Below the pieces are notes generated by a model. That model did not search any database and was not told the origin of the DNA. It saw only the letters and a program-made list of their open reading frames with translations. A stretch of DNA of 64,000 nt from Streptosporangiaceae bacterium. GTDB lineage: Bacteria > Actinomycetota > Actinomycetes > Streptosporangiales > Streptosporangiaceae. The translations under genes and the position numbers were made by a program. The DNA is taken from assembly GCA_025934375.1 (NCBI GenBank), contig JAICYD010000001.1, forward strand, positions 62,001 through 126,000, given 5' to 3'. Below, piece by piece: positions 1-64,000 of this stretch (positions within the stretch are counted from its first letter, which is position 1; each line of letters opens with the position of its first letter).

Positions 1-1668
1 CCACTTCGCCACCGGGCCGCGCCGGGCCTCGCCCTCGCCGCGGTGCATATCGGTCCCGGCCACCGACGCGCACTCCAGCAGCGCCACCGACCGCATCGCG
101 AACGCCTCCCGGGTCCGCTCCAAGATGGCCTCGACCGCCCCCTGCCCGCGCACGATGCTGCCGGCCGTGGTCGCCAGCAGCTGAGATTCGGCGCTGGCCC
201 GGGCCGCATGCTTGCTTCGCCGGGCGGTCATGTCCACCACCCAGCTGACCGCCAGCCCGACCGCGACGAAGACGAAGAGCGCCACCACGTTGTTCGCCTC
301 GGCGATCGTGAACTGGTGGATCGGCGGCGTGAAGTAGTAGTTCAGCAGCAGCGAGCCAGCCACCGCCTCCATCAGCGCGGGCAGGAACCCGCCGGTCAGC
401 GCGACGACGATCACCGCGACGAGGAACGCCAGCACGTCGGTCGTCAGGTTGAGGCTCGACCGCGACAGCGACAGCAGTACCGTGAGCGCCGGCGCCAGCC
501 CGGCGGCCAGCGCGAACCCCAGCAGCTGCCGCCGAGGGGTGATGCCGCCCCGGTACCGGGGGAGCAGCGCCCACCGCCCGCCGGCGTGCGCGTGCGTGAT
601 GATGTGCACATCGATCAGGCCGGAGTCGCGGATGGTGCGCGCGCCGATGCCCGGCCCGGTGAGCAGCGCCACGAGCCACGGCCGGCGGCTGGCGCCCAGC
701 ACGAGCTGCGTCGCGTTCTCCGCCTGCGCGAACGCGAGCAAGGCGGCCGTGATGTCATCGCCGACCACTTGGTGGTAGGTCCCGCCGAGGGACTCGGTGA
801 GCTGCCGCTGCCGGGTCAGGTTGCCCGGGTTCGCGCCGGTCAGCCCGTCGGACTTGGTGACGTGCACCGCCAGCAGGTCCCCGCCGGCTGACCGGGCCGC
901 GATCCGCGCCCCCCGGCGGATCAGCGTGTCGCCTTCCGGGCCGCCGGTCAGCGCGACCACCACCCGCTCCCGCGCCTCCCAGGTCGACTTGATGTGGTGC
1001 TGCGCGCGGTAGCGCTGCAGGCCCTCGTCGACCTTGTCGGCCAGCCACAGCAGAGCCAGCTCCCGCAGCGCGGTCAGGTTCCCGGCCCGGAAGTAGTTGG
1101 TCAGCGCCGCGTCGATCTTGTCGGGCGGGTAGATGTTGCCGTGCGCCATCCTCCGGCGCAGGGCCTCGGCCGTCATGTCGACCAGCTCCACCTGGTCGGC
1201 CGCCCGCACCACGCTGTCGGGCACGGTCTCTCGCTGCGGTATCCCGGTGATCTGCTCGACGACGTCGTTCAGCGATTCCAGGTGCTGGATGTTGACCGCC
1301 GAGACGACGTTGATCCCCGCCTCCAGCAGGTCCTGCACGTCCTGCCAGCGCTTCTCGTGTCGCGACCCCGGCACGTTCGTGTGCGCGAGCTCATCCACCA
1401 GGGCGATCTGCGGGCGGCGGGCGATGACCGCGTCGGTGTCCATCTCCTCGAACGTGGCGCCCCGGTAGCTGATCGCCTGGCGGGGGATTACCTCGAGCCC
1501 GTCGAGCAGCGGGGCCGTCTGCCGGCGGCCGTGCGTCTGTGCGAACGCCACGACGACGTCAGAGCCCCGGTCCGCGCGCCGGTGCCCCTCGCTGAGCATG
1601 GCGTACGTCTTGCCGACGCCCGCCGCGGCCCCGAGGTAGATCCGCAGCTGCCCGCGCCCGGTACCCAT
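1..1668 (-). CDS. kdpD: KdpD-like sensor histidine kinase, N-terminal part, cut by the left edge
   Basis: Senses K+ limitation or turgor and phosphorylates KdpE in the Kdp system; membrane bound. About 556 codons are visible. The KdpD domain (residues about 1-210) opens with RIYLGAAAGVGKTYAML, a P-loop-like motif, followed by LVDELAHTNVPGSRHEKRW. A Usp-like domain (about 240-370) contains LVLGASRR. A four-helix DUF4118 segment (about 385-490) has the LNYYFTPP signature. The start of a GAF-like region runs off the window; the catalytic kinase core is not visible. The ATG at 1668 directly abuts AGGAGG, so the SD spacing is wrong. The frame continues upstream without a stop into the Ser/Thr kinase ORF, so the true N-terminus is uncertain. 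No kdpABC lies upstream, only a kdpA-like scrap at 6383-6516. Confidence 0.88.
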   Translation of the reverse strand, partial: MGTGRGQLRIYLGAAAGVGKTYAMLSEGHRRADRGSDVVVAFAQTHGRRQTAPLLDGLEVIPRQAISYRGATFEEMDTDAVIARRPQIALVDELAHTNVPGSRHEKRWQDVQDLLEAGINVVSAVNIQHLESLNDVVEQITGIPQRETVPDSVVRAADQVELVDMTAEALRRRMAHGNIYPPDKIDAALTNYFRAGNLTALRELALLWLADKVDEGLQRYRAQHHIKSTWEARERVVVALTGGPEGDTLIRRGARIAARSAGGDLLAVHVTKSDGLTGANPGNLTRQRQLTESLGGTYHQVVGDDITAALLAFAQAENATQLVLGASRRPWLVALLTGPGIGARTIRDSGLIDVHIITHAHAGGRWALLPRYRGGITPRRQLLGFALAAGLAPALTVLLSLSRSSLNLTTDVLAFLVAVIVVALTGGFLPALMEAVAGSLLLNYYFTPPIHQFTIAEANNVVALFVFVAVGLAVSWVVDMTARRSKHAARASAESQLLATTAGSIVRGQGAVEAILERTREAFAMRSVALLECASVAGTDMHRGEGEARRGPVAKW

Positions 1669-4146
<2,478 letters not shown>

Positions 4147-4276
4147 GCCTGAACCAGCTCTCCCGTGCCCCCGGCCAACCCGCCCTATCTGACCCTATTG
4201 AGGTAATACGATCGGCCGCCGCTTAGAAGCCTGATTCCGTGATCATCGATACGGTTGCGAAGGCCGGCTCAGCCGG

Positions 4277-4308
4277 AGCCGCTTGCCCGCGGTGGCGGGC
4301 CAGCGGCT
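4277..4308 (-). terminator. GC hairpin after the 4308-6251 kinase gene
   Basis: Inverted repeat AGCCGCT-t-GCCCGC, loop GGTG, GCGGGC-c-AGCGGCT lies immediately past the stop of the minus-strand kinase. There is no clear U-tract, as is common in high-GC actinomycetes. Probably a terminator or mRNA-end structure. Confidence 0.5.
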
Positions 4309-6251
4309 TACTTGAACTGCTGGTAGAAGGCGCGGGCCTGGGCGCCCCAGAGCATGATGGTCGCGGCCAGGCCCAGGCCCCACACGATGACGGTGACGGC
4401 GATGGCGCCGGGTGCCCGGGTGGCGCCGATGGCGACGAACAGCGTGCAGACGGTCTGCAGGCCGAACATCACGGTCCCGACGATCGTGGCCCACTTGCGG
4501 GCGCGGCGGACGTACATGGCCAGGATCGGCCACATGATGATTCCGACAAAGCCAGCGATCAGCGCGAACAGGCCGACGATGCCCTCCGCGCTGTAGGCGG
4601 CGTTCTGCTCGTCCGTGATCGGGTGTGCCGTCGCGATGTTGTCCAGGCTGACTATGGCGAGGATGCTCACGATCACGTTGATCACGGTGGCGCCCAAGCC
4701 GATCCACATGACGCGCAACGCGCTGACCACCCGCGGCGGGACCTCGCTGCGCGCGGGGTTGCGGTGTCCGGGCCGGTAGGCGTGCAAGGACCCCTGCCCC
4801 GGCTGTGCGATTCCCGGGTGCCCGAACCCGGGCGCGCCCACGGCTCCCGGCGCGCCGACGGCCCCTGTCGAGCCCGTCCACGGCGGGATAGCGCCGGCCG
4901 GAGGCACCTGCGGCTGCATCCCGGGGGCCTGCCAGGGTGCCTGCCCGGCGGGGGGCAGCCCGGGGGCCGGGAATGGCCTCGGCGAGTACGGCGTCTGCGG
5001 CGGCGGTGTCTGCATGCCCGGCGACTGCCACGTCTGCGGTGACTGCCCGGGCGGCGGAGTCGATGCCCCCGGCGGCGGAGTCTGCATGTACGACGGGGGC
5101 TGGTACGCCGACGGCGGCGGAGTCCCCGGGCCGCCCGGGAATGGCGGCATCTGCCCCGAGGGGGGGACCTGACCGAACGGGGGGACCTGCCCCGACGGCG
5201 GCGGCGTGTACGATGCGGCGGCCGGCACCTGCCCGGACGGCGGCGGGGCGAACGACGGCCCGGACGGGCCGCTGCGCGGCGGCGGGCTGACCGGGCTCGA
5301 CATTCCGCTGGGCGGGGCGGCCGTGCCGCTGGGCGGCGAGGCGGGCAGGCCCGTCACCGCCGGGCGGCTTTCCGTCGACGCCTTGATCACGTTCTCGACC
5401 GCTTCCGGCCAGAACGCCGTCGGCGACTCGATGGCGTCCGCCATCGACCGCGCCCCCTGGGAGAACGTGGTGGCCACCACCGACAGCGGCGGCCGCGCCC
5501 CGGGGTCCTTGCGCAGGCACGTCTCGAGGACTTCCCGCAGCCGCGGCGGCACGCCGGTCAGTTCCGGCTCGCCGCGCACCACGCGGAACAGAACGGTGGC
5601 GGCGTTACCGGTCCCGAAGGGCTGCTTGCCGGTCGCGGCGAAGGCGAGCACGCACGCCATGGAGAACACGTCGCTGGGGGTGCCCGCCTCGCGGCCCTCG
5701 GCCTGCTCAGGCGACATGTAGCCAGGGGTGCCGACGACGATCCCAGTGGCGGTGAGGTGGGTGCCCTCCATCGCGCGGGAGATGCCGAAGTCGATCACGT
5801 GCGGCCCGTCCGCCGCCATCAGCACGTTAGACGGCTTGAGGTCGCGGTGCAGCACGCCGCACGCGTGCACGGCGGCCAGCGCCTCCGCCAGGCCGGCCGC
5901 CAGCCGCCACAGGGCCGCCTCGGGCAGCGGGCCGTGCTTGGCGACCACGTCGTCCAGCGCCGGACCGGGCACGAAGACGGTGGCCAGCCAGGGCGGGTGG
6001 TCATCGAGGCCGGAGGCGACTACGGGCGCGGTGTACATGCCGGAAACGGCGCGGGCGGCGGCGACCTCATTGCGGAACCGCGCCAGGAACTCCTCATCCC
6101 GGGCTAGTTCCGGGTGCACCACCTTGATGGCGACGGCCCGGCCAGCCGGGGAAGCGCCCAGGTAGACCCGGCCCATGCCACCCGCGCCCAGACGGGCGCG
6201 CAGGGTGAACTCGCCGGCGGTGCGAGGATCGTTCGGGGTTAGCGGCTGCAC
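4308..6251 (-). CDS. Ser/Thr protein kinase with Pro-rich linker and four-helix C-terminal membrane domain
   Basis: Pkn-family kinase of 647 residues. The kinase domain (about 14-270) has LGAGGMGRVYLG, VAIKVVHPEL, VLHRDLKPSNVLM, DFGISRA and GTPGYMSPEQ, so the catalytic residues are intact. Residues about 300-500 form a very Pro/Gly/Gln-rich linker with repeated PPPSGQVP and PPSGQMP units. The C-terminus (about 505-640) has four predicted helices, including VMWIGLGATVINVIVSILAI, FALIAGFVGIIMWPILAMYV and VTVIVWGLGLAATIML, and resembles DUF-type small membrane proteins. The start is GTG 6251, with GGGAG five to six bases upstream. It shares the LDDHPPWLATVFVPGP stretch with the kinase at 1669-4146, so the two are tandem duplicates with different sensor or anchor domains. 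Confidence 0.9.
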   Translation of the reverse strand: MQPLTPNDPRTAGEFTLRARLGAGGMGRVYLGASPAGRAVAIKVVHPELARDEEFLARFRNEVAAARAVSGMYTAPVVASGLDDHPPWLATVFVPGPALDDVVAKHGPLPEAALWRLAAGLAEALAAVHACGVLHRDLKPSNVLMAADGPHVIDFGISRAMEGTHLTATGIVVGTPGYMSPEQAEGREAGTPSDVFSMACVLAFAATGKQPFGTGNAATVLFRVVRGEPELTGVPPRLREVLETCLRKDPGARPPLSVVATTFSQGARSMADAIESPTAFWPEAVENVIKASTESRPAVTGLPASPPSGTAAPPSGMSSPVSPPPRSGPSGPSFAPPPSGQVPAAASYTPPPSGQVPPFGQVPPSGQMPPFPGGPGTPPPSAYQPPSYMQTPPPGASTPPPGQSPQTWQSPGMQTPPPQTPYSPRPFPAPGLPPAGQAPWQAPGMQPQVPPAGAIPPWTGSTGAVGAPGAVGAPGFGHPGIAQPGQGSLHAYRPGHRNPARSEVPPRVVSALRVMWIGLGATVINVIVSILAIVSLDNIATAHPITDEQNAAYSAEGIVGLFALIAGFVGIIMWPILAMYVRRARKWATIVGTVMFGLQTVCTLFVAIGATRAPGAIAVTVIVWGLGLAATIMLWGAQARAFYQQFK

Positions 6252-6382
6252 CCATGCTCCCGTAAATGACTATCAGATGGGGCCCTGCTCGCTGAGATTA
6301 CCCGCATTCGGCGAACACTGTCATTCCGTGCACCGGATCGTGACCCGCCGCTGCCCGGGCAGGCAGGAAGCCGCGCTTACCC

Positions 6383-6516
6383 CTAATCCCTGAGCTGGTC
6401 CAGGGCGATGTTGAGGCAGCGCGATGCCGCCGCCGGACGCGGTGAACGAGTCGTGGAAGCTGTTGACCGCGCCCGTGGACGTGACGGTGGTGGAGCCCAG
6501 CCCCGCGCCTACCGTC
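6383..6516 (-). pseudogene. probable kdpA remnant with a frameshift
   Basis: On the minus strand about 6516-6430 reads GLGSTTVTSTGAVNSFHDSF then TASGGGIAL. This closely resembles the conserved mid-region of the K+-translocating subunit KdpA (STGAV..HDSFT..GG). One extra base near 6417 shifts the frame. The next frame continues LNIALDQLRD and stops at TAG 6383-6385, where KdpA normally continues LNMMLGE. No start or flanking KdpA sequence is visible. It sits between a Ser/Thr kinase gene and a Usp gene, a few kb from kdpD, consistent with a decayed kdp locus. The match is from memory of the family, not a search. Confidence 0.55.
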
Positions 6517-6549
6517 CCCCTGCCCCGCCCCGCGGGCCACTTCGGCTGC

Positions 6550-7077
6550 TTACAGCGACTGGAGCTCGGCGGCGATCGAGTGCGCGCGGCGGCGGCGCCA
6601 GCCGCGCAGGCCGTGGCCCATCTCCTCCATGAGCGCCGACGGGGGGACCGCCAGGACCGGGCACTTCGCGTGGGCCAGCACGTAGCGGCCGACCGACCGG
6701 TGGATCATCCGGGACATGAGGCCGCGCCGCCCGGTCCCGATCACGAGCAGGTCATCGGAGCGGTTCGCGATGTCGACGAGCACTTGCCCCGTATCGCCGC
6801 GCTCGACGTGCGGCTGGACCGTCACATCCGATGGCATCCCGCCGAGCCCGGCGTCGAATGCCCCCTGCAACCGCTTGCGAGCCTCCTCGCGCCAGACCCG
6901 CCGCAGGTACGGCGACGGGCGGCTCCGCTCGGCGGCGTCCCCGCCCGGTGGAACCCACGCGATCACCGCGACCAGCGGCACGCACCGCTCACGCGCCTCA
7001 TCGGCCGCGTACCGCAGCGCCTGCAGGCTGCCCAGCGACCCGTCAACCCCAACGACAACCCGACGCACCGCCCACAC
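6550..7077 (-). CDS. universal stress protein (UspA family)
   Basis: Cytoplasmic single-domain Usp of 175 residues. It begins VWAVRRVVVGVDGS, the usual first strand. It ends with GTGRRGLMSRMIHRSVG then CPVLAVP, the G-2X-G-9X-(S)G pattern of ATP-binding Usps, followed by an Arg-rich tail. I chose GTG 7077 because AGGAGG lies nine bases upstream; the longer frame (to 7155) adds residues unlike the family. Such proteins are common hypoxia or stationary-phase proteins in actinobacteria. Its neighbours are a kdpA remnant and secreted beta-propeller genes. Confidence 0.88.
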   Translation of the reverse strand: MWAVRRVVVGVDGSLGSLQALRYAADEARERCVPLVAVIAWVPPGGDAAERSRPSPYLRRVWREEARKRLQGAFDAGLGGMPSDVTVQPHVERGDTGQVLVDIANRSDDLLVIGTGRRGLMSRMIHRSVGRYVLAHAKCPVLAVPPSALMEEMGHGLRGWRRRRAHSIAAELQSL

Positions 7078-7296
7078 GATGCATCGCCTCCTAGCCCAAA
7101 CGACTTTGTCAGCTACTACCCATGAAACGATGGCCCGCACGTCCCGGGTGTCCATTCATGCAGGACCCTAACATAACGAATCAATAAATTTTCAAGGAGT
7201 CCCGCGGTTACGGGCTTGCTGACCGAAAAGCGGCCGCCACTCATCCGACACGCCTGGCATCTGTGATGTATGTTGCAGGCCGGTCCGCCCGCCTGG

Positions 7297-8700
7297 CTAC
7301 GCGCCGGCGATCGCGACCACCCCGGCCAGGGTTCCTATGTAGGCGTGCGTGCCGGCGAGCGAGACCGACGAGAACCGCGCGAGGGTCGCGTTCAGCGTGA
7401 CCTGTCGCAGCACGTGGCCGTTGGCGGGGTTGATCGCGAAGAGGATCCCGTCCTTGCTGTCCGGGATCCAGATCGCCCCGCCGCCGATCGCGGGCGATCC
7501 GTGCGCGGACGAGGGGCCGTACCACGAGACGTGGATTCTGCGCGTGCTGGCGTTGACGGCGACAGCCGCGAGGCCATGGTCGGCGCACGGCTCGTAAATC
7601 GTGCCGCCGTTGACCGCCGCGGTGCCGAAGGCCCGGCAGATGACCGCCTGGGCGAGGTCCCCGCCGATGTAGCCGAGCGCCCCCTGGCGGACCAGGTAGC
7701 CGACGCCGCGCTTGCCCATGACGAGGATCGAGCCGTTGGCCGCCAGCGCGGGCGGCGTCGAACCGAGGTCAAGGTCGCGGGCGTTGTCGTTGGCCCAGGT
7801 GGCCGGGGTGAAGTAACTGATCCGCTTCAGGCTGGGGCTCAGGTGGGTGAGCGAGTCGCTGAAGTCGTACCGGCCGCTGGTCGCCGCGCCGTTGCCGGTT
7901 GTCAGGTACAGCGACTTGTCGGGACCCTGGACCGGGCCGCCAGTGGCCCAGATGCCGCCGTCCTTCGCGGTAGGCACCACGTAGGAGGCCAGCGGGCCGG
8001 ACCCGGACAGCGGGACCCCCACGACCGACCCCCGGTACGGCCCGCAATCGCCGAACAAGCCGCCGAAGGCGACGTAGACCCGGCCGCTGGCGATCGTCAG
8101 CGCGGCGCGCTGCTGGTCGTACTTCTCATGACCATCGGGTACCGGGATGTAGCGCCGCACCCTGATCGCGCCGTTAGTGACCGACACGCCGAACAGCGTG
8201 TGCTTGAAGCCCGTGGTCTCCGCGACCGCGTAGATGAGGCCGTTCGCCTGGTCGTAGACCGGCGTCCCGGTGATGCCCAGCGGGTCGATGTTGCCGCAGG
8301 GCAGGCTCCGCAACGGAACCGGCGTGCCCACGTGCGTGTGCCAGGCGACGCGCCCGGTCGCGGCCTGCAGGGCGTAGATGGTGTCGTTCTCGGTCGCGAC
8401 GACCACCATGGCGCCGATCAGCAACGGCTGCCCGTACACCGCCCCGTCGAGCCGGGATCGCCAGGCGACGGCGAGGTTACCCGGGGCCGCCACCCCTGAT
8501 GCGATTGCCGTGCGCGCGAAGTTCTGGCCGTATGTCGGCCAGGAAGAGGCCGGGAAGGCCGCCGCGGCCCGCGCGGAGGCCGGCGTCGCGGCGACCGCGC
8601 CGCGGGCGGACACCCCGATCGAGGCAATCATCACCGCTGCCGTCATCACCACTGCCGTGAGCACGGCCGGGCGCGTCACCTTGCGCGCAAGCGATCTCAT
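7297..8700 (-). CDS. secreted PQQ-like beta-propeller protein, tandem paralogue 1
   Basis: Exported protein of 467 residues with a Sec-type signal (MRSLARKVTRP then a hydrophobic stretch ending near AVAATPA) and no lipobox. The body is made of PQQ-type blades: DGAVYGQPLLIGAMVVVATE, NDTIYALQAATGRVAWHTHV, LYLTTGNGAATSG, AIWIPDSKDGILFAINPANG. It shares the signature LPCGNIDPLGITGTPVYDQ and GDCGPYRGSVVGVPL with the two following genes; the conserved Cys could form disulfides. The start is ATG 8700, with GGGAG five bases upstream; ATG-like 8733 lacks an SD. Enzymes of this fold bind PQQ, but the catalytic residues of quinoprotein dehydrogenases are not evident. The function is unknown, perhaps a surface ligand-binding scaffold. 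Confidence 0.85.
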   Translation of the reverse strand: MRSLARKVTRPAVLTAVVMTAAVMIASIGVSARGAVAATPASARAAAAFPASSWPTYGQNFARTAIASGVAAPGNLAVAWRSRLDGAVYGQPLLIGAMVVVATENDTIYALQAATGRVAWHTHVGTPVPLRSLPCGNIDPLGITGTPVYDQANGLIYAVAETTGFKHTLFGVSVTNGAIRVRRYIPVPDGHEKYDQQRAALTIASGRVYVAFGGLFGDCGPYRGSVVGVPLSGSGPLASYVVPTAKDGGIWATGGPVQGPDKSLYLTTGNGAATSGRYDFSDSLTHLSPSLKRISYFTPATWANDNARDLDLGSTPPALAANGSILVMGKRGVGYLVRQGALGYIGGDLAQAVICRAFGTAAVNGGTIYEPCADHGLAAVAVNASTRRIHVSWYGPSSAHGSPAIGGGAIWIPDSKDGILFAINPANGHVLRQVTLNATLARFSSVSLAGTHAYIGTLAGVVAIAGA

Positions 8701-8846
8701 TGCCGCTCCCAAGCGTGCTGTCGTCGGCGCCATCGTTGCGCCTGATACATATCAGATCGCAATAATTCGCCGGCTCAGCATTAGCGGATGTGAAATCACC
8801 GCTTCCGCGTGGTTCCAGCCAGGGGCCGGTCCCCGGGAGCGCCGGG

Positions 8847-10340
8847 TCAGACGCCGCCGACCGCGACCACCCCGGTCAGCGTGCCGATGTAGGCGTGCGA
8901 TCCGGCCAGCGACAGCGAGGAGAAGTGCGGCAGCTTCGCGCCTAGCGCGACCTGGTGCAGCGGCTTGCCGGTGACCGGATCCAGCGCGTACAACGTCCCG
9001 CCCTCCCAGTCGGTCACCCAGACCACGCCGCCGCCGACGACCGGGGAGCCGTTGGCGTTCCCGGGGCCGCGCCACTGCACGGTGAGCCGTCGGCCTGCCG
9101 CGTCGACCGCGACCGCGGTGATCCCGCCGTCGAACTGGCACGGGACGTACACCACGTTGCCGCTGACCGCCGGCGCGCCGTAGGCCTGGCAGACCGGTGC
9201 CTGCGCGATCGCGCCGCCGATCCCGCCGAGCCGCGTGGCGTTGAGCAGGTACCCCGTTCCCCGCTTGCCGGTGATGAGGAGCGAGTCCCCGCCCACCAGG
9301 GCCGGCTGGGTCGAGCCGAGGTCCAGGTCGCGCGCGTTGTCATCCGCCCACGTGGCCGGGGCGAAGAAACTGGCCCGCCGCAAGCCGGGCGTAAGCCGGC
9401 TGACCGAGTCGCTGCCGTCGTAGGACTGGCCGCCGCTCGTCTGGTCGCCGTTGCCCGAGGAGACGTACAGCGACCCATCCGGCCCCGCAACCGGACCCGC
9501 CGTGCCCCAGATGGCTCCCTCCCTCCCGGTGGGGACGACGAACTGGACGAGCGGGCCGCCGCCGGACAGCGGAACCCCCACCACTGCGCCGTGGTACTGG
9601 CCGCAGTCGCCGTAGAGGCCGCCGAACGCCACGTACACCCGCCCGCTGGCGATGGCCAGTGCCGGGCGCTGCTGGAAGTTCTTCTCGTTGGCCGGGCCGT
9701 CCGGCATCGGGATGTAGCGCGAGACCTTGACCGCGCCGTCGGTGACCGACAAGCCGATGAGCGTGTGCCGGAAGTCGCTGGTCTCGGCGACCACGTAGAT
9801 GATGCCAGCGGACTGGTCGTAGACGGGCGTCCCGGTAATGCCCAGCGGGTCGATGTTGCCGCACGGCAGGCTGCTCAGCGCCGCGGGCGTTCCCAAGCGG
9901 GCGTGCCAGGCGACGTTCCCGCTGGTGCTGTCCAGCGCGTAGACCGAGTCGTTCCCGGTCGCGACGACGACCAGGCTCCCGATCAGCAGCGGCTGCCCGT
10001 AGACGGCGCCGTCGAGGCTGGCCCGCCAGGTGACATGCGGCGCTGATGGCGCGGGCACGCCGGCCGCCATCCCGGCCCGGTCCGGCGTCCGGTTGTACAT
10101 TGGCCACGCCGCCGCCGGGTGGGTCCCTCCGCCGCCCGGCGACGCGGGCACGTTGGGCCCGCCAGGGGTGATGGTGAGCGGCGTGGACGTGGCCGGGCCG
10201 GTGCCCGCGGGAACCGTGTTTCCGGGTGCTGTGTTTCCGGGTGCTGTGCCTCCGGGTGCTGGGGCGCCCGGCCCGCCGCTGCATGCGGCAGCCGCGCAGG
10301 CCGTCAGTACCGCGATGAGCCCTGCCCGCAGTGGCCTCAT
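8847..10340 (-). CDS. beta-propeller lipoprotein, tandem paralogue 2
   Basis: Exported lipoprotein of 497 residues. The N-terminus MRPLRAGLIAVLTACAAAAC ends in a lipobox Cys followed by a Pro/Gly/Thr-rich spacer with short repeats (PGNTAPGNTVP). The propeller part repeats the paralogue pattern: WRASLDGAVYGQPLLIGSL, NDSVYALDSTSGNVAWHARL, LPCGNIDPLGITGTPVYDQ, YGDCGQYHGAVVGVPLSGG, DNARDLDLGSTQPAL, GTGYLLN. The gene is 146 nt upstream of paralogue 1 on the same strand. ATG 10340 lacks a strong SD. No enzymatic motif was recognised. Confidence 0.85.
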   Translation of the reverse strand: MRPLRAGLIAVLTACAAAACSGGPGAPAPGGTAPGNTAPGNTVPAGTGPATSTPLTITPGGPNVPASPGGGGTHPAAAWPMYNRTPDRAGMAAGVPAPSAPHVTWRASLDGAVYGQPLLIGSLVVVATGNDSVYALDSTSGNVAWHARLGTPAALSSLPCGNIDPLGITGTPVYDQSAGIIYVVAETSDFRHTLIGLSVTDGAVKVSRYIPMPDGPANEKNFQQRPALAIASGRVYVAFGGLYGDCGQYHGAVVGVPLSGGGPLVQFVVPTGREGAIWGTAGPVAGPDGSLYVSSGNGDQTSGGQSYDGSDSVSRLTPGLRRASFFAPATWADDNARDLDLGSTQPALVGGDSLLITGKRGTGYLLNATRLGGIGGAIAQAPVCQAYGAPAVSGNVVYVPCQFDGGITAVAVDAAGRRLTVQWRGPGNANGSPVVGGGVVWVTDWEGGTLYALDPVTGKPLHQVALGAKLPHFSSLSLAGSHAYIGTLTGVVAVGGV

Positions 10341-10400
10341 ATCCCGATTATCCGCGCGCTGGCCCCGCGCCCGGTGCCCGTTACCCGATGTCGCCCAGCG

Positions 10401-11867
10401 TCACGCCCCGGCGACCGCGACGACACCGGTCAGCGTGCCGAGATAGGCGCGCGATCCGCTGAGCGAGACCGAGGAGAACCGGGGCATCGTCACGCCGAGC
10501 GACACCGACTGGAGCACGCTGCCGTTGACCGGGCTCAGCGCGTACAGCCGGCCGCGGCTGTCTGGCACCCAGATCGCCCCGCCGCCGATCGACGGCGACC
10601 CGTGCGCGCCGGCCGGGCCGCGCCACAAGATCCGGATCTGCTTGGTCGCGACGTTCACCGACACCGCGGTCAGGCCGTCATCCGTGCACGGCTCGTAGAC
10701 CGTGCTGAGGTGGACCGCCGCCGTCCCGAACGCCTTGCAGACGGGCGCCTCCGCGACATTCCCGCCGATCCCGCCCAGTGCGCCCGCCGGGGCCAGGTAG
10801 CCCACGCCGCGCTTGCCGACGGCGAACGCCGCGTTCCCCGCCAGCGCGGGCTGCGTGGAGCCAAGGTCGAGGTCGTGGGCGTTGTCATCGGCCCACGTGG
10901 CCGGCGCGAAGAAGCCGAGCACGCGCAGGCCGAGCGTCAGGCGGGTAACCGAGTCGCTGCGGTCGTAGGCGAGGCCCGACCTGTCCGCCGCGCCGTTGCC
11001 GGTTGACACGTAGAACGACCCGTCCGGCCCGAGAACCGGCCCGCCGGGGGCCCAGATGCCGGCCTCGCGGGACGTGGGCACCACGTAGGAGACGATCGGG
11101 CCGCGGCCAGTCGCCGGAACCCCGACGACCGAGCCCCGGGACGGGCCGCAGTCCCCGGCCAGCCCGCCGAAGGCGACGTACACCCGGCCGCCGGCCACGG
11201 TGAGCGCGGGGCGCTGCTGGTCATAGCGCTGCTGCCCGTCCGGCGTCGGGATGTACCGCTCGACCTTGATCGCGCCGTTGGTAGCCGACAGGCCAAAGAG
11301 CGTGTGGCGGTACCCGGTGGTCTCCGCGACCGCGTAGACGATGCCGGTGGAAGGGTCGTAGGCCGGCGTCCCGGTGATCCCGAGCGGGTCAATGTTGCCG
11401 CACGGGAGCACGTCGCGCGGCACCGGGGTCCCAACGTGCGTGTGCCAGGCGACCTTGCCGGAGACCGTGCTGAGCGCGTACACCGTGTCGTGCTCGGTGG
11501 CGACGACGACCAGGTTCCCGATCAGCAGCGGCTGCCCGTACACCGCCCCGTCGAGCCGGGCCCGCCAGGCGACGCTCAGCCGGCCGGGTCTGTGCAGGCG
11601 CGGGGTCCCCCCGGTGCGCGCGGTGTCGCGGCCGAAAGTCGGCCATACCGCCACCGGGGCCGCCGCTGTGCTCCCGGAAACAGGGCTCCCGCCTTTGCCC
11701 GGCGCGCCGAGCGTCCGGGAGGTCCCCGCCCCCGTAGCGCTCGGCTGGGTTGGGCCGCCAGCCGTGCACCCGGCCGCCGCGACCGCCGCCAGCAAGGCGA
11801 AGCAGATTATCCTCAACGGCCTTGCCCAGCCGCGGATTGGCCACGCTGATCCGCGCTTTGCTCTCAT
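10401..11867 (-). CDS. beta-propeller lipoprotein, tandem paralogue 3
   Basis: Exported lipoprotein of 488 residues. Signal WARPLRIICFALLAAVAAAG is followed by the lipobox Cys and a Ser/Thr/Gly spacer. The body has the same blade order and signatures as its two neighbours (LPCGNIDPLGITGTPAYD, GDCGPSRGSVVGVPATG, DLDLGSTQPALAGN, GKRGVGYL, RAYLGTLTGVVAVAGA). I chose ATG 11867, preceded by a G-rich GGGGGGAAA stretch; the open frame runs on to 12698 but there lies antisense to the SGNH hydrolase gene. It is divergent from that hydrolase with a 69-nt gap that must hold both promoters. Confidence 0.85.
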   Translation of the reverse strand: MRAKRGSAWPIRGWARPLRIICFALLAAVAAAGCTAGGPTQPSATGAGTSRTLGAPGKGGSPVSGSTAAAPVAVWPTFGRDTARTGGTPRLHRPGRLSVAWRARLDGAVYGQPLLIGNLVVVATEHDTVYALSTVSGKVAWHTHVGTPVPRDVLPCGNIDPLGITGTPAYDPSTGIVYAVAETTGYRHTLFGLSATNGAIKVERYIPTPDGQQRYDQQRPALTVAGGRVYVAFGGLAGDCGPSRGSVVGVPATGRGPIVSYVVPTSREAGIWAPGGPVLGPDGSFYVSTGNGAADRSGLAYDRSDSVTRLTLGLRVLGFFAPATWADDNAHDLDLGSTQPALAGNAAFAVGKRGVGYLAPAGALGGIGGNVAEAPVCKAFGTAAVHLSTVYEPCTDDGLTAVSVNVATKQIRILWRGPAGAHGSPSIGGGAIWVPDSRGRLYALSPVNGSVLQSVSLGVTMPRFSSVSLSGSRAYLGTLTGVVAVAGA

Positions 11868-11936
11868 CGTGCGGTTTCCCCCCGGTCCCCCCGCTGCTCT
11901 CTCAACGCTCAGGGCACCTGGCATCATGGAGCAACT

Positions 11937-12806
11937 ATGAACGACACTAACCAACTCCCGGTGCCGAACGGGCAAGAGGGGCCGGTGATCGCGTCGTTCG
12001 TGGCCCTCGGCGACAGCTTCACCGAGGGGATGAACGACCCGGCCCCCGGCGGCGGCTTTCGCGGGTGGGCTGACCGGCTCGCCGAGACGCTCGCCGTCCG
12101 CGATCCCGGTTTCCGCTACGCGAACCTGGCCGTGCGCGGCAAGGTGCTGCGCCAGATCGTCACCGACCAGGTCCCCGCCGGGGTATCGCTGCTGGACGGC
12201 GCCGCCACTCCGGCGCTGGTTAGCCTGGCCGGCGGCGGCAACGACCTGCTGCGCCCCGGCGGCGACCCCGACACCCTCGCGGAGTTGTTCGACGCGGCGG
12301 TCGCCCGGCTCGTCCAGACCGGTAGCCGGGTGCTGATGTTCACCGGATTCGACCCGCGCGCGTTCTGGCTGATGGGCCTGCTGCGCGGCAAGATCGCCGC
12401 GTACAACATGCACTTGCGCGCGATCGCCGACGCCCGGGGCTGCGACCTGGTCGACCTGTGGGGCATGCGGTTCCTCAGCCGGCCCGAGGCGTGGAGCGTC
12501 GATCGCCTGCACCTCACGTCGGAGTCGCACCGCCAGATCGCCGTGCGCGCCGTCGAGGCCCTCGGCGTGGGACCGGGCCCGCCGGGCCCGCCCGCCGCCC
12601 CGCCGCCGATCGTCTGGTCGCGGCCAGCGGTGGCCAAACGCGACCGTGGCGCCTGGACCGCCGCGCGCCGCGAGGACTACCACTGGGCCCGCGAGCACTT
12701 CGGCCCCTGGGTCGGGCGCCGCCTGCGCGGCACCTCCTCCGGCGACGGCCGTACCGCCAAGCGCCCCGCGCTGTCCCCGGTTGACCTTCCCGGGGCGGGA
12801 GGCTAG
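11937..12806 (+). CDS. SGNH/GDSL-family hydrolase
   Basis: Predicted cytoplasmic SGNH esterase/lipase of 289 residues; no signal peptide. Block I FVALGDSFTEGM carries the nucleophile Ser, block II the Gly in LAVRGKVL, block III GGGND the oxyanion Asn, and block V DRLHLTSESH the catalytic Asp-His. The C-terminal 60 residues (YHWAREHFGPWVGRRLRGTS) are typical of actinobacterial members. ATG 11937 has GGAG five bases upstream. It converges on the phosphatase gene at 12829 with a short GC stem between. The substrate is unknown. Confidence 0.93.
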   Translation: MNDTNQLPVPNGQEGPVIASFVALGDSFTEGMNDPAPGGGFRGWADRLAETLAVRDPGFRYANLAVRGKVLRQIVTDQVPAGVSLLDGAATPALVSLAGGGNDLLRPGGDPDTLAELFDAAVARLVQTGSRVLMFTGFDPRAFWLMGLLRGKIAAYNMHLRAIADARGCDLVDLWGMRFLSRPEAWSVDRLHLTSESHRQIAVRAVEALGVGPGPPGPPAAPPPIVWSRPAVAKRDRGAWTAARREDYHWAREHFGPWVGRRLRGTSSGDGRTAKRPALSPVDLPGAGG

Positions 12807-12828
12807 CGCGACCGCCGGGCGCGGCGGC

Positions 12829-13470
12829 TCAGGGCACCAGATCGGCCGCGGCGAACGGCCAGTCGAGCAGGGTGCCCTCGACGCCCAGCGGACCGGCCGC
12901 GCGCAGTGACATCCTGGCGATGCCGCACTTGGGCAGGCCGGTCACGGGCGGCTGCTCGCTGGGGCAGATCGCGGTGAGCCCTGCCCGCATGATGCCGTCG
13001 TGCGCGACCATGAGGACCCGGCTGCCCGGCGGGTGATCCAGCGCGCGGCGAAACGCGGTCGCCAGCCGCGCGGTCAGCTGATGGTAGTTCTCCCCGCCGG
13101 GATAGGCCCGGTCGTAGTCCCCGGCCAGCCAGGCGTAGCACACCTCTACGTACGTCGCCCACGCCTGCTCATCACGGCGTCCCTCCATCTCGCCGACGTC
13201 CAGTTCGCGAAGTCCTTCGACCGTGACGACCGGGATCCCGGTGCCGGCGGCGATGATGCCGGCCGTCTGGGTCGCCCGGCGCAGCGGGGACGCGTAGATC
13301 GCGGCGGGCGGAGGTTCGCTGGCCAGTGACCTGGCCAGCGCCGTGGCCTGCGCCACGCCGCGCTCGGTGAGCGGGTAGTCGACATTCCGGCAGGACAGCT
13401 CGCCGGTCAGGTTGGCCGGGTTCTCCCCGTGCCGGATGTACCAGACGCAGACGCTGCCCTCAGGTGCCAC
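12829..13470 (-). CDS. histidine phosphatase, possible alpha-ribazole phosphatase (CobC-like)
   Basis: Phosphoglycerate-mutase-type phosphatase of 213 residues. It has YIRHGE (catalytic His near residue 14), ASPLRRATQTA, the acid region ELDVGEMEGR and VAHDGIMR with the second His. It lies back to back with cobD-cobU-cobS-cobT, so removal of the 5'-phosphate from alpha-ribazole phosphate or cobalamin phosphate is a reasonable guess. The family is functionally broad and nothing in the sequence proves it. GTG 13470 has AGGG about seven bases upstream. Confidence 0.88.
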   Translation of the reverse strand: MAPEGSVCVWYIRHGENPANLTGELSCRNVDYPLTERGVAQATALARSLASEPPPAAIYASPLRRATQTAGIIAAGTGIPVVTVEGLRELDVGEMEGRRDEQAWATYVEVCYAWLAGDYDRAYPGGENYHQLTARLATAFRRALDHPPGSRVLMVAHDGIMRAGLTAICPSEQPPVTGLPKCGIARMSLRAAGPLGVEGTLLDWPFAAADLVP

Positions 13471-13485
13471 AGACGCACCCTATCC

Positions 13486-13505
13486 CCGGGGGGGACGACC
13501 CCCGG
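13486..13505. other. G-tract/C-tract hairpin between the phosphatase gene and cobD
   Basis: CC-GGGGG(GG), short ACGA loop, CCCCC-GG. It lies just upstream of the phosphatase start and may be a leader or terminator structure. It belongs to a recurrent class of G5/C5 hairpins in this window (also 52214, 56815, 62664, 62858). Confidence 0.4.
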
Positions 13506-13517
13506 TACCCCCGAGGC

Positions 13518-13582
13518 GGGCGCCCTTTGGGCGTGATCGGCTTCCCTCGCTGCGCTCAGTCCAGGCGATCACGAGGGCGCCC
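13518..13582. repeat. long interrupted inverted repeat upstream of cobD
   Basis: The left arm is GGGCGCCC (13518-13525), a short bulge, then CGTGATCG (13532-13539). The right arm is CGATCACG (13566-13573) then GGGCGCCC (13575-13582). The arms pair over about 17 bp around a 26-nt loop. It sits right before the cobD start and could be an mRNA leader fold or protein site. It does not match a cobalamin riboswitch, for which the gap is also too short. Confidence 0.6.
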
Positions 13583-13594
13583 TACCCTTGTCGG

Positions 13595-14578
13595 GTGGCA
13601 GCTTCCGACCGTGCTCGCATGACGGCGCTGGGCCTGCTGGCCGGGGTGGCGCTTGACCAGGCGCTTGGCGATCCGCGCCGGGGGCACCCAGTCGCGTTGT
13701 TCGGTGCCGTCGCGAGCAGGCTTGAAGACCGGATGTGGCGTGATCGCCGCGGCGCGGGCGTGCGATACACGGCACTGATGGCCGGCTCGGCCGCCGCGCT
13801 CGGCCTGGCCGCCGGCCGGGCCAGTGGCCTTCGGCTCGCCGCCGCCACCGCGTTCGGCACCTGGGCGGTGCTCGGCGGGCGGTCGCTGGCCGGGGAGGCC
13901 GCCGCGATCGAGGCGCTGCTCGCCGCCGGGGACCTGCCCGCTGCCCGGCTGCGGCTCACCCACCTCGTCGGCCGGCGGACCGAGCACCTGGATGAGGCCG
14001 AGATCGCCCGCGCCGCCATCGAGTCCGTCGCCGAGAACACCAGCGACGCCGTCGTCGCCCCCCTCGTGTGGGGCGCGGTCGCGGGCCTGCCCGGCCTGCT
14101 GGCCTACCGGGCGGTCAACACGCTGGACGCCATGGTCGGCCACCACAGCCCCCGACATGAGAACTTCGGCTGGGCCGCCGCCCGCGCCGACGACATCGCG
14201 AACTACCTGCCCGCGCGGCTCACCGCCGCCTTGACCGCGCTGGTCGCCCCGGTCGCGGGCGGGAGCGGGCGGACGGCGCTCGCCGTGACCCGGCGGGACG
14301 GCCGGCGCCATCCCAGCCCGAACTCCGGCATGTGCGAGGCCGCCGCCGCGGGTGCGCTGGGCGTCCGCCTGGGCGGGCGCAACGACTACGGCGACCGGGT
14401 GGAGGACCGCCCTGTCCTCGGTGCGGGGGGGCGGGGCCCGGGAGGGAAGCCGCCGCGTGCCCGCGACATTGGCCGCGCCATCCGCCTCAGCCGGGCGGTC
14501 ACGGTGGCCGCGGCGGTGACGTGCGCGGTGTCCGCCGTCGCGCTCCGGTCGGCCCGGCGCGGGGGTACTACCCTCTAG
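13595..14578 (+). CDS. cobD: adenosylcobinamide-phosphate synthase CobD/CbiB
   Basis: Integral membrane enzyme that attaches the aminopropanol arm to adenosylcobyric acid. About 327 residues from GTG 13595 (ATG 13619 is the alternative). Family signatures: LLAGVALDQALGDPRRGHPV near the N-terminus, ESVAENTSDAVVAPLVWG, AYRAVNTLDAMVGHHSPRH, and RRHPSPNSGMCEAAAAGALG. Longer in-frame upstream sequence runs antisense to the phosphatase start and is not family-like. It is first in the operon cobD-cobU-cobS-bluB/cobT: cobU starts three bases after this stop. Confidence 0.93.
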   Translation: MAASDRARMTALGLLAGVALDQALGDPRRGHPVALFGAVASRLEDRMWRDRRGAGVRYTALMAGSAAALGLAAGRASGLRLAAATAFGTWAVLGGRSLAGEAAAIEALLAAGDLPAARLRLTHLVGRRTEHLDEAEIARAAIESVAENTSDAVVAPLVWGAVAGLPGLLAYRAVNTLDAMVGHHSPRHENFGWAAARADDIANYLPARLTAALTALVAPVAGGSGRTALAVTRRDGRRHPSPNSGMCEAAAAGALGVRLGGRNDYGDRVEDRPVLGAGGRGPGGKPPRARDIGRAIRLSRAVTVAAAVTCAVSAVALRSARRGGTTL

Positions 14579-14580
14579 CT

Positions 14581-15174
14581 GTGGACGAGTTGACCTACCA
14601 GGTCGCGGTACCGGATCCCCCGGCGCGCGTGACCACCGGCCGGCGGGTGCTGGTGCTTGGCGGTGGCCGTTCCGGCAAATCGCGCTTCGCGGAGGACTAC
14701 CTTGGGTCAGCCCGGCCGGTGACCTACGTGGCGACCGCGCCGGATTACCCGGGCGACGCCGAGTGGGCCGACCGCGTCCGCCAGCACCGCGTCCGCCGCC
14801 CCGCCAGCTGGTCCACCGTGGAGACCGGCGACCCGGCCAAGGTCTTGGACCAGGCCGGCGAAGGTGCCCCCCTCCTCGTCGACAGCATCACTACGTGGCT
14901 GTCGCGGGTGATGGACGACGCCGGCTGGGATGACGAGCTTTCCCCCCAGGCCAGCGAACGGCTGTCGGTCGCCCTGGACACGCTGGCGGGCGCCTGGGCG
15001 CACACCAGCGCCCTCGTGGTCGCGGTCAGTGACGAGGTCGGCAGCGGGATCGTCCCGGAGTCGGTGCCGGTGCGGCGTTTCCGCGACGCGCTGGGGGACC
15101 TGAACCAGCGGCTCGCGGCCGCCTCGGATGAGGTCTGGCTGGTCACCGCGGGGATACCCCTGCGCTTGCGATGA
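14581..15174 (+). CDS. cobU: adenosylcobinamide kinase / adenosylcobinamide-phosphate guanylyltransferase CobU
   Basis: Bifunctional cytoplasmic enzyme that phosphorylates adenosylcobinamide and transfers GMP to it. 197 residues from GTG 14581. P-loop LGGGRSGKSRFAE, the HRVRRPASW segment containing the guanylylated His region, LLVDSITTWLSRVM, and VVAVSDEVGSGIVPE are all typical. About 20 residues precede the usual start, so a start nearer GRRVLVLGGG is possible. It overlaps cobS by 4 nt (ATGA), indicating translational coupling. Confidence 0.95.
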   Translation: MDELTYQVAVPDPPARVTTGRRVLVLGGGRSGKSRFAEDYLGSARPVTYVATAPDYPGDAEWADRVRQHRVRRPASWSTVETGDPAKVLDQAGEGAPLLVDSITTWLSRVMDDAGWDDELSPQASERLSVALDTLAGAWAHTSALVVAVSDEVGSGIVPESVPVRRFRDALGDLNQRLAAASDEVWLVTAGIPLRLR

Positions 15175-16013
15175 GGCGCCCGGCGATAAAGGCCTTGATA
15201 GCGTCCGCGCGGCGCTCGGCGAGCCTGTTCACTATCCTCCCCGTCCGCGCCGACCGGGCCGCCTTGCGGCCCGGTGACGGCGTGGCCGCGCTGCTGTGGC
15301 TGCCGGCCATCGGGGCGCTGCTGGGCGCGGTCGCTGGGCTGCCCGCCGGAGTGATCCGTCAGTGGGCGCCGCACGCGCCGCTGCTGGGCGCGGTGCTCGC
15401 CGTCGCCGTGCTCGCGGTGCTCACCCGCTGCCTTCACCTGGACGGGCTGGCTGACACCGCGGACGGGCTGGGCAGTCGCGCGCCCGCCGACCAGGCGCTG
15501 GAGATCATGCGCAAGTCCGACATCGGCCCATTTGGGGTTGTCACCCTCATCATCGTGATGGGGACCGACGTGGCAGCGGCCGGTTCCGTTGCGGGGAATG
15601 CCTGGGCGTCGCCCTTGATCCTGGCGGTCGCGGCGGCGACCGGGCGGGTGGCGGCGGTGCACGCCGCTGTCCGCGGGGTGCGGCCGGCCCGGTCGAGCGG
15701 CTTCGGGGCACTGGTCGCTGACGGCGTTCCGGTGCCGGCCGTGCTCGCGTGGACGGCCGGAGTGCTGGCGCTCGGCGCGCTGCTGGCCCTGGCCGCCGGG
15801 ATTCCGGTGGGCTGGGTGGTCGGCCCGCAAGCGGCCGCGCTGGGCGCGGCGTGGCTGGCGCGCAGGCACGCGCAGCGGCGGCTGGGCGGGATGACCGGCG
15901 ACGTGTTCGGCGCGCTGATCGAGTCGGCGACCATGATCACGCTGGCCGGGGTGTCACTGTGGTTAGGGGGCACTGTGGTTGGGGGCACTGTGGTTAAGGG
16001 GCACTGTGGTTAG
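15171..16013 (+). CDS. cobS: adenosylcobinamide-GDP ribazoletransferase (cobalamin synthase) CobS
   Basis: Polytopic membrane enzyme joining adenosylcobinamide-GDP to alpha-ribazole; 280 residues. SASLFTILPV at the N-terminus, the metal-binding HLDGLADTADGLG, MRKSDIGPFGVV and RRLGGMTGDVFGALIE are diagnostic. The last 20 or so residues (GGTVVGGTVVKGHCG) are translated from a four-copy tandem repeat (15955-16015), so the natural C-terminus has probably been altered. It is coupled to cobU by a 4-nt overlap. Confidence 0.95.
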   Translation: MRRPAIKALIASARRSASLFTILPVRADRAALRPGDGVAALLWLPAIGALLGAVAGLPAGVIRQWAPHAPLLGAVLAVAVLAVLTRCLHLDGLADTADGLGSRAPADQALEIMRKSDIGPFGVVTLIIVMGTDVAAAGSVAGNAWASPLILAVAAATGRVAAVHAAVRGVRPARSSGFGALVADGVPVPAVLAWTAGVLALGALLALAAGIPVGWVVGPQAAALGAAWLARRHAQRRLGGMTGDVFGALIESATMITLAGVSLWLGGTVVGGTVVKGHCG

Positions 16014-16015
16014 GG
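15955..16015 (+). repeat. four tandem copies of a 14-16 bp unit at the cobS 3' end
   Basis: Units CACTGTGGTTAGGGGG (15955), CACTGTGGTTGGGGG (15971), CACTGTGGTTAAGGGG (15986) and CACTGTGGTTAGGG (16002). Unit length varies by one base, so copy-number change would shift the frame of cobS's tail and alter the spacing to the BluB-CobT start. Confidence 0.85.
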
Positions 16016-16016
16016 T

Positions 16017-17810
16017 GTGTGGTCCAGTGGTCAGGCAGGCGCGGTGGTTAGCTGGCCCCGGCCGGTCCCGCTGGTCGGAGACACCACGTCGGCGGCGGCC
16101 CGCTCGGCGGATCCCGCGGGATGGGCGTTCAGCCCCGACGCGGCGGCGGCGCTGCACGCGATCATCGCCGCGCGCCGCGACATCCGCAGGTTCCGGCCCG
16201 ACCCGGTGCCGCCGGGCCTGCTCCGGCAGGTGCTGGAGGCTGGCCACCAGGCCCCCTCGGTCGGGCACTCGCAACCCTGGCGGTTCATCATCGTCACTGA
16301 GCAGGCGACGCGGGACGCGGCGGCGCTGCTGGCGGACCGGGAGCGGCTGCGGCAGGCTGACCGGCTGACCCCCGACCGCCGCGCCCGGCTGCTTGACCTG
16401 CAGCTGGACGGCATCCGGGAGGCGCCGCTGGGGGTGGTGGTGGCCTGCGACCGGCGGCCGCCGGCCGCCGGGATCCTCGGCCGGGCGACGTTCGGCGACG
16501 CCGACCTGTGGAGCTGCGCGTGCGCGGCGCAGAACATGTGGCTGGCCGCCCGCGCGGCGGGCCTGGGCCTGGGCTGGGTCACGCTATTTCGGCCCGCCGA
16601 CCTGGCCACCCTGCTGGACCTGCCCGACGGCGTGGAAACGCTCGGGTGGCTGTGCCTGGGCTGGCCGGACGAGCGGCCGCCCGACCCCGGCCTGGAGCGG
16701 CGCGGCTGGTCGCGGCGGCTGCCGCTCGACGACGTGATACTGCCCGAGCGGTGGCCAGCCGCCGAACCATCGTCACCACCGTCATATCTGTCACAGCCAT
16801 CACAGCCGTCACAGTCAACAGTGCCGTCACGACCAACACTGTCGTCACAGCTGGCGGGTCCGGATCAGCGATCGGTTGTCGCGGGTCGCGACAGCGGCGA
16901 TGACCTGCTGAACGTTCCCGGTTCGCTCGGCGTCCTCGACACCACCGTGAACCGGGTGCTCGCGCTGCGCCCCGTGCCCCCGGGGGCCGGCACGCTCATC
17001 GTCGCGGCGGCCGATCACCCGGTCACCCGGCACGGGGTCTCCGCCTACCCTCCGTCGGTCACCGCTGAGGTCCACCAGGCGACCGTGCGCGGCGTGTCGC
17101 TGGGGGCCGCCACCGCGCGGCAGGCGGGCCTGGGCTGCGAGGCCGTCTACGCGCGGGCCCATGGCGCCGCGGGCGACCTGGCCATCAGCGACGCCATGAC
17201 CAGCGCGGACGTGTCAGCCCTGCTGGCGCGGGGAACGGAACTGGGCACCCGCCTGGCCGGGGAGGGACTCGTCTGCCTGGGCGAGGTGGGGATCGGCAAC
17301 ACCACCGTCGCCGCCGCGCTGGCCTGCGCGCTGCTCGGCCTGGATCCCGCCGAGGCGGTCGGCCTGGGAGCCGCGTCCGACACGGCCATGATGGCCCGCA
17401 AGGCCGACGTCATTACCCGCGCGCTGGCCCGTGCCCGCGCCGCCTACGGGGACCAGCTGGCCAGCGACCCGTGGACCGCGGCGGCCGCGCTCGGCGGCCC
17501 GGAGATCGTCTTGCTCGCGGGGGTGACCCTCGCCGCCGCCCGGGCCCGGGTTCCCGTCGTCCTGGACGGACTCGTCACGTCGGTCGCCGCGCTGCTGGCG
17601 GTGCGGGCCGCGCCCGCCGTTCAGGCCGCCCTGGTCGCCGGGCAGCGCAGCCGGGAGCGCGCCCACCAGGCCGTGCTGACCGAACTGGGCCTGGAACCGC
17701 TGCTGGACTTGCGGCTGCGCTCCGGAGAAGGGGTCGGCGCCTGCCTGGCCGCCCAGATGCTGCTCACCGCGCTGCGCGCCCGCCAGCAAACCGCCCGCGT
17801 CACCGAGTGA
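16017..17810 (+). CDS. cobT: BluB-CobT fusion: DMB synthase plus NaMN:DMB phosphoribosyltransferase
   Basis: 597 residues. The N-terminal nitroreductase-fold domain (about 35-245) matches BluB, which converts FMNH2 and O2 to 5,6-dimethylbenzimidazole: RRDIRRFRPDPVPPG, AGHQAPSVGHSQPWRF, LWSCACAAQNMWLAARA, GLGLGWVTLF. A Ser/Pro/Gln linker (about 250-280) leads into CobT (about 290-597): DHPVTRHGVSAYP, GEVGIGNTTVAAAL, VVLDGLVTSVAALLA and the catalytic Glu of RSGEGVGACLAAQML. The fusion joins base synthesis to its activation as alpha-ribazole phosphate. The start is uncertain: GTG 16017 or GTG 16044, neither with a clear SD; it sits just after the cobS repeat. Confidence 0.93.
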   Translation: MWSSGQAGAVVSWPRPVPLVGDTTSAAARSADPAGWAFSPDAAAALHAIIAARRDIRRFRPDPVPPGLLRQVLEAGHQAPSVGHSQPWRFIIVTEQATRDAAALLADRERLRQADRLTPDRRARLLDLQLDGIREAPLGVVVACDRRPPAAGILGRATFGDADLWSCACAAQNMWLAARAAGLGLGWVTLFRPADLATLLDLPDGVETLGWLCLGWPDERPPDPGLERRGWSRRLPLDDVILPERWPAAEPSSPPSYLSQPSQPSQSTVPSRPTLSSQLAGPDQRSVVAGRDSGDDLLNVPGSLGVLDTTVNRVLALRPVPPGAGTLIVAAADHPVTRHGVSAYPPSVTAEVHQATVRGVSLGAATARQAGLGCEAVYARAHGAAGDLAISDAMTSADVSALLARGTELGTRLAGEGLVCLGEVGIGNTTVAAALACALLGLDPAEAVGLGAASDTAMMARKADVITRALARARAAYGDQLASDPWTAAAALGGPEIVLLAGVTLAAARARVPVVLDGLVTSVAALLAVRAAPAVQAALVAGQRSRERAHQAVLTELGLEPLLDLRLRSGEGVGACLAAQMLLTALRARQQTARVTE

Positions 17811-17872
17811 GCCGGCCAGGCGGCCGATCGGTGCGGTTGCGGCCGCGCTGAGCAGGAAGGGACGGGCAGGAA

Positions 17873-18268
17873 ATGTCGCAGGCCCAGTCACAAGCGCAAT
17901 CGCCAGCCCAAGGGCATGGACTGGTCCAGCCGGGCGACGCCGGGGTGAGCCCGCTGCGGCTGTTCGGCAAGATGCTGAAGTTCTTCCGCAACCGGGCCGG
18001 GCTGACGTCGGACCAACTTGGCGTACAGGTACACCAATCACAAGCGTCGCGGCGCGTCACCCCGCCGACGGGGCGCAGCCTGCGCGGCTTGCCGGATGTC
18101 CGTTCCGGCGCACCCTGCAAAGGCAGTATCGCTCATATGTTTGGGTTTTGCGGGATAATAGCACCGGAAAACCCAAACATACATGAAAAGCCCGACTACT
18201 CATGGGAAAGTGGTCAACTGGGCAGTATGTCACGATCGTTAGGCATGAAATTGTGCATTGGCCTCTGA
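17873..18268 (+). pseudogene. truncated XRE/HTH regulator of the actinobacterial DUF5753 type
   Basis: The first 55 residues (PLRLFGKMLKFFRNRAGLT then SDQLGVQVHQSQ) match the opening helices of the helix-turn-helix found in abundant actinobacterial XRE-DUF5753 regulators, which normally continue for about 280 residues. After about residue 56 the similarity ends and the remainder of the 131-codon frame is atypical and AT-richer, running through a large palindrome. No DUF397 partner gene follows. Most likely a decayed or insertion-truncated regulator; expression as a short protein is possible. ATG 17873 has GGAAGGGACGGG upstream. Confidence 0.6.
18136..18181. repeat. AT-rich 14-bp perfect inverted repeat
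   Basis: Arms TATGTTTGGGTTTT (18136-18149) and AAAACCCAAACATA (18168-18181) around an 18-nt loop GCGGGATAATAGCACCGG. The composition is unlike the surrounding DNA. There is no U-tract after the right arm, so a simple terminator is less likely. It lies where the HTH gene loses similarity, so it may be an insertion footprint, a small mobile-repeat remnant or a regulator site. Confidence 0.75.
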
Positions 18269-18295
18269 ACCTGGGTCGGGTCCCGGTCGGCGGGT

Positions 18296-21200
18296 TTACG
18301 GTCGGTAGTCCCGGGGGCGCGGGGGCGTGTACCCACCGGGAATCACGGCCCGGCGGGGCGGAAGCTCGGGTACCAGGCCCTGGCCGGAGCGCAGCAGCAC
18401 CTGGGCCTGCTCCCAGGTCATGGGCCTGGCCAGGAGGTAGCCCTGCCCGTACCGGCAGCCCATCTCGGTCATCAGCGTCCGCTGCTCCTCGGTCTCGATG
18501 CCCTCGGCGATGACGTCGATCTCCAGCGTCCGGGCGATCTCGACGATGCCCTTGGCCAGCGCGAGCCGCTGCCCGGAGGAGGCGATGCCTTCCACGAAGG
18601 ACTTGTCGATCTTCAGCACGTCGATCGGGAGCTCCCGCAGGTAGCTGAGCGATGAGTAGCCGGTGCCGAAATCGTCGATCGCCAGCCGTACCCCGGCGTC
18701 CTTGAGCTCGGCCAGGTCGGAGTTGATGCGCTCATCGCGGTGCAGCAGCCCGCTTTCTGTGAGCTCCAGCATCAGGGCCGATGGCACCAGGCCGGACTCG
18801 TCCAGGAGCCTGCGCACGCTCGTCACGAACCCCACGTCCCGGAACTGGCGCGCGGCCACGTTCACGCTGACGAAGGGCTGCCGGGGATCGGGATCGGGGC
18901 CGCGCCACTGCGCGAGGTCGGTGATCGCCTGGCGCAGCACCCAGGCGCCGAGCGGGATGATATGCCCGGTTTCCTCGGCGATGTCGATGAACTGGCCCGG
19001 CATGAGCATGCCCCAGCTCGGGTGCGGCCAGCGCAGCAGGGCCTCCAGCCCCGAGATGTGCCCGTCGGCCAGCGTCACGATGGGCTGGTAGGCGAGCTCG
19101 AACGCCGACTTGGTGACCGCCTCCTCCAACGCGGCCTGCATCTCCCGCCGCCGGACCATCCCGGCGCTCAGCGTGGGCACGTACCGGTGCCACCGTCGCT
19201 TGCCCGCCGACGTGGCGGCGTACAAGGCCAGGTCAGCGTGCCGGAGCAGCTGGTCGGCGTCGGTGCTGTCGTCAGAGGTGGCGACGCCGACGGTCACCGT
19301 GGTGAGCACCGAGCCAGCCGACACCTGGAACGGCTCGGTGAACGCCGTGACCACCCGGTCGGCGAACGCCTCGACCGCGTCGGGGCTGGCCAGTTGCTCG
19401 ATGAGCAGCGCGAACTCATCGCCGCCGAGCCTGGCGGCCGTATCGGAGGCCCGGGTCACCGAGGCCAGCCGCCGCGCGACGGCCTCCAGGAGCTCATCGC
19501 CGACGCTGTGGCCCATCGTGTCGTTGATGATCTTGAAGTCGTCGAGGTCTATGAACAGCACGGCGGCTGTCGTCCCGTCCCGTCGCGCGAGCGCGATCCC
19601 GTGCGCGGCCCGGTCGGCGAACAGCACGCGGTTGGGCAGGCCGGTCAGCGCGTCGTGGAAGACCCGGTGCTTCAGCTCCTCCTCAAGCTGGCGCTGCTCG
19701 GTCACGTCCCGGACGGTCAGCACGTGGCCGCCGACCGTCACATCCGCGCGCCGGTCGTTGTAGCGGACCTCAACGAGGAGGGTGCGCCCGTCGTGGCGCG
19801 TGATCCGCCATAGTCCGTTGAAGGGGTCCTCCCCGCCCGGGGGCCGGCCAGGCCCGTCGCCTCCGGGCTGGCGCAGCGCGGGGCTGACCGCGAGGCGCTC
19901 GCTTTGCGCCGTGAGGGTTCCCACGGGCGTTCCCTCCACCGTGATGTCGCCGTAGATGCTCGCCGCCGAGGGCGTCGCGTAGCGGACCGTGAACTCCTCA
20001 TCGAGGATGAGGATCACGTCGGAGGTGTCCTGGACCAGGGTCCGGAATACGGCCTCGCTGCGCTGGCGGATCAGTTCCTGGGTGAGCGTGACCCGCTCCA
20101 CCGCGAGCGCGACCTGGCTGGCGAGGATCCCCAGGGAGCCCTTCAGGTTGCGCAGGTCCCGCCGCTTGCCGAGCACGGCCAGCAGCCCGACCAGCGGGTC
20201 GCCGGACGGGCGATCGGCGAGCGTCAGCGGGCACACCAAGAGCCCGTCATGCCCCGCCCGCTCGGCGGCCGCCCGGATCTCGGGGTCAAGTCCCTCGATG
20301 GGCGCGAACCACGGGTCGGCCGATGTCAGCATGCGCAGCCGCGGCAGCGAGGTGGCCGTGAGCCGCACGATCTCGGTGGGCGCGGCGGGCTCGCCCGCAT
20401 CGGAGGCCGGGGCCACGACCCGCAACTCCTCCCCGGCCCGTATCGCGAAGAGCGTCTCGTGCCGGGAGTTGCGTCCGATGAACGCGGCGACCGAGCGCGC
20501 GACGACGGCGGAGACATCCTTGATGGTGCGCGCAGACGCGAGCGAAACTCCCGCCATGCGTGCCTCCCGCTCCCGGAGCAGGCCACGGCGGTGCGACAAG
20601 TTCAGCGACCACAGCCGGGCGAGCACCGTCAGGTAGAGCACGGTGGCCGTGGCGGCGATGTCGCCCTCGCGTACGTCGTTGTCGAAGAACGCCAGGTAAG
20701 TCAGCAGGGCGGGGGCGATGAGCGTCGTGCACGTCAGCAGGAGCAGCCGTCCCCGGGAGGCCTCGGTCACCCGTCGCTTCGTCAGCTGGGTCATCGCGCG
20801 CATGTCCGGGCGGAGGGCGGCCAGTCCGCACAGGGCGAAGCACGTGGTCCAGCCGACATCGAGGATCGTGACGACCTGGTCTGACCCATAGGCCCGGATC
20901 AGGCTGTACACCACGCTGGCCAGCAGTCCGACGGCGATGCCCGCCGATATCAGCAGCAGGGATCCCCGGGGGGCCGTGCCGGGTGCCAGCAGCCTGGCCA
21001 GCGCCAGGATGACGATCACGTCTCCCACCGGGAAGCCGATCATGATCAGCCGCTCGTCACCGCTGAGAGCCGGGTTGAGGATGGTCGGCAGGACGCTGAA
21101 GATCCATATCATCATGGCCAGCCCGAGCGTGACGGTGAACGCGTCGATGAGGCTCTGCCGCCCCCCTCCCGGGCTGCGCGCGCGGGCGAACAGCACGAGG

Positions 21201-21508
21201 GCGATGACGATCAGGGGGGACTTCGCGAGCGACATGAGGTCCTCGACGGACAGGCCCGGCCCGACCGGATGGCCACCGGAGCCCCCCGCCAGCAGGCTGA
21301 GCTGCGCTAGGCCAAAGGACGCGGATGCCGCCACCAGCAGCAGCCACGGCGTCTTCCGGACCGGGGCGTTACGGAAGATCCCGGCCAGCATGGCCGCCAT
21401 CACGGTCAGGTACAGCAGGGTCCAGGACTGTGCGCGCAGGCCGGGCAGGACGATGTACGCCACGATGAGCGCCGCCATCCAGGCGGCGTAACCCGCTTGA
21501 ATCCCCAC
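18296..21508 (-). CDS. membrane-bound GGDEF-EAL cyclic-di-GMP protein with GAF and PAS domains
   Basis: 1070 residues. Residues about 1-300 hold roughly ten hydrophobic helices forming a sensory membrane module. A GAF-like region (about 320-480) and PAS domain (about 490-600, DTSDVILILDEEFTVRYATP) follow. The diguanylate cyclase domain (about 610-780) has RLGGDEFALLIEQ with RASD five residues before it, the inhibitory I-site pattern. The phosphodiesterase domain (about 795-1050) has LEALLRW, DDFGTGYSSLSYL, KIDKSFV and AEGIETEEQ. Both active sites look intact, so it could make or degrade c-di-GMP depending on input. GTG 21508 follows GGGGAAGG closely. It separates cbiZ from the other cobalamin genes. 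Confidence 0.95.
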   Translation of the reverse strand: MGIQAGYAAWMAALIVAYIVLPGLRAQSWTLLYLTVMAAMLAGIFRNAPVRKTPWLLLVAASASFGLAQLSLLAGGSGGHPVGPGLSVEDLMSLAKSPLIVIALVLFARARSPGGGRQSLIDAFTVTLGLAMMIWIFSVLPTILNPALSGDERLIMIGFPVGDVIVILALARLLAPGTAPRGSLLLISAGIAVGLLASVVYSLIRAYGSDQVVTILDVGWTTCFALCGLAALRPDMRAMTQLTKRRVTEASRGRLLLLTCTTLIAPALLTYLAFFDNDVREGDIAATATVLYLTVLARLWSLNLSHRRGLLREREARMAGVSLASARTIKDVSAVVARSVAAFIGRNSRHETLFAIRAGEELRVVAPASDAGEPAAPTEIVRLTATSLPRLRMLTSADPWFAPIEGLDPEIRAAAERAGHDGLLVCPLTLADRPSGDPLVGLLAVLGKRRDLRNLKGSLGILASQVALAVERVTLTQELIRQRSEAVFRTLVQDTSDVILILDEEFTVRYATPSAASIYGDITVEGTPVGTLTAQSERLAVSPALRQPGGDGPGRPPGGEDPFNGLWRITRHDGRTLLVEVRYNDRRADVTVGGHVLTVRDVTEQRQLEEELKHRVFHDALTGLPNRVLFADRAAHGIALARRDGTTAAVLFIDLDDFKIINDTMGHSVGDELLEAVARRLASVTRASDTAARLGGDEFALLIEQLASPDAVEAFADRVVTAFTEPFQVSAGSVLTTVTVGVATSDDSTDADQLLRHADLALYAATSAGKRRWHRYVPTLSAGMVRRREMQAALEEAVTKSAFELAYQPIVTLADGHISGLEALLRWPHPSWGMLMPGQFIDIAEETGHIIPLGAWVLRQAITDLAQWRGPDPDPRQPFVSVNVAARQFRDVGFVTSVRRLLDESGLVPSALMLELTESGLLHRDERINSDLAELKDAGVRLAIDDFGTGYSSLSYLRELPIDVLKIDKSFVEGIASSGQRLALAKGIVEIARTLEIDVIAEGIETEEQRTLMTEMGCRYGQGYLLARPMTWEQAQVLLRSGQGLVPELPPRRAVIPGGYTPPRPRDYRP

Positions 21509-21599
21509 CCTTCCCCGCTTCCCCCGTCGGACACAACATTCCCACCGCAGTTACGTTACGCACTCCCGCAACTACAGTGCATCTCAACTACCACGCATC

Positions 21600-22460
21600 T
21601 CAACTTGAGTGCATCCCGGGACGGCGGGACCGGATGGCGGAGGGCCGGTGCGCCCTGGATAATGCGCTTTGCCCTAGTTTTTCCCGGTAAGCCGTCGCGC
21701 CAACCAAGACAGCCGCGTGCACTGCCCGGGCGATCCGGGCGCCCCACGGGGATCGCGGGCCCGTGAAGCCCTCGCCCTCCTCACCTGCGAGGACATGGGC
21801 GGCGGCGCGGGTCGCGACGCTGGTCGGGGCGGCTACGCAGATCGCGTCAGAGGCCGTCCCGGTGCCGGGGAACCCCGCCTCGATGACGGCCTGGGACTTG
21901 GCCTCCGTCGCGGTGACGACGGCGTTCACGAAGGCAGCCGGGGTCAGCGGGACGGGCACCGAGACGACGATGTTGATCGTCCCTGGCCGCCATCCCCCGG
22001 CCGGAGCGTCCCCTGGCCCCGCCCTTCCCCGGCCCCGGCCCCGGATCGGGGCGAGCTCGGGGTCGGGTACCCCGTCCGGGGCGGCCGCCCAGGTCGGCAC
22101 CCGAATGCCCACCGTGACCGCCGCCTGCACGCCCTCATCGCCGCGCTGAACGAGCTCAGTGACCTGCGCGGCCGTCAGCAGCCCGACGCCCGGCCCGTCC
22201 AGGCCAAGCCCGGCGGCCAGCTCCGCCAGGTGCGCCGCCGGGTCGGTCCGGCTATACCAGCCGGGGACCTGCGCGTTCAGCACCCACTGGCGTGCCCCCA
22301 GACCGCCGCCGAGCACGCCGCTCGACATCATCGTCCACCCCGGGCCGGGCCGCCACAGCGCCATGGCCAGCGGATTGGCGGCCGTCTGATCCTCGGTCGA
22401 CTGATTCTCGGCCGTCTGGTCCTCGGCAGCCTCAGTCCGCCACCGGAGCTCTACTCGCAT
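21600..22460 (-). CDS. cbiZ: adenosylcobinamide amidohydrolase CbiZ
   Basis: 286 residues. CbiZ cleaves adenosylcobinamide to adenosylcobyric acid so the cell can rebuild the nucleotide loop with its preferred base. Visible family signatures: ARQWVLNAQVPGWYSRTDP, GVGLLTAAQVTE, AAVTVGIRVPTWAAAP, PGTINIVVSVPVPLTPAAFV, VTATEAKSQAV, GTGTASDAICVAAP and GPRSPWGARIARAVHAAV. The first 30 residues contain a Gln/Asn/Thr-rich direct repeat (EDQTA.NQSTEDQTA) and may be non-conserved; starts within it are possible. Together with cobD/U/S/T it indicates remodelling of scavenged corrinoids. Confidence 0.9.
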   Translation of the reverse strand: MRVELRWRTEAAEDQTAENQSTEDQTAANPLAMALWRPGPGWTMMSSGVLGGGLGARQWVLNAQVPGWYSRTDPAAHLAELAAGLGLDGPGVGLLTAAQVTELVQRGDEGVQAAVTVGIRVPTWAAAPDGVPDPELAPIRGRGRGRAGPGDAPAGGWRPGTINIVVSVPVPLTPAAFVNAVVTATEAKSQAVIEAGFPGTGTASDAICVAAPTSVATRAAAHVLAGEEGEGFTGPRSPWGARIARAVHAAVLVGATAYREKLGQSALSRAHRPSAIRSRRPGMHSS

Positions 22461-22661
22461 GGTTCCTACAAGTACCTCACCGGTACCGCACCCCGGGCCG
22501 CCCCCGCGGCCAGGGCCAGTCAGCTCGCGATGGTCGCCGGATCCTTTGTCGACCCTCGGCTACGCCGCGATCGGCCTGGACCGCGTCGTGCACAAGGGGC
22601 GCGCCAGTGAGATGCTGTCCGGGTGGCTGGCGGATTCCGTGCCCCCTCGACCGGGGCCGTC

Positions 22662-23384
22662 GTGCGGGCAGTGCTGTTCGACACCTTCGGCACCGTCGTT
22701 GACTGGCGGTCGGGCATCGCCGCCGCCGTCGGCGGGTTCGCCGCCGCCCACGGCCTCGCCGTCGACCCCGGGGCGTTCGCCGACGCCTGGCGGGCCAGGT
22801 ACCAGCCCGCGATGCGCGCGGTCCGCTCGGGAGCCAGGGCGTTTACCGTGCTGGACGTGCTGCACCGCGAGAACCTGGACGACGTGCTGCGCGCGCACGG
22901 GCTGGACCCGGCCGGGTTCGACAGCGCGGAACTGGATGGGCTCTCCCGTGCCTGGCACTTCCTGCCGCCGTGGCCGGATAGCGTCCCGGGAATCAGCGAG
23001 ATCAAGGCCGGCTATGTCGTCGGGCCGCTGTCCAACGGGAATACCGCGCTGCTGCTGGACATGGCCAAGGCGGCGGGCCTTCCGTGGGACCTGATCCTCG
23101 GCTCGGACGTGACGCGCGCGTACAAGCCCGACGCGGCTGCCTACCGGCGCCCGGCGGACTACCTCGGCCTCGACCCCAGCCAGGTCATGCTGGTCGCCGC
23201 GCACCCCGCCGACCTTGCCGGAGCACGGGACGCGGGCCTGGCCACGGCCTTCGTCGCCCGCCCGGACGAATACGGCCCGACCCGCGCCGGCGGTGCCAGC
23301 CAGGCCACGGCCAGCGAGGCGCCTACCGCCGGGGACTGGGACTTGAATGGTGAATCAATCGTCGACCTCGCACGGCAGCTGTGA
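22662..23384 (+). CDS. HAD-superfamily hydrolase, type II haloacid-dehalogenase-like
   Basis: Cytoplasmic HAD enzyme of about 240 residues. Motif I is VLFDTFGTVVDWRSG with the nucleophile Asp; motif II GPLSNGNTALL; motif III SDVTRAYKPD with Lys; motif IV AAHPADLAGARDAGL. This arrangement is that of 2-haloacid dehalogenases, although most relatives have unknown substrates. GTG 22662 puts the first strand at the N-terminus as in the family; GTG 22623 would add 13 residues. It is divergent from cbiZ. Confidence 0.88.
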   Translation: MRAVLFDTFGTVVDWRSGIAAAVGGFAAAHGLAVDPGAFADAWRARYQPAMRAVRSGARAFTVLDVLHRENLDDVLRAHGLDPAGFDSAELDGLSRAWHFLPPWPDSVPGISEIKAGYVVGPLSNGNTALLLDMAKAAGLPWDLILGSDVTRAYKPDAAAYRRPADYLGLDPSQVMLVAAHPADLAGARDAGLATAFVARPDEYGPTRAGGASQATASEAPTAGDWDLNGESIVDLARQL

Positions 23385-23484
23385 CGATCGGGTTTCACCC
23401 AGGGTTCGCTCAGGTTATTAAGAACAAGTTAATATAAGTTTATTCTCAGGTAATTCTATGGATTTAGGACTACTTTAGCTGCGC
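23385..23484 (+). promoter_or_regulatory. AT-rich promoter region with an 11-bp direct repeat
   Basis: Between the HAD gene and the lipoprotein gene the composition falls to mostly A/T. Near-identical CTCAGGTTATT (23409-23419) and CTCAGGTAATT (23445-23455) lie 36 bp apart, about three helical turns, with TTAATATAAG between them. No SD precedes the downstream ATG. Probably the promoter with paired regulator sites. Confidence 0.4.
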
Positions 23485-24417
23485 ATGCGGAGAGGTGCCG
23501 GTATTACCATCCTGGCGGGGATTGTTACCGTTATGTTCTCTTCAGGATGCGCAGTTGTGAGCAGCGGTGCCGGCGGCGGACCGGACAGCGCCGCCAAGGT
23601 GGTCGCGAAGAAGGCGATCGCCTGGAAGGCGCCAGCCCCGAGCCCGAAGCCGAAACCGAAGCCCGAACCCGGCCCGACCGCGCAGCAGCTGGTCACCGCG
23701 GCCGTGGGGCCGCTGTTCGACGCCGACAACGACGACGCCGGCCTTGCCGTGCTTGACCTCACCACCAGCCAGTGGGTGTCCTACAACGGCAACCAGGAGT
23801 TCATCACCGCCAGCATCGCGAAGGCGGACATCCTCGCCACGCTGCTCTACCAGGCGCAGCAGGACAAGAGCTCGCTGTCGGCCCACCAGCAGAGCCTGGC
23901 GACGCTGATGATCGAAGACAGTGACAACGACGCGGCCACCGCCTTGTGGGACGACGCTGGGGAGGCGAGCGGAGTCGCGTCCGCGAACGAGGTCTTCGGC
24001 CTGAAGGACACCACGCCGGGGCCCGGCATTAAATGGGGAATCACCACCACGACCGCCAATGACCAGATCCGGCTGCTTCGCCAGATCTTCGCGACCCCGT
24101 CCAAGCTGTCCGCCTCATCGCAGGCCTACATCCGGCACCTGATGTACCACGTCTCGTCTGAGCAGGCGTGGGGCGTCCCGGTCACCGCCGACAGCGGAAC
24201 GGACTTCGCGGTGAAGAACGGCTGGCTCCCGGCCCCCAAGCTATGGGCGATCAACAGCATCGGCTCGGTCACCCACAGCGGGGACCACCTGCTCATCGCG
24301 GTGCTGTCGCACTACAACTACAGCATGGGCGGCGGGATCGCGGTCGTCCAGGGGATCGCGGCGAAGGCCGCCGACGCGGTTACTCACTACCGGCCATCGT
24401 CGTCCACGACCGGCTAA
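23485..24417 (+). CDS. class A beta-lactamase-fold serine hydrolase lipoprotein
   Basis: 310 residues. Signal MRRGAGITILAGIVTVMFSS ends in the lipobox Cys 22 (SSGC). A Lys/Pro spacer (PSPKPKPKPEPGP) leads to a penicillin-interacting fold: TASIAKADILATLL supplies the SxxK Ser and Lys, EDSDNDAA the SDN element, and AVKNGW stands where KTG would be. The non-canonical third motif and the actinobacterial pattern suggest a peptidase- or esterase-like serine hydrolase rather than a resistance beta-lactamase. It is surface anchored. No SD is visible at ATG 23485. Confidence 0.85.
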   Translation: MRRGAGITILAGIVTVMFSSGCAVVSSGAGGGPDSAAKVVAKKAIAWKAPAPSPKPKPKPEPGPTAQQLVTAAVGPLFDADNDDAGLAVLDLTTSQWVSYNGNQEFITASIAKADILATLLYQAQQDKSSLSAHQQSLATLMIEDSDNDAATALWDDAGEASGVASANEVFGLKDTTPGPGIKWGITTTTANDQIRLLRQIFATPSKLSASSQAYIRHLMYHVSSEQAWGVPVTADSGTDFAVKNGWLPAPKLWAINSIGSVTHSGDHLLIAVLSHYNYSMGGGIAVVQGIAAKAADAVTHYRPSSSTTG

Positions 24418-24453
24418 CCGCAACCGGGCCGCCTCTCGCATACGCTGGGTTCC

Positions 24454-25326
24454 GTGGCTGAGTTTGCGGCGGTGGTGCTCGCCGGCGGAAAGTCCTCGCG
24501 GATGGGGACGCCGAAGGCCGCGCTGGAATGGCACGGCGCGACGCTGCTGCACCGCACGGTCGCGATCGCGGCCCGCGCGACCAGCGGCCCGGTCGTCGTC
24601 GTCCGCGCCCCCGGCCAGGACCTGCCAGCGCCGCTTCCGGCCGGCGTCCTCGTGGTCGATGATCCCCAGGAGGGCAAGGGGCCCGTGCAGGGGATCGCCG
24701 CCGGGCTGGCGGCGCTGGCCGGCCGGGCCGAGGCCGCCTTCATCGCCTCCACCGACCTGCCGTTCCTGCACCCGGCGTTCATCCGGAGCGTGCTGCACGG
24801 GCTGTCCGCCCCTGGCACCTGCGCCCCGGACGTCTGCCTGCCAGTCGCCCGGGGCTACCCGCAGCCGCTGGCCGCCGCCTACCGGGTCAGCCTCGCGCAG
24901 ACCGCCGAGCGGCTGGTCAAGGAGGCGCGGCTGCGCCCGGCGTTCCTGTTCGCGGAGTGCCTGGTGAACCGCCTGGATGACGCCGCGCTGCGCGCGGACC
25001 CGGTGCTCGCCGCGCTTGACCCGCACCTGGACTCGCTCGTGAACGTCAACGAGCCAGCCGACTACGCCGCCGCGCGCGCCCGGCCGGCCCCCGAGGTGAC
25101 CGTCCAGATGTTCGGCACGCTGGCCCGGGCGGCCGCCGGGGCCGCGGGCCGCGGGCCGCGCGCAGTCCGCGCGGCGACCGTCGGCGAGGCGGCGGCCGCC
25201 GTGGGACTGCCGCTGGACCGGCACGTCGCGGCGGCGCTGAACGGCGACCAGATCACCCGGGATGCGCTGACCCCGCTGGCGGCCGGGGACACGGTCTTCT
25301 TCATGTCCGCCGACGCGGGCGGGTGA
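24454..25326 (+). CDS. mobA: MobA-like molybdenum cofactor nucleotidyltransferase fused to a MoaD/ThiS sulfur carrier
   Basis: 290 residues. Residues 1-200 are a MobA-type NTP-transferase: VVLAGGKSSRMGTPKAAL binds the nucleotide, and ASTDLPFLHP is the metal/GTP motif; it would convert molybdopterin to the dinucleotide form. Residues about 213-290 form a beta-grasp MoaD/ThiS domain (VTVQMFGTLARAAAG, AALNGDQITRDALTPLAAGD) ending in Gly-Gly at the true C-terminus, the feature needed for adenylation and thiocarboxylate formation. The two activities act at different steps, so the fusion is unusual. GTG 24454 lacks an SD, possibly leaderless. It overlaps the aldehyde oxidoreductase gene by 4 nt. 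Confidence 0.85.
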   Translation: MAEFAAVVLAGGKSSRMGTPKAALEWHGATLLHRTVAIAARATSGPVVVVRAPGQDLPAPLPAGVLVVDDPQEGKGPVQGIAAGLAALAGRAEAAFIASTDLPFLHPAFIRSVLHGLSAPGTCAPDVCLPVARGYPQPLAAAYRVSLAQTAERLVKEARLRPAFLFAECLVNRLDDAALRADPVLAALDPHLDSLVNVNEPADYAAARARPAPEVTVQMFGTLARAAAGAAGRGPRAVRAATVGEAAAAVGLPLDRHVAAALNGDQITRDALTPLAAGDTVFFMSADAGG

Positions 25327-27377
25327 GCCAGATGCCACCGGGCAGTCCCGAGCAGGACGCCGCCACGCGGATCGGCGGGTACTTCGGCCGGACGCTCGTC
25401 GTCGACGCGAGCGACGGATCGGCGCGGGCGATCTCGCTCCCCGAGACCGTCTTGCGCGCCTACGTCGGCGGCGCCGGGCTGGGCGCCTGGCTCCTGCACC
25501 ACCTGGCCCCGGCGGGCGCGGACCCGCTGGAACCGGGATCGCCGCTCGCCTTCGTGTTCTCCCCGCTGGTCGGCACCCCGCTGACAACGAGCGCCAAGTT
25601 CGCCGTGGTGGCCAAGTCCCCGCTGACCGGGATGCTGACCGACGCGCTCGCCTCCAGCCAGTTCGCGATCGCCGGGAAGCTCACCGGCCACGACGCGATC
25701 GTGATCACGGGCCGCGCCCGGGACCTGTCGGTGCTGCTGGTCGACGGTGACGGGGCGCGCCTCACCGACGCCGGGCACCTGGCCGGCCGCACTGCCGCCC
25801 AGGCCGAGGAGCAACTGCGAGCCGACCTAGGCCGAGGCTGGCGGATCGCGGCGATCGGCCCGGCCGGGGAGCGCGGCGTCCGGTACGCGACGATCTCCCA
25901 CGACGGGCGGCACGCCGGGCGCGGCGGGCTGGGCGCCGTCCTGGGCGCGAAGAACATCAAGGCGGTCGCGGTCCACGCCGGCGCGGGCAAGGTCCCGGCC
26001 GCTGACCCCCAGGCCGTCCTCGCGGCCGCCCGGGACCTGCGGGCGCGGTCGTTCGGCCCCGCCACGGCGAAATATCGCGAGCTGGGCACGCTGGCCAACT
26101 TGCTCGCCTTCAACGCGATCTCCGCGCTGCCGACCCGCAACTTCCAGGCCGCCTCCTTCGAGGGCGCCGAGCACCTGGCCGAGCACGAGCACGGCCAAGA
26201 GGAGCCCAGCGCCGGGATCGAGGGCATCGGGGGGGCCGGGGGCTCGTCCCCTCGGAATGTACTGCGGCGGGTCGCGCGCAGCGGCTGCGCCTCCTGCACC
26301 ATCGGCTGCGAGCACATCTACCGCGTCGGCGGCGGCAGGAAGACCCGCGTGGAGTACGAGAACGTGTTCGCCCTCGGCCCGATGTGCGGGGTCAGCGACC
26401 CGGCCGGGGTGCTCGCCGCGAGCGCGGTGTGCGACGACCTCGGCATCGACACCATCTCGGCCGGCGGCACGATCGCCTGGGCGATGGAATGCGCGCAGCG
26501 CGGCCTGATCGACGCCCCGTGGCTGCGGTTCGGCGACCCGGGCGCGCTGCTTCGCGCCCTGACGGAGATCGGCGAGCGCCGCACCCCGCTCGGCATCCTG
26601 CTCGGCAACGGTTCCAAGGCGGCCTCCCAGGCGGTCGGCGGCGGCTCCGCGGCCTTCGCCTTGCACGTCAAAGGCCTCGAGATGCCCGGCTACGAGCCGC
26701 GCACCCTGCACGCGATGGCGCTGGGCCTGGCGGTCAACGCGCGCGGCGCCGACCACAACAGGTCAGGCGCCTACGAGGCCGACCTGTCCGGTGACCTGGA
26801 CCGGCTGGCCGGCGGGGACGCGCACGTGGCCGCCGCCATCGAGACTGAGGACCGGGCCGCCGTCATGGACTCGATGATCTTGTGCAAGTTCCTGCGCGGG
26901 GTCTTCGAAGAGCCCTGGCCAGAGTGGGCGGCGCTGCTCGCCGCGGTCACCGGCTGGGACGTCACCGGCGCCGAGCTCCGGGAAGCCGCCCGCCGCATCG
27001 TCCTCGCCAAGCGCGCCTTCAACGCCCGTGAAGGCTGGCAGCCAGCCGACGACTGGCTCCCGGACCGCCTGCTGACCGAGCCGCTGACGCTCCCCAGCGG
27101 CCGTGAGGCCCGGCTCACCGCCGCCCGCCTGCGCTCGATGATCGCCGCCTACTACAAGGCCCGGGGCCTCGACGAACTCGGCTACCCCGGCCCCGCCAGC
27201 GACCCCGACCCCCACCTCCCCGCACCCCAGCGCTTATGCGGTCGTGGCCAGGCACAACGCCCGGGCCGCGATCCGCGAGGCCCGCTGGTAGATACGCCCG
27301 GGCGGGCGGGCGGATACTGGGCCTATGGCCATTACTGCCCCGGAAAGCGTGGGGACGGTAACGCTCACCATCGATGA
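25323..27377 (+). CDS. tungsten-type aldehyde ferredoxin oxidoreductase (AOR family)
   Basis: 684 residues. AOR enzymes oxidise aldehydes to acids using a bis-pterin W (or Mo) centre and one [4Fe-4S] cluster. The N-terminus GGYFGRTLVVDAS and LRAYVGGAGLGAWLL are typical. Cluster Cys are in SGCASCTIGCEH (about 320-330) and the distant LCKFLRG (about 520). The pterin-site stretch DDLGIDTISAGGTIAW and NARGADHN are present. The family portion ends near LDELGYPGP (about 620); the last 60 residues are low-complexity and overlap the next gene, suggesting read-through after a late frameshift. The gene is coupled by 4 nt to MobA-MoaD and followed by formate dehydrogenase and NAD modules that could take the electrons. 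Confidence 0.92.
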   Translation: MSQMPPGSPEQDAATRIGGYFGRTLVVDASDGSARAISLPETVLRAYVGGAGLGAWLLHHLAPAGADPLEPGSPLAFVFSPLVGTPLTTSAKFAVVAKSPLTGMLTDALASSQFAIAGKLTGHDAIVITGRARDLSVLLVDGDGARLTDAGHLAGRTAAQAEEQLRADLGRGWRIAAIGPAGERGVRYATISHDGRHAGRGGLGAVLGAKNIKAVAVHAGAGKVPAADPQAVLAAARDLRARSFGPATAKYRELGTLANLLAFNAISALPTRNFQAASFEGAEHLAEHEHGQEEPSAGIEGIGGAGGSSPRNVLRRVARSGCASCTIGCEHIYRVGGGRKTRVEYENVFALGPMCGVSDPAGVLAASAVCDDLGIDTISAGGTIAWAMECAQRGLIDAPWLRFGDPGALLRALTEIGERRTPLGILLGNGSKAASQAVGGGSAAFALHVKGLEMPGYEPRTLHAMALGLAVNARGADHNRSGAYEADLSGDLDRLAGGDAHVAAAIETEDRAAVMDSMILCKFLRGVFEEPWPEWAALLAAVTGWDVTGAELREAARRIVLAKRAFNAREGWQPADDWLPDRLLTEPLTLPSGREARLTAARLRSMIAAYYKARGLDELGYPGPASDPDPHLPAPQRLCGRGQAQRPGRDPRGPLVDTPGRAGGYWAYGHYCPGKRGDGNAHHR

Positions 27378-30280
27378 GCGTGAAGTCACCGCTACTGCCG
27401 GCTCCACGATCTACCAGGCCGCCAGGGACGCTGGCATCGACATCCCTGTCCTGTGCCACAACGACCGGTTCGATCCCGTCGGAGTGTGCCGGATGTGCGT
27501 GGTCGACGTGGGCGCGCCGGCGTTCGCCGCGTCCTGCGTGCGCGCCTGCGAGAACGGCATGCAGGTCAAGACCGATACCCCTGAGCTGCACAGTAGCCGC
27601 GCCATGCTCACCAGGCTCCTGCTGTCCGACCAGCCGCCCGCCGCGCGGGACCCCAAGGAGGTGACGACCGGCGACAACGAGCTGCTGGCCCTGGCCAGGA
27701 AGCTCGGCGTAACCCCGGACGACGTCCTGACGGCCGAAGCAGCCGCCACCTGCGACCTTGGCCTGCCGCTGGCGTCCGGGCGCGGCGCCGACCTGTCCAG
27801 CCCGGTGATCGCGGTCGACCACGACGCCTGCATCCTGTGCGACCGGTGCGTCCGGGCCTGTGACGACATCCAGGGCAACGACGTGATCGGCCGGACCGGC
27901 AAGGGCTACGGCACCCACATCGGCTTCGACCTCAACGACCCGATGGGCGCCTCATCCTGCGTCTCCTGCGGGGAATGCGTGGCCGCCTGCCCGACCGGGG
28001 CGCTGACCAACAAGCCGATCCACGGCATCCCCATCCAGCCTCGGCAAAAACTCGACGCCGTCGACAGCGTCTGCCCGTACTGCGGCGTCGGCTGCGCGCT
28101 GACCTACCTCGTGGACCGCGAACGGAAAGCGATCGCCTTCGTGGACGGCCGCGACCAGCCTGGCTCGCAAAGCAGGCTGTGCGTGAAAGGCCGCTACGGC
28201 TGGGACTACGCGGCCAGCCCGCAGCGGCTGACCATGCCGCTGATCCGCAAGGACGAGTCCTACCCCAAGGGCGCGCTGTCGGCCGACGTGCGCGGCGACA
28301 TGGCGACGGACGCCGGGCCAGACGAGCAGGACGGCCACGGCCTCGCCACCGACACCGACCCCGGCAAGCACCGCCGCGGCGGGAAGCGCGCCCGGCAGTC
28401 CCGCAAGCCAGGCGGCCTCGTCGACTATGGCGAGGTGCTGCCGCACTTCCGGGAGGCGACCTGGGAGGAGGCCCTCGACCTGGTCGCGCGGCGGCTCACC
28501 GAGATCAACACCGAGGGCGGCCCGGCGGCGATCGCCGGGTTCGGCTCCGCCAAGTGCTCCAACGAGGAGGCCTACCTCTTCCAGAAGCTCATCCGGACCG
28601 GCTTCCACACCAACAACGTGGACCACTGCACCCGGCTGTGCCATGCCTCCAGCGTCGCGGCGCTGTTCGAGGGGATCGGCTCCGGCGCGGTGTCCACCAC
28701 GTACGGCGACATCATCAACGCCGAGGTGGCCATCGTCACCGGGTCCAACTCGCCCGCCAACCACCCGGTCGCTTCCAGCTTCTTCAAGCAGGCCCGCCGC
28801 AACGGGACGACGATCATCTACGTTGACCCGCGCGCCGACAAGATGGCCGACCACGCCGACATCTACTGCCAGCTCAAGCCGGGCACCGACGTCGCCTTCT
28901 ACAACGGCGTCATGCACGAGGTCATCCGGCTCGGCCTCACCGACGAGGAGTTCATCCGGGCCCGGACCTCCAACTACGAGGCGCTCGCGGCCAACGTCGC
29001 CAACTACCCCCCCGAGCGCGCCGAGCAGATCACAGGCGTGCCCGCCGACGTGATCCGCCGCGTGGCGCGGGCCTGGGGCGGCGCGAAGGCCGGCATCATC
29101 TACTGGGGCATGGGGATCTCCCAGCACACCACCGGGACCGACAACGCCCGCTGCCTGATCGCGATGTGCGCGATCACCGGGAACGTCGGAAAGCAGGGCG
29201 CGGGCCTGCACCCGCTGCGCGGGCAGAACAACGTGCAGGGCGCCTCCGACATGGGCCTGATCCCGATGTTCTACCCGGACTACAAGAAGGCCGACGATCC
29301 CGAGGTCAAGGCGCGGTTCGAGGCAGCCTGGGGTGCCGCCGACCTTGACCCCCAGCGCGGCCTGACCGTCACCGAGATCATCGGCTCCGCGCTCAAGGGC
29401 GGGGTGCGCGGCATGTACATGCTCGGCGAGAACCCGTTCCTGTCCGACCCGAACATCAACAAGGTCCGCAAGGCCCTGTCCAAGCTCGACTTCCTCGTCG
29501 TGCAGGACATCTTCCTCACCGAGACCGCCGAGTTCGCCGACGTCATCCTGCCCGCCAGCTCCTACCTGGAGAAGGACGGCACCTACACCAATACCGACCG
29601 GAGGGTACAACTGGGCCGCAAGGTGCTCGACACCCCCGGCCAGGCCCGGGTGGACTGGGAAGTCGTGCAGGACATCGCCAACCGGATCGGCCTGGACTGG
29701 CGCTACACCAGCCCCCGGGACATCTTCGAGGAACTGGTTAGCGTGATCCCCAGCTATGCGAACCTCACATACGACAACCTCGGCCTGACCGGCAAGCTGT
29801 ACCCGAACCCGGACCCGGCCCGCACCGACGGGATCGTGGTCATGTTCACCGAAAAGTTCAACACCGACGACGGCCTGGCCCACCTGGTACCCGCCGAATG
29901 GCTGCCGGCGAAGGAGCTCCCGGACGCGGAGTACCCGTTCGTGCTGAACACCGGGCGCATGCTGGAGCACTGGCACACCGGCTCGATGACCCGGCGGTCC
30001 TACGCCCTCGACGCCATCGCGCCGAAGGCGCAGGTGTACATTCACCCTCGCGACGCGGCGGCGCTCGGCATCGGCGACGGCGAGCTGACGCGGGTGTCGT
30101 CGCGGCGCGGCACCATCGAGCTCGCCGCGAAGGTCTCACACCGCGAGGCGCCGGGCAACTGCTTCATCCCGTTCCACTTCCGAGAGGCGGCGGCGAACCT
30201 GCTCACCATCGACGAGATCGACCCCGTCGGCAAGATCCCGGAGTTCAAGTTCTGCGCGGTCAAGATCGAGCGCGTTCCCG

Positions 30281-30300
<20 letters not shown>
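27325..30300 (+). CDS. fdhA: formate dehydrogenase alpha subunit (molybdopterin, NAD-linked type)
   Basis: 991 residues. It has an N-terminal [2Fe-2S] domain (CHNDRFDPVGVCRMC, about 44-58), two ferredoxin clusters (CILCDRCVRAC about 170, CVSCGECVAACP about 212), then the catalytic bis-MGD domain with its own cluster (CPYCGVGC about 250, RLCVKGRYGW). The metal ligand is probably the Cys of DHCTRLCHAS (about residue 439), a Cys-type rather than selenocysteine enzyme. The C-terminal dinucleotide-binding part includes LNTGRMLEHWHTGSMTRRS. Residues about 325-355 are a charged insert. The protein layout matches FdsA/FdhA of soluble NAD-dependent enzymes. It overlaps both neighbours, 53 nt upstream and 20 nt downstream. 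Confidence 0.93.
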
Positions 30301-32021
<1,721 letters not shown>

Positions 32022-32029
<8 letters not shown>

Positions 32030-33281
32030 GTCCCGCGAGTTCTTCACCACCAAGACCGTGGCGCAGGCCCTGGCGGGCTTCCGGCCCGCCCGCCGCACCC
32101 CGGCGCAGACGGTCCCGCTGGCCCAGGCGCTGCGCCGGGTCACCGCGGGAGCCATCACGGCGCCGCACCCGCTGCCCGGCTTCGCCCGCTCCACCGTGGA
32201 CGGCTACGCGGTCAGGGCGGCCGACACCTACGGGGTCTCCGACGGCCTGCCCGGCTACCTGGACGTCACCGGCGCGGTCATGATGGGTCAGGAGCCGACG
32301 GTCGCCGTCCGGCCGGGCACCGCGGTGGCGATGCCGACCGGCGGCGTGATCCCGCCCGGCGCGGACGCGGTGATCATGGTCGAGTACACCACGCAAGCCA
32401 TGCCGGGCACCATCGAGGTGGTCCGCCCCGTCGCCCCCGGGGAGGGGATCGTGCGGGCTGACGAGGACCTCAGGCAAGGACAGGCTTTCCTTCGCAACGA
32501 GACCATGCTTCGCCCCCAGGATCTGGCCATGCTCGCGGCATTGGGCATCACCGAGGTCCAGGTGCGCGCGCGTCCCCGGGTCACCATCTTCTCCACCGGC
32601 GATGAGGTTGTCCCGCCGCAGACCCCCGCCTTGGCGCCGGGTCAGGTGCGGGACGCCACCGCCATAGCCCTCGCGGCGCTGGTCACCGACGCCGGCGGCG
32701 AGCCGGCCTACGCCGGTATCATCCCCGACGACCCCGGCGCGCTGGAGAAGGCCCTGAGGGACGCGCTCCCGGACAGCGACGTGGTCGTCGTCTCGGCCGG
32801 CTCCTCAGTGGGCACCCGGGACGAGACCGCCAGCGCGGTCGCCGCACTGGGCCCGCCGGGCATCTGGTGCCACGGCCTGGCGATCAAGCCGGGCAAGCCC
32901 ACCCTGCTCGCGGAATGCGGCGCCGCCGGCGCGGAGCCGGGCGTCCCGGTCATCGGCCTGCCCGGCAACCCGCGCTCGGCGCTGGTGGTGTTCCGGCTCA
33001 TCGGGATGCCGCTGATCCGGCTGGTCGGCGGGTGCGCGGCCGCGCCGCCGGACCCGTCCACGCGAGCACGGCTGTCCCGCGACCTCGCGTCGGCGGCCGG
33101 CCGGCTGGACGTCGTGCAGGTGCGGGTCCGCGATGAGGCGTCCGGCCGGGTCGCCACCCCGGTCTTCGGCGCGTCGGCGCTGCTATCGGTGCTGACCGAC
33201 GCCGATGGCTATATCGTCATCCCCGAGGAAGCCACGGGACTGGACGCCGGCAGCGAGGTGGACGTGACCCTCTATGCCTAG
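32022..33281 (+). CDS. moeA: molybdopterin molybdenumtransferase MoeA
   Basis: 419 residues, cytoplasmic. MoeA inserts molybdate (or tungstate) into adenylated molybdopterin. Signatures: LPGFARSTVDGYAVRAADT, PTGGVIPPGADAVIMVEYT, RPRVTIFSTGDEV, SAGSSVGTRDET and VIGLPGNPRSALV. It overlaps the NuoEF gene by 8 nt and is followed at 9 nt by a second MoeA-like gene, so the cofactor is probably made for the redox enzymes of this same operon, perhaps with metal choice between W and Mo. Confidence 0.95.
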
Positions 33282-33290
33282 GCGGCGCGG

Positions 33291-35210
33291 ATGAGCGAGA
33301 ACAGCCCCTACATCCGCGACGTCCCCGCCGCGCGGGCGCTGGAGGCCTGGCGGGCCGCGCGGGAGGCCGCCGGGTGCGCGGAGCGGCTGCCCGCGTGCCT
33401 GGTTCCGGTGCCAGACGCGGCGGGCCGGATCACCGCCGCCCCGGTGTGGGCGACCCGCTCGTCCCCGCCGTTCGACGCCGCCGGGATGGACGGGATCGCG
33501 GTCCGCTCGGCCGACACCGCCGGGGCCAGCGAGACCACCCCGGTGCTGCTGCCACCGGATGCCTTCGATGTCGTCGACACCGGCGACCCGATGCCTCCCG
33601 GCCGCGACGCCGTCGTCATTCGAGAAGTCGTCCACTACAGCGCCAAAGACGCCGAATTGCGGGCCGCGGTCCCGCCGTACCAGCACGTCCGGTCGATCGG
33701 CGAGGACGTCAGCGCGGGGGAGTTGCTGCTGCCGGAAGGGCACCGGCTGCGCCCGGCTGACCTGGCGGCGGCGGTGGCGGCGGGCGCGGAGCAACTGCTC
33801 GTTAGGGACCGGCCAAAGGTTGTCATCCTTCCGACCGGCGATGAAGTGCGGCCCATCGGCAGCGAACTGGCGCCCGGGGAGATCCTCGACACGAACTCCC
33901 TGATGCTGGCCGAGCAGGCGCGCGAGGCCGGGTGCGAGGTGCGCTGCCTGCCGGTCGAGCCGGATGACCCGGCGCGGATTACCGCCGTGGTCGAGCAGGC
34001 GGCGGCCGAGTGTGACCTGCTCATCGTTATCGCCGGGTCCAGCGCGGGGCGCGACGACTACACCGCGCGGGTTGTCGCCGCCGCGGGCACGCTGGCCGTG
34101 CACGGGGTGGCCGTGCGACCCGGGCACCCGGTGGTGCTCGGCGTCGTGGGCCGTACTCCGGTGCTCGGCGCTCCCGGGTACCCGGTCTCCGCCGCGCTGA
34201 CCTTCGACATTTTCGCCCTTCCGCTACTGGCGGAGCTGTCCGGCGCGCCGCCGGGGCGCCGGCCGCAAGCCCGCGCGCGGCTGGCCCGCAAGCTCGCGTC
34301 TCCGCTCGGCATGGACGACTGGGTGCGGGTCCGGCTCGGCATGGTCAACGAGACGCTGGTGGCGACGCCGCTGCCGCGCGGCGCCGGGGTGCTGACCTCG
34401 CTGGTGCGCGCCGACGGGCTGCTGGTGGTCCCGGCCGGGGTGGAGGGGCACCACGCGGGTGCGACGGTGCCGGTCGAGCTGCTGCGCGGCCTGACCGAGA
34501 TCGAGCAGACGATCGTCGCGATCGGATCCCACGACCTCGTGCTCGACCTGGCCGCCTCCGCGCTGCGGGCCGAGGACCCGCTGGTGACGCTGGCGTCGTC
34601 CAACGCGGGGTCGCTCGGCGGGCTGGTCGCGCTGCGCGACGGGCTGTGCCACGTCGCCGGGTCGCACCTGCTCGACCCCGTCACCGGCGAGTACACGCTG
34701 CCCTACCTGGACCGGGTGCTCGGCGGGGCCGCCGCCGACGCGGCCGTGATCCGGCTGGTACACCGCGAGCAGGGACTGCTCGTCGCGCCCGGCAACCCGC
34801 TGCGCCTGGGCGAGATCGCCGACCTTACCCGGTCCGGCCTGCGGTACGTCAACCGGCAGCGCGGAGCCGGGACCCGGGTGCTGCTGGACGTGCTGCTCGC
34901 GCAGGCCGGCATCGCGCCGGAGGCGGTGGACGGCTACGCCCGGGAGGAGCCGACCCACCTGGCCGTCGCCGCCGCGGTCGCCGCCGGGCGGGCCGAGGCG
35001 GGCCTGGGCATCATGGCCGCCGCCCGGGCCTTCGGACTGGGTTTCGTGCCAGTGACCCGGGAGCCTTACGACCTCGTGGTCGCGCCGGGCGCGCTGGAGT
35101 CCCCGCGCCTGGCCCCGCTGTGGGCACTGCTGCGCTCCGGCCGCTTCCAGGCGTCGGTGGAAGAGCTCGGCGGCTACTCATGTGAGGAAACGGGAAGGCG
35201 GATCCGATGA
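33291..35210 (+). CDS. MoeA-like protein fused to a PBP-type substrate-binding domain
   Basis: 639 residues. The N-terminal two thirds (about 10-410) is a second MoeA homologue: FDAAGMDGIAVRSADTAG, DTGDPMPPGRDAVVIREV, RPKVVILPTGDEV, IAGSSAGRDDYTA, VLGAPGYPVSAALTF. The C-terminal part (about 420-620) is a periplasmic-binding-protein-like domain (TLASSNAGSLGGLVAL, CHVAGSHLLDPVTGEY, REQGLLVAPGNPL, NRQRGAGTRVLLD, GLGIMAAARAFGLGFV) as found in MoeA-LysR-substrate-like fusions that may sense oxyanion or cofactor. No signal peptide, so the domain works in the cytoplasm. It ends in ATGA with the start of a tiny frame. Confidence 0.92.
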   Translation: MSENSPYIRDVPAARALEAWRAAREAAGCAERLPACLVPVPDAAGRITAAPVWATRSSPPFDAAGMDGIAVRSADTAGASETTPVLLPPDAFDVVDTGDPMPPGRDAVVIREVVHYSAKDAELRAAVPPYQHVRSIGEDVSAGELLLPEGHRLRPADLAAAVAAGAEQLLVRDRPKVVILPTGDEVRPIGSELAPGEILDTNSLMLAEQAREAGCEVRCLPVEPDDPARITAVVEQAAAECDLLIVIAGSSAGRDDYTARVVAAAGTLAVHGVAVRPGHPVVLGVVGRTPVLGAPGYPVSAALTFDIFALPLLAELSGAPPGRRPQARARLARKLASPLGMDDWVRVRLGMVNETLVATPLPRGAGVLTSLVRADGLLVVPAGVEGHHAGATVPVELLRGLTEIEQTIVAIGSHDLVLDLAASALRAEDPLVTLASSNAGSLGGLVALRDGLCHVAGSHLLDPVTGEYTLPYLDRVLGGAAADAAVIRLVHREQGLLVAPGNPLRLGEIADLTRSGLRYVNRQRGAGTRVLLDVLLAQAGIAPEAVDGYAREEPTHLAVAAAVAAGRAEAGLGIMAAARAFGLGFVPVTREPYDLVVAPGALESPRLAPLWALLRSGRFQASVEELGGYSCEETGRRIR

Positions 35211-35290
35211 CGGACGGCATGACCGATTCGCTTATCAAGCGGACCCGGGAGTTCTTCGCGGTTCGGGCCGCGCCCTGGCCCGCGCGGTGA
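35207..35290 (+). CDS. 27-residue ORF coupled to the moeA-PBP stop, likely a gene remnant
   Basis: ATG 35207 overlaps the preceding TGA in an ATGA arrangement, as expected for the next gene of an operon, but the frame ends after 27 codons (MTDGMTDSLIKRTREFFAVR and seven more). It overlaps the 3' end of the opposite-strand hydrolase gene. I do not recognise the sequence. It may be the stump of an operon gene cut off by rearrangement, or a chance frame. Confidence 0.3.
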   Translation: MTDGMTDSLIKRTREFFAVRAAPWPAR

Positions 35291-36179
35291 TCGTCTGCAA
35301 GAACGCCGTGACGGTGGCGGCGAACGCGGGCAGGGGCAGGCCCGGGCCGTTGGGGCCGACGAGGTCCCAGCCGTGCCCCGCCTGCGGGCCGAGGATCACC
35401 AGTCGCTTGCCGTGCGAGCCCACGGACGCGTACAGGCGCCTGGTGTCCTGGACCGAGATCAGCGAATCGTTGCTGGACACTGCCATCAGCACGGGGAGCC
35501 GCACTCGCGGCGCGGCAGCCTGGACCGTCGCCGGGTAGGGGCTGGTCGCCAGCGGCAGCGAGAGCTCGTCGGCCGACAGCGCCACGACGCCGGTCATCCC
35601 CGGCGGCGGGCGGGTCGCCGCGAGGAGAACCTCGGCGCCGCCTTGCGAGCCGCCGGCCAGGGCCACCTTCACCGCCCCGGACGCGCGCAGGCTGCGCACC
35701 GCGCCGTTGATGTCGGCCATCAGGCCGGCCGGGGCCTTAGCCGCCGAGCCGGGGTCCCCGGCGGGCCCCGCCGGGCAGTCGCTGCCGCCCTTGCAGCGGT
35801 GATCGATCGCCACCACGTTGAAGCCGTGGGCGGCGAGGTAGGCGGCGTACGGCCACCATCCGCAATTGCCCTCGTTGCCGCGCTCGGGGACGAGCACGAC
35901 GCCCCGGGGGCCGCTGCCGATCCTGATGGCGTCGAGCCATACCCCGTCGGTGGCCATGACCTTGGTCAGGCGGCCCGGCGCGTCGGGATATCCGCAGAGC
36001 TTGCCCACCGCCCCCGATGGCGGGGCGGCCGGCGGCGCGATGCTGGTGAGCGGGCTGCTCGCGGACGGGCTGCTCGACGGTACGGCCCCCGTACGCGCCG
36101 CTGAGCAGCCCGTCGCGACCAGGACGCTGGCGAAGGCCAGCAGCATCGCGGTTCGTGCCTTCCCTGCCTGAGCTCTCAT
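35235..36179 (-). CDS. secreted alpha/beta-hydrolase lipoprotein
   Basis: About 314 residues. Signal KARTAMLLAFASVLVATGC ends with the lipobox Cys, followed by a Ser/Pro spacer. The hydrolase core has GVVLVPERG, a Cys-containing AIDHRCKGGSDCPAG, the nucleophile elbow GGSQGG, SSNDSLISV with a likely Asp, and QAGHGWDLV with the catalytic His. ATG 36179 is chosen over GTG 36212 because the latter lies inside the operator dyad; GAGG lies about nine bases before 36179. Divergent from padR and probably controlled by it. The substrate is unknown; the fold resembles dienelactone-hydrolase-like esterases. Confidence 0.85.
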   Translation of the reverse strand: MRAQAGKARTAMLLAFASVLVATGCSAARTGAVPSSSPSASSPLTSIAPPAAPPSGAVGKLCGYPDAPGRLTKVMATDGVWLDAIRIGSGPRGVVLVPERGNEGNCGWWPYAAYLAAHGFNVVAIDHRCKGGSDCPAGPAGDPGSAAKAPAGLMADINGAVRSLRASGAVKVALAGGSQGGAEVLLAATRPPPGMTGVVALSADELSLPLATSPYPATVQAAAPRVRLPVLMAVSSNDSLISVQDTRRLYASVGSHGKRLVILGPQAGHGWDLVGPNGPGLPLPAFAATVTAFLQTITARARARPEPRRTPGSA

Positions 36180-36210
36180 GCGGGGCCGCCTCGCCGACTT
36201 CATGACCATC

Positions 36211-36232
36211 ACTATGTCTATATTGACATAGT
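36211..36232. promoter_or_regulatory. PadR-type operator between the hydrolase and padR genes
   Basis: Perfect dyad ACTATGTC-N6-GACATAGT, containing ATGT-N8-ACAT, the classical PadR half-site spacing. TTGACA at 36223-36228 within it looks like a -35 for padR, with CTAGGT/TAGGTG about 18-19 bp further on as -10. Binding here would repress padR itself and the divergent lipoprotein gene. Confidence 0.75.
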
Positions 36233-36302
36233 GGTGCGGGGCCGCGCTAGGTGGTCACTAGGGTGGAGTCAGGCATGGCTGGCCGCATTGGGGGGTTCCC
36301 GC

Positions 36303-36851
36303 ATGGTGTCGAAACTGGGCTACGCGATCCTCGCGCTGCTCGCCCGGCAGCCGAGCAGCGGCTACGAGCTGTCGGCGCGCGCTGGGCGCCCCCTGGGCTA
36401 CTACTGGCACGCCCAGCACGGCCAGATCTACCCGGAGCTGCGCAAGCTGCTGGGCGCCGGCCTGGTGAGCTTCGACGCCGAGCCCGGGCCGGGGCCGCGC
36501 GATAAGAAGGTCTACTCGCCGACCGCCACGGGCCTGGCAGCGCTGAGGGACTGGGTGATCCAGCCGCCCGAGCCCCGCCATGTCCGGGACAACCTGCTGC
36601 TTAAGGCATACGCGGCCTGGACGGTCGAGCCGGCCGACGCGGCGGGCCTGTTCGCCGGGCAGCAGGCCGCGCATGCCGAGCGGCTACGCGAGTATGAGGA
36701 GCAGCTCCGGAACGTGGAGAGCCGGCACGGCGGCGGCCCGCCGCCGGTCGGGCACCCGGAGTTCGGCAACTACGCGACGCTGACCTACGGCATCGGCTTC
36801 GAGCGGCACCGGCTCGGCTGGCTGGAGTGGATCGTCGCCCAGCTTCAGTGA
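36303..36851 (+). CDS. PadR-family transcriptional regulator
   Basis: 182 residues. The N-terminal winged helix (SKLGYAILALLARQPSSGYE, YWHAQHGQIYPELRKLLGAG, KKVYSPTATGLAALRDW) is PadR-type. The C-terminal coiled-coil dimerisation part (about 95-180) contains AAHAERLREYEEQLRNVE, typical of PadR subfamily 2 (Vir-like C-terminal domain). ATG 36303 has a G-run about ten bases upstream. It probably represses its own promoter and the divergent hydrolase through the 36211-36232 dyad, with release by an aromatic or xenobiotic ligand. Confidence 0.93.
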   Translation: MVSKLGYAILALLARQPSSGYELSARAGRPLGYYWHAQHGQIYPELRKLLGAGLVSFDAEPGPGPRDKKVYSPTATGLAALRDWVIQPPEPRHVRDNLLLKAYAAWTVEPADAAGLFAGQQAAHAERLREYEEQLRNVESRHGGGPPPVGHPEFGNYATLTYGIGFERHRLGWLEWIVAQLQ

Positions 36852-36967
36852 ACATCCCCGAATCCCGGCGTATAGCACGGTTCGGTTGATAGGGTCACCC
36901 AAGCGATCCCTTTTGATGGACTTTGCCAGAAACTGTGGAGGCGGCGATAACGGTGGCCTGGAGCTCG

Positions 36968-38584
36968 ATGACCGGACCCCGCGCAGCTGATAGCGGAATC
37001 CTGCCTGCCCACCTGGCCGGAACCGGGGAGCTGCGCGCTAACGACCCGAGGCGGATCGGCTCCTACCAGGTGCTCCGGCGGCTCGGCTCCGGCGGCATGG
37101 GGAGGGTGTACCTGGCGCGCTCACCGGGCGGCCGGGCCGTGGCCATCAAGGTGATCCGGCCTGACCTCGCCCAGCGGCGCGGATTCCGCGCCCGCTTCGC
37201 CCGCGAGGTGGCCGCCGCGCGCGGCGTGAGCGGCATATTCACCGCGGCCGTGGTCGACGCCGACCCCGAGGCGGAGTTGCCCTGGATGGCGACCGCCTAC
37301 GTCGAGGGGCCGTCGCTGGCCGACGCGGTCGAAGAGCACGGGCCGCTGCCCCCGCGGGCGGTGCTGTCCCTGGCGGCAGGGCTGGCGGAAGGGCTGCAGG
37401 CGATCCACCGGGCCGGGCTGGTGCACCGGGACCTGAAGCCGTCCAACGTGCTGCTGGCCAACGACGGGCCGCGGGTGATCGACTTCGGGGTCTCCTGGGC
37501 GGGGGAGCGGGACCGGCTGACCGACGACGGGATGACCGTCGGCTCGCCGGGCTTCCTGTCGCCGGAGCAGGCCCGTGGCCGGGAGGTCGAGGAGGCCAGC
37601 GACGTGTTCAGCCTGGGCGCGGTCCTCACCTACGCCGCCACCGGGGAGGGGCCGTTCGGCGACGGCCCCGACGAGGCGCTCATGTACCGGGTGGTGCACG
37701 AGCCGGCGGACCTGGCCCGGGTCCCGGACGAGCTGCGCTGGCTGATCGAGTCGTGCCTGGCCAAGAAGGCGGGCTACCGCCCGACCGTTCAGCAGCTGCT
37801 GGACCGGCTGACCGCGTCCGCGCCGGCGGACTCGATCGCGGCCAGCCCCGCGACCCATGACTCCGCGGCCTGGCTCCAGGCGGTCGCGGGATCAGCCAGC
37901 GGGGCGTCCATGGCCGGGCAGCCCGAGGTCGGCCCGGATGAGAGCGGTGCCCTCGGGAGCAGTGCCCTCGGGGGCAGTGCCCTCGGGAGCGGTGCCCTCG
38001 GGAGCGGTGCCCTCGGGAGCGGAGCGCCCGCGGTGCCGCGGACCGGGGACCGGCTGTCGGCGACGCATCGCGCCGTGCGGGGCACGCCCCCCGGGTCGGC
38101 GTACCCCAGCGCGGAGATGACCGCCCCGCCGCCGGAGCTACCCGAGCCTGACCGGGAGCCGGGCGCGCGCCGCTGGTGGCTGCCGCTGGTGGCGGTGGCC
38201 GCCTGCGTGGCCCTCGCCGGGGGCGCGGTGATGGCCCTGACATCGTCATCGGGCAGCCCCGCCCCGTCGCCCGTCAGCCCGCCGGCGATCATCGTGCCCA
38301 CCACGGCGGGCGCGACGCCGGGCTCGAGCGCCGCGGTGCGGCCCAGCCACGCGGTGCCCTCCCGCTCGGCCACCCGGCCCGCTGGCACGACGCCGTCGGC
38401 GAAGGCGGGGGCGGGGGCGTCCACGTCGTCCGCGCCGTCGGCCACCACACCGGCCCGGTCGTCCGCGCCCGCGACCTCACCGCCGGGCTCGACCCCGCCG
38501 ACGTCAGCCGGGCCGACCGCCACGACCGCGCCCCCCGCGCCGTCGCCGAGCGGCTCGCATTGCATCCTGTTCATCTGCAGTTAG
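36968..38584 (+). CDS. Ser/Thr protein kinase with one membrane helix and Ser/Thr/Pro-rich outer tail
   Basis: About 538 residues from ATG 36968 (GGAG four bases upstream); GTG 36953 with GGAGG eleven bases upstream is an alternative. The kinase domain (about 30-290) has LGSGGMGRVYLA, VAIKVIRPDL, LVHRDLKPSNVLL, DFGVSWA and GSPGFLSPEQ. A five-copy ALGS(S/G) repeat follows (37943-38017). One helix (WWLPLVAVAACVALAGGAVM) anchors a Ser/Thr/Pro/Ala-rich extracellular tail ending in CILFICS. The tail has no recognisable ligand domain and may span or touch the wall. Its stop lies 2 nt from the convergent histidine kinase gene. Confidence 0.9.
   Translation: MTGPRAADSGILPAHLAGTGELRANDPRRIGSYQVLRRLGSGGMGRVYLARSPGGRAVAIKVIRPDLAQRRGFRARFAREVAAARGVSGIFTAAVVDADPEAELPWMATAYVEGPSLADAVEEHGPLPPRAVLSLAAGLAEGLQAIHRAGLVHRDLKPSNVLLANDGPRVIDFGVSWAGERDRLTDDGMTVGSPGFLSPEQARGREVEEASDVFSLGAVLTYAATGEGPFGDGPDEALMYRVVHEPADLARVPDELRWLIESCLAKKAGYRPTVQQLLDRLTASAPADSIAASPATHDSAAWLQAVAGSASGASMAGQPEVGPDESGALGSSALGGSALGSGALGSGALGSGAPAVPRTGDRLSATHRAVRGTPPGSAYPSAEMTAPPPELPEPDREPGARRWWLPLVAVAACVALAGGAVMALTSSSGSPAPSPVSPPAIIVPTTAGATPGSSAAVRPSHAVPSRSATRPAGTTPSAKAGAGASTSSAPSATTPARSSAPATSPPGSTPPTSAGPTATTAPPAPSPSGSHCILFICS
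37943..38017 (+). repeat. five tandem 15-bp units within the kinase gene
   Basis: Units AGCGGTGCCCTCGGG, AGCAGTGCCCTCGGG, GGCAGTGCCCTCGGG and twice AGCGGTGCCCTCGGG, each encoding a Ser/Gly-Ala-Leu-Gly pentapeptide in the juxtamembrane linker. Being a multiple of three, copy-number change would lengthen or shorten the linker in frame. Confidence 0.9.
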
Positions 38585-38586
38585 CG

Positions 38587-39813
38587 CTAGATAGCCAGCC
38601 TCGCCGCGGCCTCGGGCCTGCCCATCGCCCCGGCCCTGCCGGGGGCCGCGGGCTTAACGGATGCGGGCGCGCGCGGGATGCGCAGGGTGACCTCGGTGCC
38701 TTCGCCGGGCACGGAGCTCACCTCCGCCGAGCCGCCCAGGTCGCGTAGCCGGCCGCGGATCGAGTGGCTGACCCCGAGCCGCCTGGCCGCCGCCGCCTCG
38801 GCCAGCCGGCCAGCCGGGATGCCGGGCCCGTCGTCGCGGACCGTCACCGTCACCACGTCGGGCTCGTCTTCCACGAGCACCCATGCCCGGGCCAGCTCCC
38901 CGCAGTGGCTCCGCACATTGTCCAGTGCCGCCCGCACCGCCGCGCTCACCTCCCCGGCGACGTCTGCCGGCAGCAAGACGGCCCCGGCCGGCCCGGACAC
39001 GGTCACCTTCTCCGTGCCGCACGCCAGCAGGAGGGCACGCAGGTCCGCTTCCCCGGCCCGCGCCGGGGGCTCCGCGGTCCCCGCGGCCGCCGGGGCCGGA
39101 CCGCTGGCCGGCGCCGTCCCGATGAGCGTGCGCAAGGCGGCCTCCTGCTGGCCGGCCAGCCGCCCGATCTCCGCCGCGGTGCCGCCTGCCTCGGCGCCGC
39201 GCCGGGCCACCAGCGCGAGCACCTGCAGGACCGAGTCGTGGATGTCGCGGGCCAGGCGGTCCCGCTCCCGGCCGGCCGCCTCGACGCGGTCGGCATGCTC
39301 GCGCTCGGCCTCCAAGTCGGCCGCGAGCCGGGCCACGTGGCCAACCACCGCCCCCGCCAGGAACAAGAGCACGACGCCGTTGAGCACCACGCCGATGTCC
39401 TCGCGGCGCAGGGCGAAGTCACAGGCGGACAAGGCCAGCGCGGTCAGCGCGCCGGCCCGCCGCCCGGACCTGACCGCCCAGGCCAGCACCGGGCCCGCTA
39501 CCCACGTCGCGGTGACCGGCATGACCCCAGAGCGCTGGGCATCGGGGAACTGCAGCGCGAGGGTGGATAGCAGCAGCCCTGCGGTGATGGCCAGGTCCGC
39601 GCTGAGCAGCAGGAACGTACGGCGCCGGCGGTGCGCGTAGCCGAACGTCGTGAAGATCGTCCACGCGGTCATCACCGCGATCGCCGCCCACGCCCAGCCT
39701 GGCCGCGAGTAACGGTCGCTGTTGATCGCGCCGAGCAGCAGCGCGGCATAGCCGAGGCTGGCGAAGCGGAACACCGCGATCGCGCGCCACAGCGCTTCAG
39801 CACTCCGGGACAC
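38587..39813 (-). CDS. NarL-partner sensor histidine kinase (MacS-like)
   Basis: About 408 residues from GTG 39813; the longer frame to 39927 overlaps the divergent regulator. The N-terminal half has about five hydrophobic helices (FASLGYAALLLGAI, AAIAVMTAWTIFTTFG, LSADLAITAGLLLSTLAL and others). The H-box ERDRLARDIHDSVLQVLALV is of the HisKA_3 type, and the HATPase part contains RDDGPGIPAG and LGGSAEVSSVPGEGTEVTL. It phosphorylates the regulator encoded divergently at 39901. The signal is unknown. Confidence 0.92.
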   Translation of the reverse strand: MSRSAEALWRAIAVFRFASLGYAALLLGAINSDRYSRPGWAWAAIAVMTAWTIFTTFGYAHRRRRTFLLLSADLAITAGLLLSTLALQFPDAQRSGVMPVTATWVAGPVLAWAVRSGRRAGALTALALSACDFALRREDIGVVLNGVVLLFLAGAVVGHVARLAADLEAEREHADRVEAAGRERDRLARDIHDSVLQVLALVARRGAEAGGTAAEIGRLAGQQEAALRTLIGTAPASGPAPAAAGTAEPPARAGEADLRALLLACGTEKVTVSGPAGAVLLPADVAGEVSAAVRAALDNVRSHCGELARAWVLVEDEPDVVTVTVRDDGPGIPAGRLAEAAAARRLGVSHSIRGRLRDLGGSAEVSSVPGEGTEVTLRIPRAPASVKPAAPGRAGAMGRPEAAARLAI

Positions 39814-39900
39814 CTCACCATCGTGCCTGAGAATCCCCGCGCAAGCCCATTGCCTTACGCATATCCGCCAATCCGCGCCGGCGTGAGCTACATTGCGAAC

Positions 39901-40560
39901 GTGCGAGTGATGGTGGTGGACGATCACCCGATGTGGCGGGAATCGGTGGCCCGGGACCTGGCCGAGGCGGGGTATGAGGTGGTGGCGACGGCCGCTGACG
40001 GAGCGCAGGCGCTGCGGGTCTTCGGCGCCGCCCGGCCCGATGTCGTCGTGCTCGACCTGCAGCTCCCCGGCATGTCGGGCGTCGAGGTCACCAGCGCGCT
40101 GCGCGCGGCCGATCCCGCCGTGCGGGTGCTGGTGCTATCGGCCAGCGGCGAGCAGCAAGACGTCCTCGACGCGGTCAAGGCGGGCGCCGCCGGGTACCTG
40201 CTGAAGTCCGCCGCCCGCCTGGAGTTCCTGGACGCGGTCCGGCGCACCGCCGAGGGAGACGCGGTGTTCACGCCCGGGCTGGCCGCGCTGGTGCTCGGGG
40301 AGTTCCGCCGGATGGCCGCCGCGCCCCCCGCCGCCGGCGTCGCCGCCCCCGACGTGCCGACCCTGACCGAGCGGGAGACCGAGGTGCTGCGCATGGTGGC
40401 CACCGGCCTGTCCTACAAGCAGATCGCCACCCGCCTCGTGCTCTCCCACCGGACCGTCCAGAACCACGTCCAGAACACTCTTGGCAAGCTCCAGCTGCAC
40501 AACCGCGTCGAGCTGGTCCGCTACGCGATAGAACACGGGCTCACAGAAGAGCCAGGCTAA
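39901..40560 (+). CDS. NarL/LuxR-family response regulator
   Basis: 219 residues from GTG 39901. The receiver domain (1-120) has VVDDHP, the phospho-acceptor Asp in VVVLDLQLPGM, LVLSASGEQ and AGYLLKSA. An Ala/Pro linker joins the LuxR-type HTH (LTERETEVLRMVATGLSYKQ, LSHRTVQNHVQNTLGKL). No SD precedes the GTG, so a leaderless transcript is possible. It is divergent from its cognate kinase gene across a gap of under 90 nt, so the two probably share control. Confidence 0.94.
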   Translation: MRVMVVDDHPMWRESVARDLAEAGYEVVATAADGAQALRVFGAARPDVVVLDLQLPGMSGVEVTSALRAADPAVRVLVLSASGEQQDVLDAVKAGAAGYLLKSAARLEFLDAVRRTAEGDAVFTPGLAALVLGEFRRMAAAPPAAGVAAPDVPTLTERETEVLRMVATGLSYKQIATRLVLSHRTVQNHVQNTLGKLQLHNRVELVRYAIEHGLTEEPG

Positions 40561-40760
40561 CCCCCACCGCCCCGCCTCACTCACGAGTAGCTTTGCCGGG
40601 TCACCGCCGCCGCCCGCGCCCGGGTAGTCGCGCTGACCTCCCCTGACGGCAACGCCGCCTGCTCATAAGCAGCCCATGGCCGACTTCACTGAGAGTAAGA
40701 TCTCGAGTGCTTAAAGTGATCAAAGTTGCCAGAGGAGCACAGGGAGAATCGAGAGATCTG

Positions 40761-41258
40761 ATGTTCACGATGCTGCAAGGTCTAGTGACGCCCATCATCT
40801 CCGGCAAGGCCGCCCGCGAGCGTGGCCCGGCAGGCCTGCGCCCGCTGTGCCTGGTGGCCCTCATCGCGCTGGTCATCCAGTTCGTCCTGGGGACCATCCT
40901 CAATCTCTACGTCACGATCCCCGATTACTCCCGGGCCAGCTACCTGCAGGAGATCGAGAAGGCACCCGCCTACCTCACCGCCCACGCCCTCGTCGGCCTG
41001 GTCCTCCTCGGCACCGCCGTGCTACTGCTCTTCCAGGCGGCCGCCCTGCGGGCCCCGGCCATCATCACATTGCTGGCGACCGGCCTCGCCGCTTTGCTGG
41101 GCGCGTTCATCGCCGGGGAGGCCTTCGTGAAGGACGGCGCGGACACCTCCTCCTTGTGGATGTCGCTCCTGACCGGCATCGCGCTGACTAGCTACATCAG
41201 CGTCCAGGCGATGATCGCGACGGCCGCTCGCCGACAAGCCGCGCCCCAGCCGGACTAG
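40761..41258 (+). CDS. small four-helix membrane protein of unknown function
   Basis: About 165 residues from ATG 40761 (GAGAG five bases upstream; GTG 40707 is the longer option). Four predicted helices: LVALIALVIQFVLGTILNL, TAHALVGLVLLGTAVLLLF, ITLLATGLAALLGAFIAGEA and LLTGIALTSYISVQAMI. A conserved-looking loop YVTIPDYSRASY follows helix 1. It resembles uncharacterised actinobacterial membrane proteins. It lies 200 nt after the response regulator gene and could be its target, but nothing shows this. Confidence 0.75.
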   Translation: MFTMLQGLVTPIISGKAARERGPAGLRPLCLVALIALVIQFVLGTILNLYVTIPDYSRASYLQEIEKAPAYLTAHALVGLVLLGTAVLLLFQAAALRAPAIITLLATGLAALLGAFIAGEAFVKDGADTSSLWMSLLTGIALTSYISVQAMIATAARRQAAPQPD

Positions 41259-41281
41259 CGCCGGCGGGCGATCACAGCCGG

Positions 41282-42139
41282 CTAATCGGGGAAGGCGTCC
41301 GCGAGGACCTTGCCGATCCCGGCGATCCGCGCAGGATCTTCCGGGCTGACGATGATCATGCCGTCCGCGCCCGCGGCCGCGAGGGCGCCGGCATCGGCCG
41401 CGAGCTTGTTCAGGTCACTGGTGTCGAACGCGAACACAGTCTTGGTGATCTCGGCCGGGTCGCGCCCGGCCCGCTCGCAATGAGCACGCAAGACGTCGAG
41501 CTTGCGCGGAACGGTGGCGAGGTCGGCGAGCAGGTTGCACGCGTCGCCGTACCGGGCCACCAGGTCGAGCGTGCGCCGCTCGCCGCCGCCCGCCACCAGG
41601 ATGGGGATGCTCCTGTGCACCGGCCGCGGCGAGTTGTAGGCGCCAGCGATCGCGTAGTGAGCCCCGGTGAAGGAGGCTGGCTGCTGGGTGAACAGCGCCC
41701 GGCTGACCTGCAGCGCGTCATCCAGCCGGTCGAACCGCTCGCCGGTCGGCGGGAACGGGATGCCGTAGGCGTCGTGCTCGGCGACGTCCCAGCCGGCCCC
41801 CACGCCGAGCGCGGCCCGGCCCCGGGACAGCACGTCCAGGGTGGTCACCGCCTTGACCAGCAACCCGGGACTGCGCAAGCTGACCGGGCTGACCAGCGCC
41901 AGCAGCAGGGCTGACTCGGTGTGCATGGCCAGCGCGCCGAGCACCGTGTACGCCTCGAACATGGGGGAGGCCGGCCCGCCAGCGATCTGGTTCTGGTGCA
42001 CGTGGTCGGGCACGGAGATCGCGTCGAAGCCCGCCGCCTCCGCGGCCTGCGCGGCCGCGACCAGCCGGTCGAACACCGCGGGCCCGTCATCAACGTGCCC
42101 GTAGGACCCAAAGTGAATGCCTCGCCGCAGCAGTGCCAT
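41282..42139 (-). CDS. LLM-class (luciferase-like, probably F420-dependent) oxidoreductase
   Basis: About 285 residues, TIM-barrel. HFGSYGHVDDGPAVFDRL, AAGFDAISVPDHVHQNQ, GALAMHTESALLLALVSPV, LDVLSRGRAALGVGAGWD, PILVAGGGERRTLDLVARY and CERAGRDPAEITKT are family landmarks. ATG 42139 has GAAGG four bases upstream; the GTG at 42154 would add five residues. Sixty-one nt downstream of the GH3 gene on the same strand, so possibly the last gene of the lacI-GH3 transcript. The substrate is unknown. Confidence 0.9.
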   Translation of the reverse strand: MALLRRGIHFGSYGHVDDGPAVFDRLVAAAQAAEAAGFDAISVPDHVHQNQIAGGPASPMFEAYTVLGALAMHTESALLLALVSPVSLRSPGLLVKAVTTLDVLSRGRAALGVGAGWDVAEHDAYGIPFPPTGERFDRLDDALQVSRALFTQQPASFTGAHYAIAGAYNSPRPVHRSIPILVAGGGERRTLDLVARYGDACNLLADLATVPRKLDVLRAHCERAGRDPAEITKTVFAFDTSDLNKLAADAGALAAAGADGMIIVSPEDPARIAGIGKVLADAFPD

Positions 42140-42200
42140 GAAACCTTCATACACCGCCCGATGCCGCCGCGCTGGTTTGTTCGCCGGCGGTAACCCGCGA

Positions 42201-44564
42201 TCAGCCCAGGTGATAGACCGCCGCGGGGGTGTCCAGGACCCGGCTCGCGCCCACGAAGCGCAGCGGCCCGGTCAAGGTGAGCGTGTCGCTCAGCGGCAGG
42301 CAGTCCGACGCGCCGCCGATCGCGACGCCGATGGCGCAGGGCTCGACGACCCGCTTGCCGGACAGGCCCGCGAACGAGGTCCGGTCGGCGTGCAGCCGGA
42401 ACGACACCCGCTTGGCCTCGCCCGGTGCCAGCCCGACCCGGGTGAACCCGGCCAGCCACCGCTCCGGGCGCGCTACCTGGGCCACCGGGTCGCTCAGGTA
42501 AAGCTGGACGACCTCCGCGCCGCTCACCTCACCGGTGTTGCGCACGGTGCAGGAGACTTCCAGCGAGCCGTCGGTGGCAACCTCCTGCGCGGACAGCACC
42601 AGGTCTGAGTACGCGAAGGTGGTGTACGACAGCCCGTGGCCGAACGCGTATAGCGGCGTCGGGTCGACGGAGCTGCCCGAGTGAAGGGCGGCGTTGGGCG
42701 ACCTCAGGTACGTCGATGGCTGCGACCCCGGCGACCTGGGCACCTCGACCGGCAGCCGGCCGCTCGGCGTGACCCGTCCCGTGAGCACTCCGGCGATCGC
42801 GTGGCCGCCTTCCTCGCCGGGGAAGAACGCCTGGACGATGGCTGCCATCCGGTCGGCCACGTCACCGAGCGCGTACGGCCGCCCGGTGACGAGCACCGCG
42901 ATGACCGGCTTGCCGGTGTCGGCGAGCGCGTGCAGCAGGTCCTCTTGCACGCCGGGCAGCCGCAGGTCGGTCACGTCACATCCCTCGCCCGAGGTCCCGT
43001 GCCCGAACAGTCCCGCCTCATCGCCGACGATCGCCACAATCACCTCAGCGGAACGAGCCGTGCCAACTGCTGCCTCGAACCCTGCCTTGTCGGTCCCGCG
43101 GACGCTGCACCCGGGCTCGTACGCAACGTCGGCACCCTCCTCGCGCAGCGCGTCCAGCAGCGTCACCACCTCAACGCCGGGACCGTCGGTGGCGTTGAGG
43201 TGCCCGAGGTGGCGGGGCATGCTGTAGCAGCCGAAGAACGCCAGCGGCTCGTCGGCCAGCGGCCCGACCACCGCGACCTTGGCCGCCTGCGCCAGGGGCA
43301 GCGCGGCCACCGGGTTGGCGAGCAGGATGACCGACTCCTCGGCGAGGCGGCGGGCCACGGCCCGCTGCGGGGGCGGGTCGAGATCCGGTGCCGCATGCGC
43401 GGAAGCGGCCGCCCCGGGGACCGGCGTCCAGCCGGGATCGAGCAGGCCAAGGCTGATCTTCTGGCGCAGTACCCGGCTCACCGCGCGGTCGATCAGCTCC
43501 TCGGGAACGTCCCCGCTGGTGACGGCGGCAACCAGCGGCTCGCCGAAGCAGCGGGTGTTGGGCAGCTCCACGTCAAGGCCCGCGGCCAGCGCGAGAGCGC
43601 TGGCACCGGCCGGGGAGCCCGCCACCGCGTGCTGGATCTCCAGGAACGAGACCGCGTAGTAGTCCGAGACCACTAGCCCGTCAAAGCCGAGCTCGTCACG
43701 CAGCAGCGTCGTCAGCAGGCACCGGTCGGCGCTCGCGGGAACGCCGTCGATATCGATGTAGGTCGGCATCACCGACTTGGCCCCGCCGAGCAGCAACGCC
43801 ATCTCGAACGGCACGAGCATGACGTCGGCCAGCTCCCGCGGTCCCATCGAGACCGGGCCCATGTTCCGGCCCGCCCGGGAGGCGGAGTAGCCGACGAAGT
43901 GCTTCAGGGTCGCCTCCACGCCCGCGGCCTGCAGCCCCTGGACGTAGGCGGTGCCGATCGAGCCGACCAGGTAAGGGTCCTCGCCGATGGTCTCCTCGAC
44001 GCGGCCCCACCGGTAGTCACGGGTTACGTCGAGGACCGGCGCCAGCCCCTGGTGGACGCCGACCGCGTGCATCGTCGAGCCGAAGCACCGGCTCATCTCA
44101 CCGACCAGCGTCGGATCGAAGGAAGCGCCCCAGGCCAGCGGGGTCGGGAAGATCGTGGCGGTCCACGCCGCGAACCCCGTGAGGCACTCCTCATGCGCGA
44201 CCGCCGGAATACCGAACCGGCTGCTGGCGACAACCTGGGACTGCAGCGCGCTCATGGCGCTCATCCCGGCCGCCGCCGACACTGGCCGGGTGCCGAACAC
44301 CCTGGTCAGCTGGCCGAGGCCGTGCTTGATCAACTCGTCGAACGGTGCCGCCTCGTCGTCGTAGAACGCGTCCTGCATCGGAGCGACGCCGTCCCCCTCG
44401 CCGGAAGAGCCCATCCAGGCACTGCCCAGCTGGGCGATCTTCTCCTCCAGCGTCATCCGGCCGAGCAGGTCGGCCGCCCGCTCGGTGACGGGCCGCTCCG
44501 GGTCCTGCCACGGGCTGGGCGCTTCCGGGCCAGCTTGGGTGGTGGTGTCGAGTGAGTGGGTCAC
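42201..44564 (-). CDS. GH3 glycosidase, probably beta-xylosidase or beta-glucosidase
   Basis: 787 residues, no signal peptide. The N-terminal barrel has MTLEEKIAQLGSAW, RDYRWGRVEETIGEDPYLVG, KHFVGYSASRAGRN and the nucleophile Asp in GLVVSDYYAV (about residue 298). The second domain has VILLANPVAALPL and GPLADEP, with AIVGDEAGLFGHGTSGEG in the acid/base region. A C-terminal fibronectin-III-like domain (ALYAFGHGLSYTTFAYSDL, VQLYLSDPVAQVARP) is usual. Intracellular location and the neighbouring xylan genes favour hydrolysis of imported xylo-oligosaccharides. GTG 44564 overlaps the lacI stop by 4 nt, so it is co-translated with the regulator. Confidence 0.93.
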   Translation of the reverse strand: MTHSLDTTTQAGPEAPSPWQDPERPVTERAADLLGRMTLEEKIAQLGSAWMGSSGEGDGVAPMQDAFYDDEAAPFDELIKHGLGQLTRVFGTRPVSAAAGMSAMSALQSQVVASSRFGIPAVAHEECLTGFAAWTATIFPTPLAWGASFDPTLVGEMSRCFGSTMHAVGVHQGLAPVLDVTRDYRWGRVEETIGEDPYLVGSIGTAYVQGLQAAGVEATLKHFVGYSASRAGRNMGPVSMGPRELADVMLVPFEMALLLGGAKSVMPTYIDIDGVPASADRCLLTTLLRDELGFDGLVVSDYYAVSFLEIQHAVAGSPAGASALALAAGLDVELPNTRCFGEPLVAAVTSGDVPEELIDRAVSRVLRQKISLGLLDPGWTPVPGAAASAHAAPDLDPPPQRAVARRLAEESVILLANPVAALPLAQAAKVAVVGPLADEPLAFFGCYSMPRHLGHLNATDGPGVEVVTLLDALREEGADVAYEPGCSVRGTDKAGFEAAVGTARSAEVIVAIVGDEAGLFGHGTSGEGCDVTDLRLPGVQEDLLHALADTGKPVIAVLVTGRPYALGDVADRMAAIVQAFFPGEEGGHAIAGVLTGRVTPSGRLPVEVPRSPGSQPSTYLRSPNAALHSGSSVDPTPLYAFGHGLSYTTFAYSDLVLSAQEVATDGSLEVSCTVRNTGEVSGAEVVQLYLSDPVAQVARPERWLAGFTRVGLAPGEAKRVSFRLHADRTSFAGLSGKRVVEPCAIGVAIGGASDCLPLSDTLTLTGPLRFVGASRVLDTPAAVYHLG

Positions 44565-45676
44565 TTCACGGGCCTTCCAGGGACGGCGGTTGACTCCCGC
44601 ACCATTAGCTCGGTGGATAGCTCTACCCGGGTCGACCGCAGCGCCTTGCCCTCGATGAGGTCACCGAGCATCTGGGCGGCCACGCTGCCCATATCCGCGA
44701 GCGGCTGGCGGATGCTGGTCATCGGGGGTGAGGCCCACCGGGTCACCGGGAGGTCATCGAACCCCACCACGCTGAGGTCCTGCGGCACCCGCATGCCGCG
44801 CAGCCGCGCCGCCTCGTACACGCCGAAGGCCTGCTGGTCGCTGCCGGCGAAGATCGCGGTCGGCGGGTCGGGCCGGTCGAGGAGCTCCACGGCGCGGGCG
44901 AAGCCGCCCTCGTGGTGGAAGTCGCCGTACCGCACGATCGACGGGTCGTATTCGACGCCGGCCCGGTCCAGGGCCGAGCGGTAGCCGTCAATGCGCGCCA
45001 GGCTGCACAGCATGTCGCCGGGGCCGCTGATCACGCCGATCCGCCGGTGCCCGAGCCCGAGCAGGTGCTCGGTGGCGGCGATGCCGCCGGCCCAGTTGGT
45101 CGCGCCAACGCTGGGGATGTCGGGCGGCGGCGCGTTGGCCGGGTCGACGACCACCAGCGGGATCGCCGCGCTGCGCAGCTGCACCAGCTGCTCGTCGGTC
45201 AGCCGGGAGGTGACCAGGATCACGCCGCTGGAATCGTGGCTGGCCACGGTCGACGTCCAGCTCGCCGGGCGGGCGCTGCCGTGCCGCACCGACGACACCG
45301 CGACCCCCGTCTCGTGAGCGGCGCCCCATTCTTCCACGCCGCGCAGGATCTCCACCGCCCATGGGCTGTCCAGGCCGGCCAGCACGAGGTCGATGAGGCC
45401 CCCGCGGCGCTGGCGCCGTGGCCCGGGCCGCGCGTAGTTGTACTCATCGAGCAGCCGCTCCACCCGGGCGCGGGTCTCGGCCGCGACGTCCGGGCGGCCG
45501 TTGACGACCTTCGACACCGTGGGCAGCGATACGCCCGCTGCCGCCGCGATCGCGGCCAGCGTCGTCTTGCGCTCAAGTAGCTTGCTGCCGCCATCGCGAG
45601 GCCTGCCCGACGCCCCAGGCTGCCGCTGCCGCGCGCTTCCGTCCTCCTGAGGCCGCACAGGCCCACCTTCCAACAT
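44561..45676 (-). CDS. LacI-family regulator of the xylan/xylose genes
   Basis: About 371 residues from ATG 45676 (GGTGG eight bases upstream). After a basic 30-residue leader comes the DNA-binding headpiece TTLAAIAAAAGVSLPTVSKV with hinge VNGRPDVAAETRARV. The periplasmic-binding-type effector domain (about 95-370) has SGVILVTSRLTDEQL, HRRIGVISGP, AIFAGSDQQAFGVYEAA and SVVGFDDLPVTRWASPP. A perfect CGAAAGTTTCG lies 27 bp before the start, implying autoregulation. The same motif precedes the importer, xylanase and xylulokinase genes. The effector is presumably xylose or a xylo-oligosaccharide. Confidence 0.93.
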   Translation of the reverse strand: MLEGGPVRPQEDGSARQRQPGASGRPRDGGSKLLERKTTLAAIAAAAGVSLPTVSKVVNGRPDVAAETRARVERLLDEYNYARPGPRRQRRGGLIDLVLAGLDSPWAVEILRGVEEWGAAHETGVAVSSVRHGSARPASWTSTVASHDSSGVILVTSRLTDEQLVQLRSAAIPLVVVDPANAPPPDIPSVGATNWAGGIAATEHLLGLGHRRIGVISGPGDMLCSLARIDGYRSALDRAGVEYDPSIVRYGDFHHEGGFARAVELLDRPDPPTAIFAGSDQQAFGVYEAARLRGMRVPQDLSVVGFDDLPVTRWASPPMTSIRQPLADMGSVAAQMLGDLIEGKALRSTRVELSTELMVRESTAVPGRPVK

Positions 45677-45702
45677 GTTCGGTAGCCACCTAGGTTTCTT
45701 TC

Positions 45703-45713
45703 CGAAAGTTTCG
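45703..45713. promoter_or_regulatory. LacI operator, perfect copy, upstream of lacI
   Basis: CGAAAGTTTCG, a palindrome around one central base, 27 bp before the lacI ATG. Confidence 0.7.
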
Positions 45714-45929
45714 ATCTGTGGCGGCTCTTGCCCCGATCGTCGCTTCCATGGTGCATCGTACGTTAACAGCGTGGTCAAGGGAATGCGCAGATCTGTAGCT
45801 TGACGTGGTGCCCAGTACGTGCATAGTCAGGTCGGTAACAACATGGACAAGACCTTCGAAAATGTCGGTAACAGGCCGGAAACCAGGGGTTGACCTAAGG
45901 ATTCGTCGATTCTACGATGACGGCACCAT

Positions 45930-45953
45930 CGAAAGTATCCCTTGAAACTTTCG
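45930..45953. promoter_or_regulatory. two tandem LacI operator-like sites upstream of the importer operon
   Basis: CGAAAGTATCC (45930-45940) and TGAAACTTTCG (45943-45953) match CGAAA-S-TTTCG at 9 and 10 of 11 positions. They sit about 75-100 bp before the substrate-binding protein gene. The rest of the 350-bp lacI/importer gap (45677-46026) shows only ordinary AT-richer promoter-like sequence. Confidence 0.6.
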
Positions 45954-46026
45954 GACAGGCCGAGGACCAGCCGCCGTGGCATAGGCTACGGCGAGCTCGG
46001 ACCGCGAGCCGCTACCCCCAGGGGAG

Positions 46027-47361
46027 ATGAAACGCAGCATGAATACGAAACGGGCGCTAGCGGCCGTTGCGCTGGCGGCGGCTACGGCCTTGGCCGCCGC
46101 CTGCAGCAGCGGCGGCGGCTCGACTAGCACGTCCGGCGGCACTCAGCCGACTGGCGGTGGCAGCAACAACTCCAGTTCCGGCAAGGTGACCTTGACCTGG
46201 TGGAACAACGCGAACACGCAGCCGCTGCTCGGGGTCTTCCAGAACGTCATCAAGACGTTCGAGGCCTCGCACCCGAACATCACCATCACGAACGTCCCGC
46301 TGCAGAACGAGCAGTTCAAGACGAAGATCACTCCGGCGTTGCGCGGCAACAACCCGCCGGACATCTTCCAGCAGTGGGGCAGCGGCGGGCAGGCGACCCA
46401 GGTCAAGACCGGGAAGCTGGCCGACATCTCCTCCAACGTCTCCAGCTGGGTCGGGCAGCTCGGCGTCCCGGCCACGGCGTGGCAGACTGACGGCAAGTGG
46501 TACGGCATCCCGTATGACCTGCACGTGGTGGGCTTCTGGTACCGCAAGGACCTGTTCGCCCAGGCCGGCATCACGACCCCGCCAACGACCATCGCCGAGC
46601 TAGTCTCCGACGACGCCAAGCTGAAGGCCAAGGGCATCGCGCCGATCACGGTCGGCTCTAAGGACGGCTGGCCGGACGCCTTCTGGTGGGAGTACTTCGC
46701 CGTCCGCGAGTGCTCGGCCGCCACGATCAAGCAGGCCATGACCAGCGTTAACCTGAGCGACCCGTGCTTCACCAAGGCGAGCAAGGACCTGTACGACTTC
46801 ATCAAGACTGACCCGTTCGAGAAGGGCTACCAGGGCGTCCCGGCCCAGAACGTCCCGAGCAGCTCGGTTGGCCTGCTGATGAATGGCAAGGCCGCGATGG
46901 AGCTCCAGGGTGACTGGGACCCCGGGGCGGGCGCTAGCCTCACCTCGGATAAGAACGTGAACTCCAAGCTCGGCTGGTTCCCGTTCCCGACCGTGGCCGG
47001 CGGCGCCGGTGACCCGAAGGCCGTGCTCGGCGGCGGCGACGGCTACTCCTGCACGACCAAGGCCGCGGAGCCGGCCTGCGCGGAGTTCCTGCAGTACCTG
47101 ACCACCCCCGCAGTCCAGCGCCAGCTCCTGGGCGCGGGCGTCGGCCTCCCGGCCAACCCGGCCGCCGCCGACGCGCTGACCGTGCCCGCGGAGAAGGACG
47201 CCGCGGCGGCGAACGCGACCGCGAGCTCCATCGCCGTGTACTTCGACACCGCGCTGCCGACCACGCCCGGGCAGAACCTGGACAACGCGGTGGCGAAGTT
47301 CTTCGCGACCCCGGACCCCACCGGGGCGGGCATCATCTCGTCGGTCTCGGGACCCGCGTGA
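46027..47361 (+). CDS. sugar ABC transporter substrate-binding lipoprotein (xylo-oligosaccharide type)
   Basis: 444 residues. Signal ALAAVALAAATALAAAC ends with a lipobox Cys, followed by a Gly/Ser/Thr spacer. The family-1 extracellular solute-binding fold is clear: KVTLTWWNNANTQPLLGVF, NNPPDIFQQWGSGGQA, YGIPYDLHVVGFWYRKDLF, LLMNGKAAMELQGDWDPG. First gene of an importer operon with two permeases and xylA. ATG 46027 has AGGGG almost touching it; ATG 46039 is the alternative. Ligand choice (xylobiose, xylose) is inferred from neighbours only. Confidence 0.92.
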   Translation: MKRSMNTKRALAAVALAAATALAAACSSGGGSTSTSGGTQPTGGGSNNSSSGKVTLTWWNNANTQPLLGVFQNVIKTFEASHPNITITNVPLQNEQFKTKITPALRGNNPPDIFQQWGSGGQATQVKTGKLADISSNVSSWVGQLGVPATAWQTDGKWYGIPYDLHVVGFWYRKDLFAQAGITTPPTTIAELVSDDAKLKAKGIAPITVGSKDGWPDAFWWEYFAVRECSAATIKQAMTSVNLSDPCFTKASKDLYDFIKTDPFEKGYQGVPAQNVPSSSVGLLMNGKAAMELQGDWDPGAGASLTSDKNVNSKLGWFPFPTVAGGAGDPKAVLGGGDGYSCTTKAAEPACAEFLQYLTTPAVQRQLLGAGVGLPANPAAADALTVPAEKDAAAANATASSIAVYFDTALPTTPGQNLDNAVAKFFATPDPTGAGIISSVSGPA

Positions 47362-47441
47362 GATGACCCGAAGCACAGCTGACGCTGGGCTGGCCGGCCC
47401 GGCCTACTCGATGGTCGCGACGCAGGCGACTGCGCAAGACG

Positions 47442-48320
47442 ATGGAGCTGAGCATTCTCCTCAGCCCCGGACTTATCCTGTTCCTCCTCTTCGTGCTGGG
47501 GCCGATCGCGGTTGGCATCTACTACAGCCTCTACAACTGGGACGGGTACGGGCCGGTCACCGACTTCGTCGGCCTGAAGAACTACACGTTTGCCTTCAAG
47601 TCCGATGAGTTCGTGACGGCGATCTTGCACACCCTGCTCCTGACCGGGCTGGCGCTGGTCCTCCAGGGGCCGCTCGCCCTGGGCACCGCGCTGCTGCTGA
47701 ACCGCAAGTTCTTCGGCCGCGGCTTCATGCGGCTGGTGATCTTCGCCCCCTACGTGCTGCCGCCGGCCGTCACCGCCGTCATGTGGTCGCTGCTGCTTCA
47801 GCCGGACGGTTTCGTCGACCAGGTGTTGAGGGCGGTCGGGCTGGGCGGGGAGGTCCAGTTCTGGCTCGCCAATCAGCACGTCGTCTTGTACACGAACTTC
47901 GTGGTGCTCACCTGGCAGTATCTCGGCTTCGGCATCGTGTTGCTGCTGGCGGGCTTGCAAGGCATCCCGGTCGAGCTCAAGGAAGCGGCGGCCATCGACG
48001 GTGCCAACGCCTGGGAGATCACCAGGCGCATCGTGCTGCCACTACTGGGGCCGACGATGCGGATCTGGGTCTTCATCACCGTCATCGGCTCGCTGCAGGT
48101 CTTCGACATCATCTGGCTCATGACCCAGGGCGGCCCGGCGGGCGCGTCGGACTCGATGGCGACGTACATGTACCGCACCGGATTCCAGAACCAGGCATTC
48201 GGGTATGGCACCGCAGTCTCCATCATCATGTTCGTGTTCTGCCTTGCCTTCTGCCTCGCGTATCAGCGGTTCGCGCTGCGGCGGGACACCGCCGGCGCCT
48301 TGACCAGGGCAGTGGTGTGA
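47442..48320 (+). CDS. sugar ABC transporter permease 1 (MalF type)
   Basis: 292 residues with six membrane helices. It begins MELSILLSPGLILFLLFVLG and has the EAA loop ELKEAAAIDGANAWEITRRI that contacts the ATPase. In frame upstream of ATG 47442 lies WSRRRRLRKT, a typical basic N-terminus for this family, but no ATG or GTG occurs back to the stop at 47364. The true start may therefore be a rare codon (CTG 47379 or 47385), or the region has mutated. The partner ATPase is not adjacent; MsiK-like 53879-55108 is the candidate. Confidence 0.92.
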   Translation: MELSILLSPGLILFLLFVLGPIAVGIYYSLYNWDGYGPVTDFVGLKNYTFAFKSDEFVTAILHTLLLTGLALVLQGPLALGTALLLNRKFFGRGFMRLVIFAPYVLPPAVTAVMWSLLLQPDGFVDQVLRAVGLGGEVQFWLANQHVVLYTNFVVLTWQYLGFGIVLLLAGLQGIPVELKEAAAIDGANAWEITRRIVLPLLGPTMRIWVFITVIGSLQVFDIIWLMTQGGPAGASDSMATYMYRTGFQNQAFGYGTAVSIIMFVFCLAFCLAYQRFALRRDTAGALTRAVV

Positions 48321-48321
48321 C

Positions 48322-49197
48322 ATGGCGGCGCTAGCTACCGCGAGCCCATCTCGGCCGGGAACGCGTGCCCGAAACTACAGCCGGTGGACGATCATGCCGG
48401 CCACCTACCTGGTGTCGATCGTGATCTTGGGGATCACAATCGTTCCGCTGCTTTTCGTGTTCCTGGACGGAGCCAGCAGCAACCAGCAACTCGGCTCGAA
48501 CTCGATCGGGCTGCCCCATCCATGGGTCTGGTCGAACTACGGCTCGATCCTGACTACCGCGCCCTTCTGGCAGTTTCTCGGGAACAGCGCGCTGATCGCC
48601 GTAGTCGCGACCACGCTGGCGGTGGTGCTGGGCTCGATGGCGGCGTTCGCATTGTCCCGGTATGACTTCCGCGGGCGGGAGTTCTACTACACGCTGTTCA
48701 TCACCGGCCTGCTGTTCCCGATCGTGATAGCAGCGCTGCCGCTGTTCGCGCTGCTGCAGGACCTCGGCCTGCTGGACAGCTGGCTCGGCGTGGCGTTGCC
48801 GGAGGCGGCGTTCGCGCTGCCGATCACGATGCTCATCCTGCGTCCGTTCATGCGCGCCATCCCCGGCGACCTGGAGGACGCGGCACTCGTGGACGGCGCG
48901 GGGCGGCTGCGGTTCTTCGTGCAGATCCTGATCCCGCTGTGCAAGCCAGCGCTGGTCACGGTGTCGCTGCTGGCGTTCGTGACCAGCTGGAACCAGTTCC
49001 TGCTGCCGCTGCTCGTCTTCACCACGCAGTCGAACTTCACGCTGCCGGTGGGCGTCTCGGTATACCAGTCCACGTACTCGTCGAACACGGCCCTCATCCT
49101 GGCGTTCACCATGCTGGCCGCTGCGCCTGCCCTCGCCGTCTTCGTGTTCGCCGAGCGCTACCTCGTCGCGGGCGCCGCCGGCGCGGTCAAGGGCTGA
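48322..49197 (+). CDS. sugar ABC transporter permease 2 (MalG type)
   Basis: 291 residues, six helices. After a short Ser/Arg-rich cytosolic leader, helix 1 is TYLVSIVILGITIVPLLFVF. The EAA-type loop is PGDLEDAALVDGAGRLRFFV, and the end VFVFAERYLVAGAAGAVKG is typical of MalG-like subunits. It starts one base after the stop of permease 1, so they are translated together. It pairs with permease 1 to form the importer channel. Confidence 0.93.
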   Translation: MAALATASPSRPGTRARNYSRWTIMPATYLVSIVILGITIVPLLFVFLDGASSNQQLGSNSIGLPHPWVWSNYGSILTTAPFWQFLGNSALIAVVATTLAVVLGSMAAFALSRYDFRGREFYYTLFITGLLFPIVIAALPLFALLQDLGLLDSWLGVALPEAAFALPITMLILRPFMRAIPGDLEDAALVDGAGRLRFFVQILIPLCKPALVTVSLLAFVTSWNQFLLPLLVFTTQSNFTLPVGVSVYQSTYSSNTALILAFTMLAAAPALAVFVFAERYLVAGAAGAVKG

Positions 49198-49303
49198 GAG
49201 CCGTCGCTGTCGCGGGTCGTTCCCGGTCCCCCTGGAACGATCCGCGGCGGCGAGGGACAGTAGCGTCAGCTAGAGAAGTAATAGGCAAGGAGAGGAGTTC
49301 GCC

Positions 49304-50467
49304 ATGACCGCAGATCGGTATGTGCCATCGCGCGAAGACCGGTTCTCGTTCGGCATCTGGACGGTGGGGTGGCAGGGAACCGACGTGTTCGGCACGGCGA
49401 TCCGCCCGCCGATGCCCGCCGACCGCGCCGTTCGCAAGCTCGCCGAGCTCGGTGCCTACGGCGTGAACTTCCACGACAATGACGTGTTCGACTTTGACGC
49501 GTCGCCGGCGGAGCGGGACGCGCGCATCGCGGCCTTCCGCAAGGCACTGGAGGAGACGGGCCTGGTCGTCACCACGGCCACCACCAACCTGTTCGGCCAC
49601 CCGATGTTCAAGGACGGCGCGTTCACCGCCAACGAGCGCGACGTGCGCCGGTTCGCGCTCGCGAAGGTCATGCGCAACCTGGACCTGGCCGCGGAGCTCG
49701 GCGCCGGTGTCTACGTGTTCTGGGGCGGCCGGGAAGGCGCCGAGTCGGGTGCCGCGAAGGACGTCCGGGTGGCGCTTGACCGCTATGCCGAGGGCATGAA
49801 CGTGCTCTCGCAGTACGTCATTGACCAGGGGTACGACATCCGCTTCGCCATCGAGCCCAAGCCCAACGAGCCGCGCGGCGACATCCTGCTGCCGACGCTG
49901 GGGCACGCGCTGGCCTTCATCAACGAGCTGGAGCACCCCGAGATCGTGGGCGTGAACCCCGAGGTCGGGCACGAGGAGATGGCCGGCCTCAACTACGCGC
50001 ACGCCATCTCCCAGGCGCTGTGGCACGGCAAGCTGTTCCACATCGACCTCAACGGCCAGAACGGCCCGCGCTATGACCAGGACCTGCGCTTTGGCGCCGG
50101 GAACGGGCGCGGCGCGTTCTGGGTGGTGGACGCGCTGCTGGCCGGCGGCTACGACGGGCCGGTCCACTTCGACTACAAGCCGCCCCGCACCGAGGATGAC
50201 GAGGGCGTGTGGGCGTCGGCCGCCGCCTGCATGCGCAACTACCTGATCCTGCGGGAGAAGGCACGTGCCTTCCGCGCGGACCCGGAAGTGATCGCGGCGC
50301 TGGAGGCGGCCCGGGCCGGGGAGCTGACCGTTTCGACGCTAGCTCCCGGTGAGACCTGGCGCGACGTCCGCGACCACACCGTGGACGCGACCGCGCTTGG
50401 TGCCCGTGGCATGGGCTACGAGCACCTGGACCAACTGGCCCTGGAGCACCTGTACGGCGTCCGCTAG
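49304..50467 (+). CDS. xylA: xylose isomerase
   Basis: 387 residues; converts D-xylose to D-xylulose, a metal-dependent TIM-barrel enzyme. Landmarks: [13 protein letters not shown] with the catalytic His, [10 protein letters not shown], the metal-binding [35 protein letters not shown] and [17 protein letters not shown] 49304 has a strong AGGAGAGGAG upstream. The 106-nt gap after permease 2 leaves room for a secondary promoter, but no operator is visible there. Followed by two strong hairpins. Confidence 0.97.
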
Positions 50468-50486
50468 CCGTTTGCGCCCCTGATGC

Positions 50487-50531
50487 GGACGGCCCCGCCC
50501 CTCGGGCCGTCCGCGAGGGGCGGGGCCGTCC
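50487..50531 (+). terminator. strong 18-bp hairpin after xylA
   Basis: GGACGGCCCCGCCCCTCG pairs with CGAGGGGCGGGGCCGTCC around a 9-nt loop, followed by CCTTTAAAG. A bidirectional-type terminator for the plus-strand importer/xylA operon. Confidence 0.85.
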
Positions 50532-50542
50532 CCTTTAAAGAG

Positions 50543-50578
50543 GTCCGCCACCCGCGCATCCCTGCGCGGGTGGCGGAC
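50543..50578 (-). terminator. 15-bp hairpin between xylA and the xylanase gene
   Basis: GTCCGCCACCCGCGC and GCGCGGGTGGCGGAC around a 6-nt loop, immediately downstream of the minus-strand xylanase stop. It probably ends xylanase transcription and insulates the convergent pair. Confidence 0.8.
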
Positions 50579-50588
50579 TGTTCCTGGT

Positions 50589-51770
50589 TTACGGGTGGGG
50601 AGTGCGGGTGCGTACGCGGTGCGGGGCGCCGAGGGCGGCCAGCTTGAGGGTGGACTGCATCGACAGGTAGGCCTGCTTGGGGTTGAGGTTGACGTCGTAG
50701 ATCGTCGCGAACCCCTCACCCGTGAAGAAGCCCGGCACCCACGAGTCCGCGTCGGTGAAGCCCCAGACGGTGAACGAGATGAGCTCGGGGTGCGCGAGGG
50801 AGGCCTTGAGCATCTCATCCATCTCGAACGGCTGCGCGAAGTTCTCCAGGCCGTTCGTCGGCACCTGGTCGGTCGGGTTGTTCACGAATGTCCGGGCGTC
50901 GGCCTCGGTGATCGCGACCTTCAGGCCCAGGCTGGCGTACTTGCCGATGTCGTCAGAAAGCCGCTGCGGGCTCCAGCCGAACTGGGTGTCCAGGTGGCCC
51001 TGGATGCCGATTCCGTGGATCGGCACGCCCTTCTCCAGCAGCCCCTGCGCCAGGTTGAAGGCCGCCTGGAACTTGGCGTTCGAGCCGTCCTCGCCGCCGA
51101 TGTTGTAGTCGTTGTAGAAGAGCAGCGCGTGCGGGTCGGCCTGGTGCGCCCACCGGAACGCACGCTCGATGACGTCGGGGCCCGCGTTCTTGATCCAGAA
51201 GTCGTTCGGGTTAACCCCGGACGGGTTGCTATCGGTGAGGAACTCGTTGCAGACGTCCCACTGCCAGATCTTGCCGCGGTAACGCCCGGCCTCGGTGAAG
51301 ATGTGCGCCTCAAGCAGGTCCAGCAGCTGGGTCTGGTTGATGCTGCCGTTCGCTACGCCGGTGGTTAGGAAATTGGGGAGCTGGTTGTGCCAGCAGAAGG
51401 TGTGGCCGCGGATGAGCTGGTCGTTAGCCTTAGCGAAGGCAACGAGGTTGTCCGCCCCGGACCAGTCGAAGACTCCCTGGGTGGGCTCAACGACCTGCCA
51501 CTTCATCTCGTTGCCGGGAGTCACCACGCTGAACTGGCTCGCCGCGACGGCCGCCCAGGCGGGGGTGTTGATGTCTTGCGGGATGATCGCCGTGCCGATC
51601 CGCAGTCCCACCTTCTCCGCTAGCTCGCGCAGCGAGTTGGGGTCCCGGTGGCCATGACTGGCCCCGAGCGCCGCCGCCGACGCGGTGCCGGCACTACCGA
51701 GGACACCGGCCGCACCGACTGCGCCAGCCGCCCCCGCCGCCGTTAGGACACTACGGCGTCTCACGTCCAT
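50589..51770 (-). CDS. Tat-exported GH10 endo-1,4-beta-xylanase
   Basis: About 393 residues. The Tat signal MDVRRRSVLTAAGAAGAVG ends near ASAAA. The single GH10 barrel has TPGNEMKWQVVEP, GHTFCWHNQLPNFL, the acid/base Glu in WQWDVCNEFL (about 172), YNDYNIGG, IGIQGHLD, the nucleophile Glu in VAITEADAR (about 288) and SFTVWGFTDADSW. The Cys before the acid/base Asn-Glu replaces the more usual Val. No carbohydrate-binding module, so probably acts on soluble or accessible xylan. ATG 51770 has GGGAGG seven bases upstream. A perfect LacI-type operator lies 42 bp before the start. Confidence 0.96.
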   Translation of the reverse strand: MDVRRRSVLTAAGAAGAVGAAGVLGSAGTASAAALGASHGHRDPNSLRELAEKVGLRIGTAIIPQDINTPAWAAVAASQFSVVTPGNEMKWQVVEPTQGVFDWSGADNLVAFAKANDQLIRGHTFCWHNQLPNFLTTGVANGSINQTQLLDLLEAHIFTEAGRYRGKIWQWDVCNEFLTDSNPSGVNPNDFWIKNAGPDVIERAFRWAHQADPHALLFYNDYNIGGEDGSNAKFQAAFNLAQGLLEKGVPIHGIGIQGHLDTQFGWSPQRLSDDIGKYASLGLKVAITEADARTFVNNPTDQVPTNGLENFAQPFEMDEMLKASLAHPELISFTVWGFTDADSWVPGFFTGEGFATIYDVNLNPKQAYLSMQSTLKLAALGAPHRVRTRTPHP

Positions 51771-51811
51771 CTGATTGCCTCCCATATTCGACCGCCACTA
51801 CCGCTCCTGTG

Positions 51812-51822
51812 CGAAAGTTTCG
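51812..51822. promoter_or_regulatory. LacI operator, perfect copy, upstream of the xylanase gene
   Basis: CGAAAGTTTCG, identical to the lacI-proximal site; placed to block xylanase transcription. Confidence 0.7.
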
Positions 51823-52213
51823 GAAACGAATTTGTTGGATGAGCGAAACCTAAGCTCGCCAAAAGTGCATGTCAATAGCCATTCCGACGATCTAGCGCGA
51901 TTTTGTGTGACGTATGGTATCTAATGAGTCGTATGTGACAATAGCGAAATCGAAAGTTTTTCGAAAGTCGTGTTAACCAACAGCCCGGCGGAGACCCGCT
52001 CCGCCTACCTGAGGATCAGCCAAGCGGGTGCTCAGCGCGACCTCAGCAGCCCTACGGAGGCTGTCGCTGCCCCGTGTAACCCCTCAGGCAACAGGCATCA
52101 CTGTCGTAGCACTGGTCCCAAAGCGCGATAAAGCGCCGCAAATGCCCCGGGGATCGCCAAGCGCCGCGAACCGGGTTCCCGGCCCTTACGCGCGCAGGCC
52201 GCCACATAGGGGG
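51823..52213. other. noncoding gap upstream of the xylanase gene
   Basis: About 390 bp without a supported gene. It contains an AT-rich promoter stretch (51830-51970), the spaced operator, and a GGCGGAG/CTCCGCC hairpin at 51987-52005. From 52010 to 52213 I see no conserved coding or RNA signature. Confidence 0.5.
51951..51963. promoter_or_regulatory. spaced LacI operator variant upstream of the xylanase gene
   Basis: CGAAA-GTT-TTTCG, with the two half-sites separated by three bases instead of one, and a further CGAAAG overlapping at 51962. About 129 bp from the perfect site, so looping between two sites is possible. Confidence 0.45.
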
Positions 52214-52241
52214 CCTGGGGGATTGGTTCATATCCCCCAGG
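52214..52241 (-). terminator. G5/C5 hairpin at the xylulokinase stop
   Basis: CCTGGGGGAT and ATCCCCCAGG around an 8-nt loop. The xylB stop codon lies in the loop, so the stem forms at the very end of the mRNA. Confidence 0.6.
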
Positions 52242-53628
52242 AAGCAGTCTCATCGCGAAGGGCGGCGTACCGCGCGTGAACCTCGGGGACTGGTTCGGCC
52301 TCGTAGGTCCGGGCTGGGTGGGCGGGCCACTGCGGGGGCCGCGGCGATCCCGCGAGTGCCCAGGCGGCCTGGCGGGCGGCGCCGAGGGCGACGTACTCGG
52401 CGGGATCGGGGACCGTGACGGGCAGGCCGAAGATCGCCGGCGCGAGCGCCCTGATGGCCGGCGACTGGGCGGCGCCGCCGATCAGCAGGATCCGCCGGGC
52501 CGCTACCCCGCTGACCTCGCCCACGTAGTCGATGGCGTCGGCCAGCGAGCACAGCACCGCCTCGACCGCGGCGCGCGCGAGGTTTTCTGGTGTCGTGTTG
52601 TGGCTGGTGAGGCCGCGCAGGACGCCGTTGGCGGCGGGCCGGTTGGGTGTCCGCTCGCCGTCGAGGTACGGCAGGAACACCAGCCCGTCCGCACCTGGCG
52701 CCGCCGCCAGCGCGAGCGAGGAAAGGCGATCTATGTCAACGCCGAGCATCCGCGCGGTGACATCCAGCACGCGGGCCGCGTTCAGCGTGCACGCTAGCGG
52801 CAAGAAGTGCCCGGTCGCGTCGGCGAAGCCGGACACCGCCCCGGAAGCGTCCGCCGAGGGCTTCTGGCTGACGAGGTAGGCCGTCCCCGACGTCCCGATC
52901 GATACCGCGACGTCGCCGTCGGCCAGGGCGAGGCTGAGCGCGGCTCCCATGTTGTCGCCCGTCCCGGCGGACAGCGCGGCGCCCCACGATGTGTGCCCGA
53001 CCACCTCAGCCGGCCCGGCGACCCGGGGCAGGGCGACCGGATGGCCGATCGCCCGCTCAGCCAGGCCGGGCAGCCAGGTGCCGTCGGCGGGCGAGAAGTA
53101 CCCCGTCCCCGAGGCGTCGCCGCGGTCGGTGACCGCCGCCAGGGCCGAGCCGGGCCCGCCGCCGGCCAGCCGCCAGGTCAGCCAGTCGTGGGGTAGCAGG
53201 ACCTTCTGCGTGCGCTTGGCGTGCGCGGGCTCGCGCTCGGCCAGCCAGCGCAGCTTGGTCACCGTGAACGACATTGTCGGCACCGATCCGGTGCGCGCGG
53301 CCCATTCGGCCGGCCCGCCGAGCTCTTCAATCAGCTGCGCCGCCTGCGGCGCGGACTTGACGTCGTTCCACAGCATCGCGGGGCGGATGACCGCCCCCGT
53401 CTCGTCCAGCGCGATCATGCCGTGCTGCTGGGCCGCGACCCCGATGGCGAATGCCTGCTCCAGCAGGTCCCGCCCGGCGGTGCCCAGTGCCTCCCACCAG
53501 GCGGCCGGGTCGCACTCGGTGCCGTCTGGGTGCGGCGCCGCGGCCTGCCCGACCACGGTGCCGTCTTCCGCGCGGCAAAGCACGATCTTGGTGGACTGTG
53601 TCGAGGAGTCGACGCCGGCGACTAGCAT
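52228..53628 (-). CDS. xylB: xylulokinase
   Basis: 466 residues, FGGY family; phosphorylates D-xylulose to xylulose 5-phosphate. AGVDSSTQSTKIVLC is the N-terminal nucleotide motif, AAQQHGMIALDETG the substrate region with the conserved Gln-Gln-His, then AMLWNDVKS, PHDWLTWRL, AGTGDNMGAALSLALADG and the ATP-site RRILLIGGAAQSPAI. ATG 53628 with AGAGG eight bases upstream is preferred to the longer frame to 53730. It is divergent from the MsiK-like ATPase gene; the gap carries LacI half-sites. Confidence 0.95.
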   Translation of the reverse strand: MLVAGVDSSTQSTKIVLCRAEDGTVVGQAAAPHPDGTECDPAAWWEALGTAGRDLLEQAFAIGVAAQQHGMIALDETGAVIRPAMLWNDVKSAPQAAQLIEELGGPAEWAARTGSVPTMSFTVTKLRWLAEREPAHAKRTQKVLLPHDWLTWRLAGGGPGSALAAVTDRGDASGTGYFSPADGTWLPGLAERAIGHPVALPRVAGPAEVVGHTSWGAALSAGTGDNMGAALSLALADGDVAVSIGTSGTAYLVSQKPSADASGAVSGFADATGHFLPLACTLNAARVLDVTARMLGVDIDRLSSLALAAAPGADGLVFLPYLDGERTPNRPAANGVLRGLTSHNTTPENLARAAVEAVLCSLADAIDYVGEVSGVAARRILLIGGAAQSPAIRALAPAIFGLPVTVPDPAEYVALGAARQAAWALAGSPRPPQWPAHPARTYEAEPVPEVHARYAALRDETASWGI

Positions 53629-53736
53629 CAGACGCACCTCTTTCTGGCCAAGCCGGGCGAGCTGGGGGAAGTCAGGACAAGCATGGTCAATCGCGATGCC
53701 AGCCGGGCCTTGACCAGTTAAGATGACCATAATTTA

Positions 53737-53757
53737 ATACTTTCGGCAACTGTTTCG
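53737..53757. promoter_or_regulatory. LacI operator-like half-sites between xylB and the ATPase gene
   Basis: ATACTTTCG (53737-53745; reverse strand CGAAAGTAT, as in the importer site) and TTTCG at 53753-53757. Weaker than the other copies but in the expected divergent promoter. Confidence 0.4.
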
Positions 53758-53878
53758 GAGGCGGGCTTGGCCGGTACCGCCTGGTTTCTGTTAACTTACT
53801 TACCAGTTTCGGCCATAGCCCCGTGAGGTCGCGGTAGCTAGGCTGGTAGTGCAGATAACGGTGACACGGGAGTCTCGC

Positions 53879-55108
<1,230 letters not shown>

Positions 55109-55151
55109 CGCAGCCTCGTAACACAATAGTCAGCAGAAGTTCACAGATATG

Positions 55152-55205
55152 CCGAACGGGCAGTGGCGGCTCGGGCCGAATGAGTCGCCTCCCGCCCGTT
55201 CGGTA
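55152..55205 (+). terminator. long hairpin downstream of the ATPase gene
   Basis: CCGAACGGGC (55153-55162) pairs with GCCCGTTCGG (55195-55204), enclosing a smaller GGCG/CGCC stem, followed by TATATTG. Most likely the ATPase terminator. The remaining gap to 55370 is AT-richer, promoter-like, with no gene seen. Confidence 0.55.
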
Positions 55206-55370
55206 TATTGCTATCTACCCACATCTGCGAAGTTCGTGCCTCACTCCGGCAAATAACTTCGTCGTATTATGCCGATTTGAAGCGCTTGCCCCCATAGCAG
55301 TGGCGTTCGTGGACGGTTAAGATCTCCCGTGACTTATGTGATCGTGCTGGCCTAGCTTAGAGGAGACTTG

Positions 55371-56810
55371 ATGGCGGAGACGTCCACCGCTACCGTTCCC
55401 GCCCCGCCCGCTCGGCTCGAACCCGACGCGATCGGCGTAGCACAGGACACCATCATCGGCATGGCGACGTCCGCGCCCGCCGCGGTTGTCGCCTACATCC
55501 TGGCCTCACTGGCCCTGACGGTTAATTACGGTGGCGGGATCACCCTCCTGGTGACGGGTATCCCGATGTTGATCATTGCGTACGCCTATCACCGCCTGAA
55601 CAGGTGGAACGCGAATAGTGGTGCGTCCTTTGAGTGGGTGGGCCGCTCGATAAACCCCTACCTGGGGTTTATGACCGGCTGGCTCATGATCGCTGGCTAT
55701 GTCTTCGGGACGCTGAGCGGGGTCACGGTGCTCGGGCCGAACGTGCTCGCCGTCTTCGGCAGCGACGCCTCCAACAAGTGGGGCAATGTCGGCATCGCCA
55801 CCGCTCTTGGGCTGCTCATGATGATCATCGCCATCGTGGGCATCAAGCTCACCGCGCGTGTCCAGGTCGGCATGGCGATCGTCGAGTACGCGATCCTCAT
55901 CGGGGTCTCGATCTGGGGCCTGGTCTACGTCTTGGGCCACACCGCGCCCACCGTCGTCCCTGTCTCCAGCGGCTGGTTCAGCTTCACCGGGATCGGCGGC
56001 AAGGGTGACCTGGTGGGCGGCTTCCTCATCGCGGTGTTCGCCTTCAGCGGCTGGGACGGCACCATCTACGTCAACGAAGAGGTCAAGCACCGCCGGGTGA
56101 ACCCCGGCCGCGCGGCCATTATCGCCGTCATCTTGCTGACCGCCATCTACGCGCTGGCCCAGTTCGGCCTGCAGGGCGTCCTGCCGGCCGGCAAGCTGCA
56201 AAACAGCGCGGCCCCGCTGGTGGACATCGGCAACGTCCTCGGCGGCGCGACGTGGGGCAAGCTCATGGCCCTGTCAGTGGCGCTGTCCGGGATCGCGACC
56301 ACCGGCACCGGCATCGTCATCTCCGCCCGCATCATCTACGGGATGGCGAGTTACCGAGTGCTGCCGGAGTTCCTGGCCAACGTCCCGCGGCGGTTCATGA
56401 CCCCGGCGGCGGCCAGCCTCGTCGTCGGCTTCCTGCTCGTCATTCTCGCCTGGGTGTACCTGCTGGCCAACTCGGTGCAGACCGCCTTCGGCTACATCCT
56501 CGACCTGACCGGCATCCTGTTCGCCGTCTTCTACGTCCTGACCGCCATGGCCACGATCGTGTACTACCGCCGCCGCGTCCTGTCCGGCGCGGTCGAGGCG
56601 ATCACGCTCGGCGTCCTGCCGCTGGCCGCCGCGGCCTTCCTCGTCTGGATGGTGGTGAAGGCGCTCATGGAAAAGGACGCGCCGGAGCTGTGGACGCTGG
56701 TCGGCATCGTCGTGTTCGGCTTCCTGCTCATGCTGGTGGCCCGGTTCGTGCTCAAGTCGCCGTTCTTCTCCATCCGCCGCGAGAGCGACCCCGGGCCCAG
56801 GGCAGCCTAG
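55371..56810 (+). CDS. APC-superfamily amino acid permease
   Basis: 479 residues, about 12 membrane helices. The N-terminal ARLEPDAIGVAQDTIIGMATSAP is followed by GRSINPYLGFMTGWLMIAGY, VFAFSGWDGTIYVNEEVKHR and NPGRAAIIAVILLTAIYALA, typical of the APA/GabP-like branch. It ends in a cytosolic RRESDPGPRAA. ATG 55371 has AGGAG five bases upstream. The substrate cannot be told; amino acid or polyamine uptake is likely. A G5/C5 hairpin follows. Confidence 0.92.
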   Translation: MAETSTATVPAPPARLEPDAIGVAQDTIIGMATSAPAAVVAYILASLALTVNYGGGITLLVTGIPMLIIAYAYHRLNRWNANSGASFEWVGRSINPYLGFMTGWLMIAGYVFGTLSGVTVLGPNVLAVFGSDASNKWGNVGIATALGLLMMIIAIVGIKLTARVQVGMAIVEYAILIGVSIWGLVYVLGHTAPTVVPVSSGWFSFTGIGGKGDLVGGFLIAVFAFSGWDGTIYVNEEVKHRRVNPGRAAIIAVILLTAIYALAQFGLQGVLPAGKLQNSAAPLVDIGNVLGGATWGKLMALSVALSGIATTGTGIVISARIIYGMASYRVLPEFLANVPRRFMTPAAASLVVGFLLVILAWVYLLANSVQTAFGYILDLTGILFAVFYVLTAMATIVYYRRRVLSGAVEAITLGVLPLAAAAFLVWMVVKALMEKDAPELWTLVGIVVFGFLLMLVARFVLKSPFFSIRRESDPGPRAA

Positions 56811-56814
56811 CTTT

Positions 56815-56840
56815 CTGGGGGATACCCACCAATCCCCCAG
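56815..56840 (+). terminator. G5/C5 hairpin after the permease gene
   Basis: CTGGGGGAT and ATCCCCCAG around an 8-nt loop, five bases after the permease stop; nearly the same stem as at 52214-52241. Confidence 0.6.
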
Positions 56841-56881
56841 ACCCCCTACCTCGGCAACCTCTGTCGCGGATGGCCTCTGGG

Positions 56882-59179
56882 CTACTTGTTCCGGTGGCGG
56901 CCGGTTACCCGGCGCCCGAAGCCGCCCTGCGGCTCACTGTCGGCCGTCGGCGCGGCCGCGGGGCTGACGGCACCGTCCTTGGCAGCACCGTCCTTGCCTG
57001 CGCTGCCTGGCCCGTCGGTGCCGCCGCCGGAGACGTTCCGCAGGCTCTCCAGGGCGCTGGCCGTCAGCGGGTCCCCGGCCGCCAGGTGAAGCTCGCACCG
57101 TTCGGCCGTCTCCCGCAGGAGCTTGGATCCGTCGCTTTGCCGGCCGACGGCGTAATGGGCGTGCGCGAGGTTTAGGCTGGCCGACAGCGTGAGCCGGTGA
57201 TCCATGCCCAGGGTCTCGGCGTACCCGGTTCGGACCTGCTCGTATAGCTGCACGGCGGAGGCCATCTTGCCCGCGCCATGGTTCGCGCTGGCCAGCGCGC
57301 CGCAGGCGGCCAGGGTGTCGGGGTCACGGGAACCAAGGACCTTCTCCCGGTCGGAGACCACGCGCTTGAGCAGCGAGATCGCGGCCTTCGCCTGCCCGTC
57401 CGCCAGGTATGCCTCAGCGAGCTGCTGGGCCGTGCTCAGGGCGTCAGGATGCTTGGCGCCCTGGACCTTCTCACGGTCAGCGAGAACCCGCTTCCCGAGC
57501 CACACAGCCTCGGCATACTGCCCCGTCGCGCGCAGCGCGGTGACGAGGTCGTCGCGCGTGCCCATGGCCTCTACGCTGTCGGTGCCCATCGCATGGTCAT
57601 AGGAGGAGACCGCCTCGGTCAGCACCGATACCGCCTCGCCCGGCCGTCCGGCCGCCAGCAGGGCCTTACCGAGGTCCCGGGAGGCGTCGGCGGTTCCGGC
57701 GGCGTCTGGCCCGAGCCTGCTGGCCCGGTCGCCCTTGACCCACTGGAACCAGGAGATCGCCTCTGACGGCCGTCCGGCGGCCATGTAGGCGCGCGCCAGG
57801 TGCTCGGAGATCACCAGGGTGTGCGGGTGGTCGCCGCCGAGAACGCGGTCGCTGGTGGTCGCCAGGTCGCTCCAGTACTCGACGGCGGCGGCCGGGGCGG
57901 GCAGCGCGTCCAGGCTCTGCCCGGCGCGCAGCAGCAGCCCATGGCACTCGTCCTGCCATAGCGCGTCACCGGCGATTCGCCGCAGGGTCTGCGCGCAGGA
58001 CCGGTAGGCCCGGCGCAGCCACTCGGGCTGGTCATCGCCGGGCCAGCCGGAGAGCATGGCGTTCGCCGCGGCAACCGAGATGCCGCTCAGTGACTCCGGG
58101 GGGCAGGCGGCCCTGATCGCCGCCTGCACTACCCAGTTGACCCGCACCATCGGCGGGGTCAGCGTCGAGTCGACCGACAGCAGCCCCGTAGCCGCCAGCG
58201 CGGCCAGCCCGTCATAAACCGCCGCCTCCGGGACCGAGTACTCGCGGCCCGAGGCGGTGAACACCGTGCCGGGGATCCCGGTGCCATCCAGGAGCGACGC
58301 GAAGGTGAGCTGCGGGTGGGCAAGGTTCCCGGCTAGCAGGGCGGCGTGCTCCACCGACAGCCCCCACGTCAGCGCGGCCGGGGACACGGCGCCGCCTGCG
58401 GCGCGGACCATCTCGCGGCGCGCGGTGAGGTGGTCCAGGTACTCCCGGCAGCTGAGCTCCGAGGCGGCGACGACGGAACTAGCCTGCACCAGGGCAAGCG
58501 GCTCGTCGCCAAGCTCGTTCACCAGGTCCGCCGCGCCCTGGCGCTGATCAAGGTCCGCTGCTAGCCGGCCCATCAGGTAGGCGAGCGCCTCCCGGCGGCT
58601 GTACGTCCCCACCGGAACGATGACGGGGGAGGCTACGTGGCCTCGCGGGACTGCGGCCGGGCTCGTCGTCGTGGCTAGTACGTGGCCCGCCGGCCCGGCC
58701 GGCCAGAGGCGGCTAACGGCCGCCGCTTCCGTCACGTCGTCCAAGACGACCAGCCACGGCGTCCGCGTCCCCTGCAGCCAGCCGAGCAGGCGCGTGGCGA
58801 CTGCCTCGCAGTCCCCAGCCGTCCGCAGGCTCAGGGCGGCCGCCGCCTCCTTGTAAGCCGATAGCACTGATGCCCGGCTGGTGGCAGTCGCCCAGATGAC
58901 CAGTTCGACGGCTCCGGACTCGCGCAAGCTGGTCGCCAGGGAGATCGCCAGCTGGGTCTTGCCGCAGGAGTCGGGCCACTCGCGCGCCCCGGTGGCGACA
59001 CGCTCGGTCGTGGCGGGAGCCCCGGCGCGCGCGCCTGAGCCGCGGTCGGAGACCAGCACGACCGTCGCGCCGGGAACCAGCGCCGCCGAGGCCGCCTGGC
59101 CCGTCTCCGGCCGGGGGATGAACCAGGCCGCCAGCGTGGGCACCGGGGGCAGGGAAGGGGGCGAGGACGGGGAAGGCAC
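56882..59179 (-). CDS. STAND-type ATPase/TPR protein downstream of the conservon
   Basis: 765 residues. An NB-ARC-like ATPase region (about 25-300) has the Walker B TPWLVVLDDVTE, but its P-loop is odd: DSCGKTQLA lacks the usual Gly-rich lead (GMGGVGKT in relatives). A winged-helix part (about 280-370) is followed by TPR repeats (about 420-710) with NLAHAHYAVGR, DLGKALLAAGRPGEAVSVL and similar helices. The tail is Gly/Ala/Lys-rich and disordered. GTG 59179 has AGGAGG eight bases upstream, 12 nt after the cvnD stop, so it is probably the last gene of the cvn operon and may be a signalling scaffold. Confidence 0.85.
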   Translation of the reverse strand: MPSPSSPPSLPPVPTLAAWFIPRPETGQAASAALVPGATVVLVSDRGSGARAGAPATTERVATGAREWPDSCGKTQLAISLATSLRESGAVELVIWATATSRASVLSAYKEAAAALSLRTAGDCEAVATRLLGWLQGTRTPWLVVLDDVTEAAAVSRLWPAGPAGHVLATTTSPAAVPRGHVASPVIVPVGTYSRREALAYLMGRLAADLDQRQGAADLVNELGDEPLALVQASSVVAASELSCREYLDHLTARREMVRAAGGAVSPAALTWGLSVEHAALLAGNLAHPQLTFASLLDGTGIPGTVFTASGREYSVPEAAVYDGLAALAATGLLSVDSTLTPPMVRVNWVVQAAIRAACPPESLSGISVAAANAMLSGWPGDDQPEWLRRAYRSCAQTLRRIAGDALWQDECHGLLLRAGQSLDALPAPAAAVEYWSDLATTSDRVLGGDHPHTLVISEHLARAYMAAGRPSEAISWFQWVKGDRASRLGPDAAGTADASRDLGKALLAAGRPGEAVSVLTEAVSSYDHAMGTDSVEAMGTRDDLVTALRATGQYAEAVWLGKRVLADREKVQGAKHPDALSTAQQLAEAYLADGQAKAAISLLKRVVSDREKVLGSRDPDTLAACGALASANHGAGKMASAVQLYEQVRTGYAETLGMDHRLTLSASLNLAHAHYAVGRQSDGSKLLRETAERCELHLAAGDPLTASALESLRNVSGGGTDGPGSAGKDGAAKDGAVSPAAAPTADSEPQGGFGRRVTGRHRNK

Positions 59180-59191
59180 GATGCCGACCTC

Positions 59192-59800
59192 CTATCGCCC
59201 GGCGGGGGCGGCGACGACCGCTGCGCGGGCCCGCTGCGCGGCCACGTGCTCGATCAAGGTGATGAGAACCTGCTTGACCGATCCGCGCTCCCGCGCGTCA
59301 CACAGCACTACCGGCACCGCGGGATCCAGGTCGAGGGCGTCGCGCACCTCGTCTGGCTCATAGCGCGGGGCGCCGTCGAAGCAGTTGAGCGCGATGACGA
59401 ACGGCAGCCCGCGGGTCTCGAAGTAGTTAACCGACGGGAAGCTGTCATCGAGCCGGCGGACGTCAGCGAGAACGACGGCGCCGAGCGCGCCGTAAGCCAG
59501 CTCGTCCCACATGAACCAGAAGCGCTCCTGGCCCGGTACGCCGAACAGGTACAGCACCAGCTCGCTGGCGAAGGTGATCCGGCCATAGTCAAGCGCGACG
59601 GTAGTAGTCGTCTTGCCGGGCACCCCCCGCAGGTCGTCGTGGCCGACGCTGGCGGTGGTCAGCTTCTCCTCGGTGAGCAGCGGCCGGACCTCGCTAATGG
59701 CGGCGACCATCGTGGTCTTGCCGACCGCGAAGCCGCCCGCGATCAGCAGCTTGTGCGGGGTCAGCCCGGGCTGGCCGGCGCTAGAGCGCGCGGAGTCCAT
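59192..59800 (-). CDS. cvnD: conservon GTPase CvnD
   Basis: 202 residues. Small Ras-like/MglA-like GTPase of actinomycete conservons: P-loop GGFAVGKTTMVAAISE, switch region GKTTTTVALDYGRI, FGVPGQERFWFMWDEL (G3-like) and VIALNCFDG in place of NKxD. The unusual G4 motif is normal for this family. It overlaps cvnC by 20 nt. Believed to act with CvnB as a GTPase/roadblock regulatory pair at the membrane sensor CvnA. Confidence 0.95.
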   Translation of the reverse strand: MDSARSSAGQPGLTPHKLLIAGGFAVGKTTMVAAISEVRPLLTEEKLTTASVGHDDLRGVPGKTTTTVALDYGRITFASELVLYLFGVPGQERFWFMWDELAYGALGAVVLADVRRLDDSFPSVNYFETRGLPFVIALNCFDGAPRYEPDEVRDALDLDPAVPVVLCDARERGSVKQVLITLIEHVAAQRARAAVVAAPAGR

Positions 59801-60164
59801 TGAGTATCTCCCTCAGCAGGTCGTCGCTGGGCATCTCCCTGGCCGGGCGCTGGCGCACGACCTTGACCGCGCCCAGCATGATCAGGTCCGCGAGCAGCAC
59901 GCGCACGACGCCGACGGGCAAACCGGTGTCGGAGGCGATGTCGGCCACCGTGGTCGGCTGGTGGGCCAGGTTGATGATCTTGCGATGCTCGGGGGTCCGG
60001 CGGGCTGGCTCGCTGCCGGCGCCAGTAGACCTGCTCGTGGTGACCACGACGGCGATCAGGTCAAGCACCTCGCCGTCCGCAGGCTCGGTCCGGCCGCCCG
60101 TCACCGCGTAGGGGCGAACGACAGGCCCGGGCTCGCGGCGCTTCCAGCCCTCCTGGGACGCCAC
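59781..60164 (-). CDS. cvnC: conservon DUF742 protein CvnC
   Basis: 127 residues from GTG 60164. VRPYAVTGGRTEP, EHRKIINLAHQPTTVADIA, LPVGVVRVLLADLIMLGAV and SDDLLREILNGLRAL match DUF742, a small winged-helix-like protein found only beside CvnB and CvnD. The longer frame to 60383 overlaps cvnB and is not protein-like. It starts four bases after the cvnB stop; that stop lies in its SD region, so translation is coupled. Confidence 0.94.
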   Translation of the reverse strand: MASQEGWKRREPGPVVRPYAVTGGRTEPADGEVLDLIAVVVTTSRSTGAGSEPARRTPEHRKIINLAHQPTTVADIASDTGLPVGVVRVLLADLIMLGAVKVVRQRPAREMPSDDLLREILNGLRAL

Positions 60165-60168
60165 GCGA

Positions 60169-60600
60169 TCACCCCACCGACGTCTCGGTAGCCGGGAACC
60201 TCGCCTGCTGGGCCAGGTGCGGCCGGGCGCGCTTGACCAGCATCGCCATCTCGTAGGCGACCAGCCCGGCGTCCGCGTTCGCCGGGCACAGCGCGGCGAG
60301 GCAACTGCCCTCGCCGGCGGCGGTGACGAACAGCAGCCCCTTCTCCAGCTCAATGACCGTCTGCCGGACCCCGCCGGCGTCAAATCGTTCTCCCGTGCCG
60401 GCCGCCAGCGACTGCAGCGCCGCCGCGACCGCCGACAAGTGCTCCGCGTCCTCGCGGGTCAGATCCCCAGACGAGGCGATCAGCAGCCCGTCACGGGACA
60501 GCAAGACGGCCCGGCGGAAGTCCTCGACGCGTGAGGCCAGGTCATCAAGCAACCAGGCGAGGCCGCGCGTATCGGTCGCGCCTGTGACGTCCCCGTCCAT
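60169..60600 (-). CDS. cvnB: conservon roadblock/LC7 protein CvnB
   Basis: 143 residues. LAWLLDDLASRVEDFRRAVL, LSRDGLLIASSGDLTREDAE, HLSAVAAALQSLAAG, VIELEKGLLFVTAAGEGSCL and AYEMAMLVKRARPHL are roadblock/LC7 landmarks. It likely regulates the CvnD GTPase, as MglB does MglA. ATG 60600 shares one base with the cvnA stop (TAATG). Confidence 0.95.
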   Translation of the reverse strand: MDGDVTGATDTRGLAWLLDDLASRVEDFRRAVLLSRDGLLIASSGDLTREDAEHLSAVAAALQSLAAGTGERFDAGGVRQTVIELEKGLLFVTAAGEGSCLAALCPANADAGLVAYEMAMLVKRARPHLAQQARFPATETSVG

Positions 60601-62441
60601 TACTCCTCCTCGCTATCGGGTGCCAGGTCCGGCACCGCGAGATCGGTTTCTGGTATGTCGTCGGCTTCCCGGCTCCGTTGCCAGCTGCTTTGCACGGAGG
60701 CGGCGAGGTTCCGGGCTCGCTCGGGCGTCGGCGCCTCCGCTGGCCGGGCCACCCCTGGCATGCGAACCGGGCTGCCGCTGGCCAGCTGCTCCGCGCTGCC
60801 TGGCCGCATGCGACGCGGGAGCCGCCGGGGCTCCTCGCCCGCTTCGTTCGACCCCGCGGACGGCGTGATCGCGAGGTCGCTCCACTCGCCGGCAACCGGT
60901 GAGGGGGCCTGCTCCGCCGAGGCGACCGCGTCCTGCTCAGCCGGGATGGCGGGCCTTTCCCGCCTGGGTAGCCCCTCAAGGGGGACCCGCTCATCGGGTG
61001 CCACGGAGGGCCGCCGCGGTCCGCTGGGCCTGCTGGGCCCGCCGATCCCGCCGGGCGCGCCCAGCCCGCTGACCCCGCCCGGCGCGGCGGGATCGGCGAG
61101 CAGGGCACTGACCGCGAAGGCGCCCTTGGACGGCCCGCGCGGTGGCGCTCCGTCGGCGGCGATCGGCTCGGCCGACGCGCTCGGCCGGGCCAGGGTCGCC
61201 CCGACCAGGGACAATGCCTCAGGCGAGGCGACGTTCAGCCGCGCCGCGCCGCGCAGCACCGGGTCACTGTCGGCATGCCCCGTCCCGGTCGTGATGAGGC
61301 TCTCCGGGAGGACGACGACCGCCTTGGTCCCCCGGTAGGCCGACGGGATCAGCTCGACCTGCACGCCGTGCCGGGCGGCCAGCCGGCCGGCGACGAACAG
61401 GCCTAGGCGGTCGGCGTCGGCCAGGTCGAAGTCCGGCGGGCTGGCTAGCCGGGAGTTGATCTCCCTGAGCTGCTCGGCGGCGATCCCCAGCCCGCGGTCC
61501 TCGACCTCGATGGCGAAGCCGTTGGCGACCCGCTCGGCGCGGACCTCGACCCGCGTGGCCGACGGGGAGAACAGGGTCGCGTTCTCGATCAACTCGGCCA
61601 GCAGGTGGATCATGTCCGTCACCGCTGAGGCGGCCACTGACTCCTCGGCCTCCGTGGCCACGGAGACCCGCTTGTAGTCCTCGATCTCCGCGACCGCGGC
61701 GCGGATAACGTCGATGGCCGCGACCGGCCCGCTCCAGGACCGGACCGGCGAGGCTCCCGACAAGATGGTCAGCGACTCGGCATGGCGGCGCATGCGCGTG
61801 GTGAGGTGGTCCAGCGTGAACAGGTCGGCCAGCTCACCGGGGCTAACCGCCTGCTGTTCCAGCTGGTCGATGATCTTCAGCTGCCGGTGCAGCAGGGACT
61901 GGTTGCGGCGGCCCAGGCTCATCAGGATCTGCCGCAGGCCATCGCGGAGCCGGGCCTCGGCCGCGGCCGCCTCGATCGCGGTGCGCTCGATGTTGGTGAT
62001 GGCGCCCACGGCGGCGGCGATCTCAGCGGTCTTTGGCCGCGCGCCCAGTGACTGGACCGTCCCCGGCTCCGGCAGCTGCCCGCTGTGCAGCTCGCGCACC
62101 GCACGGGGAAGCTGCTCGTCAGCGACCTTGCGGGCGGCCTCGGTCAGGCCCTGGACATCATGAGACAGGCGACGGGCGAAGGCGGCGACGAGCAAGACCG
62201 TGCAGACCGCGAGCACGAGCGCCGCCGCGGCCAAGATCCCGGCCTCGACTAGCGCCCTCTGATGCGCCGAGCCGGTCCCGGACGGCGAGTTCATCGCTGC
62301 GCTGAGCGCCGCGCCTATGGCAAGCGCGCACACCACCACTAGGCCGCCGACGGGCACAGCCAGCCGCGCTATCAGGTGTGAACGGATCGACCGAACGCGC
62401 GGCGGCCCCTCGCCGGCGGAGCTGGAGCTGGGTGTGCCCAT
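60600..62441 (-). CDS. cvnA: conservon membrane histidine-kinase-like protein CvnA
   Basis: 613 residues. Two N-terminal helices (LAVPVGGLVVVCALAIGAAL and GILAAAALVLAVCTVLLVAA) enclose only a short outer loop, then comes a HAMP-like stretch. The dimerisation region is MSLGRRNQSLLHRQLKIIDQ with LDHLTTRMRRHAESLTIL. The HATPase domain has LLAELIENATLFSP, VEDRGLGI and DRLGLFVAGRLAARHGV. Residues about 400-613 are a long Pro/Gly/Ala/Arg-rich disordered tail, usual for CvnA. ATG 62441 has AGGAG seven bases upstream. First gene of cvnABCD plus the ATPase/TPR gene. Confidence 0.95.
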   Translation of the reverse strand: MGTPSSSSAGEGPPRVRSIRSHLIARLAVPVGGLVVVCALAIGAALSAAMNSPSGTGSAHQRALVEAGILAAAALVLAVCTVLLVAAFARRLSHDVQGLTEAARKVADEQLPRAVRELHSGQLPEPGTVQSLGARPKTAEIAAAVGAITNIERTAIEAAAAEARLRDGLRQILMSLGRRNQSLLHRQLKIIDQLEQQAVSPGELADLFTLDHLTTRMRRHAESLTILSGASPVRSWSGPVAAIDVIRAAVAEIEDYKRVSVATEAEESVAASAVTDMIHLLAELIENATLFSPSATRVEVRAERVANGFAIEVEDRGLGIAAEQLREINSRLASPPDFDLADADRLGLFVAGRLAARHGVQVELIPSAYRGTKAVVVLPESLITTGTGHADSDPVLRGAARLNVASPEALSLVGATLARPSASAEPIAADGAPPRGPSKGAFAVSALLADPAAPGGVSGLGAPGGIGGPSRPSGPRRPSVAPDERVPLEGLPRRERPAIPAEQDAVASAEQAPSPVAGEWSDLAITPSAGSNEAGEEPRRLPRRMRPGSAEQLASGSPVRMPGVARPAEAPTPERARNLAASVQSSWQRSREADDIPETDLAVPDLAPDSEEE

Positions 62442-62845
62442 CTGGCGACTCCTGCAATATTCGGCACGCGTGAACCCAACACGTGAACTGACTCACCATT
62501 GTCTTGGAATTCCGCTGGATTGTCCTTGGGTTCTGCCGATGTCTCACCGTGACACGCCGGCCGTGACGCCATCGACCGGGGGCCGATGTGCCATTTGCCC
62601 GCTTCATGCCGAAGTCGGCGTTTCCGGTGGCCAGGGGCGTCAGGGCCCGCGTGGACGGCGAGGGTCCGGGGGGTGTGGTGCCCCCGGACGCCTCGCCAGG
62701 CGGAGCGCGCCTACCTCGGTTTTCGCGAGGCGAAGCGAGCCTGCGAGCGCAGCTTCCAGCGATCCGGCGATCCGGCGAGCCGTGGAGGAGCCCGGTGGTT
62801 TCGCGGGCTCCTCCGGCGCAGCCGGATGTACGGAGGGAAGCTGCA
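62442..62845. other. 404-bp noncoding gap with hairpins between cvnA and the oxidoreductase gene
   Basis: The first 130 bp are AT-richer and hold the cvnA promoter. Then come a perfect hairpin GTCCGGGGG/CCCCCGGAC (62664-62689, 8-nt loop) and an 11-bp hairpin GGAGGAGCCCG/CGGGCTCCTCC (62784-62814). No coding sequence is supported between them. Confidence 0.6.
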
Positions 62846-64000
62846 CTACTCGGGGGGTCCGGGGGGTTGGTGTGTACCCCCCGGAAAACACAGGAGCTCC
62901 GCGAGGTGGGTGCCCGGCATGCGGGCCAGCTGCTCAAGCTGGGTGCGGCAGGAGAAGCCGTCGGCCAGGACCGTGGCGCCCGGTCCCGCGGCCCGCACCG
63001 CTGGCAGCAGCGCCGTCTCGGCGACCGCGACCGAGATGTCGTAGTGGCCGCGCTCGACGCCGAAGTTGCCCGCCAGGCCGCAGCAGCCGCCGACCGCGGT
63101 AAGGGAGGCCCCCGCGGACCGCAGCAGCGCGGCGTCCGCCGCCCAGCTTCCGGCCGCGCGGTGGTGACAGTGCGGCTGCGCCACCCCGGCGACGCCGGAC
63201 AGGTCCGGCGGGGCCCAGCTGGGAGTCTCGCGCAGCAGCTCAGCCAGCGTGCGCACCGCACCGGACAAGGCCGCGGCGCGCGGGTCGTCGGGAAGGAGCT
63301 CGGCGGCGTCCGCCCGCAGGGCCGCGGTACACGAGGGCTCAAGCCCGACTATCGGCATCCCCGCCTCCAGCGCGGGGCCCAATGAGTCGATTGCGCGACG
63401 CAACTGCTTGCGCGCCCCATCCAATTGCCCAGTAGAGATCCAGGTGAGCGCGCAGCAAGTGGTTCGTTCCGTAATAGACACCGAATAGCCGGCAGATTCC
63501 AGTACCTGAACGGCGGCGCGCCCTACGTGCGGCGCGAAGGCATTCGTGAAAGTGTCGACCCAAAGCAACACTGGTTTCCCAGTCGTGCTGCCGGCCTGGG
63601 CGCTGCCGAGGTGGCCCGCGAACCAGCGGCGGAAGGTCTGCGGCGCGAACCTGGGCAGGTCACGCCGCTCGTCGATTCCTCCCAGGCGCTTGGCGAGCCG
63701 CGCCGTGAACGGATTGCCCATCGCCGCGTTCGCGAGCCGGGGCGCCCGCGCGGCGAGCCGCGCCCACCGCGGCAGCCAGCCAAGCGAGTAATGCGAGGCC
63801 GGCCGTATCCGTCCCCGGTAGCGCTGGTACAGCGCCTCGGCCTTATAGGTGGCCATGTCCACCCCGGCCGGGCAGTCGGTCGAGCAGCCCTTGCAGGACA
63901 GGCACAGGTCCAGCGCCTCCGCGACCTCCGCGGAGTCCCAGCCGGTGACCAGCGACCCGTTCGCCAGTTCCTGCAGCACCCGGGCGCGTCCCCGGGTGGA
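62846..64000 (-). CDS. C-terminal Fe-S part of a probable FAD-linked oxidoreductase, cut by the right edge
   Basis: 384 residues are visible and the frame is open at the right edge (STRGRARVLQELANGSL), a stretch found in the middle of long GlcD/Dld-type FAD-linked oxidase plus Fe-S fusion proteins of actinobacteria. Visible: a [4Fe-4S] motif CLSCKGCSTDCPAGVDM, then a CCG-type (GlcF/HdrB-like) domain with TTCCALTW, LEPSCTAALR, QPHCHHR and GGCCGLAGNFGVERGH. Such proteins oxidise D-2-hydroxyacids such as D-lactate or glycolate. The FAD domain itself is outside the window, so the full identity is inferred. Confidence 0.88.
   Translation of the reverse strand, partial: STRGRARVLQELANGSLVTGWDSAEVAEALDLCLSCKGCSTDCPAGVDMATYKAEALYQRYRGRIRPASHYSLGWLPRWARLAARAPRLANAAMGNPFTARLAKRLGGIDERRDLPRFAPQTFRRWFAGHLGSAQAGSTTGKPVLLWVDTFTNAFAPHVGRAAVQVLESAGYSVSITERTTCCALTWISTGQLDGARKQLRRAIDSLGPALEAGMPIVGLEPSCTAALRADAAELLPDDPRAAALSGAVRTLAELLRETPSWAPPDLSGVAGVAQPHCHHRAAGSWAADAALLRSAGASLTAVGGCCGLAGNFGVERGHYDISVAVAETALLPAVRAAGPGATVLADGFSCRTQLEQLARMPGTHLAELLCFPGGTHQPPGPPE
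62858..62885 (-). terminator. G6/C6 hairpin at the 3' end of the oxidoreductase gene
   Basis: TCCGGGGGGT and ACCCCCCGGA around an 8-nt loop, lying within the last 14 codons of the minus-strand gene, so the last residues (GGTHQPPGPPE) may be encoded by terminator sequence. Confidence 0.5.

Follow-up and report, generated by a model that had tools for sequence, protein, structure and literature searches.

The analysed stretch of actinomycete DNA, 64,000 nucleotides long and referred to here as the window, contains a gene for an aldehyde oxidoreductase (AOR) beside those for an NAD-type formate dehydrogenase (FDH). A first-pass annotation had proposed a joint aldehyde/formate:NAD+ complex, raising the question of what unites the two enzymes in one locus. 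Most known tungsten enzymes come from anaerobes. A 2022 report presents BmWOR as the first tungstoenzyme, and the first WOR, to be reported from a strict aerobe (PMC9424855). The genes and domains of the locus were assigned as follows.

24454-25326, + strand: MobA-MoaD fusion gene, MobA plus a C-terminal MoaD/ThiS-type domain
24454-25068, + strand: MobA domain (molybdenum cofactor guanylyltransferase type); Pfam NTP_transf_3, 112 bits; AlphaFold/Foldseek
25090-25326, + strand: MoaD/ThiS-type (WorX-like) domain with a Gly-Gly end; ThiS score, conserved Gly
25323-27377, + strand: AOR (aldehyde (ferredoxin) oxidoreductase, WOR/AOR family); AFOR_N 199 bits, AFOR_C 327 bits
27198-27377, + strand: C-terminal tail of AOR, not conserved, containing the 53-bp fdhA overlap; relatives end earlier, low pLDDT
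27325-30300, + strand: FdhA, alpha subunit of a formate dehydrogenase of the MeFDH1 type; motifs for one [2Fe-2S] and three [4Fe-4S] clusters, Fdh-alpha 783 bits
28273-28422, + strand: cassette-specific insertion of FdhA, Gly/Lys/Arg-rich with conserved ends (alignment rows)
30281-32029, + strand: NuoE-NuoF fusion, NAD/FMN diaphorase subunit; Complex1_51K, 2Fe-2S_thioredx, NADH_4Fe-4S
32022-33281, + strand: MoeA, metal insertase with a canonical IKPGK oxyanion loop; MoeA_N, MoCF_biosynth, MoeA_C
33291-35210, + strand: MoeA-PBP, predicted tungstate insertase with a VRPGH loop; PRK14498, 656 bits (cut-off, 534)
about 34557-35132, + strand: PBP_like domain of MoeA-PBP; PBP_like, 227 bits

Domain profile searches bore out the first-pass identities of all six products, and the ORF coordinates confirmed six consecutive touching or overlapping genes on the + strand, with junctions that are, in order, overlaps of 4, 53, 20 and 8 bp and a 9-bp gap. 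The description of the locus as an overlapping operon was borne out, with one correction: the 53-bp overlap of AOR and FdhA lies in a C-terminal AOR tail that is missing from relatives. This tail (approximately residues 626 to 684) had a pLDDT of <50 in an AlphaFold model that was uninformative overall (mean pLDDT, 65.2). The relatives end within about 25 to 35 residues of residue 610, and in most of them the AOR and FdhA matches are separated by a gap. A known riboswitch ahead of the operon was rejected, as an Rfam search of positions 20000 to 40000 at E values of up to 1 gave no match.

The same six-gene order was found in actinomycetes of several families and recurs in dozens of genomes, which is far beyond chance. 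Cassette-type AOR was present in 46 actinobacterial genomes, 45 of which were judgeable; G691, whose AOR sits at a contig end, and L009 were not judged, and two class genomes with a distant AOR (G299, 37%; G351, 29 to 33%) were excluded from the count. A cassette-type FDH followed the AOR in 44 of the 45, directly in 42 and behind tungstate-transporter-like genes in 2, and contact of these genes as a quirk of one genome was rejected on this evidence. When genomes were sampled evenly across the class and the phylum, all 16 genomes with a cassette FdhA also had the AOR, and 16 of 17 AOR genomes had the cassette FdhA, the exception being G051, in which the AOR is present and the cassette-type FDH is absent. 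AOR and FdhA were hence not mostly apart in relatives; such a separation was one of the two outcomes that the first-pass annotation had named as refuting its proposal. FdhA matches in L008 lay in separate pieces and were only described. A further 62 phylum-sample genomes held only a distant AOR. Fifteen of these loci, chosen largely from the first entries listed, were fetched and together with G299 and G351 gave 17 loci, of which 15 were judgeable (in G769 and G770 the sequence stops at the AOR); FDH was directly downstream in none of the 15. Pairwise distances of the six cassette proteins correlated at r values of 0.96 to 0.99 across 27 genomes, suggesting a common history. No description of the AOR-FDH pairing was found in the literature searched.

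FdhA exceeded its NCBIfam cut-off (783 versus 666 bits). Its best solved match was the alpha subunit of MeFDH1 of Methylorubrum extorquens (918 bits; next protein, 591), and that of NuoE-NuoF was the MeFDH1 beta subunit (333 bits; next, 315). MeFDH1 is a tungsten-only FDH (PMC13197769). Sixteen cluster cysteines and the Cys439-His440 pair were present in 38 of 38 FdhA rows of an alignment that omits rows of <700 residues (L008, G686 and G560) and five phylum genomes. The basic insertion was seen in all 37 cassette rows and was absent from the Dehalococcoidia row and from MeFDH1; it is a possible docking element.

Both AOR domains scored above their family cut-offs. The residues aligned to T243, E313, Y427 and H448 of PfAOR and four cysteines were kept in 42 to 44 of 44 rows, with Gln at the E313 equivalent in 2 rows, and the PfAOR dimer-iron residue E332 was Ala in all 44. 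The cassette AOR retains the active-site residues for aldehyde oxidation. Sequence signs of formaldehyde as its substrate were absent: the best solved-structure match was the broad PfAOR (291 bits, with 258 bits for the formaldehyde enzyme), and among ORFs of at least 100 residues in the cassette flanks, no recurring C1 gene was noticed. Examination of the recurring cassette genes and the relatives' loci did not reveal WorS, WorN or any conserved gene for a ferredoxin, and a small ferredoxin was absent at 48 of 50 loci. NuoEF is therefore the sole visible NAD/flavin module in the cassette, and the first-pass view of an NADH/FMN module as the only obvious acceptor holds within these limits. The AOR could nevertheless pass its electrons to a housekeeping ferredoxin.

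The MobA domain was modelled with a pLDDT of 90.8, and its best Foldseek matches were the MobA structures 3ngw and 1e5k. The MoaD part scored 20.1 bits for ThiS within the whole fusion, under the cut-off of 22.5, and 23.7 bits alone; a stand-alone MoaD/ThiS gene of G012 scored 24.5 bits. The final two Gly residues of this domain were at least 90% conserved (alignment A1). The MoeA loop was KPGK in 32 of 33 rows and the MoeA-PBP loop, which diverges from the canonical form, was RPGH in 28 of 30 rows, with G012 counted twice because its locus was retrieved as two segments; the two loops thus differ consistently. TupABC-like tungstate-uptake genes adjoin the cassette in 10 relatives and TupA was found elsewhere in the genome in 10 more. 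TupA was the only family hit for these matches, yet they scored 225 bits against a curated cut-off of 400, which none of 22 genomes exceeded. A TupA gene was not found in the source genome. Of 30 cassette genomes, 23 had FdhD, which was not detected in the source genome or in six other genomes with the cassette FDH; MeFDH1 requires FdhD (PMC13197769). In G433 (read as Herbidospora sakaeratensis), FdhD adjoins a second FDH-like gene, and in G432 (read as H. mongoliensis) neither was seen, while both genomes keep the cassette. This contrast would provide a natural test of the maturation of a MeFDH1-type FDH without FdhD.

The observations thus comprise the order and domains of the genes, the residues of the clusters and active sites, the strict AOR-FDH pairing and the uptake-like genes near some copies. 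As the FDH is nearest to MeFDH1, the pairing is strict, TupABC-like genes adjoin some copies and the second MoeA is PBP-fused, the preferred reading of the locus is a dedicated tungsten cassette, the metal and activity of its members being predicted from sequence. We give an even chance to the reading that this co-inherited cassette makes two tungsten enzymes, AOR and a MeFDH1-type FDH, together with predicted tungsten-cofactor proteins, and that the enzymes act in series with NAD+ as the final acceptor. The AOR would convert an aldehyde, with formaldehyde as a possible substrate, to its acid, and the FDH would take formate on to CO2; if the AOR makes formate, then the FDH is the next step. 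Both enzymes would hold tungsten. The MoaD part may supply dithiolene sulfur, MobA may produce the bis-MGD form for the FDH and MoeA-PBP may channel tungstate into molybdopterin; AOR cofactors are without a nucleotide. Electrons from formate would pass through the FdhA clusters to NuoEF and NAD+. The least certain elements are formaldehyde as the AOR substrate and the exit of AOR electrons, either into the FdhA/NuoEF relay or by a housekeeping ferredoxin.

The pairing could also reflect a shared cofactor alone, and other arrangements of the same genes were considered. In the joint complex of the first-pass annotation, which we regard as possible but somewhat doubtful, the AOR would dock on FdhA and pass its electrons through the FdhA Fe-S chain to NuoEF and NAD+, with one diaphorase serving two tungsten sites. 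Such a putative physical AOR-FDH complex would fit the absence of a small subunit and of a ferredoxin. It would be consistent with the strict pairing of AOR and FdhA, usually as direct neighbours, with the use of diaphorase subunits by other NAD-linked WORs (PMC13328260), with the presence of the solved AOR 9mqx_D in one entry with a NuoF-type chain and with the FdhA insertion confined to cassette members, which might act as a docking site. However, known NAD-linked WORs need the small cluster subunit WorS, which is missing here, and free ferredoxin is the acceptor of class I WORs, among them BmWOR from an aerobe (PMC13328260, PMC9424855). Furthermore, since every pair of cassette proteins correlates at 0.96 or more, the distances cannot single out AOR and FdhA. 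An extension of this complex, in which a sixth kind of tungsten oxidoreductase has its AOR docked via the basic FdhA insertion, both tungsten sites on one Fe-S/FMN relay to NAD+, formaldehyde converted to CO2 in a two-site complex and an FDH cofactor that gains its sulfur independently of FdhD, possibly through MobA-MoaD, was judged improbable.

Two unrelated tungsten enzymes might instead be kept together solely by dependence on the same cofactor genes. The four cofactor domains, with Tup genes near some copies, do show cofactor supply to be a common need and G051 has the AOR without the cassette FDH, but such an arrangement predicts one-enzyme loci, and only G051 of 17 sampled AOR genomes lacked the FDH while none of 16 sampled FDH genomes lacked the AOR; we consider it unlikely. 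It is less probable still that tungsten is confined to the AOR and the FDH depends on molybdenum, with one MoeA (IKPGK) handling Mo and the other (PBP fusion, RPGH) handling W. The consistent loop difference and the lack of a detected TupA in the source genome would agree with such a division, but the structures 1uz5 and 1xi8, which we take to be Pyrococcus MoeA proteins, carry a similar loop pair (IQPGK and IRPGR). Pyrococcus uses tungsten and also keeps two MoeA proteins, so both cassette MoeA proteins may serve tungsten. M. extorquens does divide Mo and W among MoeA paralogues (PMC13197769), yet its tungsten insertase has an IKPGR loop and an Ala, features found in neither MoeA of the cassette, and FdhA is nearest to a tungsten-only FDH. 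Of the first-pass suggestion that two MoeA proteins separate W from Mo, one part survived: the PBP-fused protein fits a tungsten insertase, a role proposed for its family, with links to TupA and tungsten, in one study (PMC11733289), but the Mo/W split is doubtful in a cassette that looks dedicated to tungsten.

If the dedicated tungsten cassette is real, the AOR-FDH pairing would let a cell burn a small aldehyde to CO2 with a metal rarely reported in aerobic bacteria, and would suggest an NAD-linked route joining aldehyde and formate oxidation. The occurrence in culturable actinomycetes of two predicted tungsten enzymes that come with a cofactor pathway of their own would broaden what is known of tungsten use by aerobes and would allow a genetic test of which MoeA selects tungsten.

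The cassette was compared with known systems. Its FDH resembles MeFDH1, the best solved match for both subunits, in having four alpha clusters, no A5, a fused NuoE-NuoF beta subunit and a Cys-His active site, as described for that enzyme (PMC10869683), but differs in its constant association with an AOR, its extra basic alpha insertion and its occurrence in seven genomes without a detected FdhD. Like the class III and IV WORs (AaAOR; AmWOR1), the AOR lies near a flavin/NAD module, but the diaphorase belongs to the FDH; membership of these classes was rejected, as neither WorS nor WorN was found in the cassette. A large subunit alone, with no WorS-like gene among the recurring cassette genes, is the arrangement of the class I WORs (PfAOR and BmWOR), with which the AOR also shares the catalytic and cluster residues and a nearby ThiS-like WorX. 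Unlike these, it is paired with an NAD-type FDH, its WorX is fused to MobA and its E332 equivalent is Ala. The adjacent MoeA genes, one PBP-fused and with TupA linked in some genomes, resemble the archaeal-type MoeA1 (PBP fusion)/MoeA2 pair with TupA (PMC11733289); the bacterial holders named in the available part of that study are anaerobic or facultative, whereas here the pair occurs in actinomycetes, inside an AOR-FDH cassette.

The cassette comprised six plus-strand ORFs, the first five overlapping successively by 4, 53, 20 and 8 bp and the sixth starting after a gap of 9 bp, and both the contiguous run and the domains agreed with the first-pass annotation. Pfam and NCBIfam matches were to MobA with a weak ThiS/MoaD tail, AFOR_N/AFOR_C (aldehyde ferredoxin oxidoreductase, AOR), formate dehydrogenase (FDH) alpha subunit (FdhA), NuoE-NuoF (NuoEF), MoeA and MoeA-PBP. 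The features of this region were as follows.

13412-17810 and 21600-22460, upstream: cobalamin genes (CobD/CbiB, CobU, CobS and a CobT-type nitroreductase-DBI_PRT fusion), with CbiZ on the other strand
18296-21508, minus strand: GGDEF-EAL protein of 1070 residues
23485-24417, plus strand: Beta-lactamase2-family gene ending 36 bp before the cassette
24454-35210, plus strand: cassette, MobA-MoaD to MoeA-PBP

The MoaD part of MobA-MoaD, scanned alone, scored 23.7 bits (Pfam cut-off, 22.5), and in genome G012 its counterpart was a separate gene ending in GG. An AlphaFold model of the fusion had a mean pLDDT of 90.8 and matched MobA structures. The AOR was the sole PF01314 match in the source genome, a 7.4-Mb draft of 233 contigs that is 92% complete, and its named relatives came from Trebonia and other Streptosporangiaceae MAGs. 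The 53-bp AOR/fdhA overlap sat in an AOR tail absent from relatives. An insertion of ~20 to 28 residues at about AOR residues 289-312 (window 26190-26260), right before a cluster Cys, was lacking in most relatives; different insertions occupied this site in several genomes from the same genus group.

Using a threshold of ≥66% identity over the match, AOR orthologues were detected in 32/341 family, 12/394 class and 6/386 phylum genomes, giving 46 distinct genomes including the source; two further class genomes, of 14 matched, had only distant AORs. The same FdhA followed AOR in 44 of the 45 judgeable genomes, as the next cassette gene in 42; in G012 and G035 it followed, but behind opposite-strand TupCBA-like genes and a GntR-PBP gene. 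AOR and FdhA, whose coupling in relatives the first-pass annotation had left to a neighborhood survey, were therefore together and not mostly apart. NuoEF, MoeA and MoeA-PBP came next, in that order, wherever contigs reached. The exception was G051, in which an ORF without a Pfam match and a nucleotidyltransferase/phosphoglucomutase gene followed AOR and no FDH over the cut-off was detected in the genome. Pairwise distances of the six proteins were correlated at 0.96 to 0.99 (27 genomes). Comparison of flanking ORFs of ≥100 residues, counting clusters in ≥3 genera, recovered cassette genes, ORFs overlapping them, the Tup/regulator region and one further cluster (five genera); the Beta-lactamase2-family gene was not among these recurring clusters.

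Close FdhA orthologues were present in 11/394 class and 6/386 phylum genomes, every one with AOR, and the remaining FdhA matches in these samples were ≤50% identical. Combining the two samples, both of which count the source genome, AOR occurred in 16/16 FdhA genomes and FdhA in 16/17 AOR genomes (class-sample hypergeometric P = 1.6e-20, kinship ignored). Distant AORs were examined at 17 contrast loci, from 15 of the 62 distant-AOR phylum genomes plus G299 and G351. Two loci (G769 and G770) ended at AOR, and none of the 15 judgeable loci had FdhA directly downstream; in G894 and G952, an FDH lay ~5 kb upstream. The class-genome AORs (L042, 9886-11640, and L043) were 37% identical in G299 and 29 to 33% in G351, in which a MoeA-like gene adjoined the two copies. 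In G686 (L003/L075, 4427-9170), G012 (L033, 13367-18029) and G035, the cassette was adjoined by a second, oppositely oriented FDH, only 31 to 39% identical, that had a NuoE/NuoF-type match of its own. A Dehalococcoidia MAG (L010, 8948-16919) had consecutive MobA, AOR (52%), NuoE, NuoF and FdhA (33 to 44%), with no MoeA match within 21.8 kb, and so the pairing may extend beyond Actinomycetota.

The closest solved structure for both FDH subunits was MeFDH1, the tungsten (W) enzyme of Methylorubrum extorquens, with 918 bits for FdhA (next protein, 591) and 333 bits for NuoEF (next, 315). MeFDH1 is reported to contain W with Mo below detection and to require MoeA1, MobB and FdhD (PMC13197769). The 16 cluster Cys of FdhA, the number expected for MeFDH1 clusters A1-A4, and Cys439-His440 were kept in 38/38 rows; MeFDH1 is described as lacking cluster A5 (PMC10869683). 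AOR retained the residues aligned with T243, E313, Y427, H448 and four Cys of the class I enzyme PfAOR.

TupABC-like (tungstate uptake) and GntR-PBP_like genes adjoined the cassette in 10 genomes of five genera (G315, G523, G528, G552, G509, G012, G035, G417, G418 and G469), and in G424 the regulator came with weaker matches to TupB and TupC. TupA was the sole NCBIfam family matched by the G315 binding protein (225 bits, under the cut-off of 400). Whole-genome searches of 22 cassette genomes detected TupA in 11 (G523 beside the cassette, ten elsewhere) but not in the other 11, the source genome included. The GntR regulators, adjoining the cassette in 11 genomes (e.g., L032, 15417-16637; L033, 5667-7322), carried at their C termini a PBP_like domain akin to the one in MoeA-PBP and may sense tungstate. 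The oxyanion loop was KPGK in 32/33 MoeA rows and RPGH in 28/30 MoeA-PBP rows (KPGH in 2/30), and that of MoeA structure 1xi8, from Pyrococcus, was IRPGR. The M. extorquens W insertase loop is given as IKPGR (PMC13197769). MoeA-PBP is reported to be accompanied by TupA in 86% of cases and to share a locus with it in 28% (PMC11733289). Overall, these results strongly suggested a W-dedicated cassette making AOR and an MeFDH1-type FDH.

Because the pairing is strict, the two enzymes probably work together. There is perhaps an even chance that they act in series: AOR would oxidize aldehyde to acid and FDH would oxidize formate to CO2, with NAD+ as final acceptor, and formaldehyde-to-formate conversion would make FDH the natural next step. 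NAD-linked tungsten oxidoreductases (WORs) are reported to carry WorS plus WorN or WorABC (PMC13328260); neither partner set was found in the cassette, which by gene content places this AOR in class I. A small-ferredoxin motif scan of 50 loci gave candidates at two, G554 and L009, the latter an opposite-strand Fer4 protein upstream of MobA. The acceptor may be either a housekeeping ferredoxin or FdhA/NuoEF. A wired AOR-FDH complex is less likely, though compatible with the series pathway, and both may hold together. FdhA had a Gly/Lys/Arg-rich insertion of variable length with conserved ends (37/37 rows), missing from MeFDH1 and the Dehalococcoidia FdhA, which could, at a guess, be a docking element.

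FdhD, the FDH sulfurtransferase, was not detected in the source genome or in 7/30 other cassette genomes (G432, G417, G469, G424, G069, G068 and G051). A protein-query recheck likewise gave no hit in any of the eight and hit 5/5 positive genomes, two only partly. Setting aside G051, which lacks this FDH, the seven FDH-bearing genomes with no FdhD match were 92 to 99% complete. In at least 11 of 23 FdhD genomes, another FDH-like gene was situated within ~4 kb of an FdhD gene (G433, G431, G397, G012, G035, G531, G528, G053, G521, G553 and G554). As a review notes fdhD missing in some FDH-bearing organisms (PMC10609526), its non-detection here is a lead rather than a contradiction.

No description of the AOR-FDH pairing was found in the literature searched, judged mostly from search listings, and the main text of PMC13328260 contains no word beginning with "actino." In 2006, a MoaD gene adjoining AOR genes was described and linked to the W cofactor (PMC1779556), and one near AOR was named WorX in 2026 (PMC13328260). 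Close AORs, mostly annotated just as aldehyde ferredoxin oxidoreductase, were present in named isolates of the aerobic genera Nonomuraea, Herbidospora, Microtetraspora, Actinophytocola, Amycolatopsis, Saccharopolyspora, Kibdelosporangium and Streptomyces. MoeA-PBP beside a second MoeA corresponds to the archaeal MoeA1/MoeA2 arrangement (PMC11733289), and every part of the cassette belongs to a known family.
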